Counted from the first letter of the stretch, positions 1 through 51,854 are shown. The stretch: DNA of 51,854 nt from Syntrophaceae bacterium (GCA_013388645.1 JACAEV010000174.1:1-51854); one strand, 5' to 3'. Made by a program: numbers and translations. The notes: generated from the sequence alone by a model not told the origin.

Positions 1-85
1 CCGGTGCGATTAGGGAAAGTAGCCATAAAGGCACCAAATAAAAGATGTCCCGTTTTCTGAATTCACTTTTACTTCTCATCTTCAT
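1..85 (-). CDS. livM: Branched-chain amino acid ABC transporter permease LivM, N-terminal fragment
   Basis: The reverse strand has an open frame from ATG at 85 that runs off the left edge. It starts MKMRSKSEFRKRD and then enters a hydrophobic stretch (IFYLVPLWLLSLIAP), as expected for a positively charged cytoplasmic N-terminus followed by a first membrane helix. A GGAG lies four bases before ATG 85. A second in-frame ATG at 79 is an alternative. It follows livH in the same direction, the position where livM sits in liv-type operons. Only 28 residues are visible, so the identity rests on context and the start-like N-terminus. Confidence 0.6.
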   Translation of the reverse strand, partial: MKMRSKSEFRKRDIFYLVPLWLLSLIAP

Positions 86-104
86 AAATCTCCAATCCCT
101 CCAA

Positions 105-125
105 CCCCCCTTTCCTAAAGGGGGG
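105..125 (-). repeat. GC-rich hairpin between livH and livM
   Basis: CCCCCCTTT, a 3-base loop and AAAGGGGGG form a perfect 9-bp inverted repeat in the livH-livM gap. No T-tract follows on the minus strand, so it is not a classical terminator. It may stabilise mRNA ends, reduce read-through, or be a dispersed genomic palindrome. Confidence 0.5.
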
Positions 126-141
126 CGAGAGGGGATTTATT

Positions 142-1032
142 CTACCATCGGCGGCTATCGATAAAAGGTGACCCCAAAATCCCTTTGGGTCTGAAGTATA
201 AGATGAGTAATAAAACGACAAAGGCCATTGCATCCTTATACCCGGAAGGAATAAAAACCAAACTTAGAGCTTCCACAATCCCAAGGACAAATCCTCCGAG
301 AATGGCGCCACTGTTTTTCCCCCAGCCTCCCAGGACTGCCGCGATAAAGCCCTTCAGCCCCAAAATGGTTCCAGAACTATAGCTGGTGAAAAATATTGGA
401 GTGACCAATATTCCGGCAATAGCCCCGACACCTGCACTGACCCCAAAAGCCAAAAAAATCATGAGGTTTCTTGATATTCCCAGGAGATCTGCTCCCAATG
501 GGTCTGTCGAACTGGCTTCCATTGCCTTGCCCAATAAAGTTCGGTGGGAAAGAAAATAGAGAAAAATCAATAAAAGAAAGGTAAACCCTAAAACCCATAG
601 GCTTTGAGGAAGGACAGAAATTCTCCCCATTTGGAGAGGCTGCTGACCGGAGAAAGGGGGAAGGGTCTTTGGCAGGGTCCCGAAAATTAAGCCGCTCGTA
701 CTGCTGAGGAAAATGGAAGTTCCAAGCGTCCCCATGAGAAGGATGAGGATGGAGGCTTTTCGCAAGGGATAGATGACTGAGAGATGCATCAGGAAACCGA
801 TGAGGACAACCGTCAGGATAGCCCCCAAAGCGGCTAATGGATAGGGGAGGTTGATGACATTTAGGAAAAAGTAGGTCATCACTCCTCCCAACATGACGAA
901 CTCCCCCTGCGCAAAATTAATGATCTGGGAAGACCTGGATACGGTGACAAACCCCAGCGCCACCAGGGCATAGATAGCCCCAAGGGTGATACCTGAAACC
1001 AGGAGGTGGGGGATATATGCCCAAGAGCTCAT
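142..1032 (-). CDS. livH: Branched-chain amino acid ABC transporter permease LivH
   Basis: Inner-membrane permease of a high-affinity branched-chain amino acid (or amide/short-chain acid) importer. The 296-aa product is almost entirely hydrophobic with about eight membrane helices. It shows the family signature near the N-terminus (LVALGFVTVSRSSQIINFAQGE) and a cytoplasmic loop (GKAMEASSTDPLGADLLGIS) matching the LivH region that contacts the ATPase. I use ATG at 1032; an upstream TTG at 1041 is in frame but less likely. It lies between livK and livM, so it belongs to one transport operon. The ATPase genes livG/livF would be off the left edge. Substrate range cannot be read from sequence. Confidence 0.9.
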   Translation of the reverse strand: MSSWAYIPHLLVSGITLGAIYALVALGFVTVSRSSQIINFAQGEFVMLGGVMTYFFLNVINLPYPLAALGAILTVVLIGFLMHLSVIYPLRKASILILLMGTLGTSIFLSSTSGLIFGTLPKTLPPFSGQQPLQMGRISVLPQSLWVLGFTFLLLIFLYFLSHRTLLGKAMEASSTDPLGADLLGISRNLMIFLAFGVSAGVGAIAGILVTPIFFTSYSSGTILGLKGFIAAVLGGWGKNSGAILGGFVLGIVEALSLVFIPSGYKDAMAFVVLLLILYFRPKGILGSPFIDSRRW

Positions 1033-1054
1033 GGTGTCCAAATACTCTAAAATG

Positions 1055-1090
1055 AAGGGGTGAGACGATGAAAGAAATCGCTCACCCCTT
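1055..1090 (-). terminator. Hairpin between livK and livH (possible partial terminator)
   Basis: AAGGGGTGAG (1055-1064) pairs with CTCACCCCTT (1081-1090) around a 16-base loop. On the minus strand it is followed by CATTTTAG, a weak T-run. Its place after the binding-protein gene and before the permease gene suggests an attenuator or mRNA-stabilising structure that allows more binding protein than permease, a common arrangement in ABC importer operons. Confidence 0.5.
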
Positions 1091-1123
1091 GATTTAGCAC
1101 AGAACGGAGATAACCTTCAACTT

Positions 1124-2308
1124 TTATTCGAATTGTGGGAATTGAATCCTTTTGAACTTTCCCCCTTCAATCCTCACGAAGACCATATCTTTCTTACTTA
1201 ACCCATCGTGGTCAGTGGGGGTGTAATTGTAAATGCCATGGCAACTCTTGAGACCCTTGGTATTTTCCAACGCATCCCTAAACGTTAATCTCGTAACCTT
1301 TCCCTGGCACCGCTTCAAAGCATCCTCGATCAGCCCGATCGTATCGTGACCATAACCAGCCAGTTGGTCAATTCCCACCCCATACCGTTCCTTGAAACGT
1401 TTATCTAAATCGGCATTGATAGATTTAACAGGATCATGATCATCGAGCTGATCAAAAACTACGGGTTTCGCACCTGGGAACTCCACCCCCTCCATGGCCT
1501 CTCCCCCTAAGGCGATGATAAAACCAAATCCAAAAGCATGTGTCCCGAGGATGGGAATCTTTACTCCCAGGGTCCGTAAATTCTTGCAGACAATCGGGCC
1601 TGGAGGGCCCGCTGTCGCAGCATAGAAAACATCTATTTTTTCCTTTTCAATAACAGGTTTGAGTTTGATGAGTTGAGGAGTCATATCGATGTCAATAGGT
1701 TTATGAGTTTCTTTAGAAACGATAACCTTCATCCCCTTTTCCTCACCAAACTTTTTATAATATTCAGCCAGGCTCTGGGCGAGTGGATGCGCAGCATGAA
1801 AAACAAGAGCTTTTTTGTATTGCCTGGCGAGCGAGAGGTCTACCAATTTTTGTGAAACAATGATATCGCTCTGGGCAATGTTAAAAGCCCACTTTTGTTT
1901 CAGAGCTCTCACCATTGGATTGGAGGGGCAAATGATGATATTAGTAATCTTTTCCCTTTCGGCAATGGCTCTGGTCGTGGCTTGCAGATTATCTTCGAAG
2001 GGTCCGACCACAGCAATGATCTCTTTGTCTTGAGTGAATTTGGTCATATGGGCTGCCGCCCGACTCACGTCGAAGCCATTATCTTCAAAGATCAGCTCAA
2101 GAGGATGCCTCCCTATCCCTCCCATTTTGTTTATTCTTTCCACCTCTAACACCATGGCATTTTTCACCGTCTTGGTCACCTCTGTCCAGGGTCCAGTGAA
2201 TTCAAGATTCACTCCAATCTTGTAGGGCTTCTCGGCCACCTCAGAAGGAGAAACCCAGACTGTTAGAATCAGCATCAAAACAGAGAGGAAAGGGATGATC
2301 TTCTTCAT
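1124..2308 (-). CDS. livK: Periplasmic substrate-binding protein of a branched-chain amino acid type ABC transporter
   Basis: The 394-aa product has a signal peptide (MKKIIPFLSVLMLILTVWV, cleavage near residue 25). The mature part reads as a type I periplasmic binding protein (Peripla_BP_6 family): YKIGVNLEFTGPWTE at the start, GGIGRHPLELIFEDN, and AVVGPFEDNLQATTRAIAE. It would capture a ligand in the periplasm and deliver it to LivH/LivM. ATG 2308 is preceded by an ideal AAGGAGG. It is downstream of asd with about 150 bp between and upstream of livH. The family binds branched-chain amino acids, amides, urea or aromatic acids, so the ligand is uncertain. Confidence 0.88.
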   Translation of the reverse strand: MKKIIPFLSVLMLILTVWVSPSEVAEKPYKIGVNLEFTGPWTEVTKTVKNAMVLEVERINKMGGIGRHPLELIFEDNGFDVSRAAAHMTKFTQDKEIIAVVGPFEDNLQATTRAIAEREKITNIIICPSNPMVRALKQKWAFNIAQSDIIVSQKLVDLSLARQYKKALVFHAAHPLAQSLAEYYKKFGEEKGMKVIVSKETHKPIDIDMTPQLIKLKPVIEKEKIDVFYAATAGPPGPIVCKNLRTLGVKIPILGTHAFGFGFIIALGGEAMEGVEFPGAKPVVFDQLDDHDPVKSINADLDKRFKERYGVGIDQLAGYGHDTIGLIEDALKRCQGKVTRLTFRDALENTKGLKSCHGIYNYTPTDHDGLSKKDMVFVRIEGGKFKRIQFPQFE

Positions 2309-2391
2309 TGTATAACCTCCTTGATTTAAATCAGATCGTCAAAAGAAAATGTCAAATTTCAAGGGATAATCCTGGAATAATGGAATAGTAA

Positions 2392-2414
2392 GAAAAACCC
2401 GATAATTTTTTATC
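2392..2414 (-). terminator. Weak AT-rich hairpin downstream of asd
   Basis: GATAATTTTTTATC (2401-2414) forms a 5-bp AT-rich stem and is followed on the minus strand by GGGTTTTTC. It could end the asd transcript before livK, but the stem is weak. Confidence 0.3.
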
Positions 2415-2460
2415 AACCCAATATTCCCGTGTTCCATCATCCCATTCTTCCTTTGAAATG

Positions 2461-3483
2461 TTATAGGTACTTCTGTATCAGGATTTCAGCAATCTGAACG
2501 GCATTGAGCGCAGCCCCCTTTCGGATATTGTCTGCGACAATCCACATATTGATGCCGTTCGGAATGGATTCATCCTCCCGTATTCTTCCAACAAACGTTT
2601 CGTCCCTTCCCGCTGCATAGATGGCCAGCGGATATTCAGATTTCTTGGGATCATCTACTACGACCACGCCTGGAGCCTTGGAGAGAATCTCTCTGACCTC
2701 ATCGGGTGTCAATTTCTTTTCTGTCTCAATATTGACTGATTCTGAATGTCCATAGAAGACAGGGACCCGCACGGTGGTGGCTGTGACACGGATGGAGTCG
2801 TCTTCCATGATTTTTCTCGTTTCATTGACCATCTTCATTTCCTCTTTGGTGTACCCATTTTCGAGGAAGACATCGATATGGGGGAGACAGTTGAATGCGA
2901 TCTGATGAGGATAGACCTCCTTCTTGATCTCCTGCTGGTTATAAATAGCAAGAACCTGGCTTTCCAATTCTTTAATGGCCCTTTTTCCTGTTCCGGAGAC
3001 GGACTGATAGGTGGAGACGACGATTCGCTTGATCCGGGCTGCATCATGGATGGGTTTGAGTGCCACCACCATCTGTATCGTGGAGCAGTTCGGGTTGGCG
3101 ATGATATTTTTTTTATGATATCCGGCCACTGCATGGGCATTCACCTCCGGGACGATCAAAGGGACATCAGGATCCATCCGAAAGGCACTGGTATTGTCAA
3201 TGACCACGCAGCCAGCCTTTCCGGCGATAGGGGCAAACTTCTGACTGACCGACCCTCCGGGAGAAAAAAGTCCAATATCCATTCCCGTGAAGGAGTTTTC
3301 ATCCATCACCTCAACAGTATGCTCCTTTCCTTTAAACTCTATTTTTGTCCCCGCGCCCCTCATGGAGGACAGCAGTTTCAATTGATTGACTGGAAAATTT
3401 CTCTGCGCTAAAGTCGCCACCATCTCATTTCCAACGGCACCCGTAGCTCCCGCCACTACCACATTATAACGTTCCTTTTTCAT
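2461..3483 (-). CDS. asd: Aspartate-semialdehyde dehydrogenase
   Basis: It converts L-aspartyl-4-phosphate to aspartate semialdehyde with NADPH, the branch point for lysine/diaminopimelate, threonine and methionine. The 340-aa protein starts YNVVVAGATGAVG (Rossmann glycine motif) and carries the catalytic cysteine in NPNCSTIQ (Cys133), then SVSGTGKRAIKEL and RVPVFYGHSE, all typical of the family. The longer reading begins at a TTG at 3495, but GGAGG sits inside those extra codons five bases before ATG 3483, so 3483 is the start. An unusual leader lies upstream (3484-3760). It is followed by the liv genes in the same direction. Confidence 0.95.
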   Translation of the reverse strand: MKKERYNVVVAGATGAVGNEMVATLAQRNFPVNQLKLLSSMRGAGTKIEFKGKEHTVEVMDENSFTGMDIGLFSPGGSVSQKFAPIAGKAGCVVIDNTSAFRMDPDVPLIVPEVNAHAVAGYHKKNIIANPNCSTIQMVVALKPIHDAARIKRIVVSTYQSVSGTGKRAIKELESQVLAIYNQQEIKKEVYPHQIAFNCLPHIDVFLENGYTKEEMKMVNETRKIMEDDSIRVTATTVRVPVFYGHSESVNIETEKKLTPDEVREILSKAPGVVVVDDPKKSEYPLAIYAAGRDETFVGRIREDESIPNGINMWIVADNIRKGAALNAVQIAEILIQKYL

Positions 3484-3555
3484 CGGAACCTCCAAATTAG
3501 TTTTTTAATCCCTTTTTATACAACGGCTTTAATAAAATCTCAAATCCCAATTTCA

Positions 3556-3661
3556 AAATTCCGAAATCACAATACCCAAATTCAAAACTTTTTTGTTTTG
3601 GACAGGTTGGATTTTGAACATTTGTGCTTATTTGGAATTTGGTATTTGTGGTTTGGAATTT
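3556..3661. repeat. Long imperfect inverted repeat in the asd leader
   Basis: A 31-base arm at 3556-3586 (AAATTCCGAAATCAC...) matches the reverse complement of 3631-3661 (AAATTCCAAACCACA...) at roughly 25 of 31 positions, separated by about 44 bases. It would fold as a large AT-rich hairpin in the asd 5' untranslated RNA. The composition resembles dispersed palindromic repeats seen in many environmental bacterial genomes. Confidence 0.55.
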
Positions 3662-3671
3662 CATATTTATT

Positions 3672-3700
3672 AAAAAGGGGATGTCCTTTTGAACATCCCC
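3672..3700 (-). terminator. Terminator-like hairpin in the asd leader
   Basis: GGGGATGT (3677-3684) pairs perfectly with ACATCCCC (3693-3700) around an 8-base loop. On the minus strand the stem is followed directly by TTTTTA. It lies between the candidate asd promoter (3731-3760) and the gene, so it would act on the asd leader. No known riboswitch was recognised. It may be an attenuator, or simply block minus-strand transcription. Confidence 0.5.
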
Positions 3701-3730
3701 GTTCTTTAGACACCACTTCGTATCTGCTTA

Positions 3731-3760
3731 TAAATAGGGTGAAAAAGGGAATGTTGTCAA
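3731..3760 (-). promoter_or_regulatory. Candidate sigma-70 type promoter for asd
   Basis: On the minus strand TTGACA (3755-3760) is followed after 18 bases by TATTTA (3731-3736). The -35 box is perfect and the -10 box is fair. Transcription would start near 3724 and give a leader of about 240 bases containing both the terminator-like hairpin and the long inverted repeat. Confidence 0.45.
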
Positions 3761-4396
3761 GTGGAAATTTTGAATCGAATGAAATCTTCTCCTTGTAAGA
3801 GCTTCATAGACTTGTTAAAATGGATCGAAATGGAAACTCAGGAAATCTTGAAAATCATTCAAAAAACAGAGTCCCCTTTAAAAAGACAGCTCTTAATGGT
3901 TGCGCTGTTGACAAGAATTCTTAAGAGGATGAATAAATCGGCCCCTGTCATCATAGGAGGTTGCGCGTTGTCCTATTATTCAAGAGAAGTTTATTTCACC
4001 TCCGACATTGATTTGGTTTATGCAGATCGAGAAGCTTTGGATACCGCTTTAAAAGGGATTGGCTTTGAAAAGGAGGGGAGGTATTGGGTGCATGAAGAGT
4101 TAAAGATGGCCATTGAAGCCCCTGCATCCTCTCTTCCAGAGCAGGATTCCCCCCTTGAAGTAGTTGAGCTTGGCGAAGGTCTAGAGTGTTCCATTATCGG
4201 AATAGAGGACCTGGTGATGGATCGGCTCAACGCCTTCAAACATTGGAAATCAGAAATAGACGGAGAAATGGTTGAACTCTTGATAAGACGATACCGGAAT
4301 GATCTGGATTGGTCTTATCTTGAAAAGAAGGCGATCCGGCCGGAGAATGATACTTTGTCAGAAATTCTGGCATTGAAGAAAAAGGTTGGTTTATGA
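3761..4396 (+). CDS. Nucleotidyltransferase-fold protein (DUF6036-like)
   Basis: The 211-aa protein has the minimal nucleotidyltransferase signature: a Gly-Gly (residues 66-67, VIIGGCALSYY) followed by SDIDLVY with Asp82 and Asp84, as in the Pol-beta superfamily groups often tied to toxin-antitoxin or kanamycin-transferase-like proteins. The target is unknown. The frame begins at a GTG (3761), with in-frame ATGs at 3779, 3821 and 3831. None has a clear Shine-Dalgarno sequence, so the start is uncertain. It overlaps the next small gene by four bases (ATGA), so the two are translationally coupled. It stands alone between divergent asd and the kinase gene. Confidence 0.65.
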   Translation: MEILNRMKSSPCKSFIDLLKWIEMETQEILKIIQKTESPLKRQLLMVALLTRILKRMNKSAPVIIGGCALSYYSREVYFTSDIDLVYADREALDTALKGIGFEKEGRYWVHEELKMAIEAPASSLPEQDSPLEVVELGEGLECSIIGIEDLVMDRLNAFKHWKSEIDGEMVELLIRRYRNDLDWSYLEKKAIRPENDTLSEILALKKKVGL

Positions 4397-4617
4397 AGCT
4401 GAGAATCAAAAAGTATGAAGAGGGATCCCCTGTAGAGTTTCTTCTGTTGAGAGAACGGTTGGGGATGGGGAGATATCGAAAACGTTCAAAAAGAGACGAG
4501 GAAAAGAGAAAGATACTGCTGGAGCTTGGGTTGAAAAGGATAGAGGAAAAAGAAAAGGATGATTTTATCCCATTGGGTTATCGAAGAAGAAAAGTGAAAA
4601 TCATTTCTTCTGGCTAA
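4393..4617 (+). CDS. Small basic hypothetical protein paired with the nucleotidyltransferase
   Basis: A 74-aa, strongly charged protein (many Lys, Arg and Glu, for example YRKRSKRDEEKRK) with no membrane segment or cysteine. I do not recognise a family. Its ATG overlaps the stop codon of the preceding gene (ATGA), so it is probably co-translated and works with it. It could be a partner or antidote of the nucleotidyltransferase, or an RNA-binding accessory protein; neither is shown. Confidence 0.5.
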   Translation: MKLRIKKYEEGSPVEFLLLRERLGMGRYRKRSKRDEEKRKILLELGLKRIEEKEKDDFIPLGYRRRKVKIISSG

Positions 4618-4793
4618 CGACCTCAAGCAAAGGGACGAAAAAGATGGGTAGAGAATTGGCGGTTTTGATCTTTCCAGACCACTTGTTGATACCCTATCAT
4701 ATCGAATTTCATTATTGTCCTTAAGTGATGTGCGATATCACAAATTTTATTAGGGGAGCGAATATTTGAAATAATTCTTGATCGGGCCATAAA

Positions 4794-6395
4794 ATGGATG
4801 AGGGAAAAAAGACAAAAGGGCTACTCCTAATGGAGTTAAAAGCTTTGCAGAACCGCTTAGCCGAGTTTGAGGCGGTTGAAGGAGAGCACAGGAGATTGGA
4901 GCAGGAACTGGAAAATCGTACACGAGAGCTTGAGGAACGTGTTAAGGAACTGGATTGCCTTTACACCATTTCTCGCCTTTTTGAAGAGAGAGAGATTCCA
5001 TTAAGCGAAGTATTTCAGAAGACGGTTGACATTATTCGCCTCTCCTTACAGTGTTCCGAGAACAGTTGCGTACGAATCATTTTTGAAGGTCAAGCAACCG
5101 AAACAAAAAACTTCCTTGAATCTCCTTCGAAACTTGATTGCGACATCATTGTCCGTGGCAACCGATTGGGCTCTTTGGAGATTTTTTGCCTCGATGATAA
5201 ACCGGAAAGCCACAGAGAGCATTTTCTGAAGGGGGAAAAACAATTGATCACCGCTATTAGCGAAGTGATCGGAAGGATTATCGAGCAAAAACAGACAGAG
5301 AAGGCTTTCCTGGAGAGCGAGAAGAGGTTTCGCTGCCTGGTGGAGAATTCACCCACTGGTATTTTTATCATCCAAGATGGGCAGATCATTTATGAGAACC
5401 CAGAGGAAAAAAAATTATCCGGGCCTTTAGCCCAATTGTTTCGTCACGGAAATTTGGAAAATATCCATCCCGATGATTTCGAAAGGGTTAAAGAAGGCCT
5501 TGAGAAAATAGTGTCAAGAGAAGTTGAATCCCTGGATATGGAATTCAGGTATTATACCAGGGGAAAAGAAAGCGCCAATCCCGAAATGAAATGGGTCTAT
5601 TGCAGGGCGAGTTTGATAGAATATTTTGGGAAAGAAGCAATACTGGTTAACAAATTAGATGTTACTCGTGTGAAAGAATTGGAACATCTTCTGATGATCG
5701 AGGATAAGATGTCCTCCCTGGGACGGGTGGCTTCAGGCATTGCCCATGAAATAAGAAGCCCCCTTTCTGGTATCAATATCTATTTGAACAATTTGGAGAA
5801 GATCTTCGAGAGGGCGGAAAGCCGGGAGAAAGTAAAGGAGATACTAAGACAGCTCCAATCCGCTTCGAGTAAGATTGAGTCGGTGATCAAGCGTGTCATG
5901 GACTTTTCCAGACCCAGTGAACCAAAATTTATACTTACAGAGATCAACCAACCCGTAGAAGAGGCGATTAATCTTTCTTCGGTTACCTTGAGAAAGAGCG
6001 GAATTGCATTGAGTAAGTCCCTGGCTGAAGATTTGCTACCGTGTCATATTGATCCCCATCTAATCGGACAGGTGATTTTAAATCTTATTATCAATGCGGC
6101 GGAGGCCATGAAGAATATGGAGGGAACCAAACGAATAGAGGTAACCTCTTCCATGCAGGGTAACCGTATCGTTCTGAGCGTTTCAGATTCGGGACCTGGC
6201 GTACCTTTCCATCTAAGAAAGAAGATCTTTGATCCTTTCTTCACGACCAAGGATGGCAGTACTGGAATAGGTCTAAACCTGTGTGAGAGAATCATCACAG
6301 ATCATGGTGGATCTTTGATTGTATTGAGCAGTAAATGGGGGGGCGCAGAATTTAGGGTTGAAATTCCAGTGGAAAGAGAAAGAAAAAAGGAATGA
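4794..6395 (+). CDS. Sensor histidine kinase (coiled coil, GAF-like, PAS, HisKA, HATPase)
   Basis: A 533-aa soluble kinase with no membrane helix. Order: coiled coil (residues about 10-55), GAF-like region (55-170), PAS domain (about 178-300, LVENSPTGIFIIQDG), HisKA with the phosphorylated His318 in GIAHEIRSPLSG, then HATPase with NLIINAAEAM (N box), SDSGPGVP (G1) and GIGLNLCERI (G2). The H box has Arg-Ser where Arg-Asn is usual. It would sense a cytoplasmic signal and phosphorylate the NtrC-type regulator, whose start overlaps its stop (ATGA at 6392). The start has only a weak ribosome site. It is the best candidate sensor for the three sigma-54 promoters nearby. Confidence 0.9.
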   Translation: MDEGKKTKGLLLMELKALQNRLAEFEAVEGEHRRLEQELENRTRELEERVKELDCLYTISRLFEEREIPLSEVFQKTVDIIRLSLQCSENSCVRIIFEGQATETKNFLESPSKLDCDIIVRGNRLGSLEIFCLDDKPESHREHFLKGEKQLITAISEVIGRIIEQKQTEKAFLESEKRFRCLVENSPTGIFIIQDGQIIYENPEEKKLSGPLAQLFRHGNLENIHPDDFERVKEGLEKIVSREVESLDMEFRYYTRGKESANPEMKWVYCRASLIEYFGKEAILVNKLDVTRVKELEHLLMIEDKMSSLGRVASGIAHEIRSPLSGINIYLNNLEKIFERAESREKVKEILRQLQSASSKIESVIKRVMDFSRPSEPKFILTEINQPVEEAINLSSVTLRKSGIALSKSLAEDLLPCHIDPHLIGQVILNLIINAAEAMKNMEGTKRIEVTSSMQGNRIVLSVSDSGPGVPFHLRKKIFDPFFTTKDGSTGIGLNLCERIITDHGGSLIVLSSKWGGAEFRVEIPVERERKKE

Positions 6396-7774
6396 TTTCA
6401 TACTCCATATATGTCATTGACGATGAAGATACCATCAGAGAAGGGATCACCATGGCTCTCGAGGCAGATTACAAGATTAAGACCTTCTCCACAGCTGAGA
6501 AAGCAATTGGTACAATAGAGGAGAATCCTCCGGACCTAATTTTACTTGACATTGGACTTCCGGGTATGAGTGGAATTGAAGCTCTTCGCAAAATTAGGAA
6601 CTTGCATCCCGATGTCCTGGTCATCATGGTTACTGCTTACGAGGACATTGGTACTGTGATCTCTGCCATGAAGCTTGGGGCCTGCGATTATATAGTAAAA
6701 CCAATTCACATGGAAGGTCTCGAGGTAACTATTCGCAATGCCCTTGAGAGAATTCGGCTGAGAAAAGAAGTCCAGATCCTTCAGGAAAAGTATCTCAAGG
6801 AGAACCTCCCTTGCTTTATTGGTGAAAGCAATGAAATTCAAGATATGATGGGGTTTGTTGGGATGGTTGCTAAGAGCCCTGACACCCCGATCCTAATCCT
6901 TGGCGAGACAGGCACGGGAAAGGAATTGATTGCCAGCGCCATCCATTACCGAAGCCCCAATTTTCAAGGTCCCTTCATTACCGTAAACTGTGCTGCCATC
7001 CCGAAGGACCTAATCGAAAGTGAGCTCTTTGGATATGGAAAAGGGGCTTTTAGCGGAGCAAGCACCTTGGGCAAAAAAGGGTTGATAGAGGAGGCGGCAC
7101 ATGGAACTCTGTTTCTGGATGAGGTGGGCGATTTGAGTCTCGAAGCTCAAGCAAAACTACTCCGATTTCTCGAAGCAGGTGAATTTTATAGAGTAGGTGA
7201 AACAAAGAAGATACATATCCAAACCAGAGTGATCTCCGCCACCAATAAAAACTTAGATGGCTTGATAGAAAAAGGCCAATTTAGAAAAGACCTCTATTTC
7301 CGTTTAGGAGTGATCAAGGTACAGGTCCCATCTTTAAATGACCGGCGTGACGATATTATTCCACTTGCCAAGCACTTCTTAATGGAATTTAATAAGAAAT
7401 TTGGTAAAAATTTCACTGCTATTTCTCCCCAGGCGGAGGGAACTTTGGTGGCGTATAAATGGATCGGGAACGTTCGTGAATTAAAAAACCTCATTGAGAG
7501 AGCGGTTTTGACCGGTAAGGGACCAGATCTGACAGTTAAGGACCTTGGAATAGAGGATGTGAGTAAGAATGGTATGTCTATAAGCCGCGAAGATGGTTTT
7601 TCCCCCATTCCTCCAACAGGTATCAACCTCCCTTCGATCCAAGAATCTTTAGAGAAGTTTTATATCCAAGAGGCCCTTAGAATAGCCGGAGGGAACGAAA
7701 GCAAGGCGGCAATGCTCCTTAACCTTAATCACCACACCTTTCGCTACCGCAAAAGAAAGTTACAGATTGAATAG
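6392..7774 (+). CDS. Sigma-54-dependent NtrC-family response regulator
   Basis: A 460-aa activator. The REC domain (residues 5-120) has phospho-acceptor Asp53 (LLLDIGLPGMSG). The AAA+ domain (about 140-370) has Walker A GETGTGKE, the sigma-54 contact loop as GAFSGA instead of GAFTGA, Walker B GTLFLDEVGD, and the R-finger region. The C-terminal Fis-type helix-turn-helix (about 415-460) contains GGNESKAAMLLNLNHHTFRYR. It binds DNA upstream of sigma-54 promoters and remodels the closed complex with ATP. It is co-translated with the kinase. Three sigma-54 promoter modules lie at 8355-8496, 15453-15594 and 16519-16660, which makes it their likely activator by proximity, although binding is not shown. 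Confidence 0.93.
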   Translation: MISYSIYVIDDEDTIREGITMALEADYKIKTFSTAEKAIGTIEENPPDLILLDIGLPGMSGIEALRKIRNLHPDVLVIMVTAYEDIGTVISAMKLGACDYIVKPIHMEGLEVTIRNALERIRLRKEVQILQEKYLKENLPCFIGESNEIQDMMGFVGMVAKSPDTPILILGETGTGKELIASAIHYRSPNFQGPFITVNCAAIPKDLIESELFGYGKGAFSGASTLGKKGLIEEAAHGTLFLDEVGDLSLEAQAKLLRFLEAGEFYRVGETKKIHIQTRVISATNKNLDGLIEKGQFRKDLYFRLGVIKVQVPSLNDRRDDIIPLAKHFLMEFNKKFGKNFTAISPQAEGTLVAYKWIGNVRELKNLIERAVLTGKGPDLTVKDLGIEDVSKNGMSISREDGFSPIPPTGINLPSIQESLEKFYIQEALRIAGGNESKAAMLLNLNHHTFRYRKRKLQIE

Positions 7775-7782
7775 GTTCATTT

Positions 7783-8229
7783 TCACTTAGGGGATCGCAA
7801 TCTGCGTTTTGTTGTTAATTTTTCTTCCATTTTGGAGGGTTCAACAATCAATTTGAGCCCACGGATACTTTGAATCCTCACAATCTCTCCTTTCTGAATG
7901 GGTAAGCTATCTCCTCCGACCTCAGCCTGCCACAGTTCGCCGTGGACTCGTACATAGCCTGAAGGCGACAGTTGTTCCTCCACGATACCTTCAGCACCGA
8001 TCAAAGTATGCAGATCTTTTAAACGGTTCCGATCATAGGCTCGCCAGACAAAAGGGAAAAGAATAATATCTTTGGCTATCCAGAGAGCGATCGGTCCCCA
8101 AAAGATCCAGTTTGGAAGATCCACCCATCGCCGAACCAGAATGAGAATCGATATCATTAGAACAAGGCCTGGGATTTGAAATAGAGCATATCTTAATATG
8201 ACCTGGACTGACCACCCCAATTTTTTCAT
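7783..8229 (-). CDS. NfeD-like membrane protein with C-terminal OB fold
   Basis: A 148-aa protein with two N-terminal hydrophobic segments (about residues 10-35 and 42-65), then a soluble domain: LIGAEGIVEEQLSPSGYVRV ending in VRIQSIRGLKLIVEP. This is the pattern of the NfeD/YuaF OB-fold domain that works with SPFH (stomatin/HflK-like) proteins in membrane organisation and proteolysis. I start at ATG 8229 (MKKLGW); the longer frame begins at an ATT codon at 8265. It converges with the regulator gene, 8 bp apart. SPFH-family hflK/hflC lie about 10 kb downstream, a functionally fitting neighbour. Confidence 0.75.
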   Translation of the reverse strand: MKKLGWSVQVILRYALFQIPGLVLMISILILVRRWVDLPNWIFWGPIALWIAKDIILFPFVWRAYDRNRLKDLHTLIGAEGIVEEQLSPSGYVRVHGELWQAEVGGDSLPIQKGEIVRIQSIRGLKLIVEPSKMEEKLTTKRRLRSPK

Positions 8230-8354
8230 CTCTCGTGATTTACCATCTATAAAGATAAAAATCAAATTTCACTACATTTCTCAAAATCTCTCCCAATTTT
8301 CCATTCATGCGACTATAGACAGAAACATGGACATTGTTTTTATAGGGCCCTTGA

Positions 8355-8496
8355 TTTCTAAATTTTACGAAAAGATAATTCGAATTTTTTCTAAATTTGA
8401 GGGAACAGGAAGTCATGTTTTGAAGAATCAGCAATCCTAATTATTTAAAATTATTTGATTTATCAGAATCTCCATTTGTTGGCATTTCATTTGCAC
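8355..8496 (+). promoter_or_regulatory. Sigma-54 promoter module A with upstream inverted repeat, driving mgtE
   Basis: The inverted-repeat enhancer core is at about 8356-8394 (TTCTAAATTTTACGAAA, AGATA, ATTCGAATTTTTTCTAA), centred near 8375. The -24/-12 promoter is TTGGCATTTCATTTGCAC (8479-8496), with GG at 8481-8482 and GC at 8493-8494, exactly 10 bases apart. Start would be near 8506, about 54 bases before the mgtE ATG. Enhancer-to-GG distance is about 106 bp, the same as in modules B and C, and all three are 142 bp long without gaps. This module occupies the gene-free stretch 8230-8559; I see nothing else there. Confidence 0.82.
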
Positions 8497-8559
8497 AAAA
8501 ATTGATCTGAAGAAGTTAAGAAAAAGAGCAGTTCCCATTGTGCATAAAGAGGGAGATTC

Positions 8560-9912
8560 ATGATGTTTCATCGGTTGATTAACCCGGAGATACAGTCGCT
8601 GATCGAACAGAAAAGATGGACCGCCCTGAAAGAGGTTCTCCAGGCGATCCCCGTTCCGGATTTGGCAGATCTGTTGCTGAACCTTGACAAGAAGGAACGG
8701 AGTATCCTGTTCCGGCTGTTACCCAAGCCGTTATCCTCCGAGGTTTTCTCTTATTTAGATTCGGGCCATAAAGATTCACTGCTGAAAGAGATGACTAATG
8801 GGGAAGCCCATCATCTCCTTGCTGATCTGAGCCCGGATGATAGAACCCAATTCTTTGAAGAGCTACCCGGGCAGGCCACCCAGAGGTTGCTCAATCTCCT
8901 GAGCCCGGAAGATCGAAAGGAAACACTGATACTCCTTGGCTATCCAGAGGAGAGTGTGGGTAGGCTAATGACTCCGGACTATGTGGCCATACAACCCGAA
9001 TGGACGATTGAACAGGCGCTCGAACATATACGGAAGAAGGGGAAGGATAGTGAAACGATCAATGTGATTTATGTGGTCGATTCCTCATGGAGATTGGTTG
9101 ACGACCTTGAACTTCGTCGGTTTATCATCGCCAATCCATCGGATACAGTGGAGCAGATCATGGATCACTCTTTTGTCAGCATTGCGGCATACGATGACCG
9201 CGAAAAGGCCGTCCAGTTGATCCAGCACTACGATCTCGATGCCCTTCCGGTTGTCGATTCAGAGGGTATTCTCGTCGGCATCGTGACGGTTGACGATGTT
9301 ATGGATGTGGCTCAGGAGGAGGCAACGGAGGATTTTCAGAAGGTTGCGGCAGTGGTTCCGCTGAAAACGAGCTACAGCGAATCGAGCCTCTGGACACTTT
9401 ACCGGAAAAGGATTGGATGGCTGATCGCGCTGGTTTTAGTGAACCTTGCTTCATCAGGAGTGATTGCCGTTTATGAAGAGGTGCTCGTCTCTGCAATCGC
9501 TCTGGTATTTTTTATTCCACTGCTCATTGACAGTGGCGGCAATACCGGAGCTCAATCGGCCACCCTGATGGTCCGTGCGATTGCCACAGGCGATGTCCAA
9601 TTGGGGCAATGGATGTGGGCCGTGGGAAGAGAAATGATCTTAGGGACACTTTTGGGTTTAACGGTAGGCCTTGCGACATGGCTACTCGGCTTATTCAGGG
9701 GTGGGTTTGAGATCGGAATCGTGGTAGGTTTAGCAATGTTATCCATCGTGGTTGTTGCAAACCTGATAGGCGTAGTTCTACCTTTTCTGTTGACCAGGCT
9801 TCGGTTGGACCCTGCAGTGGCAAGCAGCCCATTAATTACGTCCATTGCCGATGTCGTCGGTTTGATGATCTATTTTTCTATCGCCACCCGGCTTCTTGGT
9901 GTGCCAGGATAA
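8560..9912 (+). CDS. mgtE: Magnesium transporter MgtE
   Basis: A 450-aa Mg2+ channel of normal family length. The N-terminal helical N domain (residues about 5-130) senses Mg2+. Two CBS motifs follow (about 135-255, GRLMTPDYVAI and ALPVVDSEGILVGIVTVDDV), then five membrane helices (about 285-450). Pore motifs are clear: PLLIDSGGNTGAQSATL and PLITSIADVVGLMIYFS. GGGAG lies four bases before ATG 8560 (a second ATG follows at 8563). It is preceded by sigma-54 module A, so it appears to be induced through an NtrC-type activator, which is unusual for mgtE, more often controlled by a Mg2+ riboswitch. Confidence 0.94.
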   Translation: MMFHRLINPEIQSLIEQKRWTALKEVLQAIPVPDLADLLLNLDKKERSILFRLLPKPLSSEVFSYLDSGHKDSLLKEMTNGEAHHLLADLSPDDRTQFFEELPGQATQRLLNLLSPEDRKETLILLGYPEESVGRLMTPDYVAIQPEWTIEQALEHIRKKGKDSETINVIYVVDSSWRLVDDLELRRFIIANPSDTVEQIMDHSFVSIAAYDDREKAVQLIQHYDLDALPVVDSEGILVGIVTVDDVMDVAQEEATEDFQKVAAVVPLKTSYSESSLWTLYRKRIGWLIALVLVNLASSGVIAVYEEVLVSAIALVFFIPLLIDSGGNTGAQSATLMVRAIATGDVQLGQWMWAVGREMILGTLLGLTVGLATWLLGLFRGGFEIGIVVGLAMLSIVVVANLIGVVLPFLLTRLRLDPAVASSPLITSIADVVGLMIYFSIATRLLGVPG

Positions 9913-9984
9913 GACGGCCATGGCCGTTAGGCCACTTACGAGCTATGAAAATAGTCTGTGGATAAGGTTACGGTTACGAAGCCT

Positions 9985-9998
9985 CTGCCTTCCGGCAG
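9985..9998. repeat. CTGCCTTCCGGCAG palindrome
   Basis: CTGCC, TTCC and GGCAG form a perfect 5-bp hairpin followed by GCAGGCG, resembling dispersed CCTGCC/GGCAGG palindromes of environmental genomes. It lies shortly after mgtE and could help end its transcript, but no T-run follows. Confidence 0.4.
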
Positions 9999-10139
9999 GC
10001 AGGCGTTTCATAATTCGGTAATAGTTACGTAAAAAGAAGTAAAAGACGATCAACGTTGCTTTTTGTTGACGATACGGGCGTCGTGACCCTTACCGTTAGA
10101 CTTTTATTTTCTAACAAATGGGTCATGCCCGGAGGGGCA

Positions 10140-10225
10140 CCCACGAATGATGAAAATGACGAATTTCACGAATGGTAACGAATAGTTCTGCATTCGTGTC
10201 ATTCGATATAATTCGTGTTATTCGG
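10140..10225. repeat. Cluster of ACGAAT/ATTCGT repeats before htpX
   Basis: The 346-bp gap between mgtE and htpX (9913-10258) carries no ORF I can support. Its right part holds several copies of CACGAAT and ACGAAT, then ATTCGTGTCATTCG and ATTCGTGTTATTCG in the other orientation, forming an imperfect palindrome around the centre near 10190. It looks like a dispersed palindromic repeat. The htpX ribosome site (GAAAGGAGG) follows at 10245-10253. I see no convincing promoter. Confidence 0.5.
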
Positions 10226-10258
10226 TTTTATTTTCTAATTAATTGAAAGGAGGAAAAA

Positions 10259-11152
10259 ATGCGCAGAGTTATTTACTTTTTATTTACAAACATCGCTATT
10301 CTAATCGTCTTAAGTACGGCGATGAGGGTTTTGGGTGTAGAACCCTATCTTAATGCCCATGGACTGAACTACCAGTCACTGCTCATCTTTGCTCTCGTGT
10401 TCGGCATGGGCGGGTCCTTTATCAGTCTTGCCTTATCCAAATGGACGGCAAAGAGGATTTCCGGCGCGCAGGTTATAAAAAAGCCTGCAAATGAGACAGA
10501 AGGGTGGCTTGTAAGAACCGTGTCCGAACTGGCGGCGGAGGCAAAGATCGGAATGCCGGAGGTCGCCATTTTCCCTTCGGATGACCCGAACGCCTTTGCA
10601 ACAGGGATGAGCAGAAATAAGTCCCTGGTAGCTGTCTCATCAGGACTTCTCAGAAGGATGGACAGGGAAAAGGTGAAGGCTGTTCTTGCCCATGAGGTGG
10701 CCCATGCGGCCAACGGCGATATGATTACCCTGGCCCTGATTCAGGGTGTGGTGAACACCTTTGTGCTGTTTCTTTCCCGTGTTATCGGGCATACCGTGGA
10801 CAGGGTAGTCTTTAAGAATGAAAGAGGACACGGCCCTGCTTTCTGGGTAACAACGATTGTTGCCGAGATGGTTCTTGCTATTTTGGCCTCGATCATCGTC
10901 TTTTACTTCTCAAGAAAGCGTGAATATAGGGCAGACAGCGGAGCTTCGGCGCTGGTTGGCAAAAAGCCAATGATAGGAGCGCTTGAGGCATTAAAGGCAT
11001 CGATACGCCAGCCCCATCTCCCCGATAAACTTGCAGCTTTTGGTATCTCCGGCACGAAACGAAGAGGGCTGGCCGCGCTGTTTGCGACCCATCCCGACCT
11101 TGATGACCGAATCGAGGCGCTAAAGAGGTCAGACTATCCCGATTATAAATAA
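10259..11152 (+). CDS. htpX: Membrane metalloprotease HtpX
   Basis: A 297-aa inner-membrane zinc protease of family M48 that degrades damaged membrane proteins and overlaps in role with FtsH. Two N-terminal membrane helices (about residues 5-25 and 38-58) precede the catalytic motif LAHEVAHAANGD (His145, Glu146, His149), then two more helices and the third zinc ligand region SRKREYRADSGA. It ends with ATHPDLDDRIEALK, the normal C-terminal signature, so it is intact. Start ATG 10259 follows GGAGG. A decayed second copy of the C-terminal half lies at 24314-24638. With NfeD and HflKC it forms a membrane quality-control set. Confidence 0.94.
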   Translation: MRRVIYFLFTNIAILIVLSTAMRVLGVEPYLNAHGLNYQSLLIFALVFGMGGSFISLALSKWTAKRISGAQVIKKPANETEGWLVRTVSELAAEAKIGMPEVAIFPSDDPNAFATGMSRNKSLVAVSSGLLRRMDREKVKAVLAHEVAHAANGDMITLALIQGVVNTFVLFLSRVIGHTVDRVVFKNERGHGPAFWVTTIVAEMVLAILASIIVFYFSRKREYRADSGASALVGKKPMIGALEALKASIRQPHLPDKLAAFGISGTKRRGLAALFATHPDLDDRIEALKRSDYPDYK

Positions 11153-11301
11153 GTGATGGAGAGTTCTTTCCGCCTCTCCTCATAAAAAATTTGTGAAATC
11201 GATTGAAGGGTGAAAACGGTTGCCCTCTCTCTTGATCGGCTCGGGGAATCCCCACATGTGAAGAAATTTCTCGCCTAAAGGATATCCTGCGGAGGAGACG
11301 A

Positions 11302-13944
11302 ATGTTCTGGCACCAAAAAACGGTTGAAGAGGTTATCCGAGACCTGAGAACGTCTTTGAAAGGTTTATCTCCCGAAAAGGCACAGAAACGATTTCGGGAA
11401 TATGGCCCGAATGAACTGAAGGAGAAAAAGAAGAGGACCCCCTTCACGATGTTCCTTGATCAGTTCAAGGACTTCATGATCCTCGTCCTTATTGCTGCTG
11501 CAATCATCTCCGGGTTGATCGGAGACCCTGAAGACACGATTGCGATCATCATCATCGTAGTGCTCAATGCGGTGATCGGCTTCGTTCAGGAATACCGGGC
11601 TGAAAAGGCTATGGCGACGCTTAAGAAAATGGCCGCCCACACCGCCCTTGTGTTGAGAAATGGCGAGCCTACAAATATTCCGGCGTCGGAGCTCGTTCCG
11701 GGCGATATCGTGTTGCTCGAAGCTGGAAAGGTTGTGCCGGCTGATATAAGACTGACGGAGGCCGTTCAACTAAAAGCTGAAGAGGCGGCCCTGACCGGTG
11801 AGTCCGTGCCCATAGAAAAGCACGCCATGACACTGCCTGATGCAGACCTGCCTATTGGCGACCGAAAGAACATGGTCTACAAAGGGACTGCCCTATCTTA
11901 CGGCAGAGGCGCCGGCATTGTCGTAGCTACCGGTATGAATACAGAACTGGGGAAAATTGCCGCCATGCTTCAGGAGGAAGAAGAAGTTAAAACTCCTCTT
12001 CAAAAAAGACTCACTGCATTCGGTAAAAATCTTGCCTTTGCCGTGCTTGCTATATGCGTCCTGGTCTTCGCCATAGGGGTCTTCAGGGGCGAATCCCCTC
12101 TGTTGATGCTCCTGACCGCCATATCCCTGGCAGTCGCAGCGATCCCCGAGGCCCTTCCGGCAGTCATCACCATCTCCCTTGCGCTGGGGGCCAAGAAGCT
12201 TGTTAGGCAGAACGCCCTCATAAGGAAACTCCCAGCGGTAGAAACCCTCGGATCGGTCACCTACATCTGCTCAGACAAGACGGGTACCCTCACCCTGAAC
12301 AGGATGACGGTGGAAGAGGTCTATCTCGATAAGGAAGTCGTGAACAGTAATGAGGGGGGAGTTAGGAGTAAGAAAGGGAGTGTTGCACACCGGACACCGC
12401 ACTCCGAATTTTTCACCGCCCTGTCATTAAGTAACGATGCCCAGGAAGACGCCTCCGGCGATCTCATCGGCGACCCTACAGAGACCGCTCTCTATGTCTT
12501 TGCTAAAGAGAATGGGTTTAATAAGAGTGAATTGGGAAAAGTGCATCCACGTGTGGCAGAGATTACCTTTGATTCTGAGAGAAAATGCATGACGACATTT
12601 CATAAAATCAATCCCCACTCTCTGGTCTCCTTCACCAAGGGAGCGATGGAAGTTCTTCTCGAAAAGGCAGACTACCAGTTAACCTCTGAAGGGATTAAAC
12701 CGGTTGATCGCGAAGACCTCTTACAGAAAAATGAGAAGATGGCTGGGAATGGGCTGAGGGTCATCGGCATTGCCATGAGGAGGTGGAATGCCCTCCCCGA
12801 GGATATATCGCCTGAGAATGTTGAAAAGGGGCTCACCCTTTTAGGTCTGGTTGGTATAATGGACCCTCCGAGGGAAGAGGTTAAGGAGGCTGTTTCATTA
12901 TGTAAAACAGCAGGCATAGTGCCTGTGATGATAACAGGCGACCATCCAGTCACGGCAATGGCCATCGCCAGAAGACTCGACATGATTGAGGATGGATCGA
13001 AGGCGGTCATCACCGGAAGGGAACTTGAAAGGCTGTCCTTGGAAGAGTTTGAAGAAAAAGTTGATCATCTCAGGGTCTATGCGAGAGTAGCGCCTGAGCA
13101 GAAACTTAAAATAATCAAAGCCCTTCAGGACAGAGGCCAGTTTGTGGCCATGACAGGAGACGGTGTAAATGACGCCCCTGCATTAAAGAGAGCGGACATC
13201 GGCGTTGCCATGGGGATCACCGGGACCGATGTCTCAAAAGAGGCAGCCCACATGATCCTTCTGGACGACAATTTCGCGACCATTGTGAAGGCTGTGAAAG
13301 AAGGCAGGAGAATCTTTGACAATATCCGCAAGTTTATCAAATATACCATGACAAGCAATTCGGGCGAAATATGGACCATATTCCTTGCCCCGTTTTTCGG
13401 CTTACCGATCCCCCTTCTGCCGATCCATATACTCTGGATCAATCTTATTACTGACGGCCTGCCGGGACTTGCCCTTGCTGCCGAGCCGGCGGAAAAGGAG
13501 GTAATGAGCAGGCCGCCAAGACATCCGAAGGAGAGTATATTTACACATGGTCTGGGCACACATATAATATGGGTAGGACTTCTCATGGGATTTGTGTCAC
13601 TATTTACTCAGGCATGGTCCATCAAGACAGGCCATACCCACTGGCAGACAATGGTCTTTACTGTTTTGTGTTTGAGCCAGATGGGACATGTGCTTGCAAT
13701 AAGGTCAGAAAGGGAATCCCTCTTCAGCCAGGGGTTGTTTTCGAACAAGCCCCTTCTGGGCGCCTTTGCCTTGACCTTTGCCCTGCAGATGGCAACCATT
13801 TACGTGCCGTTTTTAAATCCGATTTTCAAGACAGAACCTTTGACCTTCGCCGAATTGATGTTTACACTGGCTTTAGCATCCGTAGTGTTTATCGCCGTGG
13901 AGACCGAAAAGCTGCTGTTGAGAAGACGGAAAATCACTTCTTAA
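11302..13944 (+). CDS. Cation-transporting P-type ATPase, Ca2+ (type IIA/PMCA-like)
   Basis: An 880-aa ATP-driven cation pump in the inner membrane. Visible parts: N-terminal cation_ATPase_N domain ([19 protein letters not shown]), TGES actuator loop (165-168), M4 ion-binding motif [20 protein letters not shown], phosphorylated Asp325 in CSDKTGTLT, hinge motif TGDGVNDAP (618-626), and M6 [16 protein letters not shown], followed by four more helices (about ten in all). The M4/M6 pattern points to Ca2+ or a similar divalent ion, not K+ or heavy metal. The ribosome site GGAGGAG precedes ATG 11302. A short repetitive-looking insert (residues about 350-370) interrupts the start of the nucleotide domain. 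It lies 150 bp after htpX and may be co-transcribed. Confidence 0.93.
12348..12411 (+). repeat. In-frame repeat-like insert within the P-type ATPase gene
   Basis: Between [11 protein letters not shown] and [12 protein letters not shown] the protein has a stretch ([20 protein letters not shown]) without family character. The DNA is G-rich and then C-rich, with GGAGTG (12377-12382) and CACTCC (12400-12405) inverted. It looks like a small palindromic element that inserted and kept the frame open. It sits in a surface region where family members vary in length, so natural variation is the alternative. Confidence 0.4.
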
Positions 13945-14034
13945 TGTTCAATAACGAAAAATGGACTGGCATCGGAAGGTAATTAAAGAAGACTGCCGTT
14001 ATCTTGAAACAGAAATTTTTATGCCCCTTATCCT

Positions 14035-14065
14035 TTTCATTAACCTGATAGTGAGGGTAATGAAA
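14035..14065 (+). terminator. Hairpin downstream of the P-type ATPase
   Basis: TTTCATTAACC (14035-14045) and GGGTAATGAAA (14055-14065) pair at 10 of 11 positions around a 9-base loop, about 90 bp after the ATPase stop. No T-run follows, so it may be a Rho-type end or an RNA-stabilising stem. The rest of 13945-14133 shows nothing I can name. Confidence 0.35.
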
Positions 14066-14133
14066 GCTGAATAGTGTTATGAAACATCGCTTCCCAGCCT
14101 CCCCTTTTCCCTGGTATCTCTCCCAGTGTTTGG

Positions 14134-15029
14134 GCTAACCCAACTTCCGCAATCTGGTGATCGAAATGCCCTATTTATGCGGGTTTCATTTTTTTTCAGT
14201 CCCTATATTCCATCTTGTGCCAAGTCTTGATTGGTTTGCAGATGATAAGCCAGGATACAGAGAAATCGGATAGAGCTTGTCCAAATTCCGGTAAAGGGAA
14301 TCCTCGTCCAGTTCCTTAAAATCGGTCCCCAAAATATCTCCCAGAGATGTCCGCCGAATCCAATCCGGCATGGAGAGCTCGGAAAGCGGGTGAATGAGCC
14401 GGTTCAAGGTCATCACTTCGCTCAGGAGTCTTGCCCGCTTCGGCAGTCCCACACGACCCAAGATCTCCTCTATACCCAGCTGTTGCCATATCTGATGGCC
14501 CACGTGCACCGGCCCGGCCTCACGGTGTTGCTCGATTGCGATCCGATCCGTATCAATGGCAACGATCCTACTCTGCCCGGATATGTCTTTGGATCTCGGC
14601 GGTCTCTGCCGACCCTTGCGTGCCCTCTGAAGTAGGCTTTCTGTTTCTGCCCCTTGGCTTTGCAGTGAGAGCTGTCCTTGCAAAGCCGCATCCATCTTAC
14701 GGGCCAGTGAAAGCCATTGCTCACGGGGAGCAGGTTCCAAGCTTCCCAAAGAACACACCGTCCTCTGACGCGGTCCTTTGGGGGTCAATACCGACTCGAC
14801 CAGAAGGTGGTTTGTGTAGAGTTTGCCTTTGTAAAGACGCTTCGTTTTTCTGATATACATTTGCCACTATTATGATCATATAATCTCGTCCTTGTTATGC
14901 TTAAAATCATATTTATTAGTCACTATTTTCGTCAAATCAAAGTCCTCCCCTTGAAATTAAAGGCTTTTTCGGCACAGAAGGCCCAAAATTACTTAAAATC
15001 GATCAGTAAACTGGGGAAGTTGGGTTAGC
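14134..15029 (-). mobile_element. Internally deleted IS1634-like insertion element
   Basis: Perfect 15-bp terminal inverted repeats bound the element: GCTAACCCAACTTCC at 14134-14148 and GGAAGTTGGGTTAGC at 15015-15029. It is about 0.9 kb, while full IS1634-type elements are near 2 kb. The only gene inside is a shortened transposase on the minus strand. Bases 14861-15014 are the untranslated lead-in. No clear target-site duplication is visible next to the repeats. The element is non-autonomous unless a full copy elsewhere supplies transposase. Confidence 0.8.
14186..14860 (-). pseudogene. Truncated IS1634-family transposase
   Basis: The 224-aa frame begins with the N-terminal region of IS1634/IS1549-type transposases: MYIRKTKRLYKGKLYTNHLL, then PRQRTVCSLG, GPVHVGHQIWQQLGI and DEDSLYRNLDKLYP. 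These proteins are normally about 550-600 residues with a DDE catalytic core. Here the frame leaves the family pattern after DKLYP and stops soon after, close to the terminal repeat. The catalytic core is therefore deleted and the protein cannot transpose DNA. An internal deletion joining N-terminus to the element's end explains it better than a frameshift. Confidence 0.8.
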
Positions 15030-15124
15030 AGTAAATCATCAGTCAAGTTCGTATTCCTTAGAGGCTTCAAGGATTATTTCATGAACTGGCATGTTAAAAT
15101 TTAAAAGAAACGATTTCCTTAGAT

Positions 15125-15405
15125 GTTTTTTTTCCTTTTGTTCCGATTTTTGTCGCTATTGATATCCCCTGCATTCTTCCCTTCTTTTTATTCTATCCGT
15201 TGTTGATTTGATCTTCTCGGAAAGGACCCGGACCCTCCCAAAAGAGATTCTTGGAGTGAGGCCCATAGGAATTCCTCTGATCGTAGGACCGGCTGTCCTT
15301 ACCCTCTTTTTAATTGCTGAGAATGCTTATGGCTATTTTTCTACAATAGTCTGCCTAATCTTTTGATCGTCTGGTCCGTCTTCAGTCAGTCTCGTAGGAT
15401 TATAC
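15125..15405 (+). pseudogene. Decayed MarC-family membrane protein gene
   Basis: Translated pieces in different frames match the MarC (YchE/UPF0056) family: FPFVPIFVAIDIPCILPFFL from 15131 (family form VPLFVAIDPLG..LP), then RPIGIPLIVGPAVLTLFLIA, and after a shift NLLIVWSVFSQSRR. Stop codons, at least two frame changes and an internal deletion separate them. The start and the C-terminal half are gone. It lies between the IS-derived element and sigma-54 module B, suggesting a disrupted former operon member. Bases 15030-15124 show nothing else recognisable. Confidence 0.7.
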
Positions 15406-15452
15406 AGCCCCTACCCATCTCTTTTCACTCTTACTCCAACGGTCTTTCCTAA

Positions 15453-15594
15453 TTTAGAAATTTTGCGAAAAGATATTTCGAAATTTTTCTAATTTTGTTG
15501 GACTAAGAATCTTTATCCGGAAGAAGGAGGAAGGCTAATTGTATGAAATTATTTGGTTTATCCTATTCTTCTTTTGTTGGCATCTTCTTTGCTC
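15453..15594 (+). promoter_or_regulatory. Sigma-54 promoter module B with upstream inverted repeat, before acuB-like gene
   Basis: The enhancer inverted repeat is TTAGAAATTTTGCGAAA (15454-15470), AGATA, then TTTCGAAATTTTTCTAA (15476-15492); the arms match at 14 of 17 positions. The promoter TTGGCATCTTCTTTGCTC has GG at 15579-15580 and GC at 15591-15592, 10 bases apart. Transcription would start near 15604, leaving about 210 untranslated bases before ATG 15816 in which I see no other element. By hand count it differs from module C at about 19 of 142 aligned bases without gaps. Confidence 0.85.
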
Positions 15595-15815
15595 AATTAA
15601 AGAAGTGGCTGAAAACGAATTTGTCAATTCAAAAGTCCGGCCTGCATCATGTTTGATCCCTTTGTGTTGATTTTAATGCAGTATCATAACACATCGGAAG
15701 TTAGATAGGTATATTTGGGGTAGTAAAAATTGCCAATTTTTAGAGGAATTCTTAATCTGACACAATAACCAAATGTGGTAAAAAATTCACAAACTGAGTG
15801 AAAGGAGAGGATGTT

Positions 15816-16493
15816 ATGAAGATCCACTACAAAGGATTCATGAGGGAAAGGATAACAAGAAATCCGATTACCATCAATCCGGAGGCCAATTTTTTTGAAG
15901 CTCGTGCTCTTATCCATGACAAGGGGGTTCGCCACCTTCCTGTGATTGACAAGAACAATCATCTCGTTGGAATCATAACAGACCGGGATATTCGGGAAGC
16001 CGCTCCCTCTGCTGCAACCCTGCTTAGCTTCCAGGAGCTCAATTATCTCCTGCATAAACTCAAAGTATCGGCCATCATGACTCCCAAGGAAAAATTGATC
16101 ACAATCACTACAGACACATTGATCGAAGAGGCGGTCAAACTGATGCGGGACCACAACATCGGATGTCTCCCTGTAATGGAAGGGGAGAAATTATATGGAT
16201 TATTTGCAGAGTCGGATGCCCTAGATCTCTTAGTGGACATCTTTGGTTTAAATCAAAAAGGAACCCGCCTCACGGTTGCCTTTGAAGATAAACCCGGCAC
16301 CATGCTGGGGATCCTTGAGGTCTTTAAGAAACATAATATCAATATCATCAGCATTGTCACCCCCTCTTTTATGGTAGAAAGGAAAAGAATTGCTGCTATC
16401 CGAATTCAGACAGAAAATTACCAGGAATCGGTTAAGGATTTAGAGAAGGCTGGTTACGAGGTCCTCTCCGTAGGGAAATGGCCTTCCTTATAA
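15816..16493 (+). CDS. AcuB-like protein with two CBS domains and an ACT domain
   Basis: A 225-aa cytoplasmic protein. Two CBS domains (residues about 1-60 and 75-135: GVRHLPVIDKNNHLVGIITDRDI and NIGCLPVMEGEKLYGLFAESD) should bind adenine nucleotides. The C-terminal ACT domain (about 148-220, VAFEDKPGTMLGILEVFKKHNINI) usually binds amino acids. This architecture is that of AcuB, whose role is poorly known. The frame extends up to a GTG at 15798, but GGAGAGG inside those codons lies five bases before ATG 15816, so I use that start. It is flanked by sigma-54 modules B (upstream) and C (downstream). Confidence 0.85.
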   Translation: MKIHYKGFMRERITRNPITINPEANFFEARALIHDKGVRHLPVIDKNNHLVGIITDRDIREAAPSAATLLSFQELNYLLHKLKVSAIMTPKEKLITITTDTLIEEAVKLMRDHNIGCLPVMEGEKLYGLFAESDALDLLVDIFGLNQKGTRLTVAFEDKPGTMLGILEVFKKHNINIISIVTPSFMVERKRIAAIRIQTENYQESVKDLEKAGYEVLSVGKWPSL

Positions 16494-16518
16494 GTGAGTA
16501 AGAAATGGTGGAGAAAAA

Positions 16519-16660
16519 TTTAGAAATTTTGCGAAAAGATATTTCGAATTTTTTCTATTTTTGATGCCCTGAGAATCTTTATCTGGAAAAAGCGGGAATG
16601 CTAAGCATTTGATATTATTTGGTTTGTCCGATTCTTCTTTTGTTGGCATCTACTTTGCTC
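16519..16660 (+). promoter_or_regulatory. Sigma-54 promoter module C with upstream inverted repeat, driving the REC-HflKC operon
   Basis: The enhancer inverted repeat is TTAGAAATTTTGCGAAA (16520-16536), AGATA, then TTTCGAATTTTTTCTAT (16542-16558). The promoter TTGGCATCTACTTTGCTC has GG at 16645-16646 and GC at 16657-16658. The start would be near 16670, about 56 bases before ATG 16726. Thirteen plus-strand genes follow closely up to a hairpin at 22537-22562, so this promoter likely drives an operon of nearly 6 kb. Confidence 0.85.
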
Positions 16661-16725
16661 TTGATGACTTCTAAGAGGAAAAATACTTTGGGGGCGTCCT
16701 CCCTCTCATCACCATAAAGAAGAAT

Positions 16726-17136
16726 ATGTGCTTTTTCAGCAAACTAAGAGAATTGAAAATATTACTCATAGATGATGACAAGTGGATAAGAGATTCCTTA
16801 AGTCTGTTCTTTGAAAGTGAGGGAATCTTCTTGGTGGCATGTGAGACTGCCGAAGAAGGGTTGGAAACACTAAGGGATCAAACCTATGACATCATCATCG
16901 TCGATTATAAGTTACCTGGCATGGATGGCCTGGAGTTTCTCAAGAGAGTTAAGGAGTCCCACCCAGGTTCCATGAAGGTACTCCTTACGGCGTATAAAGA
17001 GGATAAAGTCGTTGCTGAGACAAACAGAATCGGAGTTGATGATTTTATTGAAAAGCCTTTCACAGCAAAAACGATTGAAGAGTCTCTCTCAAGGCTGATT
17101 GAAAAGCAGGAACAAAAAATCAGTGGCCTTTTGTAA
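16726..17136 (+). CDS. Single-domain response regulator (REC)
   Basis: A 136-aa receiver domain with no output domain. The acidic pocket is LLIDDDKW (residues about 14-21), the phospho-acceptor is Asp60 (IIIVDYKLPGMDG), with LLTAYKED and Lys in EKPFTA completing the active site. It should accept a phosphate from a histidine kinase and act through protein contact. It is the first gene after sigma-54 module C. AAGAAG upstream of ATG 16726 is a fair ribosome site. The two kinases in the window (4794 and 24906) are possible donors. Confidence 0.88.
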   Translation: MCFFSKLRELKILLIDDDKWIRDSLSLFFESEGIFLVACETAEEGLETLRDQTYDIIIVDYKLPGMDGLEFLKRVKESHPGSMKVLLTAYKEDKVVAETNRIGVDDFIEKPFTAKTIEESLSRLIEKQEQKISGLL

Positions 17137-17206
17137 AACACACTTCTCATGGAGTGAATAAGGATGAGGATATAGCACTTGCCCTATTGCATCTGCACTG
17201 CATGAG

Positions 17207-17731
17207 ATGGAAAAGGCCAGGGATAGGGAAATGGTCTATAAAATATTAATTATCGCTGATGCATCAGAGGATGCTTTGGAATCGGTTCTTGAGGCTTTTC
17301 AAACGATTCGAAAAAGTCAACCGAAAATAATGGGATTCTTTATCTCCTGCCTATCTGAATCCTTTTTAAAGCATTTGGGTCCAAATATCTTAAGCATTTT
17401 GCTGAAACAGGAAAAAGAAACGCTTGAAGCCGCTGAAGATTATTTTAGCCACATGGATATTCCTCATCATTTTGAGATTATCAATGCCCCCCACTTGCAA
17501 GGAATCTTTGAAGTAGTAAAGTTCGGAGATTTCAACCTAATCATTCTTCAAGGTGAATTCCTTAAGATTTGTAGGGAAGGAAAAGAATTCATGGGATCGA
17601 GTTTACATACGATAACACCAAAATGCCCTATTCTGATCATAAATGAATCAGAGAAACCCTCTTCGACACTTTATTTTTTAAATTCGGAAACATTATCCAA
17701 GGAAGGGACGAATTCAACATGGAAGGATTAA
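17207..17731 (+). CDS. UspA-like protein
   Basis: A 174-aa protein with a Rossmann-like pattern: MVYKILIIADASEDALESVLEAF at the start, FNLIILQGEF in the middle and PILIINESEKPS near the end, resembling universal stress proteins. The ATP-binding G-2x-G-9x-G(S/T) motif is only partly visible (MGSSLHTITPKCPILII), so nucleotide binding is uncertain. The frame opens at ATG 17207, but ATG 17231 (MVYKIL) fits the family start better; neither has a strong ribosome site. It follows the REC gene and precedes hflK in the same operon. Confidence 0.6.
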   Translation: MEKARDREMVYKILIIADASEDALESVLEAFQTIRKSQPKIMGFFISCLSESFLKHLGPNILSILLKQEKETLEAAEDYFSHMDIPHHFEIINAPHLQGIFEVVKFGDFNLIILQGEFLKICREGKEFMGSSLHTITPKCPILIINESEKPSSTLYFLNSETLSKEGTNSTWKD

Positions 17732-17779
17732 GGATTGTTAAGAAAGAAAAAATAGAACCGAGAGCTTTGTGGAGGAATT

Positions 17780-18823
17780 ATGCCATGGAGAGAGGATGAT
17801 TTTGGAGGAAGTGGGCAAGGCTATAGCGGTCCTTCAATGAATGAAGTTGTATTGAAGATTCAGCAGAAAATGGCGCAATGGGGAGGGAAGAGAATTTTAT
17901 TAATCCTCATAGCCATCGTAATTGGAATCTGGTTAGCATCGGGGATCTATATTGTTGGGCCAGGCGAAATGGGAGTGATTCGCCAGTTTGGAAAGATGGT
18001 AGATCAAACATCCCCAGGACTGAGATACCGTCTTCCCTGGCCCATTCAGACCCATGATGTGGTGCATCTGGCCAGAATCAGAAGGGCTGAGATCGGCTTG
18101 AGAACAGATTCATATACAGGAAAAGCCAGACCTGAGCCCAAAGAGGCACTGATGCTCACTGGAGACGAAAACATCGTAGATGCCCAACTCTTTATTCAAT
18201 ACTTGGTAAAAGACCCTTCACAGTTTCTCTTCCGGGTGAGGGAATCCGAATTGGCCTTAAAGACCTCCGCCGAGGTAGCCCTTCGAAGTGTAGTAGGCCG
18301 GAATACCATTGACTACACGATGACCGAAGGAAGGGTGGTTGTCCAGGATGAGATTAAAAAATACCTTCAATCTCTTTTGGACGAATACCAAACAGGATTG
18401 ATGGTGACCGAGGCCAGGCTCCTGGTGGTGGACCCACCCGAAGAGGTGAAGGATGCGTTTCATGATGTCGTCAGAGCATGGGAGGATCGAGAGCGCCTGA
18501 TGCGTGAAGCAGAGGGATATCGAGAGGACCTCATTCCCAAAGCCAGAGGAGAAGCTGCCCAGATGGTTCGAAGTGCAGAGGCTTACAAAGAACAACGAGT
18601 CATTCGAGCCCAAGGGGATGCAACGAAATTTCTGGATGTTCTAAAAGCTTATAGGAAAGCGAAAGATGTGACAAGGGAGCGGCTCTATTTAGAGACTTTG
18701 GATAAGATCCTGATAGGGAAAGAAAAATATGTCCTTCCTCCGGAGGGAAAAAATTCTGTTTTGAAGTGGCTTCCGTTGAAGGAAACCATTTCCATTAAAG
18801 AGAAAGAAGGGAAAAAGGAATAA
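17780..18823 (+). CDS. hflK: HflK, SPFH-domain membrane protease modulator
   Basis: A 347-aa protein with a glycine-rich N-terminus (DDFGGSGQGYSGP), one membrane helix (about residues 39-60, ILLILIAIVIGIWLAS), then an SPFH/band-7 domain beginning IYIVGPGEMGVIRQFGKMV and a long C-terminal helix. HflK and HflC form a large cage in the inner membrane around FtsH that controls membrane protein turnover. GGAGG lies four bases before ATG 17780. hflC follows 6 bases after the stop. The protein is of normal length for the family. Confidence 0.93.
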   Translation: MPWREDDFGGSGQGYSGPSMNEVVLKIQQKMAQWGGKRILLILIAIVIGIWLASGIYIVGPGEMGVIRQFGKMVDQTSPGLRYRLPWPIQTHDVVHLARIRRAEIGLRTDSYTGKARPEPKEALMLTGDENIVDAQLFIQYLVKDPSQFLFRVRESELALKTSAEVALRSVVGRNTIDYTMTEGRVVVQDEIKKYLQSLLDEYQTGLMVTEARLLVVDPPEEVKDAFHDVVRAWEDRERLMREAEGYREDLIPKARGEAAQMVRSAEAYKEQRVIRAQGDATKFLDVLKAYRKAKDVTRERLYLETLDKILIGKEKYVLPPEGKNSVLKWLPLKETISIKEKEGKKE

Positions 18824-18829
18824 AGAACC

Positions 18830-19702
18830 ATGGGGGGAGCAAAGAGATTCGTTAGAATCGTTTTGATTTTCATTGGCCTCATTCTTTTATCGAGTGCAAC
18901 GTTCACCATTGATGAAAAAGAACAGGCCATCATCACCCAGTTTGGGAAATATATTCGAACCATTCGAGAACCAGGATTGCATTTTAAGATCCCAATCATT
19001 CAAACCTTACATCTCTTTGAAAAAAGGGTTTTGACTACGGATGCTGTTGCTGTGGAATACATCACTCTCGACAAAAAGAGGGTGGTGGTGGACCATGTCT
19101 CCCGATGGAAAATTGAAGATCCTCTGGAATTCTATCGGAGTGTCAGAACGGAGGCAGGGGCGCTCGCACGGCTGGAAGATATCCTGGTTGCCCGGTTGAG
19201 GCAGGAGATTGCAAAACACACTTTTATTGGATTCATCAGGGAGGAAAGGGAAAAAATCGTCGAAACTGTGGCCAAAGAAGCTCATGAATTGGCAAAACGG
19301 TTTGGCATCAGAATTATCGATGTGCGGATCAAACGGGCTGACCTTCCCAAAGAGGTCCAGGCCAGTGTCTATGCCCGCATGCAGGCAGAACGCCATCGTA
19401 TTGCCAAACGATATAGAGCCGAGGGAGAGCAGCGATCTCGAGAGATCAAGGCCGAAACTGACAAAGAGAAAGAAATTATTCTTGCCAAGGCCTATCAACA
19501 GCAGATGAAACTTTTCGGCGAAGGGGATGGCCGTGCCACAGAGATTTACGCCTCTTCCTATGAGCAGGACATGGAGTTTTACTCTTTTCTCAGGAGGCTC
19601 CAAACGTATGAACAACTTTTTGAGGGAAAGACAACGATTCTCCTTGAATCGGATTCCGAACTTCTCAAATATTTCAGGAATCCCCGGGTACCCAGTAAAT
19701 GA
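18830..19702 (+). CDS. hflC: HflC, SPFH-domain membrane protease modulator
   Basis: A 290-aa partner of HflK. One N-terminal membrane helix (residues about 6-24, IVLIFIGLILLSSATF) is followed by an SPFH domain starting FTIDEKEQAIITQFGKYIR with GLHFKIPIIQ, then the charged helix typical of HflC (YARMQAERHRIAKRYRAEGE) and SYEQDMEFYSFLRRLQTYE, the family's C-terminal signature. It would assemble with HflK in the periplasm-facing cage regulating FtsH. It is the second gene of the hflKC pair, inside the sigma-54 operon. Coupling to HtpX and NfeD nearby fits membrane quality control. Confidence 0.94.
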   Translation: MGGAKRFVRIVLIFIGLILLSSATFTIDEKEQAIITQFGKYIRTIREPGLHFKIPIIQTLHLFEKRVLTTDAVAVEYITLDKKRVVVDHVSRWKIEDPLEFYRSVRTEAGALARLEDILVARLRQEIAKHTFIGFIREEREKIVETVAKEAHELAKRFGIRIIDVRIKRADLPKEVQASVYARMQAERHRIAKRYRAEGEQRSREIKAETDKEKEIILAKAYQQQMKLFGEGDGRATEIYASSYEQDMEFYSFLRRLQTYEQLFEGKTTILLESDSELLKYFRNPRVPSK

Positions 19703-19750
19703 AAACAACCAATATTCCTACTAACCACTAACCAAGAAAGGGGGCAGTGT

Positions 19751-20287
19751 ATGCGTTTCACAAAGATCTTCATATTCTTAATTTTAAGCCTGGCTATTGG
19801 ATTTTTTGGTTGTGCTAAGGAGCAAAAGGTGGAGGTTCCCAAACATGAGCAAATCACTAAAAATTTGGTTCCACCGAAAGCTGAGGTTAAGGGACAGGCT
19901 TTTCTTGTGGAGCTTAGCGATCTTAAGGTCATCATGACAGTAAACATAGCTTCCAAAGAGATCGTCGAGACCCCGAGCCTAAAGGGTAGCATCAAGATCA
20001 CTAATAAATCGAAAGATATCCTAGACATCCAAGCGCTTACCCTCGAGTACTTGGATGAAGCTGGGAAGCCAATTCCTTATAAATCTGAAGAGAAAATAGT
20101 GAAAGTTTATCCGTTTTGGAAGGCTCTTCAGCCTGAAGGCATTGCCGAAGGATCTCTGGACGTCACGATCCCAGCGAACGCTATCAAGGAAAAGCCCCTT
20201 GGAAAGTTAGAAGTCGACATAGTCTACATCCCCTCTCCGCTTAAGCGAGAGATATTGATTCTTCCTGAGAAGATAAAGATTGAATAG
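19751..20287 (+). CDS. Putative lipoprotein with LEA-like/immunoglobulin-like fold
   Basis: A 178-aa protein with a lipoprotein-type signal: MRFTKIFIFLILSLAIGFFGC, Cys21 as the likely lipidated residue. The residue before Gly is Phe, so the lipobox is not ideal. The rest is a beta-rich domain (SLKGSIKITNKSKDILDIQALTLEYLDEAGKPI), similar in style to bacterial domains that follow FxxT-type or LEA patterns; no catalytic residues are evident. It is probably anchored in the periplasm near HflKC, whose large domains face the same compartment. I do not recognise a named family. Confidence 0.6.
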   Translation: MRFTKIFIFLILSLAIGFFGCAKEQKVEVPKHEQITKNLVPPKAEVKGQAFLVELSDLKVIMTVNIASKEIVETPSLKGSIKITNKSKDILDIQALTLEYLDEAGKPIPYKSEEKIVKVYPFWKALQPEGIAEGSLDVTIPANAIKEKPLGKLEVDIVYIPSPLKREILILPEKIKIE

Positions 20288-20340
20288 CCCCCGATATTTA
20301 AGGGCAAGGCAAGCATAGAAGAAAAAGGAAGTGCGGTGAA

Positions 20341-20430
20341 ATGGAGAAAGGTGATGTTTTTATTTGGACCTTAGTTATTGGGTTAGTGATTTTTGCGATA
20401 GCGAGCTTCTTTCTTTATGCCGGACCTTAA
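20341..20430 (+). CDS. 29-residue single-helix membrane protein
   Basis: A short ORF (MEKGDVFIWTLVIGLVIFAI, then ASFFLYAGP) with one clear membrane helix from about residue 7 to 26 and no charged residue inside it. A purine-rich AAGGAAGTGCGGTGAA precedes the ATG. It lies in the lipoprotein-REC gap within the operon. Small membrane proteins like this often regulate membrane proteases or transporters, so a role with HflKC or FtsH is conceivable but not shown. It is too short for coding statistics; conservation is needed. Confidence 0.5.
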   Translation: MEKGDVFIWTLVIGLVIFAIASFFLYAGP

Positions 20431-20499
20431 GGACGAAAAATATATTACCTTCCTATTATGATGCCATCCACTGGTTGATTTGATGGAAATACCAGATTC

Positions 20500-20871
20500 A
20501 TGATGGATGATAAGAACCGAATGTTGATTATTGGAGAGGATGAACAGATGGGGTTTTTGTTGAAAGATTTTTTGCAGAAAGAAGGGGTTGAGGTCGAACA
20601 TGTGAAGAAGTGTACTTATGTTTTCAAAAAATTATTGACAGAGTCTTTTGCACTCATCCTTACTGATATTCGGATGCGTCGCTTTAACGGCTTAGACATC
20701 CTCACAGGACTTAGAAAACTCCAGCCTGAGCCTCCCATTATTGTAATAACTACTGCCTTTGGAGGCGAAGAAGTGCAACATGAGGCACATGAAAAAGGGG
20801 CTACTGCCTATTTAGAGAAGCCGATCCATTTCCCTAAATTAAGAACTTTGATTTATGAAAATGTTTCCTAA
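20500..20871 (+). CDS. Single-domain response regulator (REC), second copy
   Basis: A 123-aa receiver domain: acidic pocket MLIIGEDEQ (residues about 8-16), phospho-acceptor Asp56 (ALILTDIRMRRFNG), Thr switch in VITTAFGGEE, and Lys in LEKPIHF. There is no output domain. The start may be ATG 20500 or the next codon, 20503; the ribosome site is weak. Located between the 29-aa membrane protein gene and the PTS EIIA gene. It differs clearly from the REC protein at 16726, so it is not a recent duplicate. Confidence 0.85.
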   Translation: MMDDKNRMLIIGEDEQMGFLLKDFLQKEGVEVEHVKKCTYVFKKLLTESFALILTDIRMRRFNGLDILTGLRKLQPEPPIIVITTAFGGEEVQHEAHEKGATAYLEKPIHFPKLRTLIYENVS

Positions 20872-20896
20872 GAATAAAAAAGGAGGGGGATAAGCA

Positions 20897-21310
20897 ATGG
20901 TTGGAATCCTTGTTGTTTCTCATGGAGGGTTAGCTGACGCGTTAATCGCATCGGTCCAGTCTCTTGTGGGAAATTTGCAGAGGACAAGAGGAGTCTCAAT
21001 CTGGCCGAAGGAAAAGGAAGAGGAGGTTAAAGATCGGGTTCGAAAAGAAATTGCAGAGGTGGACGATGGGGATGGAGTTGTGATTTTAACGGATATTTTG
21101 GGAGGGACGCCGACGAACCTCAGCCTTTCCTTTCTGGAAAAGGAGAGAGTGGAGGTGGTCACTGGGGTGAATATGCCTATGTTGCTGACCCTTTCGAGTT
21201 ATCAAAAGGGAGGGTCCTTGAGAGAGATCGGCAGATTAGTAAAGAAGTCCGGACGTCGGAGCATTATCTTAGCCAACGAACTTCTAGGATTTAAACGGAG
21301 GAGGAAATGA
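20897..21310 (+). CDS. PTS EIIA component, mannose family, orphan
   Basis: A 137-aa EIIA(Man)-type domain: MVGILVVSHGGLADALI with the phosphorylated His9, and VVILTDILGGTPTNLSLSF, the conserved centre. EIIA(Man) takes phosphate from HPr. No EIIB, EIIC or EIID genes are next to it, so it probably serves regulation, as suggested for the orphan EIIA(Man) proteins of Deltaproteobacteria, instead of sugar uptake. The start follows AGGAGGGG. It overlaps the next gene by four bases. Confidence 0.88.
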   Translation: MVGILVVSHGGLADALIASVQSLVGNLQRTRGVSIWPKEKEEEVKDRVRKEIAEVDDGDGVVILTDILGGTPTNLSLSFLEKERVEVVTGVNMPMLLTLSSYQKGGSLREIGRLVKKSGRRSIILANELLGFKRRRK

Positions 21311-21525
21311 ATGAGATGATATGTCCGTCTTGTGGGAAGATGATTATGAGCATCACAGAGGTGGAGAGGATTCTCAGTAATACTTTCAGCAAAGTCCTGT
21401 TAAGCCGTTGCTTATGCGGAGAGGCTTTTGAAATCCGATCTCCAACGAGAAATCTCTTTGAGATTTCAACCTCATCTGGGAAAAGGTTAAAACAATTCAT
21501 AGACGATGCAGAGGGAACGCCATGA
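21307..21525 (+). CDS. Small zinc-ribbon-like protein
   Basis: A 72-aa protein with cysteines arranged as CPSC (residues 6-9) and CLC (about 35-37), a possible four-cysteine metal site (ICPSCGKMIM ... SRCLCGEAF). Start codon ATG 21307 overlaps the EIIA stop, with GGAGGAGG just ahead, so it is translationally coupled. Its end overlaps the next gene (ATGA). I do not know a function. Adapter proteins of this size often contact regulators, here perhaps EIIA or the following REC-like protein. Confidence 0.6.
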   Translation: MNEMICPSCGKMIMSITEVERILSNTFSKVLLSRCLCGEAFEIRSPTRNLFEISTSSGKRLKQFIDDAEGTP

Positions 21526-21854
21526 AAACAATTCTCTGCATCGATGATTCTGAGAGTCGGTTTCTTCTTCAGGAAGAATTGACAGAGGAAGGGTATCAAG
21601 TGCTCGCCGCAAACAATAATGAAGAAGTGTTATCCAGATGTAGAGATTTTAATCCGGATCTGATCATTATGGAATTGAGGCAGAAGAATGTGAAAGAACA
21701 GTCTTTTGAAACATTAAAATGGTGTCCAAACATACCGTGGATCGGATATTCGACCTTCCCCCAATGTCCGGAGGAATTTCGAAAATGGGTCCAGTTCTAT
21801 TTACCTAAGTCATATAAGATAGACGGATTAAAAGGGCTGATCAAATGTCTCTAA
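21522..21854 (+). CDS. REC-like protein with Glu in place of the phospho-acceptor Asp
   Basis: A 110-aa receiver-like domain. The acidic pocket is normal (ILCIDDSESR, residues 4-13), but the acceptor position reads LIIMELRQ, with Glu51 instead of Asp. A Lys is kept in YLPKSYK. Glu at this site often mimics permanent phosphorylation, so the protein may be locked active or may have a purely structural role. The conserved Thr/Ser region is also altered (WIGYSTF). It overlaps the Zn-protein gene by four bases and so is co-translated with it. Confidence 0.75.
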   Translation: MKTILCIDDSESRFLLQEELTEEGYQVLAANNNEEVLSRCRDFNPDLIIMELRQKNVKEQSFETLKWCPNIPWIGYSTFPQCPEEFRKWVQFYLPKSYKIDGLKGLIKCL

Positions 21855-21901
21855 ATCATCGGTTTGATGAGAATCTGTCAAAACAGAAAGGGGTGGTTCA
21901 T

Positions 21902-21982
21902 ATGACAAAATGGAGGTGGATTTTTATTTCTTTGGTAATGCTGGGAATGTTTGTTTTTGCACTCTTCATCTACTCTGCATAA
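21902..21982 (+). CDS. 26-residue single-helix membrane protein
   Basis: A short ORF (MTKWRWIFISLVMLGMFVFA, then LFIYSA) with a strong ribosome site (AAAGGGGTGG, six bases before ATG). Three positively charged or aromatic residues precede one hydrophobic helix (about 7-25), so the N-terminus should be cytoplasmic. It lies between the REC-like and SAP-like genes in the same operon. This is the better supported of the two small membrane proteins because of its ribosome site. Function is unknown. Confidence 0.6.
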   Translation: MTKWRWIFISLVMLGMFVFALFIYSA

Positions 21983-22025
21983 TTTGCGGTAGTTTGATTA
22001 ATAGTATGAAATGAGGTGGCAGAAA

Positions 22026-22220
22026 ATGAAATTGAATGAAATTAAAGAGAAAGCGAAGGCTTTAAGAATAAAAGTGATGGCGACTGCAAAAAAGTCAGAT
22101 TTGATTCGCCAAATCCAAAAGGCTGAGGGTAATTTTGACTGTTTCGGCAAAGCAATTGATTACTGCGATCAATGGAGTTGTTGTTTCAGAGAAGATTGCC
22201 TGCCCTCACCCAGACTATAA
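22026..22220 (+). CDS. SAP-like small protein with a cysteine-rich tail
   Basis: A 64-aa protein. The first half (MKLNEIKEKAKALRIKV ... KKSDLIRQIQKAEG) resembles SAP or Rho-N helix-extension-helix modules that bind nucleic acid. The second half, FDCFGKAIDYCDQWSCCFRE followed by DC, holds five cysteines and may bind metal or an Fe-S group. The longer frame starts at ATG 22011, but GAGGTGG lies between it and ATG 22026, so I use the latter. Such proteins recur in anaerobic Deltaproteobacteria as far as I recall, without a known role. Confidence 0.6.
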   Translation: MKLNEIKEKAKALRIKVMATAKKSDLIRQIQKAEGNFDCFGKAIDYCDQWSCCFREDCLPSPRL

Positions 22221-22271
22221 AAAGTAAATCATTCGATTTCAGATTTCAGGGGAAAAAGGAGGTGAAAAAGG

Positions 22272-22520
22272 ATGGTTATGAAAAAGTTACTCGCTGGTTT
22301 CTTAGTTTTAGTGGTTTTGGTGGCCTTTAGTCTGCCTACCTTAGCCAAGGAAACAGTTAAGGGAAAGATTGAGGCACTGGACAAAGAAGCGAAAAAAGTC
22401 ACGATTGGCGGAACCGAATATTCGTTGGGTGACGAAGTTTCTCAGGTTGAGGTTAAAGTAGGAGATGAAGTTGAGGCTACCATAGAAAGGGGTGTCGTCA
22501 AAGAATTAAAACAGACTTGA
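22272..22520 (+). CDS. Small exported protein, OB-like (DUF1344-like)
   Basis: An 82-aa protein with a signal peptide (MVMKKLLAGFLVLVVLVAFSL ... PTLA, cut near residue 25) and a short beta-rich mature domain: ETVKGKIEALDKEAKKVTIG, then VEVKVGDEVEATIERGV. It resembles small periplasmic DUF1344-type proteins. Role unknown. GGAGG lies nine bases before ATG 22272; ATG 22278 is an alternative. It is the last gene before the hairpin terminator at 22537, so it closes the sigma-54 operon. Confidence 0.6.
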   Translation: MVMKKLLAGFLVLVVLVAFSLPTLAKETVKGKIEALDKEAKKVTIGGTEYSLGDEVSQVEVKVGDEVEATIERGVVKELKQT

Positions 22521-22536
22521 TTTTAGGCCCATGGAG

Positions 22537-22572
22537 AGAGGGTCCATCAAAGGCCCTTCTCCTCTTTTCCCC
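22537..22572 (+). terminator. Intrinsic terminator at the end of the 13-gene operon
   Basis: GAGAGGGTCC (22537-22546) pairs with GGCCCTTCTC (22553-22562), one mismatch, around a 6-base loop, followed by CTCTTTTCC. It lies 17 bases after the last stop codon. A second weaker stem, CCCC ... GGGG, follows at about 22570-22587. Confidence 0.6.
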
Positions 22573-22664
22573 CTGACTTTTGGGGAGGGGATGTTGAAAG
22601 ATTTGACCGCAATCATTGGGTAACAGAAAGAATCTGATCGACAGAAAATTGAAAGGAGACAAAG

Positions 22665-23639
22665 ATGAACGGAAAAGGTAGATATGAGAAATTATTCAGA
22701 GGAAGAGATCCCGAAGAATTTAAATTTGAGGAGATTGTTTATGAGAAGAAAGAATGGGTTGCCAAGATTACATTCAACAGACCCAATAAATACAATGCCT
22801 ACACGGGGACAGAACTGGCAGAGGTCTGTGATGCCCTCCACGACATTCTTGTGGATGATAAGATTGCCGTGGGAATTATCACCGGTGCAGGAGATAAGGC
22901 TTTCTGTACCGGAGGAGATGCGGGTACATACTCGACGATCTATCCGGAGCGGCCTCATGAATTTTATATGTGGTGGGAATACTATGAAAGAATGCTCTAT
23001 CTGATTCGGACCTGCGGAAAACCCATCATTGCCAGAATCAACGGCGTGGTAGCGGGTGGTGGTAATGAGATCAATCTGGCCTGCGACATTTCTATTGCTG
23101 CTGAACATGCAAGATTTATCCAACCGGGGACCCGCACAGGAAGTGTCTCTGCGGGCGGAGCCACCCAGTGGTTACCTCTGGTGATTGGTGATAAGCGAAC
23201 ACGTTGGATGGTCATGGTGGGAGATGAAATTGATGCTAAGACTGCATTGCAGTGGGGATTGGTCAATGAAGTCGTCCCCTACGAGAAATTGGACGAGGCA
23301 GTTAATACGGTTTGCCAGAAGCTCATTGATAAATTCCCTGATTGCTTGAGATATACCAAGGTCCAATGCAATTTCTGGGGGGATTTAGCATGGACCACAT
23401 TCCAGCATGCAAGGGATTGGCTGTCCGTTCACTATGCCACCGCCGAACCAATCGAAGGGTTCAAGGCCTTCCTCGAAAAGAGAAAGGTCGATTACAGAGG
23501 AATGAGAGGTAAAGACATCGAGGGGAAAAGCCGTTCATACACCTTCGGTCCCCCGATGAAATCCTGCGCCAAGTGCGGGACCAAGTATCTACCGGAAGAA
23601 TTTAAATTCTGCGGAGTATGTGGAGCTGATTTGCCATGA
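22665..23639 (+). CDS. Enoyl-CoA hydratase/isomerase family protein with C-terminal zinc ribbon
   Basis: A 324-aa crotonase-fold protein. Residues about 20-290 hold the family core: ITFNRPNKYNAYTGTELAEV, the oxyanion-hole segment AFCTGGDAGTY and AGGGNEINLACDISIA. The pattern with Thr-Gly-Gly-Asp and a Gly-Ser-Val loop (GTRTGSVSAGGATQWL) recalls the MenB/BadI branch (ring-forming or ring-opening acyl-CoA enzymes) more than fatty-acid hydratases. The end (about 303-322, CAKCGTKYLPEEFKFCGVCG) is a four-cysteine zinc ribbon, unusual in this family. ATG 22665 follows GAAAGGAG. It overlaps the next gene by four bases. The substrate is unknown; an alicyclic or aromatic acyl-CoA is a reasonable guess. 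Confidence 0.75.
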   Translation: MNGKGRYEKLFRGRDPEEFKFEEIVYEKKEWVAKITFNRPNKYNAYTGTELAEVCDALHDILVDDKIAVGIITGAGDKAFCTGGDAGTYSTIYPERPHEFYMWWEYYERMLYLIRTCGKPIIARINGVVAGGGNEINLACDISIAAEHARFIQPGTRTGSVSAGGATQWLPLVIGDKRTRWMVMVGDEIDAKTALQWGLVNEVVPYEKLDEAVNTVCQKLIDKFPDCLRYTKVQCNFWGDLAWTTFQHARDWLSVHYATAEPIEGFKAFLEKRKVDYRGMRGKDIEGKSRSYTFGPPMKSCAKCGTKYLPEEFKFCGVCGADLP

Positions 23640-23992
23640 TCAAGAAGGAGCCTAAAGTTTTGGGATTTTATAAGGAAGAGGGAGATGAAGTATTGATTAG
23701 GGAGCCCAAAGGAGATCCAGATACCTTCTATTTCGAGCTCCCCTCCGGTTTCAGAAACCGTATGGAGGTTGTTGTGGGAAATAAAGTGAAAGTCATTGTG
23801 GACTCTGTGATTGATAAAGAAGGGATTGTGCTAAAAGAAATCAAGAAGGAGATCATCGGAGAGGTAATCGGTTATTGGAATGAACTCCATATTCCCCGTG
23901 AAGAGGTTTCTGGATACGGCCTCAAAAAGGGTGATGTCCTAAGGCTCATTTTGAAAAGTGTCATTCAGTTTGGTGAGGAAAGAAAGGTTTAA
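23636..23992 (+). CDS. Hypothetical protein translationally coupled to the acyl-CoA enzyme
   Basis: A 118-aa soluble protein whose ATG overlaps the stop of the hydratase-like gene. It has repeated beta-type stretches (FRNRMEVVVGNKVKVIVDSV ... and LKKGDVLRLILKSVIQFGE), perhaps two small beta-barrel units, without cysteines or catalytic motifs I recognise. Coupled translation suggests it forms a complex with, or regulates, the zinc-ribbon enzyme. I cannot assign a family. Confidence 0.5.
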   Translation: MIKKEPKVLGFYKEEGDEVLIREPKGDPDTFYFELPSGFRNRMEVVVGNKVKVIVDSVIDKEGIVLKEIKKEIIGEVIGYWNELHIPREEVSGYGLKKGDVLRLILKSVIQFGEERKV

Positions 23993-24045
23993 GCTGAACC
24001 ATTCGAGTGAGAAGATAGTCAAATCATCACAGGAGAGTAAAAGGA

Positions 24046-24292
24046 ATGAATTGTCCTCTTTTTAGTATTGAATTAAAAATGGCATACCGGCAGGGTGTCG
24101 AAATTGACTACTGCCCTCAGTGCCGTGGGGTCTGGTTGGACCGGGGTGAGCTCGACAAGATCATTGAACGGTCCGCTTCGATCCCCTCTGAAAAAATGAG
24201 GAGATATCGGGAACCCCAATATATATAAGGGCTACAAGTACAATAAACATAAGAAGAAGTCCTTTCTTGGAGATCTATTTGATCTCGATTAA
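24046..24292 (+). pseudogene. Frameshifted zf-TFIIB family protein
   Basis: The start MNCPLFSIELKMAYRQGVEIDYCPQCRGVWLD is that of zf-TFIIB family proteins, which normally begin with two CPxC motifs. Here the second cysteine of the first motif is Phe (TTT where TGT would give Cys), so one zinc ligand is lost. The frame stops at 24228, but the family-like tail (KKKSFLGDLFDLD) continues in another frame to 24292, after the dinucleotide run TATATATA, a likely slippage site. Both changes suggest decay. A sequencing or assembly error at the AT run could explain the frameshift but not the missing Cys. Confidence 0.65.
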
Positions 24293-24313
24293 AAACCTTG
24301 CCTGGGCCAACAT

Positions 24314-24638
24314 GAAGATGCTAATCCAATAGCAGCCTCATTATGATGATTGTAGGCCCAGTTGCCGCCATGATGATACGGTTTCCAATATCGAGATCGA
24401 GAGAATGCGGAGCTGATAAAAGCGGGGCTCTTATCGCCGGTAATCCATCATACCTTGCAAGAGCATTTAAAAAGCTGCATAGGACATCCCAAAAGATTCC
24501 CATGGATGCCAATCCAGCAACGTCCCATATGTTTATTGTAAATCCTCTTTCAGGGGGAGGTCTCTTGAAACTGTTCTGTACCCATCCCCGGCAGAGGAGA
24601 GGATAGCAGGACTTGAGGCTTTGCACTTTAAGAGATAA
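24314..24638 (+). pseudogene. Decayed C-terminal fragment of an HtpX-family protease
   Basis: Starting at EDANPIAA (24314) and, after a frame change, continuing as [40 protein letters not shown], then [16 protein letters not shown], this is the C-terminal half of an M48 (HtpX) protease. The end [17 protein letters not shown] is recovered by one more shift near 24592. No HExxH zinc motif or N-terminal helices remain upstream. The intact htpX at 10259 has a different C-terminal sequence, so this was a paralogue of the longer HtpX type. It lies directly after the decayed zf-TFIIB gene. Confidence 0.72.
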
Positions 24639-24664
24639 ATAATTTCTGATAGAGGGTGAATACT

Positions 24665-24865
24665 ATGCTTAAGAGTATTCATCAGGTAAAGCGATTGATA
24701 GTCGCTGTTATCGGCTTTACAGTACTGGCTATTGGGATAGCTATGATTGTGCTCCCGGGGCCCGCTTTTATTGTAATACCGGTGGGACTTCTTATACTTG
24801 GAACAGAATTTGTTTGGGCAAAGAAGTTTCTGAAAAAGATAAAAGACAAGCTTAAAAGAAAATGA
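24665..24865 (+). CDS. PGPGW-family small membrane protein
   Basis: A 66-aa protein with two membrane helices (about residues 13-34 and 38-55) joined by LPGPAFIVIPVGLLILGTEF, the signature of the PGPGW (TIGR02611-like) family, and a basic tail (KKFLKKIKDKLKRK). Function unknown. The frame extends to a GTG at 24656, but GAGG just upstream fits ATG 24665 better. It precedes an orphan histidine kinase in the same direction. Confidence 0.75.
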   Translation: MLKSIHQVKRLIVAVIGFTVLAIGIAMIVLPGPAFIVIPVGLLILGTEFVWAKKFLKKIKDKLKRK

Positions 24866-24905
24866 GGGATAAGGGGATAGAATCTAAAAGAAGGAAACGT
24901 GAGGC

Positions 24906-25922
24906 ATGAGTTTAAGAGAAATGATTGATAGAAAGAAAATTTACATCATAATTATTGTCGCTTCTGCTCTATTCATTACCTACCTGCACCATTGGATGTT
25001 TCAGGAGGATCCTCGCCGTATTGTACTTAATGAACTTTACTATATACCCCTTCTCTTAGGAGCCATGATGTTTGGCCTGAAGGGTGCCATTTTGACCTAT
25101 CTGTTGGTTTCTGCATTATATCTTCCTTATCTTTCTGAGTATTGGACGGTGAATGTTTTGGGTTTGATGGCTCGATTGTTACATCTGTTGTTGTCGGGGG
25201 CGTTTGCATTCCTCGCTGGTTTCCTGGTAGATCGTGAGAAGAGGCGGCAGAAGCAGTTTGAAAAGGATCGGTATCTCGCAGGCCTTGGCCGGGTTGCTAC
25301 GACGATTGTGCATGATCTGAGAAATCCCCTTATTGCAATTTTGTTTTTCGCAAGACGTATTCAAGAGGGGACGGGGGATCTGAATATGGCTGTACAGACA
25401 ATCATAAACTCCGGGCAGAAAATGGAAAGAATTGTGCACGATGTGCTGGATTTTGCCAAGCCCATTAGATTGGAATTAAAAGAAGAGAGTATCGAAGGTG
25501 TGATCAATCGGGCGTATGATTCCTGTAAGGCAAAAGCGGAAAAAGAAAATGTGGTCCTAACTGTTAATCTTTCCGGGACCTCATTAACTATTCTCATAGA
25601 CGGTTTCCAAATGGAAAGGGCGCTTGTAAATCTTATAAGCAATGCAATCGATGCCACGGCGAAGGGGGAGGAGGTTGCCATTCAAACCTTTTCTGCTAAG
25701 AATTATCTGGTAGTCAGCATTAAAGACAGCGGTTCCGGCATGGACAGAGAAACCCTTGAAAACATATTCACCCCTTTCTATTCACGAAAGAACGATGGAT
25801 TTGGCCTTGGAATGCCCATCGCAAAGAAGATTATTGAGGGGCACAAAGGGAATATTTGGATAGATAGTCAACCAGGCATTGGTACGGAAGTAACGATAAG
25901 ATTGCCTTACAAGACAAATTGA
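24906..25922 (+). CDS. Orphan membrane sensor histidine kinase
   Basis: A 338-aa kinase. The N-terminal third has three or four membrane helices (about residues 12-30, 41-65, 68-85, 92-108) of the DUF4118/MASE type with almost no periplasmic domain. The H box is TIVHDLRNPL (His136), followed by NLISNAIDAT (N box), KDSGSGMD (G1) and GFGLGMPIAKKI (G2). It could sense membrane state. No response regulator is adjacent. The REC-only proteins at 16726 and 20500 are possible partners. Its start overlaps nothing, and a GAGG-like element precedes ATG 24906. Confidence 0.88.
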   Translation: MSLREMIDRKKIYIIIIVASALFITYLHHWMFQEDPRRIVLNELYYIPLLLGAMMFGLKGAILTYLLVSALYLPYLSEYWTVNVLGLMARLLHLLLSGAFAFLAGFLVDREKRRQKQFEKDRYLAGLGRVATTIVHDLRNPLIAILFFARRIQEGTGDLNMAVQTIINSGQKMERIVHDVLDFAKPIRLELKEESIEGVINRAYDSCKAKAEKENVVLTVNLSGTSLTILIDGFQMERALVNLISNAIDATAKGEEVAIQTFSAKNYLVVSIKDSGSGMDRETLENIFTPFYSRKNDGFGLGMPIAKKIIEGHKGNIWIDSQPGIGTEVTIRLPYKTN

Positions 25923-26014
25923 TAAGATGCTGTGAAATAATAGGGTTTCCCAGATAATTAAGACTTGCAAGGCTCTTTTTTGAGAATTCCCAACAATTAA
26001 GAAAAGGAGGGGCC

Positions 26015-26935
26015 ATGAAATCAAATGTTGTCTCGATGACAGACCTCAAATCACTTACTTTGAAGGGAAGGGGGAAGGTGAGGGATATCTATGATTTCGG
26101 AGATCAGTTGCTTATTGTAGCAACAGACAGGATATCAGCCTTCGATGTAGTCATGCCAAATCCGATACCGGATAAGGGAAAGATCCTGACCCAGCTCTCC
26201 AAATTCTGGTTCAATCTAACAAAGGAGATTGTTCCCAATCATATCGTTTCTACACGCTTGAAGGATTTTGCCCTGGAGTGTCACCCCTACGAGAAAGTTC
26301 TCCGCGGGCGGTCTATGCTGGTAATGAAGACCGATGTCCTTCCCGTCGAATGTGTGGTGAGGGGTTACCTCTCAGGATCGGGTTGGGAGGAATATAAGAA
26401 AACAGGCGAGGTCTGCGGCATTCCCCTTCCAAAGGGGCTCTTGGAGTCATCCAAACTGGAAGAACCTATTTTTACCCCTGCCACCAAAGCCGAGATAGGA
26501 CAGCACGATGAGAACATCACCTTTGAGGAAGTAGAGAAAATTGTGGGGATAAGTCTGGCACACAAGCTGAGAACCCTTTCAATAGCCATCTATAAAAAGG
26601 CACGAGAATATGCAGAGAAAAGGGGTATCCTCATTGCCGATACAAAGATGGAATTTGGGATGAAGGATGGGAAACTGTTGCTTATCGATGAACTCCTCAC
26701 GCCGGACTCTTCCCGATTCTGGCCCAAAGCTGAATATCGTGCGGGTAGCGCCCAAAAGAGTTTCGATAAGCAGTTTTTAAGGGACTACCTCATTTCGATT
26801 CATTGGAATAAAACACCTCCAGCACCCGAACTACCAGAAGAGGTGATTCAGAAGACACGGCAGAAATATCTGGAAGCCTACCAGAGGCTGGTGGAGAGAG
26901 ATCTATCAACAAATATGGTTAACTTCAAAGAATGA
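26015..26935 (+). CDS. purC: Phosphoribosylaminoimidazole-succinocarboxamide synthase
   Basis: A 306-aa SAICAR synthase, step eight (in the usual numbering) of purine synthesis, joining CAIR and aspartate with ATP. Clear motifs: GRGKVRDIYDFGDQLLIVATD, ISAFDVVMPNPIPDKG, CVVRGYLSGSGWEEYKKTG and LIDELLTPDSSRFW. The long form (about 300 aa) is like the yeast-type and deltaproteobacterial enzymes. AAGGAGG precedes ATG 26015. It overlaps the gmhB-like gene by four bases. No purine riboswitch was seen in the preceding 90 bases. Confidence 0.95.
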   Translation: MKSNVVSMTDLKSLTLKGRGKVRDIYDFGDQLLIVATDRISAFDVVMPNPIPDKGKILTQLSKFWFNLTKEIVPNHIVSTRLKDFALECHPYEKVLRGRSMLVMKTDVLPVECVVRGYLSGSGWEEYKKTGEVCGIPLPKGLLESSKLEEPIFTPATKAEIGQHDENITFEEVEKIVGISLAHKLRTLSIAIYKKAREYAEKRGILIADTKMEFGMKDGKLLLIDELLTPDSSRFWPKAEYRAGSAQKSFDKQFLRDYLISIHWNKTPPAPELPEEVIQKTRQKYLEAYQRLVERDLSTNMVNFKE

Positions 26936-27507
26936 ACAAAGCGGTATTTTTAGACAGAGATGGCACGATAAATGAAGATGTGGGAGATTTTTGTTCGATA
27001 GAGCAACTTGTTTTCATCCCTGGAGCTATTGAAGCCTTAAAGATCTTACAAGAAACATTTCAACTCTTTATCATTACTAACCAATCGGGAGTTGGCAAAA
27101 ATATCTTTACTGAGGAAGAGCTTATTCGATTTAATAGATATTTTGATATATTTCTTAAGAACGAAGGTATTACCATAAAGAAAATCTATTATTGTCCACA
27201 TACAAAAGAGCAACATTGTCTCTGCCGCAAGCCCAGCCCTTATTTTATAAGGCAAGCAGAAAAAGATTACAAGATTGATCTGAATAGTTCTTACGTGATT
27301 GGTGACCATCCCCACGATATTGAGATGGCTAAAACCGTAGGGGCAGAGGCTATTTATATATTAACCGGGCATGGTAGAAAACATCGGAAGGAATTGTCAA
27401 TTGAACCGAATTTTGTCTGTAGTAATTTATACGAAGCAGCGATCTGGATTATGGAAAGTCAATCCTCCAACAAGAAAAGAGGGCTAAAAGAGGGAAAAAA
27501 TGGATAA
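26932..27507 (+). CDS. gmhB: HAD-IIIA phosphatase, GmhB-like (D,D-heptose 1,7-bisphosphate phosphatase)
   Basis: A 191-aa HAD-superfamily phosphatase. The nucleophile motif is FLDRDGTINED (Asp8, Asp10), motif II is ITNQSGVG, and the zinc site is YYCPHTKEQHCLCRKP with three cysteines and a His. This is the GmhB/HisB-N pattern, which removes a phosphate from heptose bisphosphate for LPS core synthesis. The C-terminal ASSN-like tail is basic (SSNKKRGLKEGKNG). It overlaps purC (ATGA) and the next gene by eight bases. Histidinol-phosphate phosphatase is the alternative; the LPS genes in the window favour GmhB. Confidence 0.8.
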   Translation: MNKAVFLDRDGTINEDVGDFCSIEQLVFIPGAIEALKILQETFQLFIITNQSGVGKNIFTEEELIRFNRYFDIFLKNEGITIKKIYYCPHTKEQHCLCRKPSPYFIRQAEKDYKIDLNSSYVIGDHPHDIEMAKTVGAEAIYILTGHGRKHRKELSIEPNFVCSNLYEAAIWIMESQSSNKKRGLKEGKNG

Positions 27508-27820
27508 TGAAAACCCAAAGATCGAATTTTTCTCCGATAACGGAATGTTAGAGATTCGTTATTTTGATACTCCAAAAGACCATCTTTATCGTAGCTGGAG
27601 ATTGCCGGAATCCATCGTTCATGAATTAATCGCCTTCCGGATAGGTTTGAAGAAAAATAAGGAAATCACCTTTCCCTTACAGAAAAAAACCACATTATGC
27701 GAGTTTACTATGCATACAGAAAAATTTATTGAAATAAAGTCCTTAGATTCTCGTGGCAGAACAAATATGACAGGTTGGAGTTTGCCGAGTGTGGTGGTCG
27801 AGCAATTAATAAATTGCTGA
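27500..27820 (+). CDS. Hypothetical protein with two similar halves
   Basis: A 106-aa soluble protein made of two related parts: YRSWRLPESIVHELIAF (about residues 29-45) and MTGWSLPSVVVEQLINC (about 90-106), each preceded by a beta-rich stretch (KIEFFSDNGMLEIRYFD and CEFTMHTEKFIEIKSLD). This suggests duplication of a short strand-strand-helix unit. It overlaps gmhB by eight bases, so it is co-translated. I know no family for it. Confidence 0.55.
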   Translation: MDNENPKIEFFSDNGMLEIRYFDTPKDHLYRSWRLPESIVHELIAFRIGLKKNKEITFPLQKKTTLCEFTMHTEKFIEIKSLDSRGRTNMTGWSLPSVVVEQLINC

Positions 27821-27843
27821 TTGAACAACGATTCAAAACTATA

Positions 27844-27859
27844 AGGTCAATCGTGACCT
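27844..27859. promoter_or_regulatory. Palindrome upstream of iorA, possible operator
   Basis: AGGTCAATCGTGACCT is a perfect 6+6 bp inverted repeat with a 4-base centre, 28 bases before the iorA ATG. Its spacing fits an operator for a dimeric repressor. It could also be the stem of a weak hairpin. Confidence 0.4.
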
Positions 27860-27886
27860 AAGTTTATTGGACAAAGGGAGGAAAGT

Positions 27887-29701
27887 ATGGAGAAGGTCAT
27901 GCAAGGGAATTATGCAATAGCAAGAGGAGCGTGGGAGGCTGGCGCAAAAGTCGCATGTGCCTATCCTGGAACGCCGAGCAGTGAAATTTTGTTTGCCATT
28001 GCTAACCAATATAAAGACGATATCTATGCGGAATGGTCCCCAAACGAAAAAGTGGCACTGGAAGTAGCAAGCGGAGCTTCGTTCGCAGGTGCAAGGGCCA
28101 TCGCCTGTATGAAACATGTGGGTTTGAACGTGGCCTCCGACCCCTTTATGACCCTTTCCTATACCGGGGTCAAGGGAGGTCTGGTCATCGTGGTGGCCGA
28201 TGATCCCTACTCGCATAGCTCACAGAACGAACAGGATAGCCGTCACTGGGCAAGGTTTGGTAAAGTTCCAATTTTAGAACCATCTGACTCTCAAGAATGT
28301 AAGGACTTCACTAAAATCGCTTTCGAAATCAGCGAACAGTTCGATACCCCTGTTCTCCTGAGAAGCGAAACAAGGGTCTCACACTCTTTCTCACCGGTGA
28401 AGCTCGAGGAGAGGAAAGAATCGACGATTCCTCTAGGGCTCAATGTAAAGGATGCCCCTAAATACACCATGATACCTATCTATGTCCGGGTGAGGCGCCA
28501 ATTCGTGGAAGAGAGGATGAAGAAGCTCGAGGCCTTTTCAGACGAATTCCAGCACAATATGATGGAGATCAATGACTCAAAGATTGGGGTGATCACCAGC
28601 GGGATCTGCTACCCATACACCAAAGAGATTTTTCCGGATCACTCCTACTTAAAGCTCGGCATGGTCTGGCCCCTTCCGAAAAAGTTGATCACTCAGTTTT
28701 TCAAAAAGGTGGAGAAGGTCATCATAGTGGAACAGCTCGATCCCTTCCTCGAAACGGAGATCAGGGCTATAGGTTTCAAAGTCTATCACGGAAAGGATGT
28801 AACCCCTCCCATTTATGAATTTTCTCCTGATGTGATTGAAAAATCATTGAAGGGGAAAAGATATAGGCCGCCGAAAGAAAGGGTCAATGTTGAAGACCTT
28901 CCTAAAAGACCACCTAATCTGTGCTCGGGCTGCTCGCATAGACCTTTATTCTATGTACTCAAAAAATTGGGTCTCTTTGTCTTTGGAGATATCGGATGTT
29001 ATACCTTGGCTACGGCTCCGCCCCTAAATGCAATCCATACCACTACATGCATGGGTGCGGGTGTTGGAGAGGCATTCGGTGCCTCCAAGGCCCTCGGGAA
29101 GGAGGGATTGGGAAAAATCTGCGCTGTCATCGGCGACTCGACCTTCCTCCATGCAGGGATCACACCCCTGATGGATGTGGTCTACAATAAAGGCAATTCC
29201 ACTACCCTTATTCTTGACAATGAGACCACAGGCATGACAGGACTCCAGGAGCATCCAGGAACCGGATTTACCATTAGGGGGGAACCCACCCATCGTGTCG
29301 ATTTTGAAGAATTGGCGAAAGCCCTGGGGGTTAAACATGTGAGAAAGGTTGATCCCTATAATATCAAAGAGGCGATGGAGATCATCAAAGAAGAGGTGGA
29401 AAGGGATGAACCCTCCGTGATCATAACAGTGAATGGCCCGTGCATGCTCCATCGGAGAGAGAAGAGGAAATTTGAACATCCTTTTTATACGGTGGATCCG
29501 GATCAGTGTAGAGGATGTGGCTTGTGCCTTGAAATCGGGTGCCCTGCCATCAGCTGGAAAGAGGTTTGCGGTGAAGAGGCTCTCACAAAGGATGGGCAGA
29601 AGAGAAAGGGCGTGGTTCAGATAAACAGTTTGCAGTGTCCGGGTTGCAGCGTCTGTTACCAGATCTGTAAGTTTGAAGCAATCATTCCAGGAAAGGCTTA
29701 A
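27887..29701 (+). CDS. iorA: Indolepyruvate ferredoxin oxidoreductase, alpha subunit
   Basis: A 604-aa subunit that decarboxylates aryl-pyruvates (from Trp, Phe, Tyr) to acyl-CoA with reduced ferredoxin, or runs in reverse in synthesis. N-terminal pyruvate-ferredoxin oxidoreductase domain (GAWEAGAKVACAYPGTPSSE), TPP-binding domain near residues 350-430 (CSGCSHRPLFYVLKKLG, GDIGCYTLATAPPLNA, GDSTFLHAG), and a C-terminal two [4Fe-4S] ferredoxin (CRGCGLCLEIGCPAI, CPGCSVCYQICKF). The second motif has Lys after the last Cys instead of Pro. GGGAGGAAA precedes ATG 27887. iorB follows 10 bases later. Confidence 0.95.
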   Translation: MEKVMQGNYAIARGAWEAGAKVACAYPGTPSSEILFAIANQYKDDIYAEWSPNEKVALEVASGASFAGARAIACMKHVGLNVASDPFMTLSYTGVKGGLVIVVADDPYSHSSQNEQDSRHWARFGKVPILEPSDSQECKDFTKIAFEISEQFDTPVLLRSETRVSHSFSPVKLEERKESTIPLGLNVKDAPKYTMIPIYVRVRRQFVEERMKKLEAFSDEFQHNMMEINDSKIGVITSGICYPYTKEIFPDHSYLKLGMVWPLPKKLITQFFKKVEKVIIVEQLDPFLETEIRAIGFKVYHGKDVTPPIYEFSPDVIEKSLKGKRYRPPKERVNVEDLPKRPPNLCSGCSHRPLFYVLKKLGLFVFGDIGCYTLATAPPLNAIHTTTCMGAGVGEAFGASKALGKEGLGKICAVIGDSTFLHAGITPLMDVVYNKGNSTTLILDNETTGMTGLQEHPGTGFTIRGEPTHRVDFEELAKALGVKHVRKVDPYNIKEAMEIIKEEVERDEPSVIITVNGPCMLHRREKRKFEHPFYTVDPDQCRGCGLCLEIGCPAISWKEVCGEEALTKDGQKRKGVVQINSLQCPGCSVCYQICKFEAIIPGKA

Positions 29702-29711
29702 GGAGGGACTG

Positions 29712-30296
29712 ATGAAAGATAACGTCACAAATGTTTTGTTGTCCGGCGTGGGAGGTCAAGGCACTATTTTAGCCAGCGACATCCTCTGCACGGTTTTTCA
29801 TGAAAACGGTTATGATGTGAAAAAGAGCGAGGTCCATGGGATGGCCCAGAGGGGTGGGGATGTAACCACTCATTTCCGTTTTGGGAAAAAGGTCTACTCT
29901 CCTCTTATCAAGTGTGGAGAGGTAGATTATCTCCTCTCTTTCGAACTTCTTGAGGGGTTCCGGTATATCAACTGGGTGAAAGATAACGGAAAGGTTATCC
30001 TAAACAATCAAGAGATCAACCCCCCTGTCGTCAATTTGGGAAAGACGGAATATCCAAAAAATGTGGTTGGAACATTTAAGAAGTTTTTTAACGGAAATGT
30101 ATTTATTGTATATGGGTTAGAAATTGCCTCGGAAATCGGAGATCCAAGGATAGTCAATATCGTGATGCTGGGTGCCTTCTCCAATTTTTTCGAAATTGAG
30201 GAAGAAATTTGGGAAAGAAGCCTCCTCCAGCATCTACCCCAAAAAGTCCAAGAGCTTAATCTCTCTGCATTCAGAAGGGGGAGGAATGCCCTTTAA
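29712..30296 (+). CDS. iorB: Indolepyruvate ferredoxin oxidoreductase, beta subunit
   Basis: A 194-aa gamma-type POR domain: VLLSGVGGQGTILASDILC, then SEVHGMAQRGGDVTTHFRFG, the signature of IorB. It partners with IorA to form the complete 2-oxoacid oxidoreductase in the cytoplasm. GGAGGGACTG precedes ATG 29712 (an ATG further upstream at 29673 lies inside iorA and is not used). It converges with leuD; the 84-bp gap has no clear terminator. Confidence 0.95.
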   Translation: MKDNVTNVLLSGVGGQGTILASDILCTVFHENGYDVKKSEVHGMAQRGGDVTTHFRFGKKVYSPLIKCGEVDYLLSFELLEGFRYINWVKDNGKVILNNQEINPPVVNLGKTEYPKNVVGTFKKFFNGNVFIVYGLEIASEIGDPRIVNIVMLGAFSNFFEIEEEIWERSLLQHLPQKVQELNLSAFRRGRNAL

Positions 30297-30380
30297 GAGA
30301 GAGTCTTCTTGGACCTGAGGTGTAAATTTTGTGATGGGGAGGAATAAGAGGGAATAGTATTTTAATAATTTCAGCATCAA

Positions 30381-30911
30381 TTAGATTGTTCTGGGTCGTA
30401 CTGACCGATATCCCTTTATCTTCAACCTTTTTTTCTTGAGATGTCGGATCAACCCACCATCCTTGATCAACTCCTGCATAAAGGGCGGGATGGGTTTTCC
30501 CAAAAATTTCTTTCTTTGGGTAAGATCGAAGATCTCACCTGTGGTGAGATGAACTCGAACGCGATCCCCTTCTTGAATCACCTCAGAAGCCTCGGAGGAT
30601 TCTAAAAGAGGAAGCCCAAGGTTGAGCCCATTTCGGTAAAAGATCCTTGCAAAACTTGTCGCGATAATACAGGAGATCCCCGCTGCCTTTAAGGCAAGAG
30701 GTGCGTGTTCCCGGGAGGAACCGCAACCGAAATTCTTCTCGGCCAAAAGAATGTCGCCCTTTCTAACTTTCCGAGAAAATTCGGGCCGCTCCTCCTCCAT
30801 GACATGTTTTGCCAATATTTTTGGATCGGACTGATTCAGGTAACGGGCAGCAATGATGGCGTCGGTATCAACATTAGATCCGAATTTCCAGATTCTTCCT
30901 TCAAGCTTCAT
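30381..30911 (-). CDS. leuD: 3-isopropylmalate dehydratase, small subunit
   Basis: A 176-aa swivelling domain of isopropylmalate isomerase, which converts 2- to 3-isopropylmalate in leucine synthesis. VDTDAIIAARYLN near the start and the signature EKNFGCGSSREHAP (about residues 58-71) are clear. The length (about 165-180) is normal for the archaeal/anaerobe type. It is separated from leuC by a 64-bp palindromic repeat. It is the last gene of the minus-strand block. GAAGC and weak ribosome signals precede ATG 30911. Confidence 0.93.
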   Translation of the reverse strand: MKLEGRIWKFGSNVDTDAIIAARYLNQSDPKILAKHVMEEERPEFSRKVRKGDILLAEKNFGCGSSREHAPLALKAAGISCIIATSFARIFYRNGLNLGLPLLESSEASEVIQEGDRVRVHLTTGEIFDLTQRKKFLGKPIPPFMQELIKDGGLIRHLKKKRLKIKGYRSVRPRTI

Positions 30912-30975
30912 AGGTTGCTACTCTCAAGGGTTCGAGTGAAAATATATATGATCAATAAGGTAAAGCTCGCGTTGG

Positions 30976-31039
30976 GTCATTGCGAACGAAGTGAAGCAAT
31001 CTCATGAGGTTGCCACGTCGCTTTGCTCCTTGCAATGAC
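30976..31039. repeat. Palindromic MITE-like repeat between leuC and leuD
   Basis: GTCATTGCGAACGAAGTGAA opens a 64-bp palindrome that ends with its near complement, CTTTGCTCCTTGCAATGAC. This belongs to the widespread GTCATTGCGAGCGAAGCGAAG-type dispersed palindrome found across many bacterial genomes. It lies in the 170-bp leuC-leuD gap and would form a strong hairpin in the leu mRNA. Confidence 0.75.
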
Positions 31040-31082
31040 TACTTTGTTAAACCATTCACTGGATCCCAGGATCCCTTGATCC

Positions 31083-32369
31083 CTAAGTTCCTTTCCTCAT
31101 CACTTCTTCCGGATGACAAATCCTTCCTTTCACTGCACTGGCAGCAGCCACTGCCGGGCTGGAGAGATAAACCTCGCTTTGGGGATGCCCCATTCTTCCT
31201 CTAAAATTACGATTGGTAGTCGCTAATGCCCTTTCCCCTTTTGCCAAGACACCCATATGCCCCCCCAGGCAAGGTCCGCAGGTGGGCGGACTGATCACCG
31301 CTCCTGCGGAAAGAAAAATTTCTACGAGCCCTTCTTTTATCGCTTGGCGATAGATTTCCTGAGTGGCAGGAATCACTATGAGACGAAGGGAAGAACTGAT
31401 TTTTTTCCCCTTTAATATTTTGGCCGCCACACGAAGATCATCGAGATGGCCATTGGTGCAAGAGCCGATGAGGACTTGATCAATCTCGATCTTTCCCACT
31501 TCTCTTACATCCGCCACATTCGAGGGGATGTGAGGAAGTGCAACTTGGGGGAAAATTTTTGACGCATTGTATTCTCTTATCTCTGCATAAATTGCATCTC
31601 GGTCGCTTCGATAAATTCGATAAGCCCTTTTGGCCCTGGATTTGACGAACTGAAATGTGATTTCATCTGGTTCGATGATTCCATTCTTTGCCCCAGCCTC
31701 AATCGCCATGTTGGTCATTGTAAATCGGCTTGCCATGGGTAGGTTTTGGATGGTTTCTCCGCAAAACTCCATGGCCTGATAGAGGGCACCATCCACACCC
31801 ATATCGCCGATGGTGAAAAGAATCAGATCTTTTCCTGAGACCCAAGGATTCCTCTTTCCATAATAGAGGAGTTTGAGACTTTCAGGAACTTTAAACCAGA
31901 GCTTGCCTGTCGCCATGGCTGCGCCAAGCTCTGTACTGCCAACGCCCGTAGAAAAAGCACCCAAGGCGCCATAGGTGCACGTGTGGCTATCAGCACCGAT
32001 GACGACATCCCCTGGTAAAACCAAACCCTTTTCTGGGAGGAGGGCATGTTCGATTCCGCATTCCCCGATTTCAAAGAAATGGGAGAGGTGTTGGGATTTG
32101 GCAAACTCTCTGAGAACCTGACATTGCTCAGCAGAGAGAATATCCTTCGCCGGTGTAAAATGGTCTGGAACGAGAACGACCCGATTTCGTTGAAAAACTT
32201 TTTTGGCCCCAATCTCTTGGAAGGCTTTAATGGCAAGGGGAGCGGTAATATCGTTGCCTAAGGCGAGATCGATTCGGACATTAAGAAGTTCACCAGGGGC
32301 AACTTGTTTTTTCCCTGCATGGGCAGCCAGAATTTTTTCCGTGATGGTCATCGGAGACTTCTTTTTCAT
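31083..32369 (-). CDS. leuC: 3-isopropylmalate dehydratase, large subunit
   Basis: A 428-aa aconitase-family [4Fe-4S] enzyme. Motifs: [24 protein letters not shown], the first cluster ligand [12 protein letters not shown], and [16 protein letters not shown] with the other two cysteines, then [17 protein letters not shown]. It dehydrates and rehydrates isopropylmalate together with LeuD. The two-subunit anaerobe/archaeal-like type (about 420 aa) is shown by its length. leuA lies 48 bp upstream, with a GGTTRA-type repeat between. Confidence 0.95.
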
Positions 32370-32385
32370 ATCTTACCCACTTTGC

Positions 32386-32405
32386 CCTCAACCTCAACCT
32401 TAACC
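32386..32405. repeat. Short hexamer repeat (GGTTRA) between leuA and leuC
   Basis: CCTCAACCTCAACCTTAACC reads on the minus strand as consecutive GGTTAA/GGTTGA units. It is a small tandem repeat in the leuA-leuC gap, with no obvious function. Confidence 0.45.
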
Positions 32406-32417
32406 TTTCTTTAACGT

Positions 32418-33944
32418 CTACATTCCCACCAACTTCTGTTTCTTGAATTCCATTTTATTCAGGGCGTTGATATAGGCTTTAGCACTGGCAACAATGACAT
32501 CGGTATCAGCCCCTTGGCCGATCACGGTTTGCCCCTTTTCCTCTAATTTTACCGTCACCTCTCCTTGGGCTTCGGTTCCACTGGTAATCGCGTTGATTGC
32601 AAATTGTAAAAGCTTTGATTTCGTGCGTGTGATCTTCTTAATGGTCTTGAAGGTGGCATCCACAGGGCCATCCCCAAAACCGGCTTCCTGCATGAGTTGT
32701 CCATCTATCTCCATCTGAACCGTAGCCGTAGGGACGGTGACATTTCCAGCCACCACATTGAGATAGATCAGTTTAAAGCGACGAGGTACCCGGAGAACTT
32801 CCTCCACCACGATCGACTCAATATCCTCGTCGTAGATGTCCCGTTTTTTGTCGGCCAGCTGCTTGAATCGTTTGAAGGCGAGCTCCAGTTCTGCCTCAGA
32901 GAGGCGGTATCCTAAATCTTTCACCCGTTCTCTGAAGGCATGGCGTCCAGAAAGCTTCCCCAAGACAATAGAAGTTTTTGGGATCCCAACTGATTCTGGG
33001 GTCATAATTTCATAGGTCAATTTCTCTTTGAGGATTCCATCCTGATGGATCCCAGATTGATGGGCAAAGGCATTGGCTCCAACTACGGCTTTGTTGGGTT
33101 GAATGACCATCCCGGTAATCTTTGAAATGAGTCGGCTGGTTGCAAAGAGGTGTTTTGGAATAATGCGTGTGTGAAATTGAAGTAAATCGTTCCGTGTCCG
33201 AATGGCCATAACGATCTCTTCCAGGGAAGCATTGCCTGCCCTTTCTCCGATCCCATTAATCGTACACTCCACCTGTCTGGCACCATTTTGGACAGCGATG
33301 AGGGAATTGGCGACTGCCAGGCCAAGATCGTTATGACAATGAACACTCAGGGTCACTTTTTCTATCCCCCGAACATTCCTTTGGATTGTCTGGATAAACT
33401 TTTCAAACTCAGAAGGAATCGCATAACCTACGGTATCAGGGATATTGATCGTCGTGGCCCCTGCCTCAATGACCTTTTCCAAAAGTTGGCATAGAAAATC
33501 AATGTCACTGCGGGTAGCATCCTCTGCAGAAAATTCCACGTTATCGCAACAACGCTTAGCATATCTGACCGCTCTGACCGCCTCTTTTAACACCTGCTGA
33601 CGGCTAAGATGCAATTTATATTTGAGATGGATGTCGGAGGTAGCAATGAATGTATGGATCCTTGGATATTTAGCAAATCTCACTGCCTCCCATGCCCTTT
33701 TGATATCTTGCAGATGAGTTCGGGCCAAGGCGGCAACTTGAGATCGTTTCATTTTCTTTGCAATCTCTTTGACCGCTTCAAAGTCTCCCTCTGAAGAGAT
33801 GGGGAACCCCGCTTCGATGACATCGACATTTAATTTTTCTAATTGTTCGGCGATCCTGACCTTTTCCGCAATGTTCATCGTCGCGCCAGGGGATTGTTCC
33901 CCATCGCGTAATGTGGTATCAAAAATTTTAATGAGTTCACTCAT
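32418..33944 (-). CDS. leuA: 2-isopropylmalate synthase
   Basis: A 508-aa enzyme that condenses 2-oxoisovalerate with acetyl-CoA, the first step of leucine synthesis. The catalytic TIM barrel starts [17 protein letters not shown], with [18 protein letters not shown] and [18 protein letters not shown]. The C-terminal regulatory LeuA domain (about residues 380-500) holds the leucine-binding region. The longer frame starts at 33971, but AAAGGAG lies inside those codons and fits ATG 33944 (MSELIKIF). It follows lpxK by 56 bases in the same direction; a separate leu promoter was not found. Confidence 0.95.
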
Positions 33945-34000
33945 CCCTTCTTTTCTCCTTTGATGGATCATTCATAAATTTTCAATTCATAACTCATGAC

Positions 34001-35077
34001 TCAAAAAATTTCCATCACCTTTTCATAAAAGGCTTCTTCCTCCCAGATCTGCACTTCGATGCGGAGGGCGAACAGTGGAATACCAGGGATCTTCCACTCC
34101 TTTAATTTTACCATATCTTTCTCCGTCGTCACGACCCCATCCATCCCCTTACTCATCTCTTCAATCGAATTCAGATCTTCAGCTCGGTAAAGGTGATGGT
34201 CGGGATAGGTCATTTCCCTGGCCACCTCCATTCCCGACTTCTTCAGAAGAGAAATAAAATAGTTAGATTGAGCAATTCCGGAGAAGGCGAGCACTCTCTT
34301 TCCTTTATAAACCTCTAAAGCCTTTTGTTCTCCATTCGGTCCGATAAGGCCTACCGGTTCGTAATAGGAGTGAAAGATGGGCAAAGAGGGATGGAGGTGA
34401 TGGATCTTTTTTTGCAAGTCGTGACCCCTCTTAATATCTTCCACTTTTGTGAGGACCAAGAAGCTCGCTCTTCGAAGAGAGGATAAAGGCTCCCTCAAGA
34501 TCCCCCTTGGCAGAAGATGCTGGTCTCCAAAACCGATCTTTGAGTCAATGAGCAGGATATTGATATTTCGATAAAGGGGGAGATGCTGGTAGGCATCGTC
34601 CAGGAGCAATCCTTTGACACCAAATCGTTGAAGAGCGATCTGACCATTGACGAATCGATTTTTTCCGACCAGGATGGGGATGCCTTGACAAGCCTTAGCC
34701 ATCAGGAGTGGTTCATCCCCTGATTCCTCAAGAGAGAGAAAAATGCGCTGGCCATCGCTCACAATGGATGGAGAGGTTTTCCTTCTTTTGTACCCCCGGC
34801 TGAGAATGGCGACCGGAATTCCTTTCTTCATCATCCCCTTGGCTAACGCCATCACGAAAGGTGTCTTACCTGTTCCCCCCACGGTGATGTTTCCTACACT
34901 AATCACTGGACAGGGAAGCCTTTTGGTCTTGAAGAGCCCGATGGAATAGAAAAAAGATCTTGTCCGAACAACCCCTCCATAAGGTAAAGAGAGAAGAGTA
35001 AGGGGAGAGAGAAGTATTTTCTCCCAGATGGGTTTCTCTTTTTGATAAAGGAATTGGTCGATACGACGGTTCATCAT
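34001..35077 (-). CDS. lpxK: Tetraacyldisaccharide 4'-kinase
   Basis: A 358-aa membrane-associated kinase that adds the 4'-phosphate to the lipid A disaccharide precursor. An N-terminal hydrophobic helix (about residues 22-35) precedes VISVGNITVGGTGKTPFV, the P-loop. The usual family motif DDGFQH appears here as LLLDDAYQHLPL, with Ala-Tyr in place of Gly-Phe. LTKVEDIKR and the C-terminal VVTTEKDMVKLKE also fit. It is downstream of waaA and upstream of leuA. Length is normal. Confidence 0.93.
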   Translation of the reverse strand: MMNRRIDQFLYQKEKPIWEKILLSPLTLLSLPYGGVVRTRSFFYSIGLFKTKRLPCPVISVGNITVGGTGKTPFVMALAKGMMKKGIPVAILSRGYKRRKTSPSIVSDGQRIFLSLEESGDEPLLMAKACQGIPILVGKNRFVNGQIALQRFGVKGLLLDDAYQHLPLYRNINILLIDSKIGFGDQHLLPRGILREPLSSLRRASFLVLTKVEDIKRGHDLQKKIHHLHPSLPIFHSYYEPVGLIGPNGEQKALEVYKGKRVLAFSGIAQSNYFISLLKKSGMEVAREMTYPDHHLYRAEDLNSIEEMSKGMDGVVTTEKDMVKLKEWKIPGIPLFALRIEVQIWEEEAFYEKVMEIF

Positions 35078-35095
35078 AACGCCATGCGCATAGCG

Positions 35096-36472
35096 CTAAT
35101 CGCTTAGCGTCTTTTTAATGAGGAACGGCCGGATTTCATCCATCATTCTCTCTGTCGCCCCTTGATGCTTCTGAAGAAATTGATAGCCTTTCTCTCCCAC
35201 TTCTTTACGCGCCCCTTCGTCAGAAAGAAACCGTTTCATCTGAGAGAAGAGTTCTTCTTTTCCGGATACCCTGATGCCCCCTCCCGCCTCGATCAACTGA
35301 TTGGAGATCTCTAAAAAATTAAACATATGTGGACCCCAAAGAACACACTTTTTGAAGAATAGGGGCTCGAGGGGGTTGTGGCCTCCTATTGGAACAAGGC
35401 TCCCGCCAATAAATACGATTGTAGCGAGACTATAAAGTTTCATCAATTCGCCCATCGTATCGAGGAGAAGGACTTTCGATTGTTCTTGATCAGAATGGCT
35501 TCCATTCTGTGAAAAGACTGTTCTCCTCTGCCATGAGAGGGATTCTTTTTTTAAGATTTTCTCCACTTCTTCCAGTCGTTCAAGGTGTCGGGGTGCGAGA
35601 ATGAGGACAAGATGGGGCTCGATCTTTTTCAATTCTTTGTAGAGGTTGATGAGAATCTCCTCCTCTCCAGGGTGAGTGGAGCCTGCGATAAGAATTTTCT
35701 CATCCCCACGGAGGCCAAGGCATTGAGTCAGTTCAGCCATTGATTCTGAAGCAAAGGGAGGGGCAGTCTGGTCGAATTTGAGATTTCCCATCACCCTTAT
35801 CTTTTCCGGAGCTCCTCCCATTCCAATGATCCGGGTTCGATCTTCTTCTGTCTGCATTAAGAAGAGAGAGATAGATTTGAGACATTCTTTAAAAAAGAAC
35901 CTTAAAAAGCGGTAACGAGGAAATGACTTTTGGGAAATCCTCCCATTGAAGAGAATGATGGGGATTCCTTTTCTCCCACAGAATCGAAGTAGGTTAGGCC
36001 AGAGCTCTGTCTCCGCAATGAGGAGGAGGGTGGGTTGTGTTTTTTTGACCGCTCTCCAGACGATCAAGGGATGGTCAAAGGGGGTAAAAAGAATTTGATC
36101 TGCTTCAGGGAGTGAGGTTTTAGCCATCTTGTTCCCCGTGAAAGTCATTGTGGTTAATATGATCTTGACATGAGGAAACTCCTTTTTCATCCTTTTCAAA
36201 AGAGGGATGGAACAGCGCACCTCTCCGACCGATGCGGCATGGATCCAAAGAGGGCTTTTGAAGGATAAACTCTGAAAAAATCCCATCCGTTGAGGGATTG
36301 ACTTTCGAAACGGCTTTTGAACAAGGCTCCTGAAAAGAAAGTAAGGAGAAGCCAGGATAAGGGCGATTGTCAGAAAGACGTTATAGATGAGGAAGATCAT
36401 AGTATAGCGCGGATGGGTCAGTCTGAAATAAACCCAAACCATCACCGATCGGATATCAAACTCCCAATCCAA
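35096..36472 (-). CDS. waaA: 3-deoxy-D-manno-octulosonic acid (Kdo) transferase
   Basis: A glycosyltransferase (GT30) that adds Kdo to the lipid A precursor. N-terminal membrane anchor (about residues 25-45, MIFLIYNVFLTIALILASP), then LWIHAASVGEV, ILTTMTFTGNKMA, AETELWPNLLRFC, and the C-terminal FIGGSLVPIGGHNPLEP motif. The first 24 residues before MIFLIYNV are unusual; ATG 36400 is an alternative start giving 434 residues, close to the family norm. Neither start has a clear ribosome site. The gene is between the lpxJ-like gene and lpxK. Confidence 0.92.
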   Translation of the reverse strand: MDWEFDIRSVMVWVYFRLTHPRYTMIFLIYNVFLTIALILASPYFLFRSLVQKPFRKSIPQRMGFFQSLSFKSPLWIHAASVGEVRCSIPLLKRMKKEFPHVKIILTTMTFTGNKMAKTSLPEADQILFTPFDHPLIVWRAVKKTQPTLLLIAETELWPNLLRFCGRKGIPIILFNGRISQKSFPRYRFLRFFFKECLKSISLFLMQTEEDRTRIIGMGGAPEKIRVMGNLKFDQTAPPFASESMAELTQCLGLRGDEKILIAGSTHPGEEEILINLYKELKKIEPHLVLILAPRHLERLEEVEKILKKESLSWQRRTVFSQNGSHSDQEQSKVLLLDTMGELMKLYSLATIVFIGGSLVPIGGHNPLEPLFFKKCVLWGPHMFNFLEISNQLIEAGGGIRVSGKEELFSQMKRFLSDEGARKEVGEKGYQFLQKHQGATERMMDEIRPFLIKKTLSD

Positions 36473-36523
36473 GTCTACCCAAGCTTGTGACGGCTGACCG
36501 GCGATTCGGCGAGGACCCTCATT

Positions 36524-37198
36524 TTAACTTCGGTCATTGCTTTTGTCGAAATAGTGGTCTGCCTTTTCAGTCAACTCATTGAGACGATTCTCCAAAAGGG
36601 CCCTTTTTTCTTCGAGGTGGGCCCCATCCCCATGGCGATCGACATAAATCGGTTCTCCCCAAATAAACACCCCTTTTGAGAAGGGATAGGGGAGAAGGAA
36701 CTGATCCCAAGTGTTGAAGATCTTCCTTTTCGAAGCACTGAAAGTAAATGGGATCACAGCCCTTCCGGTCAGTTTGGCTAACTCGATCACACCAATTTGT
36801 ACCTGATGACAGGGGCCCTGTGGTCCATCCGGCGCAATGGCAATATCGGATTCATGGGCTTTCACCATTTTTTTGAAACCTGAGAACCCCTTCCGAGTGG
36901 TCGATCCTAAGATGGGATAGAAGCCAAATCGTTGAAGTGCTCTCCCCACGACTTGGCCATCCCGATGGGCGGAGACGAGGAAACTCAATTTTCTCCCCCT
37001 ATAGATGATGGGCATCATTAAGAGCCTCCCATGCCAGAAAGCCCCAATAGCAGGGATCCCTTTTTCCCAAAAACCTTTTGGAATCTCTGGGTGGATCTCT
37101 TCAAACCGCATGGTCCATGCTAAAATTTTGATGACCCAGCAGGCACACCATGGACCCCACCATGTCACCAATTTCTTTTTTATTGTTTTAAGAAACAT
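36524..37198 (-). CDS. lpxJ: DUF374 lysophospholipid acyltransferase-like protein, LpxJ-type
   Basis: A 224-aa protein of the DUF374 (PF04028) group: IGAFWHGRLLMMPIIYRG, VSAHRDGQVVGRALQRFG, GSTTRKGFSGFKKMV and IAPDGPQGPCHQVQ. In epsilonproteobacteria this family is LpxJ, which adds a secondary acyl chain to lipid A and can replace LpxL/LpxM. Its position between msbA and waaA in the lipid A cluster supports that role here. No LpxL or LpxM gene is in the window. It could instead act on another lysolipid. Confidence 0.78.
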   Translation of the reverse strand: MFLKTIKKKLVTWWGPWCACWVIKILAWTMRFEEIHPEIPKGFWEKGIPAIGAFWHGRLLMMPIIYRGRKLSFLVSAHRDGQVVGRALQRFGFYPILGSTTRKGFSGFKKMVKAHESDIAIAPDGPQGPCHQVQIGVIELAKLTGRAVIPFTFSASKRKIFNTWDQFLLPYPFSKGVFIWGEPIYVDRHGDGAHLEEKRALLENRLNELTEKADHYFDKSNDRS

Positions 37199-37276
37199 CT
37201 TTCTTTATTTCGGAATTCGGAATGTGGATTTCGGAATAAACTCGGCATTCCACAATCTACCATCCGGAATTGGATT
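37199..37276. repeat. Short repeat-rich spacer between msbA and the lpxJ-like gene
   Basis: The 78-bp gap contains CGGAATTCGGAATGTGGATT and related GGAAT/ATTCC units (CATTCCACAATC, CCGGAATTGG) in both orientations. It is similar in style to the palindrome in the asd leader, so the two may belong to one dispersed repeat family. Confidence 0.35.
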
Positions 37277-39109
37277 TTAATAGACCTTCTTCGCTTTAGC
37301 CGTTTTGAAAACTCCCATTCCATTGTCTTTAAATTGAAGGTCGTAGATTCGTCGATATTCACCATTTCGCGCCATCAATTCATCATGGGACCCTTCCTCG
37401 ACAATCTGACCTTCTGAGAGGACGATGATGCGATGGGCATGTCGAATGGTGGAGAGCCGGTGGGCGATGACGAAGACCGTTCTCCCTCTCATCAACTCTT
37501 CCAAAGCCTTTTGGACCTCTGTCTCTGATTCGGAGTCAAGGGATGAGGTGGCTTCATCCAAAATAAGAATAGGAGCATTTTTTAAAAGGGCTCTGGCGAT
37601 GGAGATGCGTTGTCGCTCTCCACCCGAGAGTTTAACTCCCTGTTCTCCAATGATGGTATTGTATCCTTCGGGTAATCTCTGGATGAAATCATGGGCGTTG
37701 GCTGCCCTCGCTGCTTCAAAAATCTCTTGATCTGAAGATTTCAAATTCCCATAGGCGATGTTGTTTCGGACCGTATCATTGAAGAGGATCGTCTGTTGTG
37801 TGACCAAACCGATTTGATCCCTGAGAGATTTAAGCGTGACCCTTCGAATGTCATGGCCGTCGATCAGGATCCGACCCTTCTCAGCATCATAGAAACGAGG
37901 GAGAAGGTTCACCAAAGACGTTTTCCCCGCACCGCTCATTCCGACCAGGGCAATGACTTCTCCAGCTTTCACATAAAGGCAGATGTCTTTGAGCACAAAT
38001 TCCTCTTCGTATTTGAAAGTGACGTTTTGGAAATCAATCCCTTTGGAGATAGGGGGAAGGGAGATGGCCCCTTCTTCATCCTTAATTTCCGCCTCCGTAT
38101 CGAGGAGTTCAAACGCTCTCGTGGCTGCCGCCAAACCCTCTTGAATCTCGAGGTTGACCTTGTTTAAATCTCGAATCGGAGCATAGAGCATCAACAGGGC
38201 GGTCATGAATGAGAAAAAGGTCCCCGGTGTGACATCTCCCCGAATCACACTATAACCTCCCACCCAAATGATCACCGCCACACCGATCCCTCCCAACAAT
38301 TCCATCAATGGATGGGAGAGGGCCCGTATTTTCACCCGTTTGAGGTTAATTTTGAAAAACCGCTCATTCTCTTCGGCAAAGCGTTGTTTCTCGTATTCCT
38401 CCATATTGAACGCCTTGACAATTCGATTCCCTGAGATGGTTTCGTGGAGAAAGGTCGTAAGTGAACTCATTCGCTGGAGACTTTTTTGACTAAATTTCCG
38501 AAGCCTTTTCCCAAATTCTTTTATTGGGAAAATGGCGAGAGGAAAGATGATGAAGGCGATGATGGCTAACTTCCAATCGCGGTAAAAAATGACCCCGATC
38601 AGCGCAAAGATGGTGAACGCATCTTTGATAAGACTTGTGATGGCATTGGAGACCGAGGCCTGGATCAAGACAACATCATAGGTAATTCGTGAAATAAGAG
38701 AACCGGTAGGTGTCTTAGTGAAGAAGGAAAGGGAGAGGTTTTGGAGATGGTTGTAGAGCCTTCCTCGGATATCCATAATGATTTTTAAACCCACAAAGTT
38801 CATCAGATAAGCCTGCCCATAATCGAAGATCCCTCTGAAGAAGAAAAGCAGGATGATGGCAATGGGAAGTAAGAAAAGCATCTCCATATCCTTTTTGAGC
38901 AATAAATCTCCAAGATGAAGTTGGATGATGATATTTCTAATAAAAGGGGGAACCCCCTCTTTTTTGAGAAAGACTCCATCAAAGGCAGGTTTCACAAGAA
39001 ATGCTTGACCGGCCGTCAAGACGGAGTAACCGATCATACAGATCATGGCCAGGCCCAACTTAAACCAGTAGGGTTTCACCAATTCGAGTAGCCTGCGATA
39101 GAGTGACAT
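37277..39109 (-). CDS. msbA: Lipid A export ABC transporter MsbA
   Basis: A 610-aa ABC exporter half-transporter. Six membrane helices (about residues 15-310) are fused to an ATPase domain with Walker A (GMSGAGKTSL), signature LSGGERQRISIARALL, Walker B ILILDEATSSLD and the switch His in VIAHRLSTIRHA. It flips core-lipid A across the inner membrane. The longer frame starts at 39121 without a ribosome site; ATG 39109 (MSLYRRLLEL) has GGGA six bases ahead and matches the family start. It lies between lpxB and lpxJ-like. Confidence 0.93.
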   Translation of the reverse strand: MSLYRRLLELVKPYWFKLGLAMICMIGYSVLTAGQAFLVKPAFDGVFLKKEGVPPFIRNIIIQLHLGDLLLKKDMEMLFLLPIAIILLFFFRGIFDYGQAYLMNFVGLKIIMDIRGRLYNHLQNLSLSFFTKTPTGSLISRITYDVVLIQASVSNAITSLIKDAFTIFALIGVIFYRDWKLAIIAFIIFPLAIFPIKEFGKRLRKFSQKSLQRMSSLTTFLHETISGNRIVKAFNMEEYEKQRFAEENERFFKINLKRVKIRALSHPLMELLGGIGVAVIIWVGGYSVIRGDVTPGTFFSFMTALLMLYAPIRDLNKVNLEIQEGLAAATRAFELLDTEAEIKDEEGAISLPPISKGIDFQNVTFKYEEEFVLKDICLYVKAGEVIALVGMSGAGKTSLVNLLPRFYDAEKGRILIDGHDIRRVTLKSLRDQIGLVTQQTILFNDTVRNNIAYGNLKSSDQEIFEAARAANAHDFIQRLPEGYNTIIGEQGVKLSGGERQRISIARALLKNAPILILDEATSSLDSESETEVQKALEELMRGRTVFVIAHRLSTIRHAHRIIVLSEGQIVEEGSHDELMARNGEYRRIYDLQFKDNGMGVFKTAKAKKVY

Positions 39110-39181
39110 ATTTAATCCCATAGCAAAGTGTAAAACGAAAAATGCGAAATGAAAACCTTTAAATTTTCCAATGGGTGCTTT

Positions 39182-40348
39182 TCAAGGGACATGGATCAAT
39201 GAACCCTCCGATGGAAAGAGCAATGATAAGACGATCTGGGCAGCCCGTTGAGCGGCCCCAGGTTTCCCCAGTTTTTGGCGCACCTCTGCCATGGACTCGG
39301 TCATCTTCTGACGGAGGATGGGGTTTCTCAAGATCCGAAAGGCCTCATCAGCAATCCTCTCTGGGCGGACATCCTTTTGGATCAATTCAGGGGCGACCTC
39401 CTTCCCAGCCACTAAATTGACCAGACCAATGTGCTCCACTCGAATCATGGCCCTGCCGATCCAGTAAGAGAAAAACGAGACTCGATAAATAATGATCATG
39501 GGTTTTCCCAAAATCGCTCCTTCCAGAGTCGCTGTTCCAGAGGCGGTGATGAGAAGTTCGGAGAGGTTCATCACATCGTAATTCAAACCTTCTACCACGG
39601 TCACGGGCACAGAACGTTTTTGTATAAAAGAGGCAACCATCGTTTTGGGAAGGCCAGGAGCGAGAGGGAGGATGAACTGGAGTTCTGGAATCTCTCTTTG
39701 GAGAAGATGAGCGGATTCCAAAAGAGCGGGAAGAAGTCTCTCGACCTCATGGAGGCGGCTTCCGGGAAGTAATCCTACGGTTCTCCGCCGGGGGTCCAGA
39801 CCGAATTTTTGAAATGCGACTTCTTTGGGGAGAGTGGGCTTCACGATATCAAGAAGGGGATGGCCGACCCACTCGACATCCACGCCTGCGGCCTCATAGA
39901 GAGGGACCTCAAAGGGAAAAAGGACGACCATCTTTTTTATCCTTCGAGCAATCCATTGAACCCTTTTAGGTCTCCAAGCCCATACTTGGGGACTGATATA
40001 ATAGAGAACAGGGATCCCTCTTCGATGGGCCATGTTGGCTAAACGAAAGTTGAAATCAGGAAAGTCGATTAAGACGATGAGATCCGGCCGCTCCTGTTCG
40101 AGGGATTTCTTTAACTGCCGGAGAGCTTCTAAAATAGATCGGAGCTTGATAAAAACTTCAGTGACACCAACCACAGAAAGAGAATGAGCGGGATAGAGGA
40201 GTCTCATCCCACTTTTCTTCAACCCCTCCCCTCCTATCCCCCAAAACTGAACCTCCGGGTCAATGCGGTGGACGGCTTCCACCAAATGGGACCCGTGAAG
40301 GTCTCCCGAGACTTCTCCGGCGACCAATAGGATCTTCTTCGGTTTCAT
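39182..40348 (-). CDS. lpxB: Lipid-A-disaccharide synthase
   Basis: A 388-aa glycosyltransferase (GT19) that joins UDP-2,3-diacylglucosamine and lipid X to form the lipid A disaccharide. Motifs: KILLVAGEVSGDLHGSHLVE, FWGIGGEGLKKSG, VLIDFPDFNFRLA, GIPVLYYISPQVWAW, and TASGTATLEGAILGKPMII. It is a peripheral inner-membrane protein. It follows the Gfo/Idh gene by 15 bases. The enzyme that would supply its lipid X partner (LpxH, LpxI or LpxG) is not in this window. Confidence 0.95.
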   Translation of the reverse strand: MKPKKILLVAGEVSGDLHGSHLVEAVHRIDPEVQFWGIGGEGLKKSGMRLLYPAHSLSVVGVTEVFIKLRSILEALRQLKKSLEQERPDLIVLIDFPDFNFRLANMAHRRGIPVLYYISPQVWAWRPKRVQWIARRIKKMVVLFPFEVPLYEAAGVDVEWVGHPLLDIVKPTLPKEVAFQKFGLDPRRRTVGLLPGSRLHEVERLLPALLESAHLLQREIPELQFILPLAPGLPKTMVASFIQKRSVPVTVVEGLNYDVMNLSELLITASGTATLEGAILGKPMIIIYRVSFFSYWIGRAMIRVEHIGLVNLVAGKEVAPELIQKDVRPERIADEAFRILRNPILRQKMTESMAEVRQKLGKPGAAQRAAQIVLSLLFPSEGSLIHVP

Positions 40349-40363
40349 CGGTCAGTGGCCCCG

Positions 40364-41317
40364 TTATCGGTTTTCTCTATTGGGGTGATGAATTTCCTGA
40401 ACGATTTGAAGGGCAACGTCCAAAGCCCGTTTCCCATCCAAACCGGAGACCTGCGCAGGCGTCCGGTCTTTCACGCTCTGTATGAAAGAATGGATCTCCG
40501 ACTCCAGGAGGTCGATCTTCTTTAACATGATCTCTTCCGTGATCATTTCCGGATTCCTCTTTTTTCCATGAGGGATCCCCTTTTTAGAAATGGAGAGCTT
40601 TTGAGAGAGGTAGTCGATCGACAGAATTCCGTCCGTCTGATAGATGCGAGCTTTTCGAATCTTCTCTTTGGAAACTCGGCTTGCGGTTAAATCGGCCACA
40701 GATCCATTTTCGAACTCAATTCGAGCGTTAGCCATATCCAGGTAGGGGGTGAGGATGGGAATGCCTACAGCCTGTATTCGTTTCACCTTTGAGCGGATCA
40801 AACTCAAAAGGATATCGATGTCATGAATCATCAGATCTAATACGACATCGACCTCGGCACCCCTCCCTGAGAAGGGTCCTAACCGATGGCATTCGATGAA
40901 TCGAGGATGCTTCAACCACTCCGCGATCACCGACAAAGCTCCATTAAATCGCTCCAGATGGCCTACCTGAAAGACCGAACCCGTTGATTGGGCCAATCCG
41001 ATTAACTCATCCGCCTCTTCTAAGTTATTCGAGATGGGTTTTTCCAGAAGGACATCAATCCCATTTAATAAAAAATCCTTGGTAACGGAATAATGAAATG
41101 GGGTCGGAACAGCGATGCTGACAATCTGGACTTGGTTGAGAAGGTCCTCGTGGCGAAAGAAGGGCTGCGTTCGATATCGTTTTGCTATCTCTTTGGCACG
41201 GGTGGCATCGATATCCACCACACCGACCAATTCCACCTCATTTAGGTTTGCATATTTCTCAGCATGAAATTGGCCAAAGTAACCTACCCCGACAACGCCT
41301 GCTCTGATCTTATTCAC
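40364..41317 (-). CDS. Gfo/Idh/MocA-family NAD(P)-dependent dehydrogenase, GnnA-like by position
   Basis: A 317-aa oxidoreductase. The NAD-binding N-terminal half starts RAGVVGVGYFGQFHAEKYA, with VSIAVPTPFHY and the catalytic-type motif VLLEKPISNN; the C-terminal half is an alpha/beta substrate domain. It begins with a GTG that directly follows the lpxA stop. It lies between lpxA and lpxB. In Acidithiobacillus a Gfo/Idh dehydrogenase at this place (GnnA) oxidises UDP-GlcNAc for 3-amino lipid A. Its transaminase partner GnnB is not present here, so this role is inference. Many deltaproteobacteria have a gene of this family at this spot. Confidence 0.75.
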   Translation of the reverse strand: MNKIRAGVVGVGYFGQFHAEKYANLNEVELVGVVDIDATRAKEIAKRYRTQPFFRHEDLLNQVQIVSIAVPTPFHYSVTKDFLLNGIDVLLEKPISNNLEEADELIGLAQSTGSVFQVGHLERFNGALSVIAEWLKHPRFIECHRLGPFSGRGAEVDVVLDLMIHDIDILLSLIRSKVKRIQAVGIPILTPYLDMANARIEFENGSVADLTASRVSKEKIRKARIYQTDGILSIDYLSQKLSISKKGIPHGKKRNPEMITEEIMLKKIDLLESEIHSFIQSVKDRTPAQVSGLDGKRALDVALQIVQEIHHPNRENR

Positions 41318-42091
41318 TTAACGAGTGATCCCTCTCTTGGATTGTTGGATGAACTGGAGGAGGTGTTGTACCTCTTTCACTCGAGAGATGTCATCCTCGC
41401 CGATCTGTTTCATCGCCTTTTCCAAAGTCAGGCTGGAACGAAAAATAATCCGGTAGGCTTTCTTCAAAGCCCTGACCGCGGCCTCCGAAAATTGAAAGCG
41501 TTTCAAGCCAACGGTGTTGAGTCCATAAAGTCTCGCTCGACTGCCGGCAGCCATCGTATAAGGGGGAACGTCTTGGGACACGCCGGTCAAGCCGCTGATG
41601 ATCGCATGGGCACCAATCCGACAGAACTGATGGACCGCTGCCAATCCACCAATAATGGCATGATCTTCGACCAGGATATGTCCTCCCAGGGTGGCCCCAT
41701 TTGCTAAGACGACCTGATTTCCAATATTGCAGTCATGGGCGACATGAGCGTAAGCCATGAAGTAGTTGTCATTCCCTATGACCGTTCTGCCACCCCCCTT
41801 CACTGTACCCCGATGAAAAGTGACAAACTCCCTGAGAATATTATGATCGCCGATCAGGAGAGAGGTTTTCTCTCCTTTATAAAAAAAGGCTTGGGGAGAT
41901 TCCCCAATCGAGGAGAATTGAAAGATCTGGCACGCTTTCCCAATTTGGGTGCCTTCTCGAATGACCACATGCGGTCCAATCTTCGTCCCTTCGCCAATAC
42001 ATACATTTTTTTCGATGATCGAGTAGGGACCGATTTCAACGCCTTCACTGATCTCGGCCTTTGAATCGATGATCGCACTCGGATGAATCAT
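41318..42091 (-). CDS. lpxA: UDP-N-acetylglucosamine O-acyltransferase
   Basis: A 257-aa left-handed beta-helix acyltransferase. Repeated hexapeptides begin at [17 protein letters not shown]. The catalytic His is in [13 protein letters not shown], and the C-terminal segment [15 protein letters not shown] is typical. It adds the first acyl chain in lipid A synthesis. The start overlaps the fabZ stop (ATGA). The position normally fixing acyl-chain length has Ser-Gly ([11 protein letters not shown]), which cannot be read into chain length without structure. The gene order lpxD-fabZ-lpxA is conserved. Confidence 0.95.
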
Positions 42092-42525
42092 TTTTCATCT
42101 CCTAACATGGCAAAGAGCTCTGCTTCCGCCACTAATTTCCCCTCGACCAAGGCCTTTCCCTTAAATCCCCAGATCGATTGGCGATGCTTGGTGATTTCCA
42201 GTTCGAGACGAAGTTGATCTCCTGGTATAACGGGTTTTCTGAAACGGACGTGATCGATTCCTAAAAAGTAAACCGGTTTCCCTTGCTCTTCTTCGGGCAT
42301 CGACTTGAAAGCGAGCACCCCAGCTGTCTGAGCCATTGCTTCCACGAGGAGCACCCCCGGCATGATGGGACGGGTTGGGAAATGGCCGGGGAAGAAGGGC
42401 TCATTATAGGTGACATTCTTTATCCCGACAATCCGTTTTCCAGGCTCGATCTCAATAATCCGATCCACCAGCAAAAAGGGGTAAGCGTGGGGGAGGATAC
42501 GCATGATCTCCTTAATCTCAATCAT
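42088..42525 (-). CDS. fabZ: 3-hydroxyacyl-[acyl-carrier-protein] dehydratase FabZ
   Basis: A 145-aa hot-dog fold dehydratase of fatty acid synthesis that competes with lipid A synthesis for 3-hydroxyacyl-ACP. [12 protein letters not shown] at the start, the catalytic His in [17 protein letters not shown] and the catalytic Glu in [11 protein letters not shown] are all present. Length is normal. It abuts lpxD and overlaps lpxA by four bases, consistent with co-regulation of the two pathways. Confidence 0.95.
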
Positions 42526-43572
42526 CTACTTCTCCTTGCCTTTTGAAGAGAGGGCCTCTTCAATTTTTTTGAAACGTCTCTCGATTTCGAGAAGGGTCTT
42601 TCTCATCTCCGGCAGTTTTGGAAAAACCGTGATCGCCCGGAGAAATTCACGGTGAGGCAAGGCAGGACTTCCGACATACCCTTGGTTCGCCTCCAAATCG
42701 TGAGCCACCCCAGATTGAGCCCCCACCATGACATTGTCTCCTATTTCAATATGCCCAACCACTCCAACCTGCCCGGCCAGTGTCACATTACTCCCGATCT
42801 TAGTTGAACCTGAAATCCCAACTTGAGCCACGATGATGGAATCTTCGCCAATGATAACATTATGAGCCACTTGAACCAGGTTATCTATTTTCACTCCTTT
42901 ACGGATGATTGTTTTCCCCAGGGTGGCTCGGTCAATGGTGGTATTGGCGCCAATCTCGACATCGTCCTCAATCTCCACTCCTCCCACCTGGGGGATCTTC
43001 ACGTTCCTCTTTCCCTCCTTTACATAACCAAATCCATCACTCCCGACCACTACCCCGCTGTGAAGGATGACCCGTCTTCCAATGATCGTCCCGGGATAAA
43101 TGGATACATTAGGGTAGAGGATGGATTCCTCTCCGATGGAGGAGCCTTCCCCCACGTGGACTCCAGGATAAAGGGTAACCCGATCTCCGATTGAGCATCG
43201 GTCTCCAATATAAACAAAGGGATAGATGGTCAATTCTTCTCCTAAGGTGGCAGTGGAACTGATCCAGGAATGGGGATCAATCCCTCTGGACTGGTAAGGG
43301 TTTTGTGAAAAGAGAGTGAGGATCTTGGCAAAAGCCAAATAGGGATTATCGACACAAAGGAGAGGTTTTTCTCTTTGGCTCACCTCATGGGAGACGATGA
43401 CCGCTGAGGCACAGGTTTGATCCAGTTTCGGAAGGTACTTCGGATTGGCAATGAAGGTGATCTCTCCTTCTTTGGCTTCATCAATGGCCGCGACTCCAGA
43501 GATGTTGATCTCTCCATCTCCCACCACTTTCCCATTCACCCACTCTGCGAGTTCCCTCAGTTTCCTGTTCAT
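42526..43572 (-). CDS. lpxD: UDP-3-O-(3-hydroxyacyl)glucosamine N-acyltransferase
   Basis: A 348-aa acyltransferase. The N-terminal uridine-binding domain contains [20 protein letters not shown]; the left-handed beta-helix follows (hexapeptides such as [20 protein letters not shown]) with the catalytic His in [13 protein letters not shown]. It adds the second acyl chain (N-linked) to the lipid A precursor. GGGAGAGGG lies just before ATG 43572 (MNRKLRELA). The upstream in-frame ATG at 43596 would put that site inside the gene, so 43572 is preferred. Confidence 0.94.
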
Positions 43573-43676
43573 CCCTCTCCCAATTAAATCACTCATGCCC
43601 CATCTGTTTTGGGTTTAGTGTCTCGACCATTCATGTCTGTTTCGAATTTCATCATTCGTGCCCTCTATGGCAGCTT

Positions 43677-44198
43677 TTACTTCTTTTGAGCATCATAGGC
43701 TTTGATGACCCGATCGGTGATATCAAGTGCCTTGGAGATATAGAGGACGATGCTCTCATTCTTTTCTAAGATAAAGCTGTAACCGTCGTCCGCTCCAACT
43801 TTTTGAATCACCTTCTGGAGTGCGATGGAAATGTTTCGTTCCAACTCCATTCGTTTCTGATTGATCTCATTCTGGGTATCTTCCCCCCACCTCTGGAATT
43901 CTCTAAGCTTGCCCTGATAATCTTTCTCTCGAGTGGCCCTGGCATCGGGTGTGAGCATTGGGGCCTGTTTCTCTAAAGACTCTTTCATGGTCTGAAGTTC
44001 TTTTTGTTTATCTGCAATTTGACGTTGAAACTTCTCCACCTCTTTGGTAATGGTCTTTTTTGCATCCTTACCGGCATTACATTCATTGACCGCCCTCTGA
44101 ATATCAACATAGGCAACCTTTAAATCTGTTGCCCAAGCTGAACCCAACCACCCACCTAAAACGATCCCCAAAACGATCAACCACTTTTTTCCATACAT
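43677..44198 (-). CDS. ompH: OmpH/Skp-family periplasmic chaperone
   Basis: A 173-aa protein with a signal peptide (MYGKKWLIVLGIVLGGWLGS ... AWA, cut near residue 23) and a mature start LKVAYVDIQRAVNECNAGKD, typical of Skp/OmpH. A coiled coil follows from about residue 40 to 125 (VEKFQRQIADKQKELQTMKE). It would carry outer-membrane proteins to BamA, whose gene lies directly upstream in transcription. The bamA-ompH-lpxD order is standard in Gram-negative bacteria. Confidence 0.93.
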   Translation of the reverse strand: MYGKKWLIVLGIVLGGWLGSAWATDLKVAYVDIQRAVNECNAGKDAKKTITKEVEKFQRQIADKQKELQTMKESLEKQAPMLTPDARATREKDYQGKLREFQRWGEDTQNEINQKRMELERNISIALQKVIQKVGADDGYSFILEKNESIVLYISKALDITDRVIKAYDAQKK

Positions 44199-44238
44199 CT
44201 TTCTTTCTCCTCTCTGTAAAGGGTATCACCACTTTCTA

Positions 44239-46557
44239 TTAATAGATGGTTCCTGCTGTAAACTCAATCACATTTCGTTTCTCCCCTTTCTTAGGGCTCA
44301 GATTAAATCCGATGTCGATATGGATGGGGCCGAACGGGGAGAACCAACGGATTCCAGGCCCTGCCCCGAATTTTAAAGGCCACAGTCCTTTGCCCGGTTC
44401 GGAACGTATCCGAAACAATTTTTTTTTGGTATCATAGTCTAAAATCAGGTGATCTTTGTCTGACAACTTGTCAAATCCCTTGCCCACATCAAAGAACAGA
44501 GCTCCCCTTAAACCGATCTCACGGGCCAAAGGGAAGATCCATTCTGCATTGAAGGCTGTCATATACTTGGAACCCACAGGTTCTTTATTTTCATCAATCG
44601 GTCCGGCCTTCCCATATTCAAACCCCCGGACAGTTTGGATGCCTCCCACGAAGAATTTTTCATAAATGGGAAGTGTTTTCCCACCGTAAGGAGTAATCAT
44701 CCCTGCCTTGGCACGAAGGTTCAGAGTGGTATTGAGAGGGAGCGGAAAAAACCAACTGGTCTCTCCTGTCGCCTTGACAAAATAGTTATCCCCTCCCAAA
44801 ATCCCCCCTGCGTTTTGAATAAAGAGGCTATGCCGACCTCCCTTTTTCGGGCTGAAATAATCGTCACGGGTATCGATGGAAGGAGAGAGCGCAATGGCAC
44901 TGGTCGTCTTCCTCCCCTCTTGCTCTTTGATATAGGTTGATGCTGTATCTTTCACATCATACACATTGATATTCTCTAATTTATAGGTCAAGTCCAGACG
45001 AATCTTTTCGGCCAATTCCTTCCCGAAGTGGAGAGTTCCTCCTGTGATTTTATAGGAATAAGTATCGAAAAGCTCCACTCTTTCATGATAGAGATCAATT
45101 CCTGCTGATACCGGATATCCTAAGAAGTAAGGGTCGGTAAAGCTCATTTTAAAATTTTGGGTTTCCGCTCCCAAGCTGAACTTCAAGACCCCATGATACC
45201 CATAACCAAAGAGATTGCGGTCGGAGATGGAGGCGGAACCGACGACGCTTTCCAGCGTACTGTAACCAATTCCGAAACTGATGGCACCTGTCGGAGCTTC
45301 CTCCACCTTAACATCGAGGTTCATTTTATCTTCAGTGCTCCCGCGGCTGGTGGTGAGCTCCACTTCTTTAAAGTAGCCCGTCCTTTTCAGTCGGTCACGA
45401 CTTTTATTCATGCCGCTAGCACTATAGAGCTCCCCCTCCGCCACCCGGAGCTCCCGACGGATCACCTTATCCCGAGTTTTTGAATTCCCAACAATTTGAA
45501 TTTTTTCAAATGAAACCTGTTTCTTTTTTTCGATATCATAGGTGATGTGGACGAAAAGTTCTTTATTATCGACCGTGGTTTCAGGGTTGATCTCGACATA
45601 AGCATACCCCTGATTGGCAAACTTTTCGGTGAGGGCATTGACGTCTTTTCGTATGGCGGTGTTGCTATAGACATCGTTCCGCTTCATTTTAAGAGTTCTG
45701 AAGAGATCCTCTTTGGTGGTGAGAAGGTCGCCTTTAAAATCGATCGTTCCCACATGGTAGAGCGGCCCTTCTAAAATCTCGATCTCGATCCGAATTTTTT
45801 TGGGGTTGGAGAGATCGAGCTTGGGTTCCGAAATCTTGGCTTCGATAAAACCATGATCCATGTAATAAGCATTTAGAAGTTGAAGGTCATTTTTTAGAAT
45901 ATCCTCATCTAAGGTCCCCGTTTTGGTGATGATGGAAAAGATATTCCTCTGTTTCGTCATCATCACTTTCTTTAAATCAGAGGATTTGATATGACGATTC
46001 CCTTTGAAAATGATTTTTTGAATATGTCCTTTCGGGCCTTCGGAAATGGCAAAGGTAACCACTGCTTCATTGGTTTCCAAATAGTTAACCTTGTGCTCCA
46101 CTTTGACCCCATAATACCCTTTCGAAAAATAAAGCCTACGGATCTGCTCGGAACTCTCTTTCACCTTTTCGAGGTTGAGGATCGAACGGGTCGTGAGGGT
46201 GATCTTCTCTTTGATATCATCCAACTTCACCTTTTCATTTCCTGTGATGAGAATCTCCTTGAGGGAGGGTTTTTCGACTACGACGAAGATCACTTCCTTG
46301 CCCTGCGGAGTGGATTTGATATCGACCTGAGCGTCTGTAAAGAGGCCCAAGTTGAAAATGGATCGCAGATCCTCACGGACTTTTTCAAGGGAGAAGGCCC
46401 TCCCCTCCTGACTTTTGATCGCTCCCCGAATCACCGCCTCTTCGACCTTCACGTTTCCGAGGATGATGATTTTATAGATATCTTCTTCGCCTCCCTCGGA
46501 GATTCCGATGAGAAGAAAAAGGGTAAGAAGGATTACTCCTATGGATCTCATGATCAT
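44239..46557 (-). CDS. bamA: Outer membrane protein assembly factor BamA
   Basis: A 772-aa Omp85 protein. Signal peptide (MIMRSIGVILLTLFLLIGIS), five POTRA repeats (about residues 25-400; for example IIILGNVKVEEAVIRGAI and IQIVGNSKTRDKVIRRELR), then a beta-barrel ending VIEFTAGTIY, with VRGFEYG in the conserved loop. It inserts beta-barrel proteins into the outer membrane. The longest frame starts at 46611, but AAGGAG lies seven bases before ATG 46557 and gives a proper signal peptide, so I use it; ATG 46551 is also possible. Confidence 0.95.
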   Translation of the reverse strand: MIMRSIGVILLTLFLLIGISEGGEEDIYKIIILGNVKVEEAVIRGAIKSQEGRAFSLEKVREDLRSIFNLGLFTDAQVDIKSTPQGKEVIFVVVEKPSLKEILITGNEKVKLDDIKEKITLTTRSILNLEKVKESSEQIRRLYFSKGYYGVKVEHKVNYLETNEAVVTFAISEGPKGHIQKIIFKGNRHIKSSDLKKVMMTKQRNIFSIITKTGTLDEDILKNDLQLLNAYYMDHGFIEAKISEPKLDLSNPKKIRIEIEILEGPLYHVGTIDFKGDLLTTKEDLFRTLKMKRNDVYSNTAIRKDVNALTEKFANQGYAYVEINPETTVDNKELFVHITYDIEKKKQVSFEKIQIVGNSKTRDKVIRRELRVAEGELYSASGMNKSRDRLKRTGYFKEVELTTSRGSTEDKMNLDVKVEEAPTGAISFGIGYSTLESVVGSASISDRNLFGYGYHGVLKFSLGAETQNFKMSFTDPYFLGYPVSAGIDLYHERVELFDTYSYKITGGTLHFGKELAEKIRLDLTYKLENINVYDVKDTASTYIKEQEGRKTTSAIALSPSIDTRDDYFSPKKGGRHSLFIQNAGGILGGDNYFVKATGETSWFFPLPLNTTLNLRAKAGMITPYGGKTLPIYEKFFVGGIQTVRGFEYGKAGPIDENKEPVGSKYMTAFNAEWIFPLAREIGLRGALFFDVGKGFDKLSDKDHLILDYDTKKKLFRIRSEPGKGLWPLKFGAGPGIRWFSPFGPIHIDIGFNLSPKKGEKRNVIEFTAGTIY

Positions 46558-46652
46558 CGATAGACTCCTTCCCATTTCAAAGTGAGCAAAATCGGATAAT
46601 AAAATTCCCATTTTAATATCAAATCTTTACCTTTTTGTAAAGGGATCATGGT

Positions 46653-47327
46653 CTATCCCAAGGCCTTTCCGTCGACGAGATGGATCTGGCGGGCCATTTT
46701 TTCAGCCAATCTGAGATTGTGTGTCACGATGATGAGGGTGACTCCTTTGATCTGGTTTAGTTCTTGAAGAAGTTGAAACACGGATTCACCCGTTTTGGTA
46801 TCCAAGTTCCCCGTAGGTTCATCGGCCAGCAGGACTTTTGGGCCTAATACTAAAGCCCTCGCCACCGCCACGCGTTGTTGTTCTCCACCAGAAAGCTCTC
46901 CCGGCTTGTGAGAAAGACGATCTTGAAGACCTACCAAATTGAGGATCCCCTCTGCCTGAGAGATGGCCTCCCTCTTCGGAAGGCCCTGGATCAGACAAGG
47001 CATCATGGTATTTTCCAGAGCCGTAAACTCGGGAAGGAGATGGTGGAATTGGAAGACAAAACCGATCTCACGATTTCGAAAGAGGGCAAGATCTTTTTCA
47101 TTGAGGGTGAAGATATCTTTTCCTTCATAGAGAACCTTACCCGCAGTGGGTCGGTCCAGTGTCCCCAGCACATGAAGGAGGGTGGTTTTCCCAACACCGG
47201 AAGCGCCGACGATGGCTGCCTTCTCCCCATAAGAAAAGGTGAGATCCACTCCTTTCAAGACCTCCACGCGTTTGGCTCCATTCCCATACGTTTTGAAAAC
47301 CTGTTGAACCTGGATCAACTCTTTCAA
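46653..47327 (-). CDS. lolD: Lipoprotein-releasing system ATPase LolD
   Basis: A 224-aa ABC ATPase: Walker [13 protein letters not shown]-loop [17 protein letters not shown] with the LolD-typical phrase, signature [15 protein letters not shown], Walker [13 protein letters not shown] and switch His [11 protein letters not shown]. It powers extraction of outer-membrane lipoproteins with the LolC/E permease. It overlaps the preceding TPR/cNMP-binding gene by four bases, so those two are translationally coupled. Length is normal. Confidence 0.94.
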
Positions 47328-48505
47328 ACCATAGCCTCCTTAACCTTTTCCACTGCTCTTTGGGAGAGCAGTTCTCTCATTTGGACGAGGCGTTTTAAGG
47401 AGATCTCCTTCAAAATGGGCTGGAGTTTGGGAAATTTAAGAAAACAGGCTTCCATCTCCTCTTTGGTCAACTCCAGTAATTCCGAGGGTTGAGTGGTTTT
47501 GGCGAAGGCCATGCGAGGTGTGTTCATAATCACCCCAATCTCTCCAAAAAAATGACCGCTTCTTAATGTCGCCAAGTTGATTTTTCTATCACGACGGTCT
47601 TGAATAAATATCTCCACCTCACCACTCTTGATTAGGTATAGGGATTGAGAAGGCTCTCCCCCTTTGAAGAGAAAGGTATCTCCGGGAACCTTTCGGAGGT
47701 GAAATCGTTTAAAGACTTTTTCTCTTTCCGAGGCAGTGAGGGAGGAAAACAGAGGAGAACAGGCGAGGAAGAGGTCTAACACCCGTTGTTTAAAAAGAGT
47801 TTGAAGCACCTCTTTCAAGTGGGGATTTCTCTTCATGAGTTCATCCAACTCGTTTCGAGAGATCTCAAAAATCTCACACTCCATGAGGGCCTTGACATTG
47901 GCATGTCTCTTTTGATCGGTGAAAAAACCAAACTCCCCAAAGAAATCGCCTTCTTTGAGGATATGAATCCGCATCTCCTCCCCCTTTGAACGTTGCTTCG
48001 TGATCGCCACTTCCCCACGGCTAACCACATATAAGGAATCTCCCTCCTCTCCCTCACGACAGATGAAAGCACCTTGGGGAAAGGTTTTGGTTTTCACCTT
48101 TCTGAGCAAGGATTGGAGCTCCTGTTCATTGAGTTCAGAGAAAATCGGGATGTGTGGAAATGGACGAAGGGGTTTGATCTCTTTAGTTTTCTCCGAATAA
48201 AGTTGGGCCAATCGATCATTGATATCCTTAGAGGATGGGTCAACCCTCAAGATCATTTTGTTGATGGAGATGGCCTGGAGCAAAAAACCATCCTGCGCAT
48301 AGGCTTCTGCTACCTTCTGATACAATTGAATGGCATCTTTCTTTTGGCCCAGCCGTTCATACACTTCGGCCATCTTCAACTGCGATCGGAGATCTTCGGG
48401 TTCCAAAGAACAATGATTTTTAAAATATTCAAGCGCCTTTTTCAGCTCCCCCCTGGCGAGGGCCTGTTGAGCCTCTTCTTTTAGAGAGTTTTTCCTTTTA
48501 TTCAT
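47324..48505 (-). CDS. TPR protein with two cyclic-nucleotide-binding-like domains
   Basis: A 393-aa cytoplasmic protein. TPR-like repeats (residues about 10-100, [40 protein letters not shown]) are followed by two cNMP-binding domains: one (about 125-240) with [15 protein letters not shown] and [21 protein letters not shown], another (about 255-370) with [15 protein letters not shown] and [20 protein letters not shown]. The phosphate-binding cassettes deviate from the cAMP-binding consensus, so ligand binding is uncertain. It overlaps lolC by eight bases and lolD by four, so the Lol transporter genes are physically linked through it. No DNA-binding domain is present, so it is a protein regulator or scaffold. 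Confidence 0.82.
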
Positions 48506-49748
48506 AGCGCAATGCCTCGGCTGGATCGAGTTTCGACGCCCTCCATGCAGGATAAAGAGTGGCCAGGAGACTGATGAGAATGGCTGTCAGGACGATCAGA
48601 GTAATGTCGAACGGATTGACTTGGGAAGGAAGTTTATCGATATAGTAAACGTCGCTTGCAAGAATTTTGAATCCAAATAGGGTCTCGACAAATTCCGTGA
48701 TCTTTTCCAAATTAAAAGCTGCCCCCAGACCCAAAAGTGTTCCCAAGACCGTCCCCACCACCCCGATCACCCCTCCTTCGATGACAAATATTTTCAGGAT
48801 TCCCTTGGAAGGGGCACCCATGGATTTTAATATAGCGATATCCTTATGTTTCTCCATCACCACCATGATGAGTGTGGAGATAATATTAAAAGCCGCCACC
48901 AAGACAATCAGAATGAGGATAATAAACATAGCAATCTTTTCCAGTTTCAGTGCGGAAAAAAGGTTTCGATTCATCTCCATCCAATCTTTCGTCCAGAAAG
49001 GGAATCCCATCTTTTGACGAAGCTCCTTCCCAATTTCTTTCACCCTATAAATGTCGTTAGTTTTGATCTCAATCCCTGTCACCCGGGCCCCCATCCCGAA
49101 AAACTTCTGGGCGCTTTCGAGAGAGACATAAGCCATGGTGTTATCATACTCGTACATGCCAGAATAGAAAATACCTGCAACACGAAAACGCTTCATCTTG
49201 GGCATCATTCCCATGGGCGTCATGGTCCCAAGAGGTGAGATCACCTGGATCGCATCGTTCAGGGAGATGCCGAGATGTTTGGCTAATTCCACTCCGAGGA
49301 TGATGCCTGAAGAATCACCTTCCTGTTTCAAATCCTGAAGACGGCCCGCCTTCATATTGTGAGCCAATTCAGTCACTTTTCCCACTCGATCCGGGTCGAT
49401 CCCTTTGATCACGACTCCGGAGACGTTCGATTCTGATGAGAGCATGACCTGGTTGAAGATGAACGGAGCGGCGGAGACCACCCCCTTCACCTCTTGAACC
49501 TTTTTGGCCACCTCTTCATAATCATCCATTCCTTCCTGACTGGCCTTGAGCAGGACGAGATGAGCTTGGGTGCCCAAGATCTTTTCTTTCAGGGTTTTTT
49601 CAAAACCGCTCATCACAGCCAACACGACGATCAAGGTCATCACTCCCACCATGACCCCAACGATGGAGATAACCGTGATGATGGAGATGAAGGTCTGTTT
49701 CCGTTTGGCTTTGAGATATCTCAGTCCAATAAACCATTCATACTTCAT
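48498..49748 (-). CDS. lolC: Lipoprotein-releasing system permease LolC/LolE
   Basis: A 416-aa permease with one membrane helix at the N-terminus (about residues 20-45, IITVISIVGVMVGVMTLIVV), a large periplasmic domain (about 50-265) and three helices at the C-terminus (FtsX-like domain, for example MFIILILIVLVAAFNIISTL and [20 protein letters not shown]). IALRYL-like start reads FIGLRYLKAKRKQTF. With LolD it releases lipoproteins from the inner membrane. Only one permease gene is seen, so it may form a homodimer (LolF-like). It follows lysS by six bases. Confidence 0.92.
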   Translation of the reverse strand: MKYEWFIGLRYLKAKRKQTFISIITVISIVGVMVGVMTLIVVLAVMSGFEKTLKEKILGTQAHLVLLKASQEGMDDYEEVAKKVQEVKGVVSAAPFIFNQVMLSSESNVSGVVIKGIDPDRVGKVTELAHNMKAGRLQDLKQEGDSSGIILGVELAKHLGISLNDAIQVISPLGTMTPMGMMPKMKRFRVAGIFYSGMYEYDNTMAYVSLESAQKFFGMGARVTGIEIKTNDIYRVKEIGKELRQKMGFPFWTKDWMEMNRNLFSALKLEKIAMFIILILIVLVAAFNIISTLIMVVMEKHKDIAILKSMGAPSKGILKIFVIEGGVIGVVGTVLGTLLGLGAAFNLEKITEFVETLFGFKILASDVYYIDKLPSQVNPFDITLIVLTAILISLLATLYPAWRASKLDPAEALRYE

Positions 49749-49754
49749 AAGACA

Positions 49755-51236
49755 TTACTTCTCCATTCGAAGCAAGGGGAACAAGATGACCTCCCGGATG
49801 GAAGGTGCATCGGTGAGAAGCATGACCCAACGATCGATTCCAATTCCTTCTCCGGCAGTGGGAGGCATTCCGAATTCGATCGCCCGAAGAAAATCTTCGT
49901 CCAAAGTGAGAGAAAGATCCGCCTCATCCTCTCTTTCTTTCAACTGTTGGATTAAGCGTTCCCGTTGATCGATGGGGTCATTTAATTCAGAAAAACCATT
50001 GGCAATTTCTCGACCGGCAATGAAGAGTTCAAATCGATCTACCACTTCGGGATCCTTCCCGTTCCGTCTCGAGAGAGGAGAGACCTCCGTAGGATAGTGA
50101 GTGATATAGGTAGGTTGAAGAAGAAGGGGTTCAACCTTTTCTTTAAAGAGGTCCGCTAAAACTCTTGCGTGAGAGGTTCCCTTTTTCAGCTCGAGGCCAA
50201 GCTTTTCAGCAAGTTCGATGGCCTTGGATGGTTCTTTCAGGACAGAGTGATCCACCCTCCCGTATTCCAAAAGAGATTCTTTGAAGGAGATTCTCTTCCA
50301 GGGAGGGGTAAAATCGAGTTCTTTCCCCTGGTAGGTAAGGCAAAGTCCAGCATGAATCTCTTTCACCATGGAGCAGAGAAGTTCCTCTGTCATCTTCATC
50401 ATCTCTTCATAGGTGGCATAGCTCTGATAGAATTCGAGCATGGTGAATTCAGGATTATGTTGAGTGGAGACCCCCTCATTTCGAAAACAGCGGTTGATCT
50501 CAAAGACTCTCTCAAACCCACCGATTACCAATCGTTTCAGGAAGAGTTCCGGTGCAATCCTCATGTAGAGTTCCATATCCAAGGCATTGTGACGAGTCTT
50601 AAAGGGCTTAGCGGTTGCCCCTCCTGGGATGGGGTGAAGCATCGGAGTTTCCACCTCGATGAAATCCCGCTGCGTAAAGAAATCTCGAATTTTCTGAATC
50701 ACCTTGATTCGGGTGAGAAAAATCTCTTTGACTCTTGGATTCACGATGAGGTCCAGATAGCGTTGACGATAGCGGGCTTCAACATCGGTCAGGCCATGCC
50801 ACTTCTCAGGAAGGGGCCGAAGCGTCTTGACAAGAAGCCTAAAGCTCTGGACCTGGAGGGTCAACTCATGAGTTTTGGTTCGAAATATTTTCCCCTCTAG
50901 TCCGATAAAATCTCCGATGTCGAAAGTCTTAAAAAACTGAAAAGCCGATTCACCGATGATATCCTTTTGCAAATAGGCCTGGATTCTTCCCTTTCGATCT
51001 TGAACTTGGATAAAACTGGCTTTCCCGAAGTTCCGGATCGCCATAATCCGACCTGCCAGACAAAAGGTTTCTCCCACGGACTTCAATTCTTCGTCTGACA
51101 GGGAACCATAGGCTTCATGAAGATCTTTAGAGGCATGGGTGACTTTGAAGTCATTGGGGTAGGGATCGATCCCTTCCCTTCGCAAAGACTCCAGCTTTCG
51201 TATTCTCTGTTGGGTCAGATCACTCGTTTCATCCAT
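49755..51236 (-). CDS. lysS: Lysyl-tRNA synthetase, class II
   Basis: A 493-aa class II enzyme charging tRNA-Lys. N-terminal OB-fold anticodon domain (about residues 55-140, LAGRIMAIRNFGKASFIQVQ), motif 1 near FIEVETPMLHPIPGGATAKP, motif 2 CFRNEGVSTQHNPEFTMLEFY, motif 3 GEGIGIDRWVMLLTDAPSIR. Motif 3 has Trp where Leu is usual. The enzyme is of normal length. It lies directly before lolC/E and appears to head the long minus-strand block. A TTGACG on the minus strand near 51340 could be a -35 box, with a weak -10. Confidence 0.95.
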   Translation of the reverse strand: MDETSDLTQQRIRKLESLRREGIDPYPNDFKVTHASKDLHEAYGSLSDEELKSVGETFCLAGRIMAIRNFGKASFIQVQDRKGRIQAYLQKDIIGESAFQFFKTFDIGDFIGLEGKIFRTKTHELTLQVQSFRLLVKTLRPLPEKWHGLTDVEARYRQRYLDLIVNPRVKEIFLTRIKVIQKIRDFFTQRDFIEVETPMLHPIPGGATAKPFKTRHNALDMELYMRIAPELFLKRLVIGGFERVFEINRCFRNEGVSTQHNPEFTMLEFYQSYATYEEMMKMTEELLCSMVKEIHAGLCLTYQGKELDFTPPWKRISFKESLLEYGRVDHSVLKEPSKAIELAEKLGLELKKGTSHARVLADLFKEKVEPLLLQPTYITHYPTEVSPLSRRNGKDPEVVDRFELFIAGREIANGFSELNDPIDQRERLIQQLKEREDEADLSLTLDEDFLRAIEFGMPPTAGEGIGIDRWVMLLTDAPSIREVILFPLLRMEK

Positions 51237-51420
51237 TGCCTCTGCTCCGATTGGTCTCTCTCCGCTATCGTATTAATCTCATTATGTTTTAAAAGAGTTT
51301 TAAGACTTCTCAAACTAACCCATTTTCCACTATCCGTCAAGGGATAAGGCTGGATTGGGCATATCTGAAAGAGGTAAAATGGTGCGGGAGGAATGGATGC
51401 GTGTTCCTATCTTCTCTCGA

Positions 51421-51854
51421 TTAAAAAAGGCCACCTAAACTGCCTGCGTATCCAGTGAGTTCAACATAACCTTCGCAGGTGATGGGTTTGCCCGCAGAGG
51501 TTCCTTTTCCAGCAACCGCTCCTTCCCAGTATATCACACCTGTTGAACCCTCTGTCAAAAGCTCTTGAGAAGGGACCAGAGATCCAATCTCCATTTCTAT
51601 CCTAAAAGAGGGTACGTTGATCCTCCAGCGAGTGGGATAACGGCCTCCGCTTTTCGGGCTTTTCCAGTAATCTATCACCTCTACTTTGATATCGGAAAGT
51701 TTCAGATGAATCCCTTCTCCGGAGCGTTTGATCAACGTTCCGGACGAAGAGGGCTCCACAGACCCATCTTTCCGGCGAAGGAAATAAATCATTAACTCTT
51801 GACCATCAGAGAGGTGAAGGCTGAACCAATCCCAACCCACCTGATTTGGAGTAA
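51421..51854 (-). CDS. AttH/CrtC-like lipocalin-domain protein, C-terminal fragment
   Basis: The last 144 residues of a gene that runs off the right edge (the frame is open through 51854; the apparent GTG start at 51840 lies inside TPNQVGWDWFS and is not real). GWDWFSLHLSDGQELMIYFL, RYPTRWRINVPSF, STGVIYWEGAVAGKGTSAGK and GYVELTGYAGSL are typical of the AttH/carotenoid-hydratase-like (COG5621) secreted hydrolase family, a lipocalin-type fold. It is transcribed ahead of lysS on the same strand, with a 184-bp gap. In other genomes attH often follows an ABC exporter of the LolCDE type. Confidence 0.85.
   Translation of the reverse strand, partial: TPNQVGWDWFSLHLSDGQELMIYFLRRKDGSVEPSSSGTLIKRSGEGIHLKLSDIKVEVIDYWKSPKSGGRYPTRWRINVPSFRIEMEIGSLVPSQELLTEGSTGVIYWEGAVAGKGTSAGKPITCEGYVELTGYAGSLGGLF

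Follow-up and report, generated by a model that had tools for sequence, protein, structure and literature searches.

The window, the whole 51,854-nucleotide stretch of Syntrophaceae DNA analysed here, comes from a draft assembly of 250 contigs (completeness 95%, contamination about 5%) and carries 13 ORFs at positions 16726-22520, all on the plus strand and spaced by gaps of -10 to +70 nt. A strong sigma-54 promoter of the -24/-12 type (TTGGCATCTACTTTGCT, GG-N10-GC; 16643..16659, plus strand), whose score was reached by 0 of 300 shuffled sequences, is located 66 nt upstream of the first ATG, and the last gene is followed by a stable terminator-like hairpin (22533..22564, plus strand, -16 kcal/mol; scan match 22538-22558), terminator-like sites as a class showing no excess over chance here. 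The arrangement bears out a sequence-only reading of the same DNA, which had claimed a 13-gene sigma-54 operon running in one direction up to a hairpin. With regard to separate promoters within the unit, the three operon-internal stretches examined contain no sigma-54 site, and sigma-70-like sites are rarer than in shuffled sequences (6 versus 10.3). The 13 genes would form a single transcription unit under the 16643-16659 promoter, their co-transcription being predicted from this layout.

The identities of HflK and HflC are clear, as the former (17780..18823) matches the TIGR01933 equivalog model with 257.2 bits against a cut-off of 159.4, the latter (18830..19702) is a Pfam Band_7 protein encoded next to it, and both score above the Pfam cut-offs; the window HflK also matches a solved HflK structure. 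An equivalog-level HflK with an adjacent HflC-type SPFH partner is the combination that marks the FtsH modulator. In E. coli HflKC is established to act through FtsH, and by analogy the pair would have the same role in controlling FtsH in this host. Orthologues of HflK in six family members are 78-89% identical, and the HflC orthologues adjoining HflK 86-95%. The next gene encodes a lipoprotein (19751..20287; lipobox recognised by eye; mean pLDDT of the predicted structure 49), which is conserved at 82-84% beside HflKC in four relatives (G002, G009, G010 and G015). Homologues of the lipoprotein also adjoin SPFH slipin genes (L172 1501-2880; L169; G000:C10), which suggests a general SPFH partner.

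The phospho-signalling genes of the operon likewise have well-defined members. The receiver-only REC1 (16726..17136; Pfam Response_reg, 88 bits), the receiver REC2 (20500..20871) and EIIA(Man) (20897..21310; Pfam EIIA-man, 83 bits against 21.4) all exceed the Pfam cut-offs, in keeping with their original assignment. REC2 retains the acceptor Asp and the Lys; its pocket is diverged in the window, with a changed acidic pair and one inserted residue, and is a full receiver pocket in the relatives. The window copy is also fast-evolving (end branch 1.04 versus a median of 0.25), which suggests that the quartet of REC2, EIIA, Zn protein and REC3 may be diverging or decaying. In EIIA(Man) the Pfam match is accompanied by the phospho-His, which is kept as the aligned His in VSHGGLA, and solved EIIA homologues were matched as well. 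The host has a second EIIA(Man) copy on contig C135 and a canonical copy on C105, and sequence reading recognised HPr and EI genes in the rpoN-PTS cluster of C105 and HprK and PtsN genes in the genome. Since the phospho-His is kept and EI and HPr are present, PEP-dependent phosphorylation of EIIA appears plausible. The putative zinc protein (21307..21525) has four invariant cysteines in a CPxCG...CLCG pattern and no Pfam match above cut-off; a scan of genome contigs found two close loci (PEUO01000069.1 in Deltaproteobacteria CG03 and DCUS01000125.1 in Syntrophaceae UBA2208), the only other match being short and weak. Finally, REC3 (21522..21854), described initially as REC-like with a Glu, indeed has Glu in place of the phospho-acceptor Asp in 4/4 homologues and is therefore at most a pseudo-receiver; its Pfam score, 25.6 bits against 30.2, is below the cut-off.

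The remaining ORFs are less securely assigned. A moderate-confidence model of the Usp-like protein (17207..17731) best matched Usp folds (best E 3e-3) and one homologue matches Pfam Usp weakly, but the window protein itself has no Pfam Usp match, so that the proposed UspA-like identity survives as a resemblance of fold and not as membership of the universal stress proteins. Usp-like genes adjoin an EIIA(Man) gene in two relatives (G012, L103 8196-10555, with a REC gene; G004, L104 7975-9485), an alternative Usp-EIIA arrangement. Two tiny ORFs of 29 aa (20341..20430) and 26 aa (21902..21982) would each encode a single TM segment and have a plausible SD sequence. The Cys-rich small protein at 22026..22220 resembles SAP/Rho_N domains, as had been suggested, with a Pfam Rho_N match that stays sub-threshold, and the last gene (22272..22520) encodes a small exported protein with a signal peptide recognised by eye and a sub-threshold CusF match. 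Neither REC1 nor the Usp-like, SAP-like, exported or tiny membrane genes were found alongside the block in relatives, which suggests that the 13-gene set may be specific to this genome. Elsewhere in the host genome, purC-like (SAICAR synthetase) genes were recognised twice by sequence reading, at 26015-26935 of the window and at L005 13737-14645.

The operon promoter is one of three that share the same upstream site. The palindrome CGAAAAGATAnTTCGAA, termed UAS1, has three mismatch-free occurrences in the genome, all within the window (8368, 15466 and 16532), and the corresponding copies span 8355..8395 (TTTCTAAATTTTACGAAAAGATAATTCGAATTTTTTCTAAA), 15453..15493 and 16519..16559 on the plus strand. 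In 3/3 cases the distance from the palindrome to the TGGCA of a sigma-54 promoter is 112 bp, the other two promoters preceding mgtE (8479..8495, TTGGCATTTCATTTGCA; score equalled by 0/300 shuffles) and a CBS-ACT gene (15577..15593, TTGGCATCTTCTTTGCT). Looser UAS1-like matches elsewhere in the genome were rejected as targets, as they lack a promoter. The three units thus headed consist of genes for the Mg2+ transporter MgtE (8560..9912), an HtpX-like M48 peptidase (Peptidase_M48; 10259..11152) and a Ca2+-type P-type cation ATPase (11302..13944); a gene for a CBS-CBS-ACT protein (15798..16493); and the HflKC operon, all on the plus strand and the former four assigned by Pfam domains. An NfeD C-terminal domain protein is encoded at 7783-8265 on the minus strand, and a homologue adjoins the Zn-ATPase in G002 (L134 4126-4557). 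HtpX, NfeD, MgtE and the pump had been named as neighbours of the operon and are all identified by their domains. A transposase-like ORF (14186-14860, minus strand; IS1634-type by eye) follows the cation ATPase gene, ahead of the CBS-ACT gene, and may mark a rearrangement.

Upstream of the three units lie genes for a histidine kinase (4794..6395; Pfam HisKA and HATPase_c), the predicted controller of the regulon, and an NtrC-type sigma-54 activator (6392..7774; Pfam REC, AAA+ and HTH_8), both on the plus strand; the activator carries a GAFSGA loop of the GAFTGA type, and a rpoN-like ORF was recognised by sequence reading within the PTS cluster on contig C105. The repetition of UAS1 and promoter at identical spacing beside this pair argues that the three units form a local regulon, and it upholds the earlier proposal of sigma-54 and two-component control. 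Orthologues of the activator (72% in G005; 70% in G052, from another class) are adjoined by those of the kinase (64% and 61%, respectively), and in both genomes a similar AT-rich UAS1-like site with a sigma-54 promoter is found just 3′ of the ntrC orthologue, which supports the window NtrC as the reader of UAS1, and the protein is accordingly predicted to bind this site.

Relatives from this family carry the core HflK-HflC-lipoprotein-REC-EIIA(Man)-Zn-REC(Glu) in complete or incomplete form, usually immediately 5′ of a cluster for a glucosylglycerate-type osmolyte, with gpgS, a phosphatase gene and MscS. The orders found are pgm-HflKC-REC2-EIIA-Zn-gpgS (G001), pgm-(another HflKC)-lipoprotein-REC2-EIIA-Zn-REC3-gpgS (G002), HflKC-REC2-Zn-gpgS (G004), REC2-EIIA-gpgS (G006), HflKC-REC2-gpgS (G008), HflKC-lipoprotein-REC2-gpgS (G009), HflKC-lipoprotein-REC2-REC3-gpgS (G010), REC2-gpgS (G012) and HflC-lipoprotein-REC2-(REC3 trace)-gpgS (G015), and the host itself has paralogues of REC2, EIIA, Zn and REC3 at its osmolyte locus on contig C135, in the order NtrC-(pgm remnant)-REC2-EIIA-Zn-REC3-gpgS. 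REC2 is located upstream of gpgS in 10/11 close loci and HflC in six (G001, G004, G008, G009, G010 and G015), and in G002 a different HflKC pair holds the HflKC position. The downstream cluster encodes GpgS-like, MPGP-type phosphatase and LapA-like proteins, glycosyltransferases and MscS, with matches to glucosyl-3-phosphoglycerate synthase, mannosyl-3-phosphoglycerate phosphatase and an MscS-type channel, and pgm, OtsA/OtsB, TreT or DUF5752 genes lie nearby in some relatives, including G010 and G001. The GpgS match (376 versus 700) is under the NCBIfam equivalog cut-off, so the exact osmolyte is a prediction. HflKC, lipoprotein, EIIA and Zn protein are about 75-95% identical to those of close relatives (one Zn protein 58%), with intact and overlapping frames. 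The conserved linkage expected by the earlier reading is therefore found for HflKC with REC2, EIIA, Zn and REC3, but not for the 13-gene unit as a whole, and the window unit contains neither gpgS nor gpgP and is in itself no glucosylglycerate locus.

The module heads in relatives have strong sigma-54 promoters, mostly with 0-3 of 300 shuffles reaching the score; that of G009, at a contig end, has none. Upstream of these promoters lies a second site, UAS2 (TTGCCACAGnnTGTTTCnTTTnTnCCC), which differs from UAS1. With up to 3 mismatches it occurs 20 times in 23 genomes of the class (reversed control 0), and a promoter follows after 96-101 bp in 17/20 sites, including all 15 with no more than 2 mismatches; no promoter accompanies the 3-mismatch sites in G016, G017 and G002 (C203:3990), which were left out of account. 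Across 395 genomes of the phylum, 12/13 matches with up to 2 mismatches belong to this family, and the thirteenth is found in an outgroup (G140) between an NtrC orthologue (75%) and REC2 (66%). In that genome (L176) what looks like an inserted repeat has moved UAS2 farther away from the likely promoter. UAS2 also heads a DUF5752-TreT and an ATPase-MscS stretch in G001, the Zn-ATPase in G002 and REC2-ATPase in G007; the Zn-ATPase unit of G008 has a sigma-54 promoter without a convincing UAS2.

Building on the operon layout, the promoters, the repeated UAS, the conserved linkage and the paralogy present in the sequence, the locus probably belongs to an osmotic or envelope-stress regulon, in which a second sigma-54 activator took over a duplicated HflKC block, along with Mg2+ and cation transport and HtpX. 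The HflKC operon would be one of three sigma-54 units switched by the adjacent HK/NtrC through UAS1, and the HflK-HflC-lipoprotein-REC2-EIIA-Zn-REC3 core would be a duplicated block whose copy in relatives heads osmolyte genes under the UAS2 activator, the second activator in the host also driving MgtE-mediated Mg2+ import, the cation P-type ATPase and the HtpX protease. When osmotic conditions change or the envelope is stressed, NtrC would be phosphorylated by the kinase and activate the -24/-12 promoters, whereupon HflKC could curb or steer FtsH at the membrane during the reset of ion pools. The small REC, EIIA and Zn proteins may add cytosolic phospho-inputs, with EIIA reading the PEP-dependent PTS chain, and the phosphorelay may act on HflKC itself. 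Both the osmotic signal and the function of the quartet are predicted from gene context. In B. subtilis, osmoadaptation depends critically on the reimport of Mg2+ (PMC8844918), which makes MgtE a sensible partner. The host osmolyte genes lie on a separate contig with UAS2, so the osmotic signal attaches to the window copy by association only. Also counting against the model are HflKC-MgtE of G005, which shows no UAS1 promoter, and the fast evolution of the window REC2. A speculative and rather doubtful extension is that REC2, EIIA(Man), Zn protein and REC3 form a dedicated adaptor conveying PTS phosphorylation state and two-component input to HflKC-FtsH and osmolyte synthesis; if true, this would be a new type of control over membrane proteolysis in osmotic stress.

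The earlier reading as a stress or membrane quality-control system under phosphorelay control is retained as to its sigma-54 and two-component control and its linkage, but the osmotic or turgor theme is better supported, as the block of the relatives is part of a locus for osmolyte synthesis that has a sigma-54 activator of its own. A general envelope or membrane-protein quality-control regulon akin to Zra, Cpx or Psp is unlikely. In this reading damaged membrane proteins would be dealt with by HflKC, HtpX and the lipoprotein, and shared envelope-stress induction would account for the osmolyte link. HtpX, HflKC, the lipoprotein and the protein with the NfeD domain are indeed typical parts of such systems, and the slipin-associated lipoprotein homologues fit this reading too, but the genes most often conserved next to the block in relatives are those for osmolyte synthesis and MscS rather than for chaperones or proteases. 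Cation pumps do recur beside block genes, as the proposed partnership would have it, with homologues adjoining Zn, REC2 or HflKC genes in four relatives (G002, G005, G007 and G008), although the ATPases compared share just 41-45% identity and are possibly not orthologues. MgtE and the Ca-type ATPase occupy one of the three units and HflKC-MgtE-cation ATPase are adjacent in G005, where gpgS is missing and the MgtE homologue is 79% identical. A divalent-cation homeostasis regulon, in which the HK/NtrC pair would sense Mg2+ or Ca2+ and act mainly through MgtE and the pump, with transporter turnover by HflKC-FtsH, is nevertheless improbable, as it leaves the gpgS/trehalose linkage of the block unexplained and the NtrC orthologues elsewhere adjoin different targets, namely GAF/oxidoreductase genes in G005 and REC genes in G052. 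Chance co-location of a duplicated and now decaying HflKC block behind a copied promoter, with no system-level role, would suit the fast-evolving REC2, the extra small ORFs, the nearby transposase-like fragment (14186-14860) and the patchy gene content in relatives, but is very improbable given the good conservation and intact frames of HflKC, lipoprotein, EIIA and Zn protein and the recurrence of similar partners at separate loci.

To our knowledge, what triggers HflKC physiologically is poorly defined for most bacteria. The conserved grouping, under sigma-54 promoters, of HflKC with mechanosensitive channels, cation transport and the synthesis of osmolytes points to an osmotic shift as a concrete condition for HflKC-FtsH regulation. 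The combination of HflKC with phospho-signalling genes in this uncultivated deltaproteobacterial lineage, and its place at the head of osmoprotectant genes in relatives, suggests that membrane quality control is tied to osmotic adaptation in a manner so far undescribed. The analysis further supplies two activator-site motifs, UAS1 and UAS2, with fixed promoter spacing, and a single gene block that was apparently rewired between two sigma-54 activators within one family. The literature covered, which included few subscription papers, yielded nothing relevant on HflK with sigma-54 and EIIA or on HflC with glucosylglycerate.

Among known systems, E. coli HflKC, the FtsH modulator, is alike in the equivalog-level HflK match and the hflK-hflC order; in E. 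coli the genes sit in the hfq-hflX operon, whereas here they are under sigma-54 with REC and EIIA proteins. The ZraSR and Cpx envelope-stress systems also place membrane quality-control genes under two-component control, with targets and sites that appear to differ from those of the present locus. Unlike the block in relatives, which precedes gpgS-phosphatase-MscS as in glucosylglycerate (gpgS/gpgP) loci, the window copy lacks biosynthetic genes. Permease-less regulatory PTS with EIIA(Man) are known, for example, from Brucella melitensis (PMC2937029), with which the host shares EIIA(Man), HPr, EI, HprK and PtsN genes by sequence reading, but in the host a second EIIA gene is part of a stress operon, with receiver genes on either side. 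Finally, the sigma-54 regulons of D. vulgaris (PMC4641369), in the main text of which HflK, osmo-, CBS and universal stress terms are absent, share with this locus the local HK-NtrC pairs with neighbouring -24/-12 targets.
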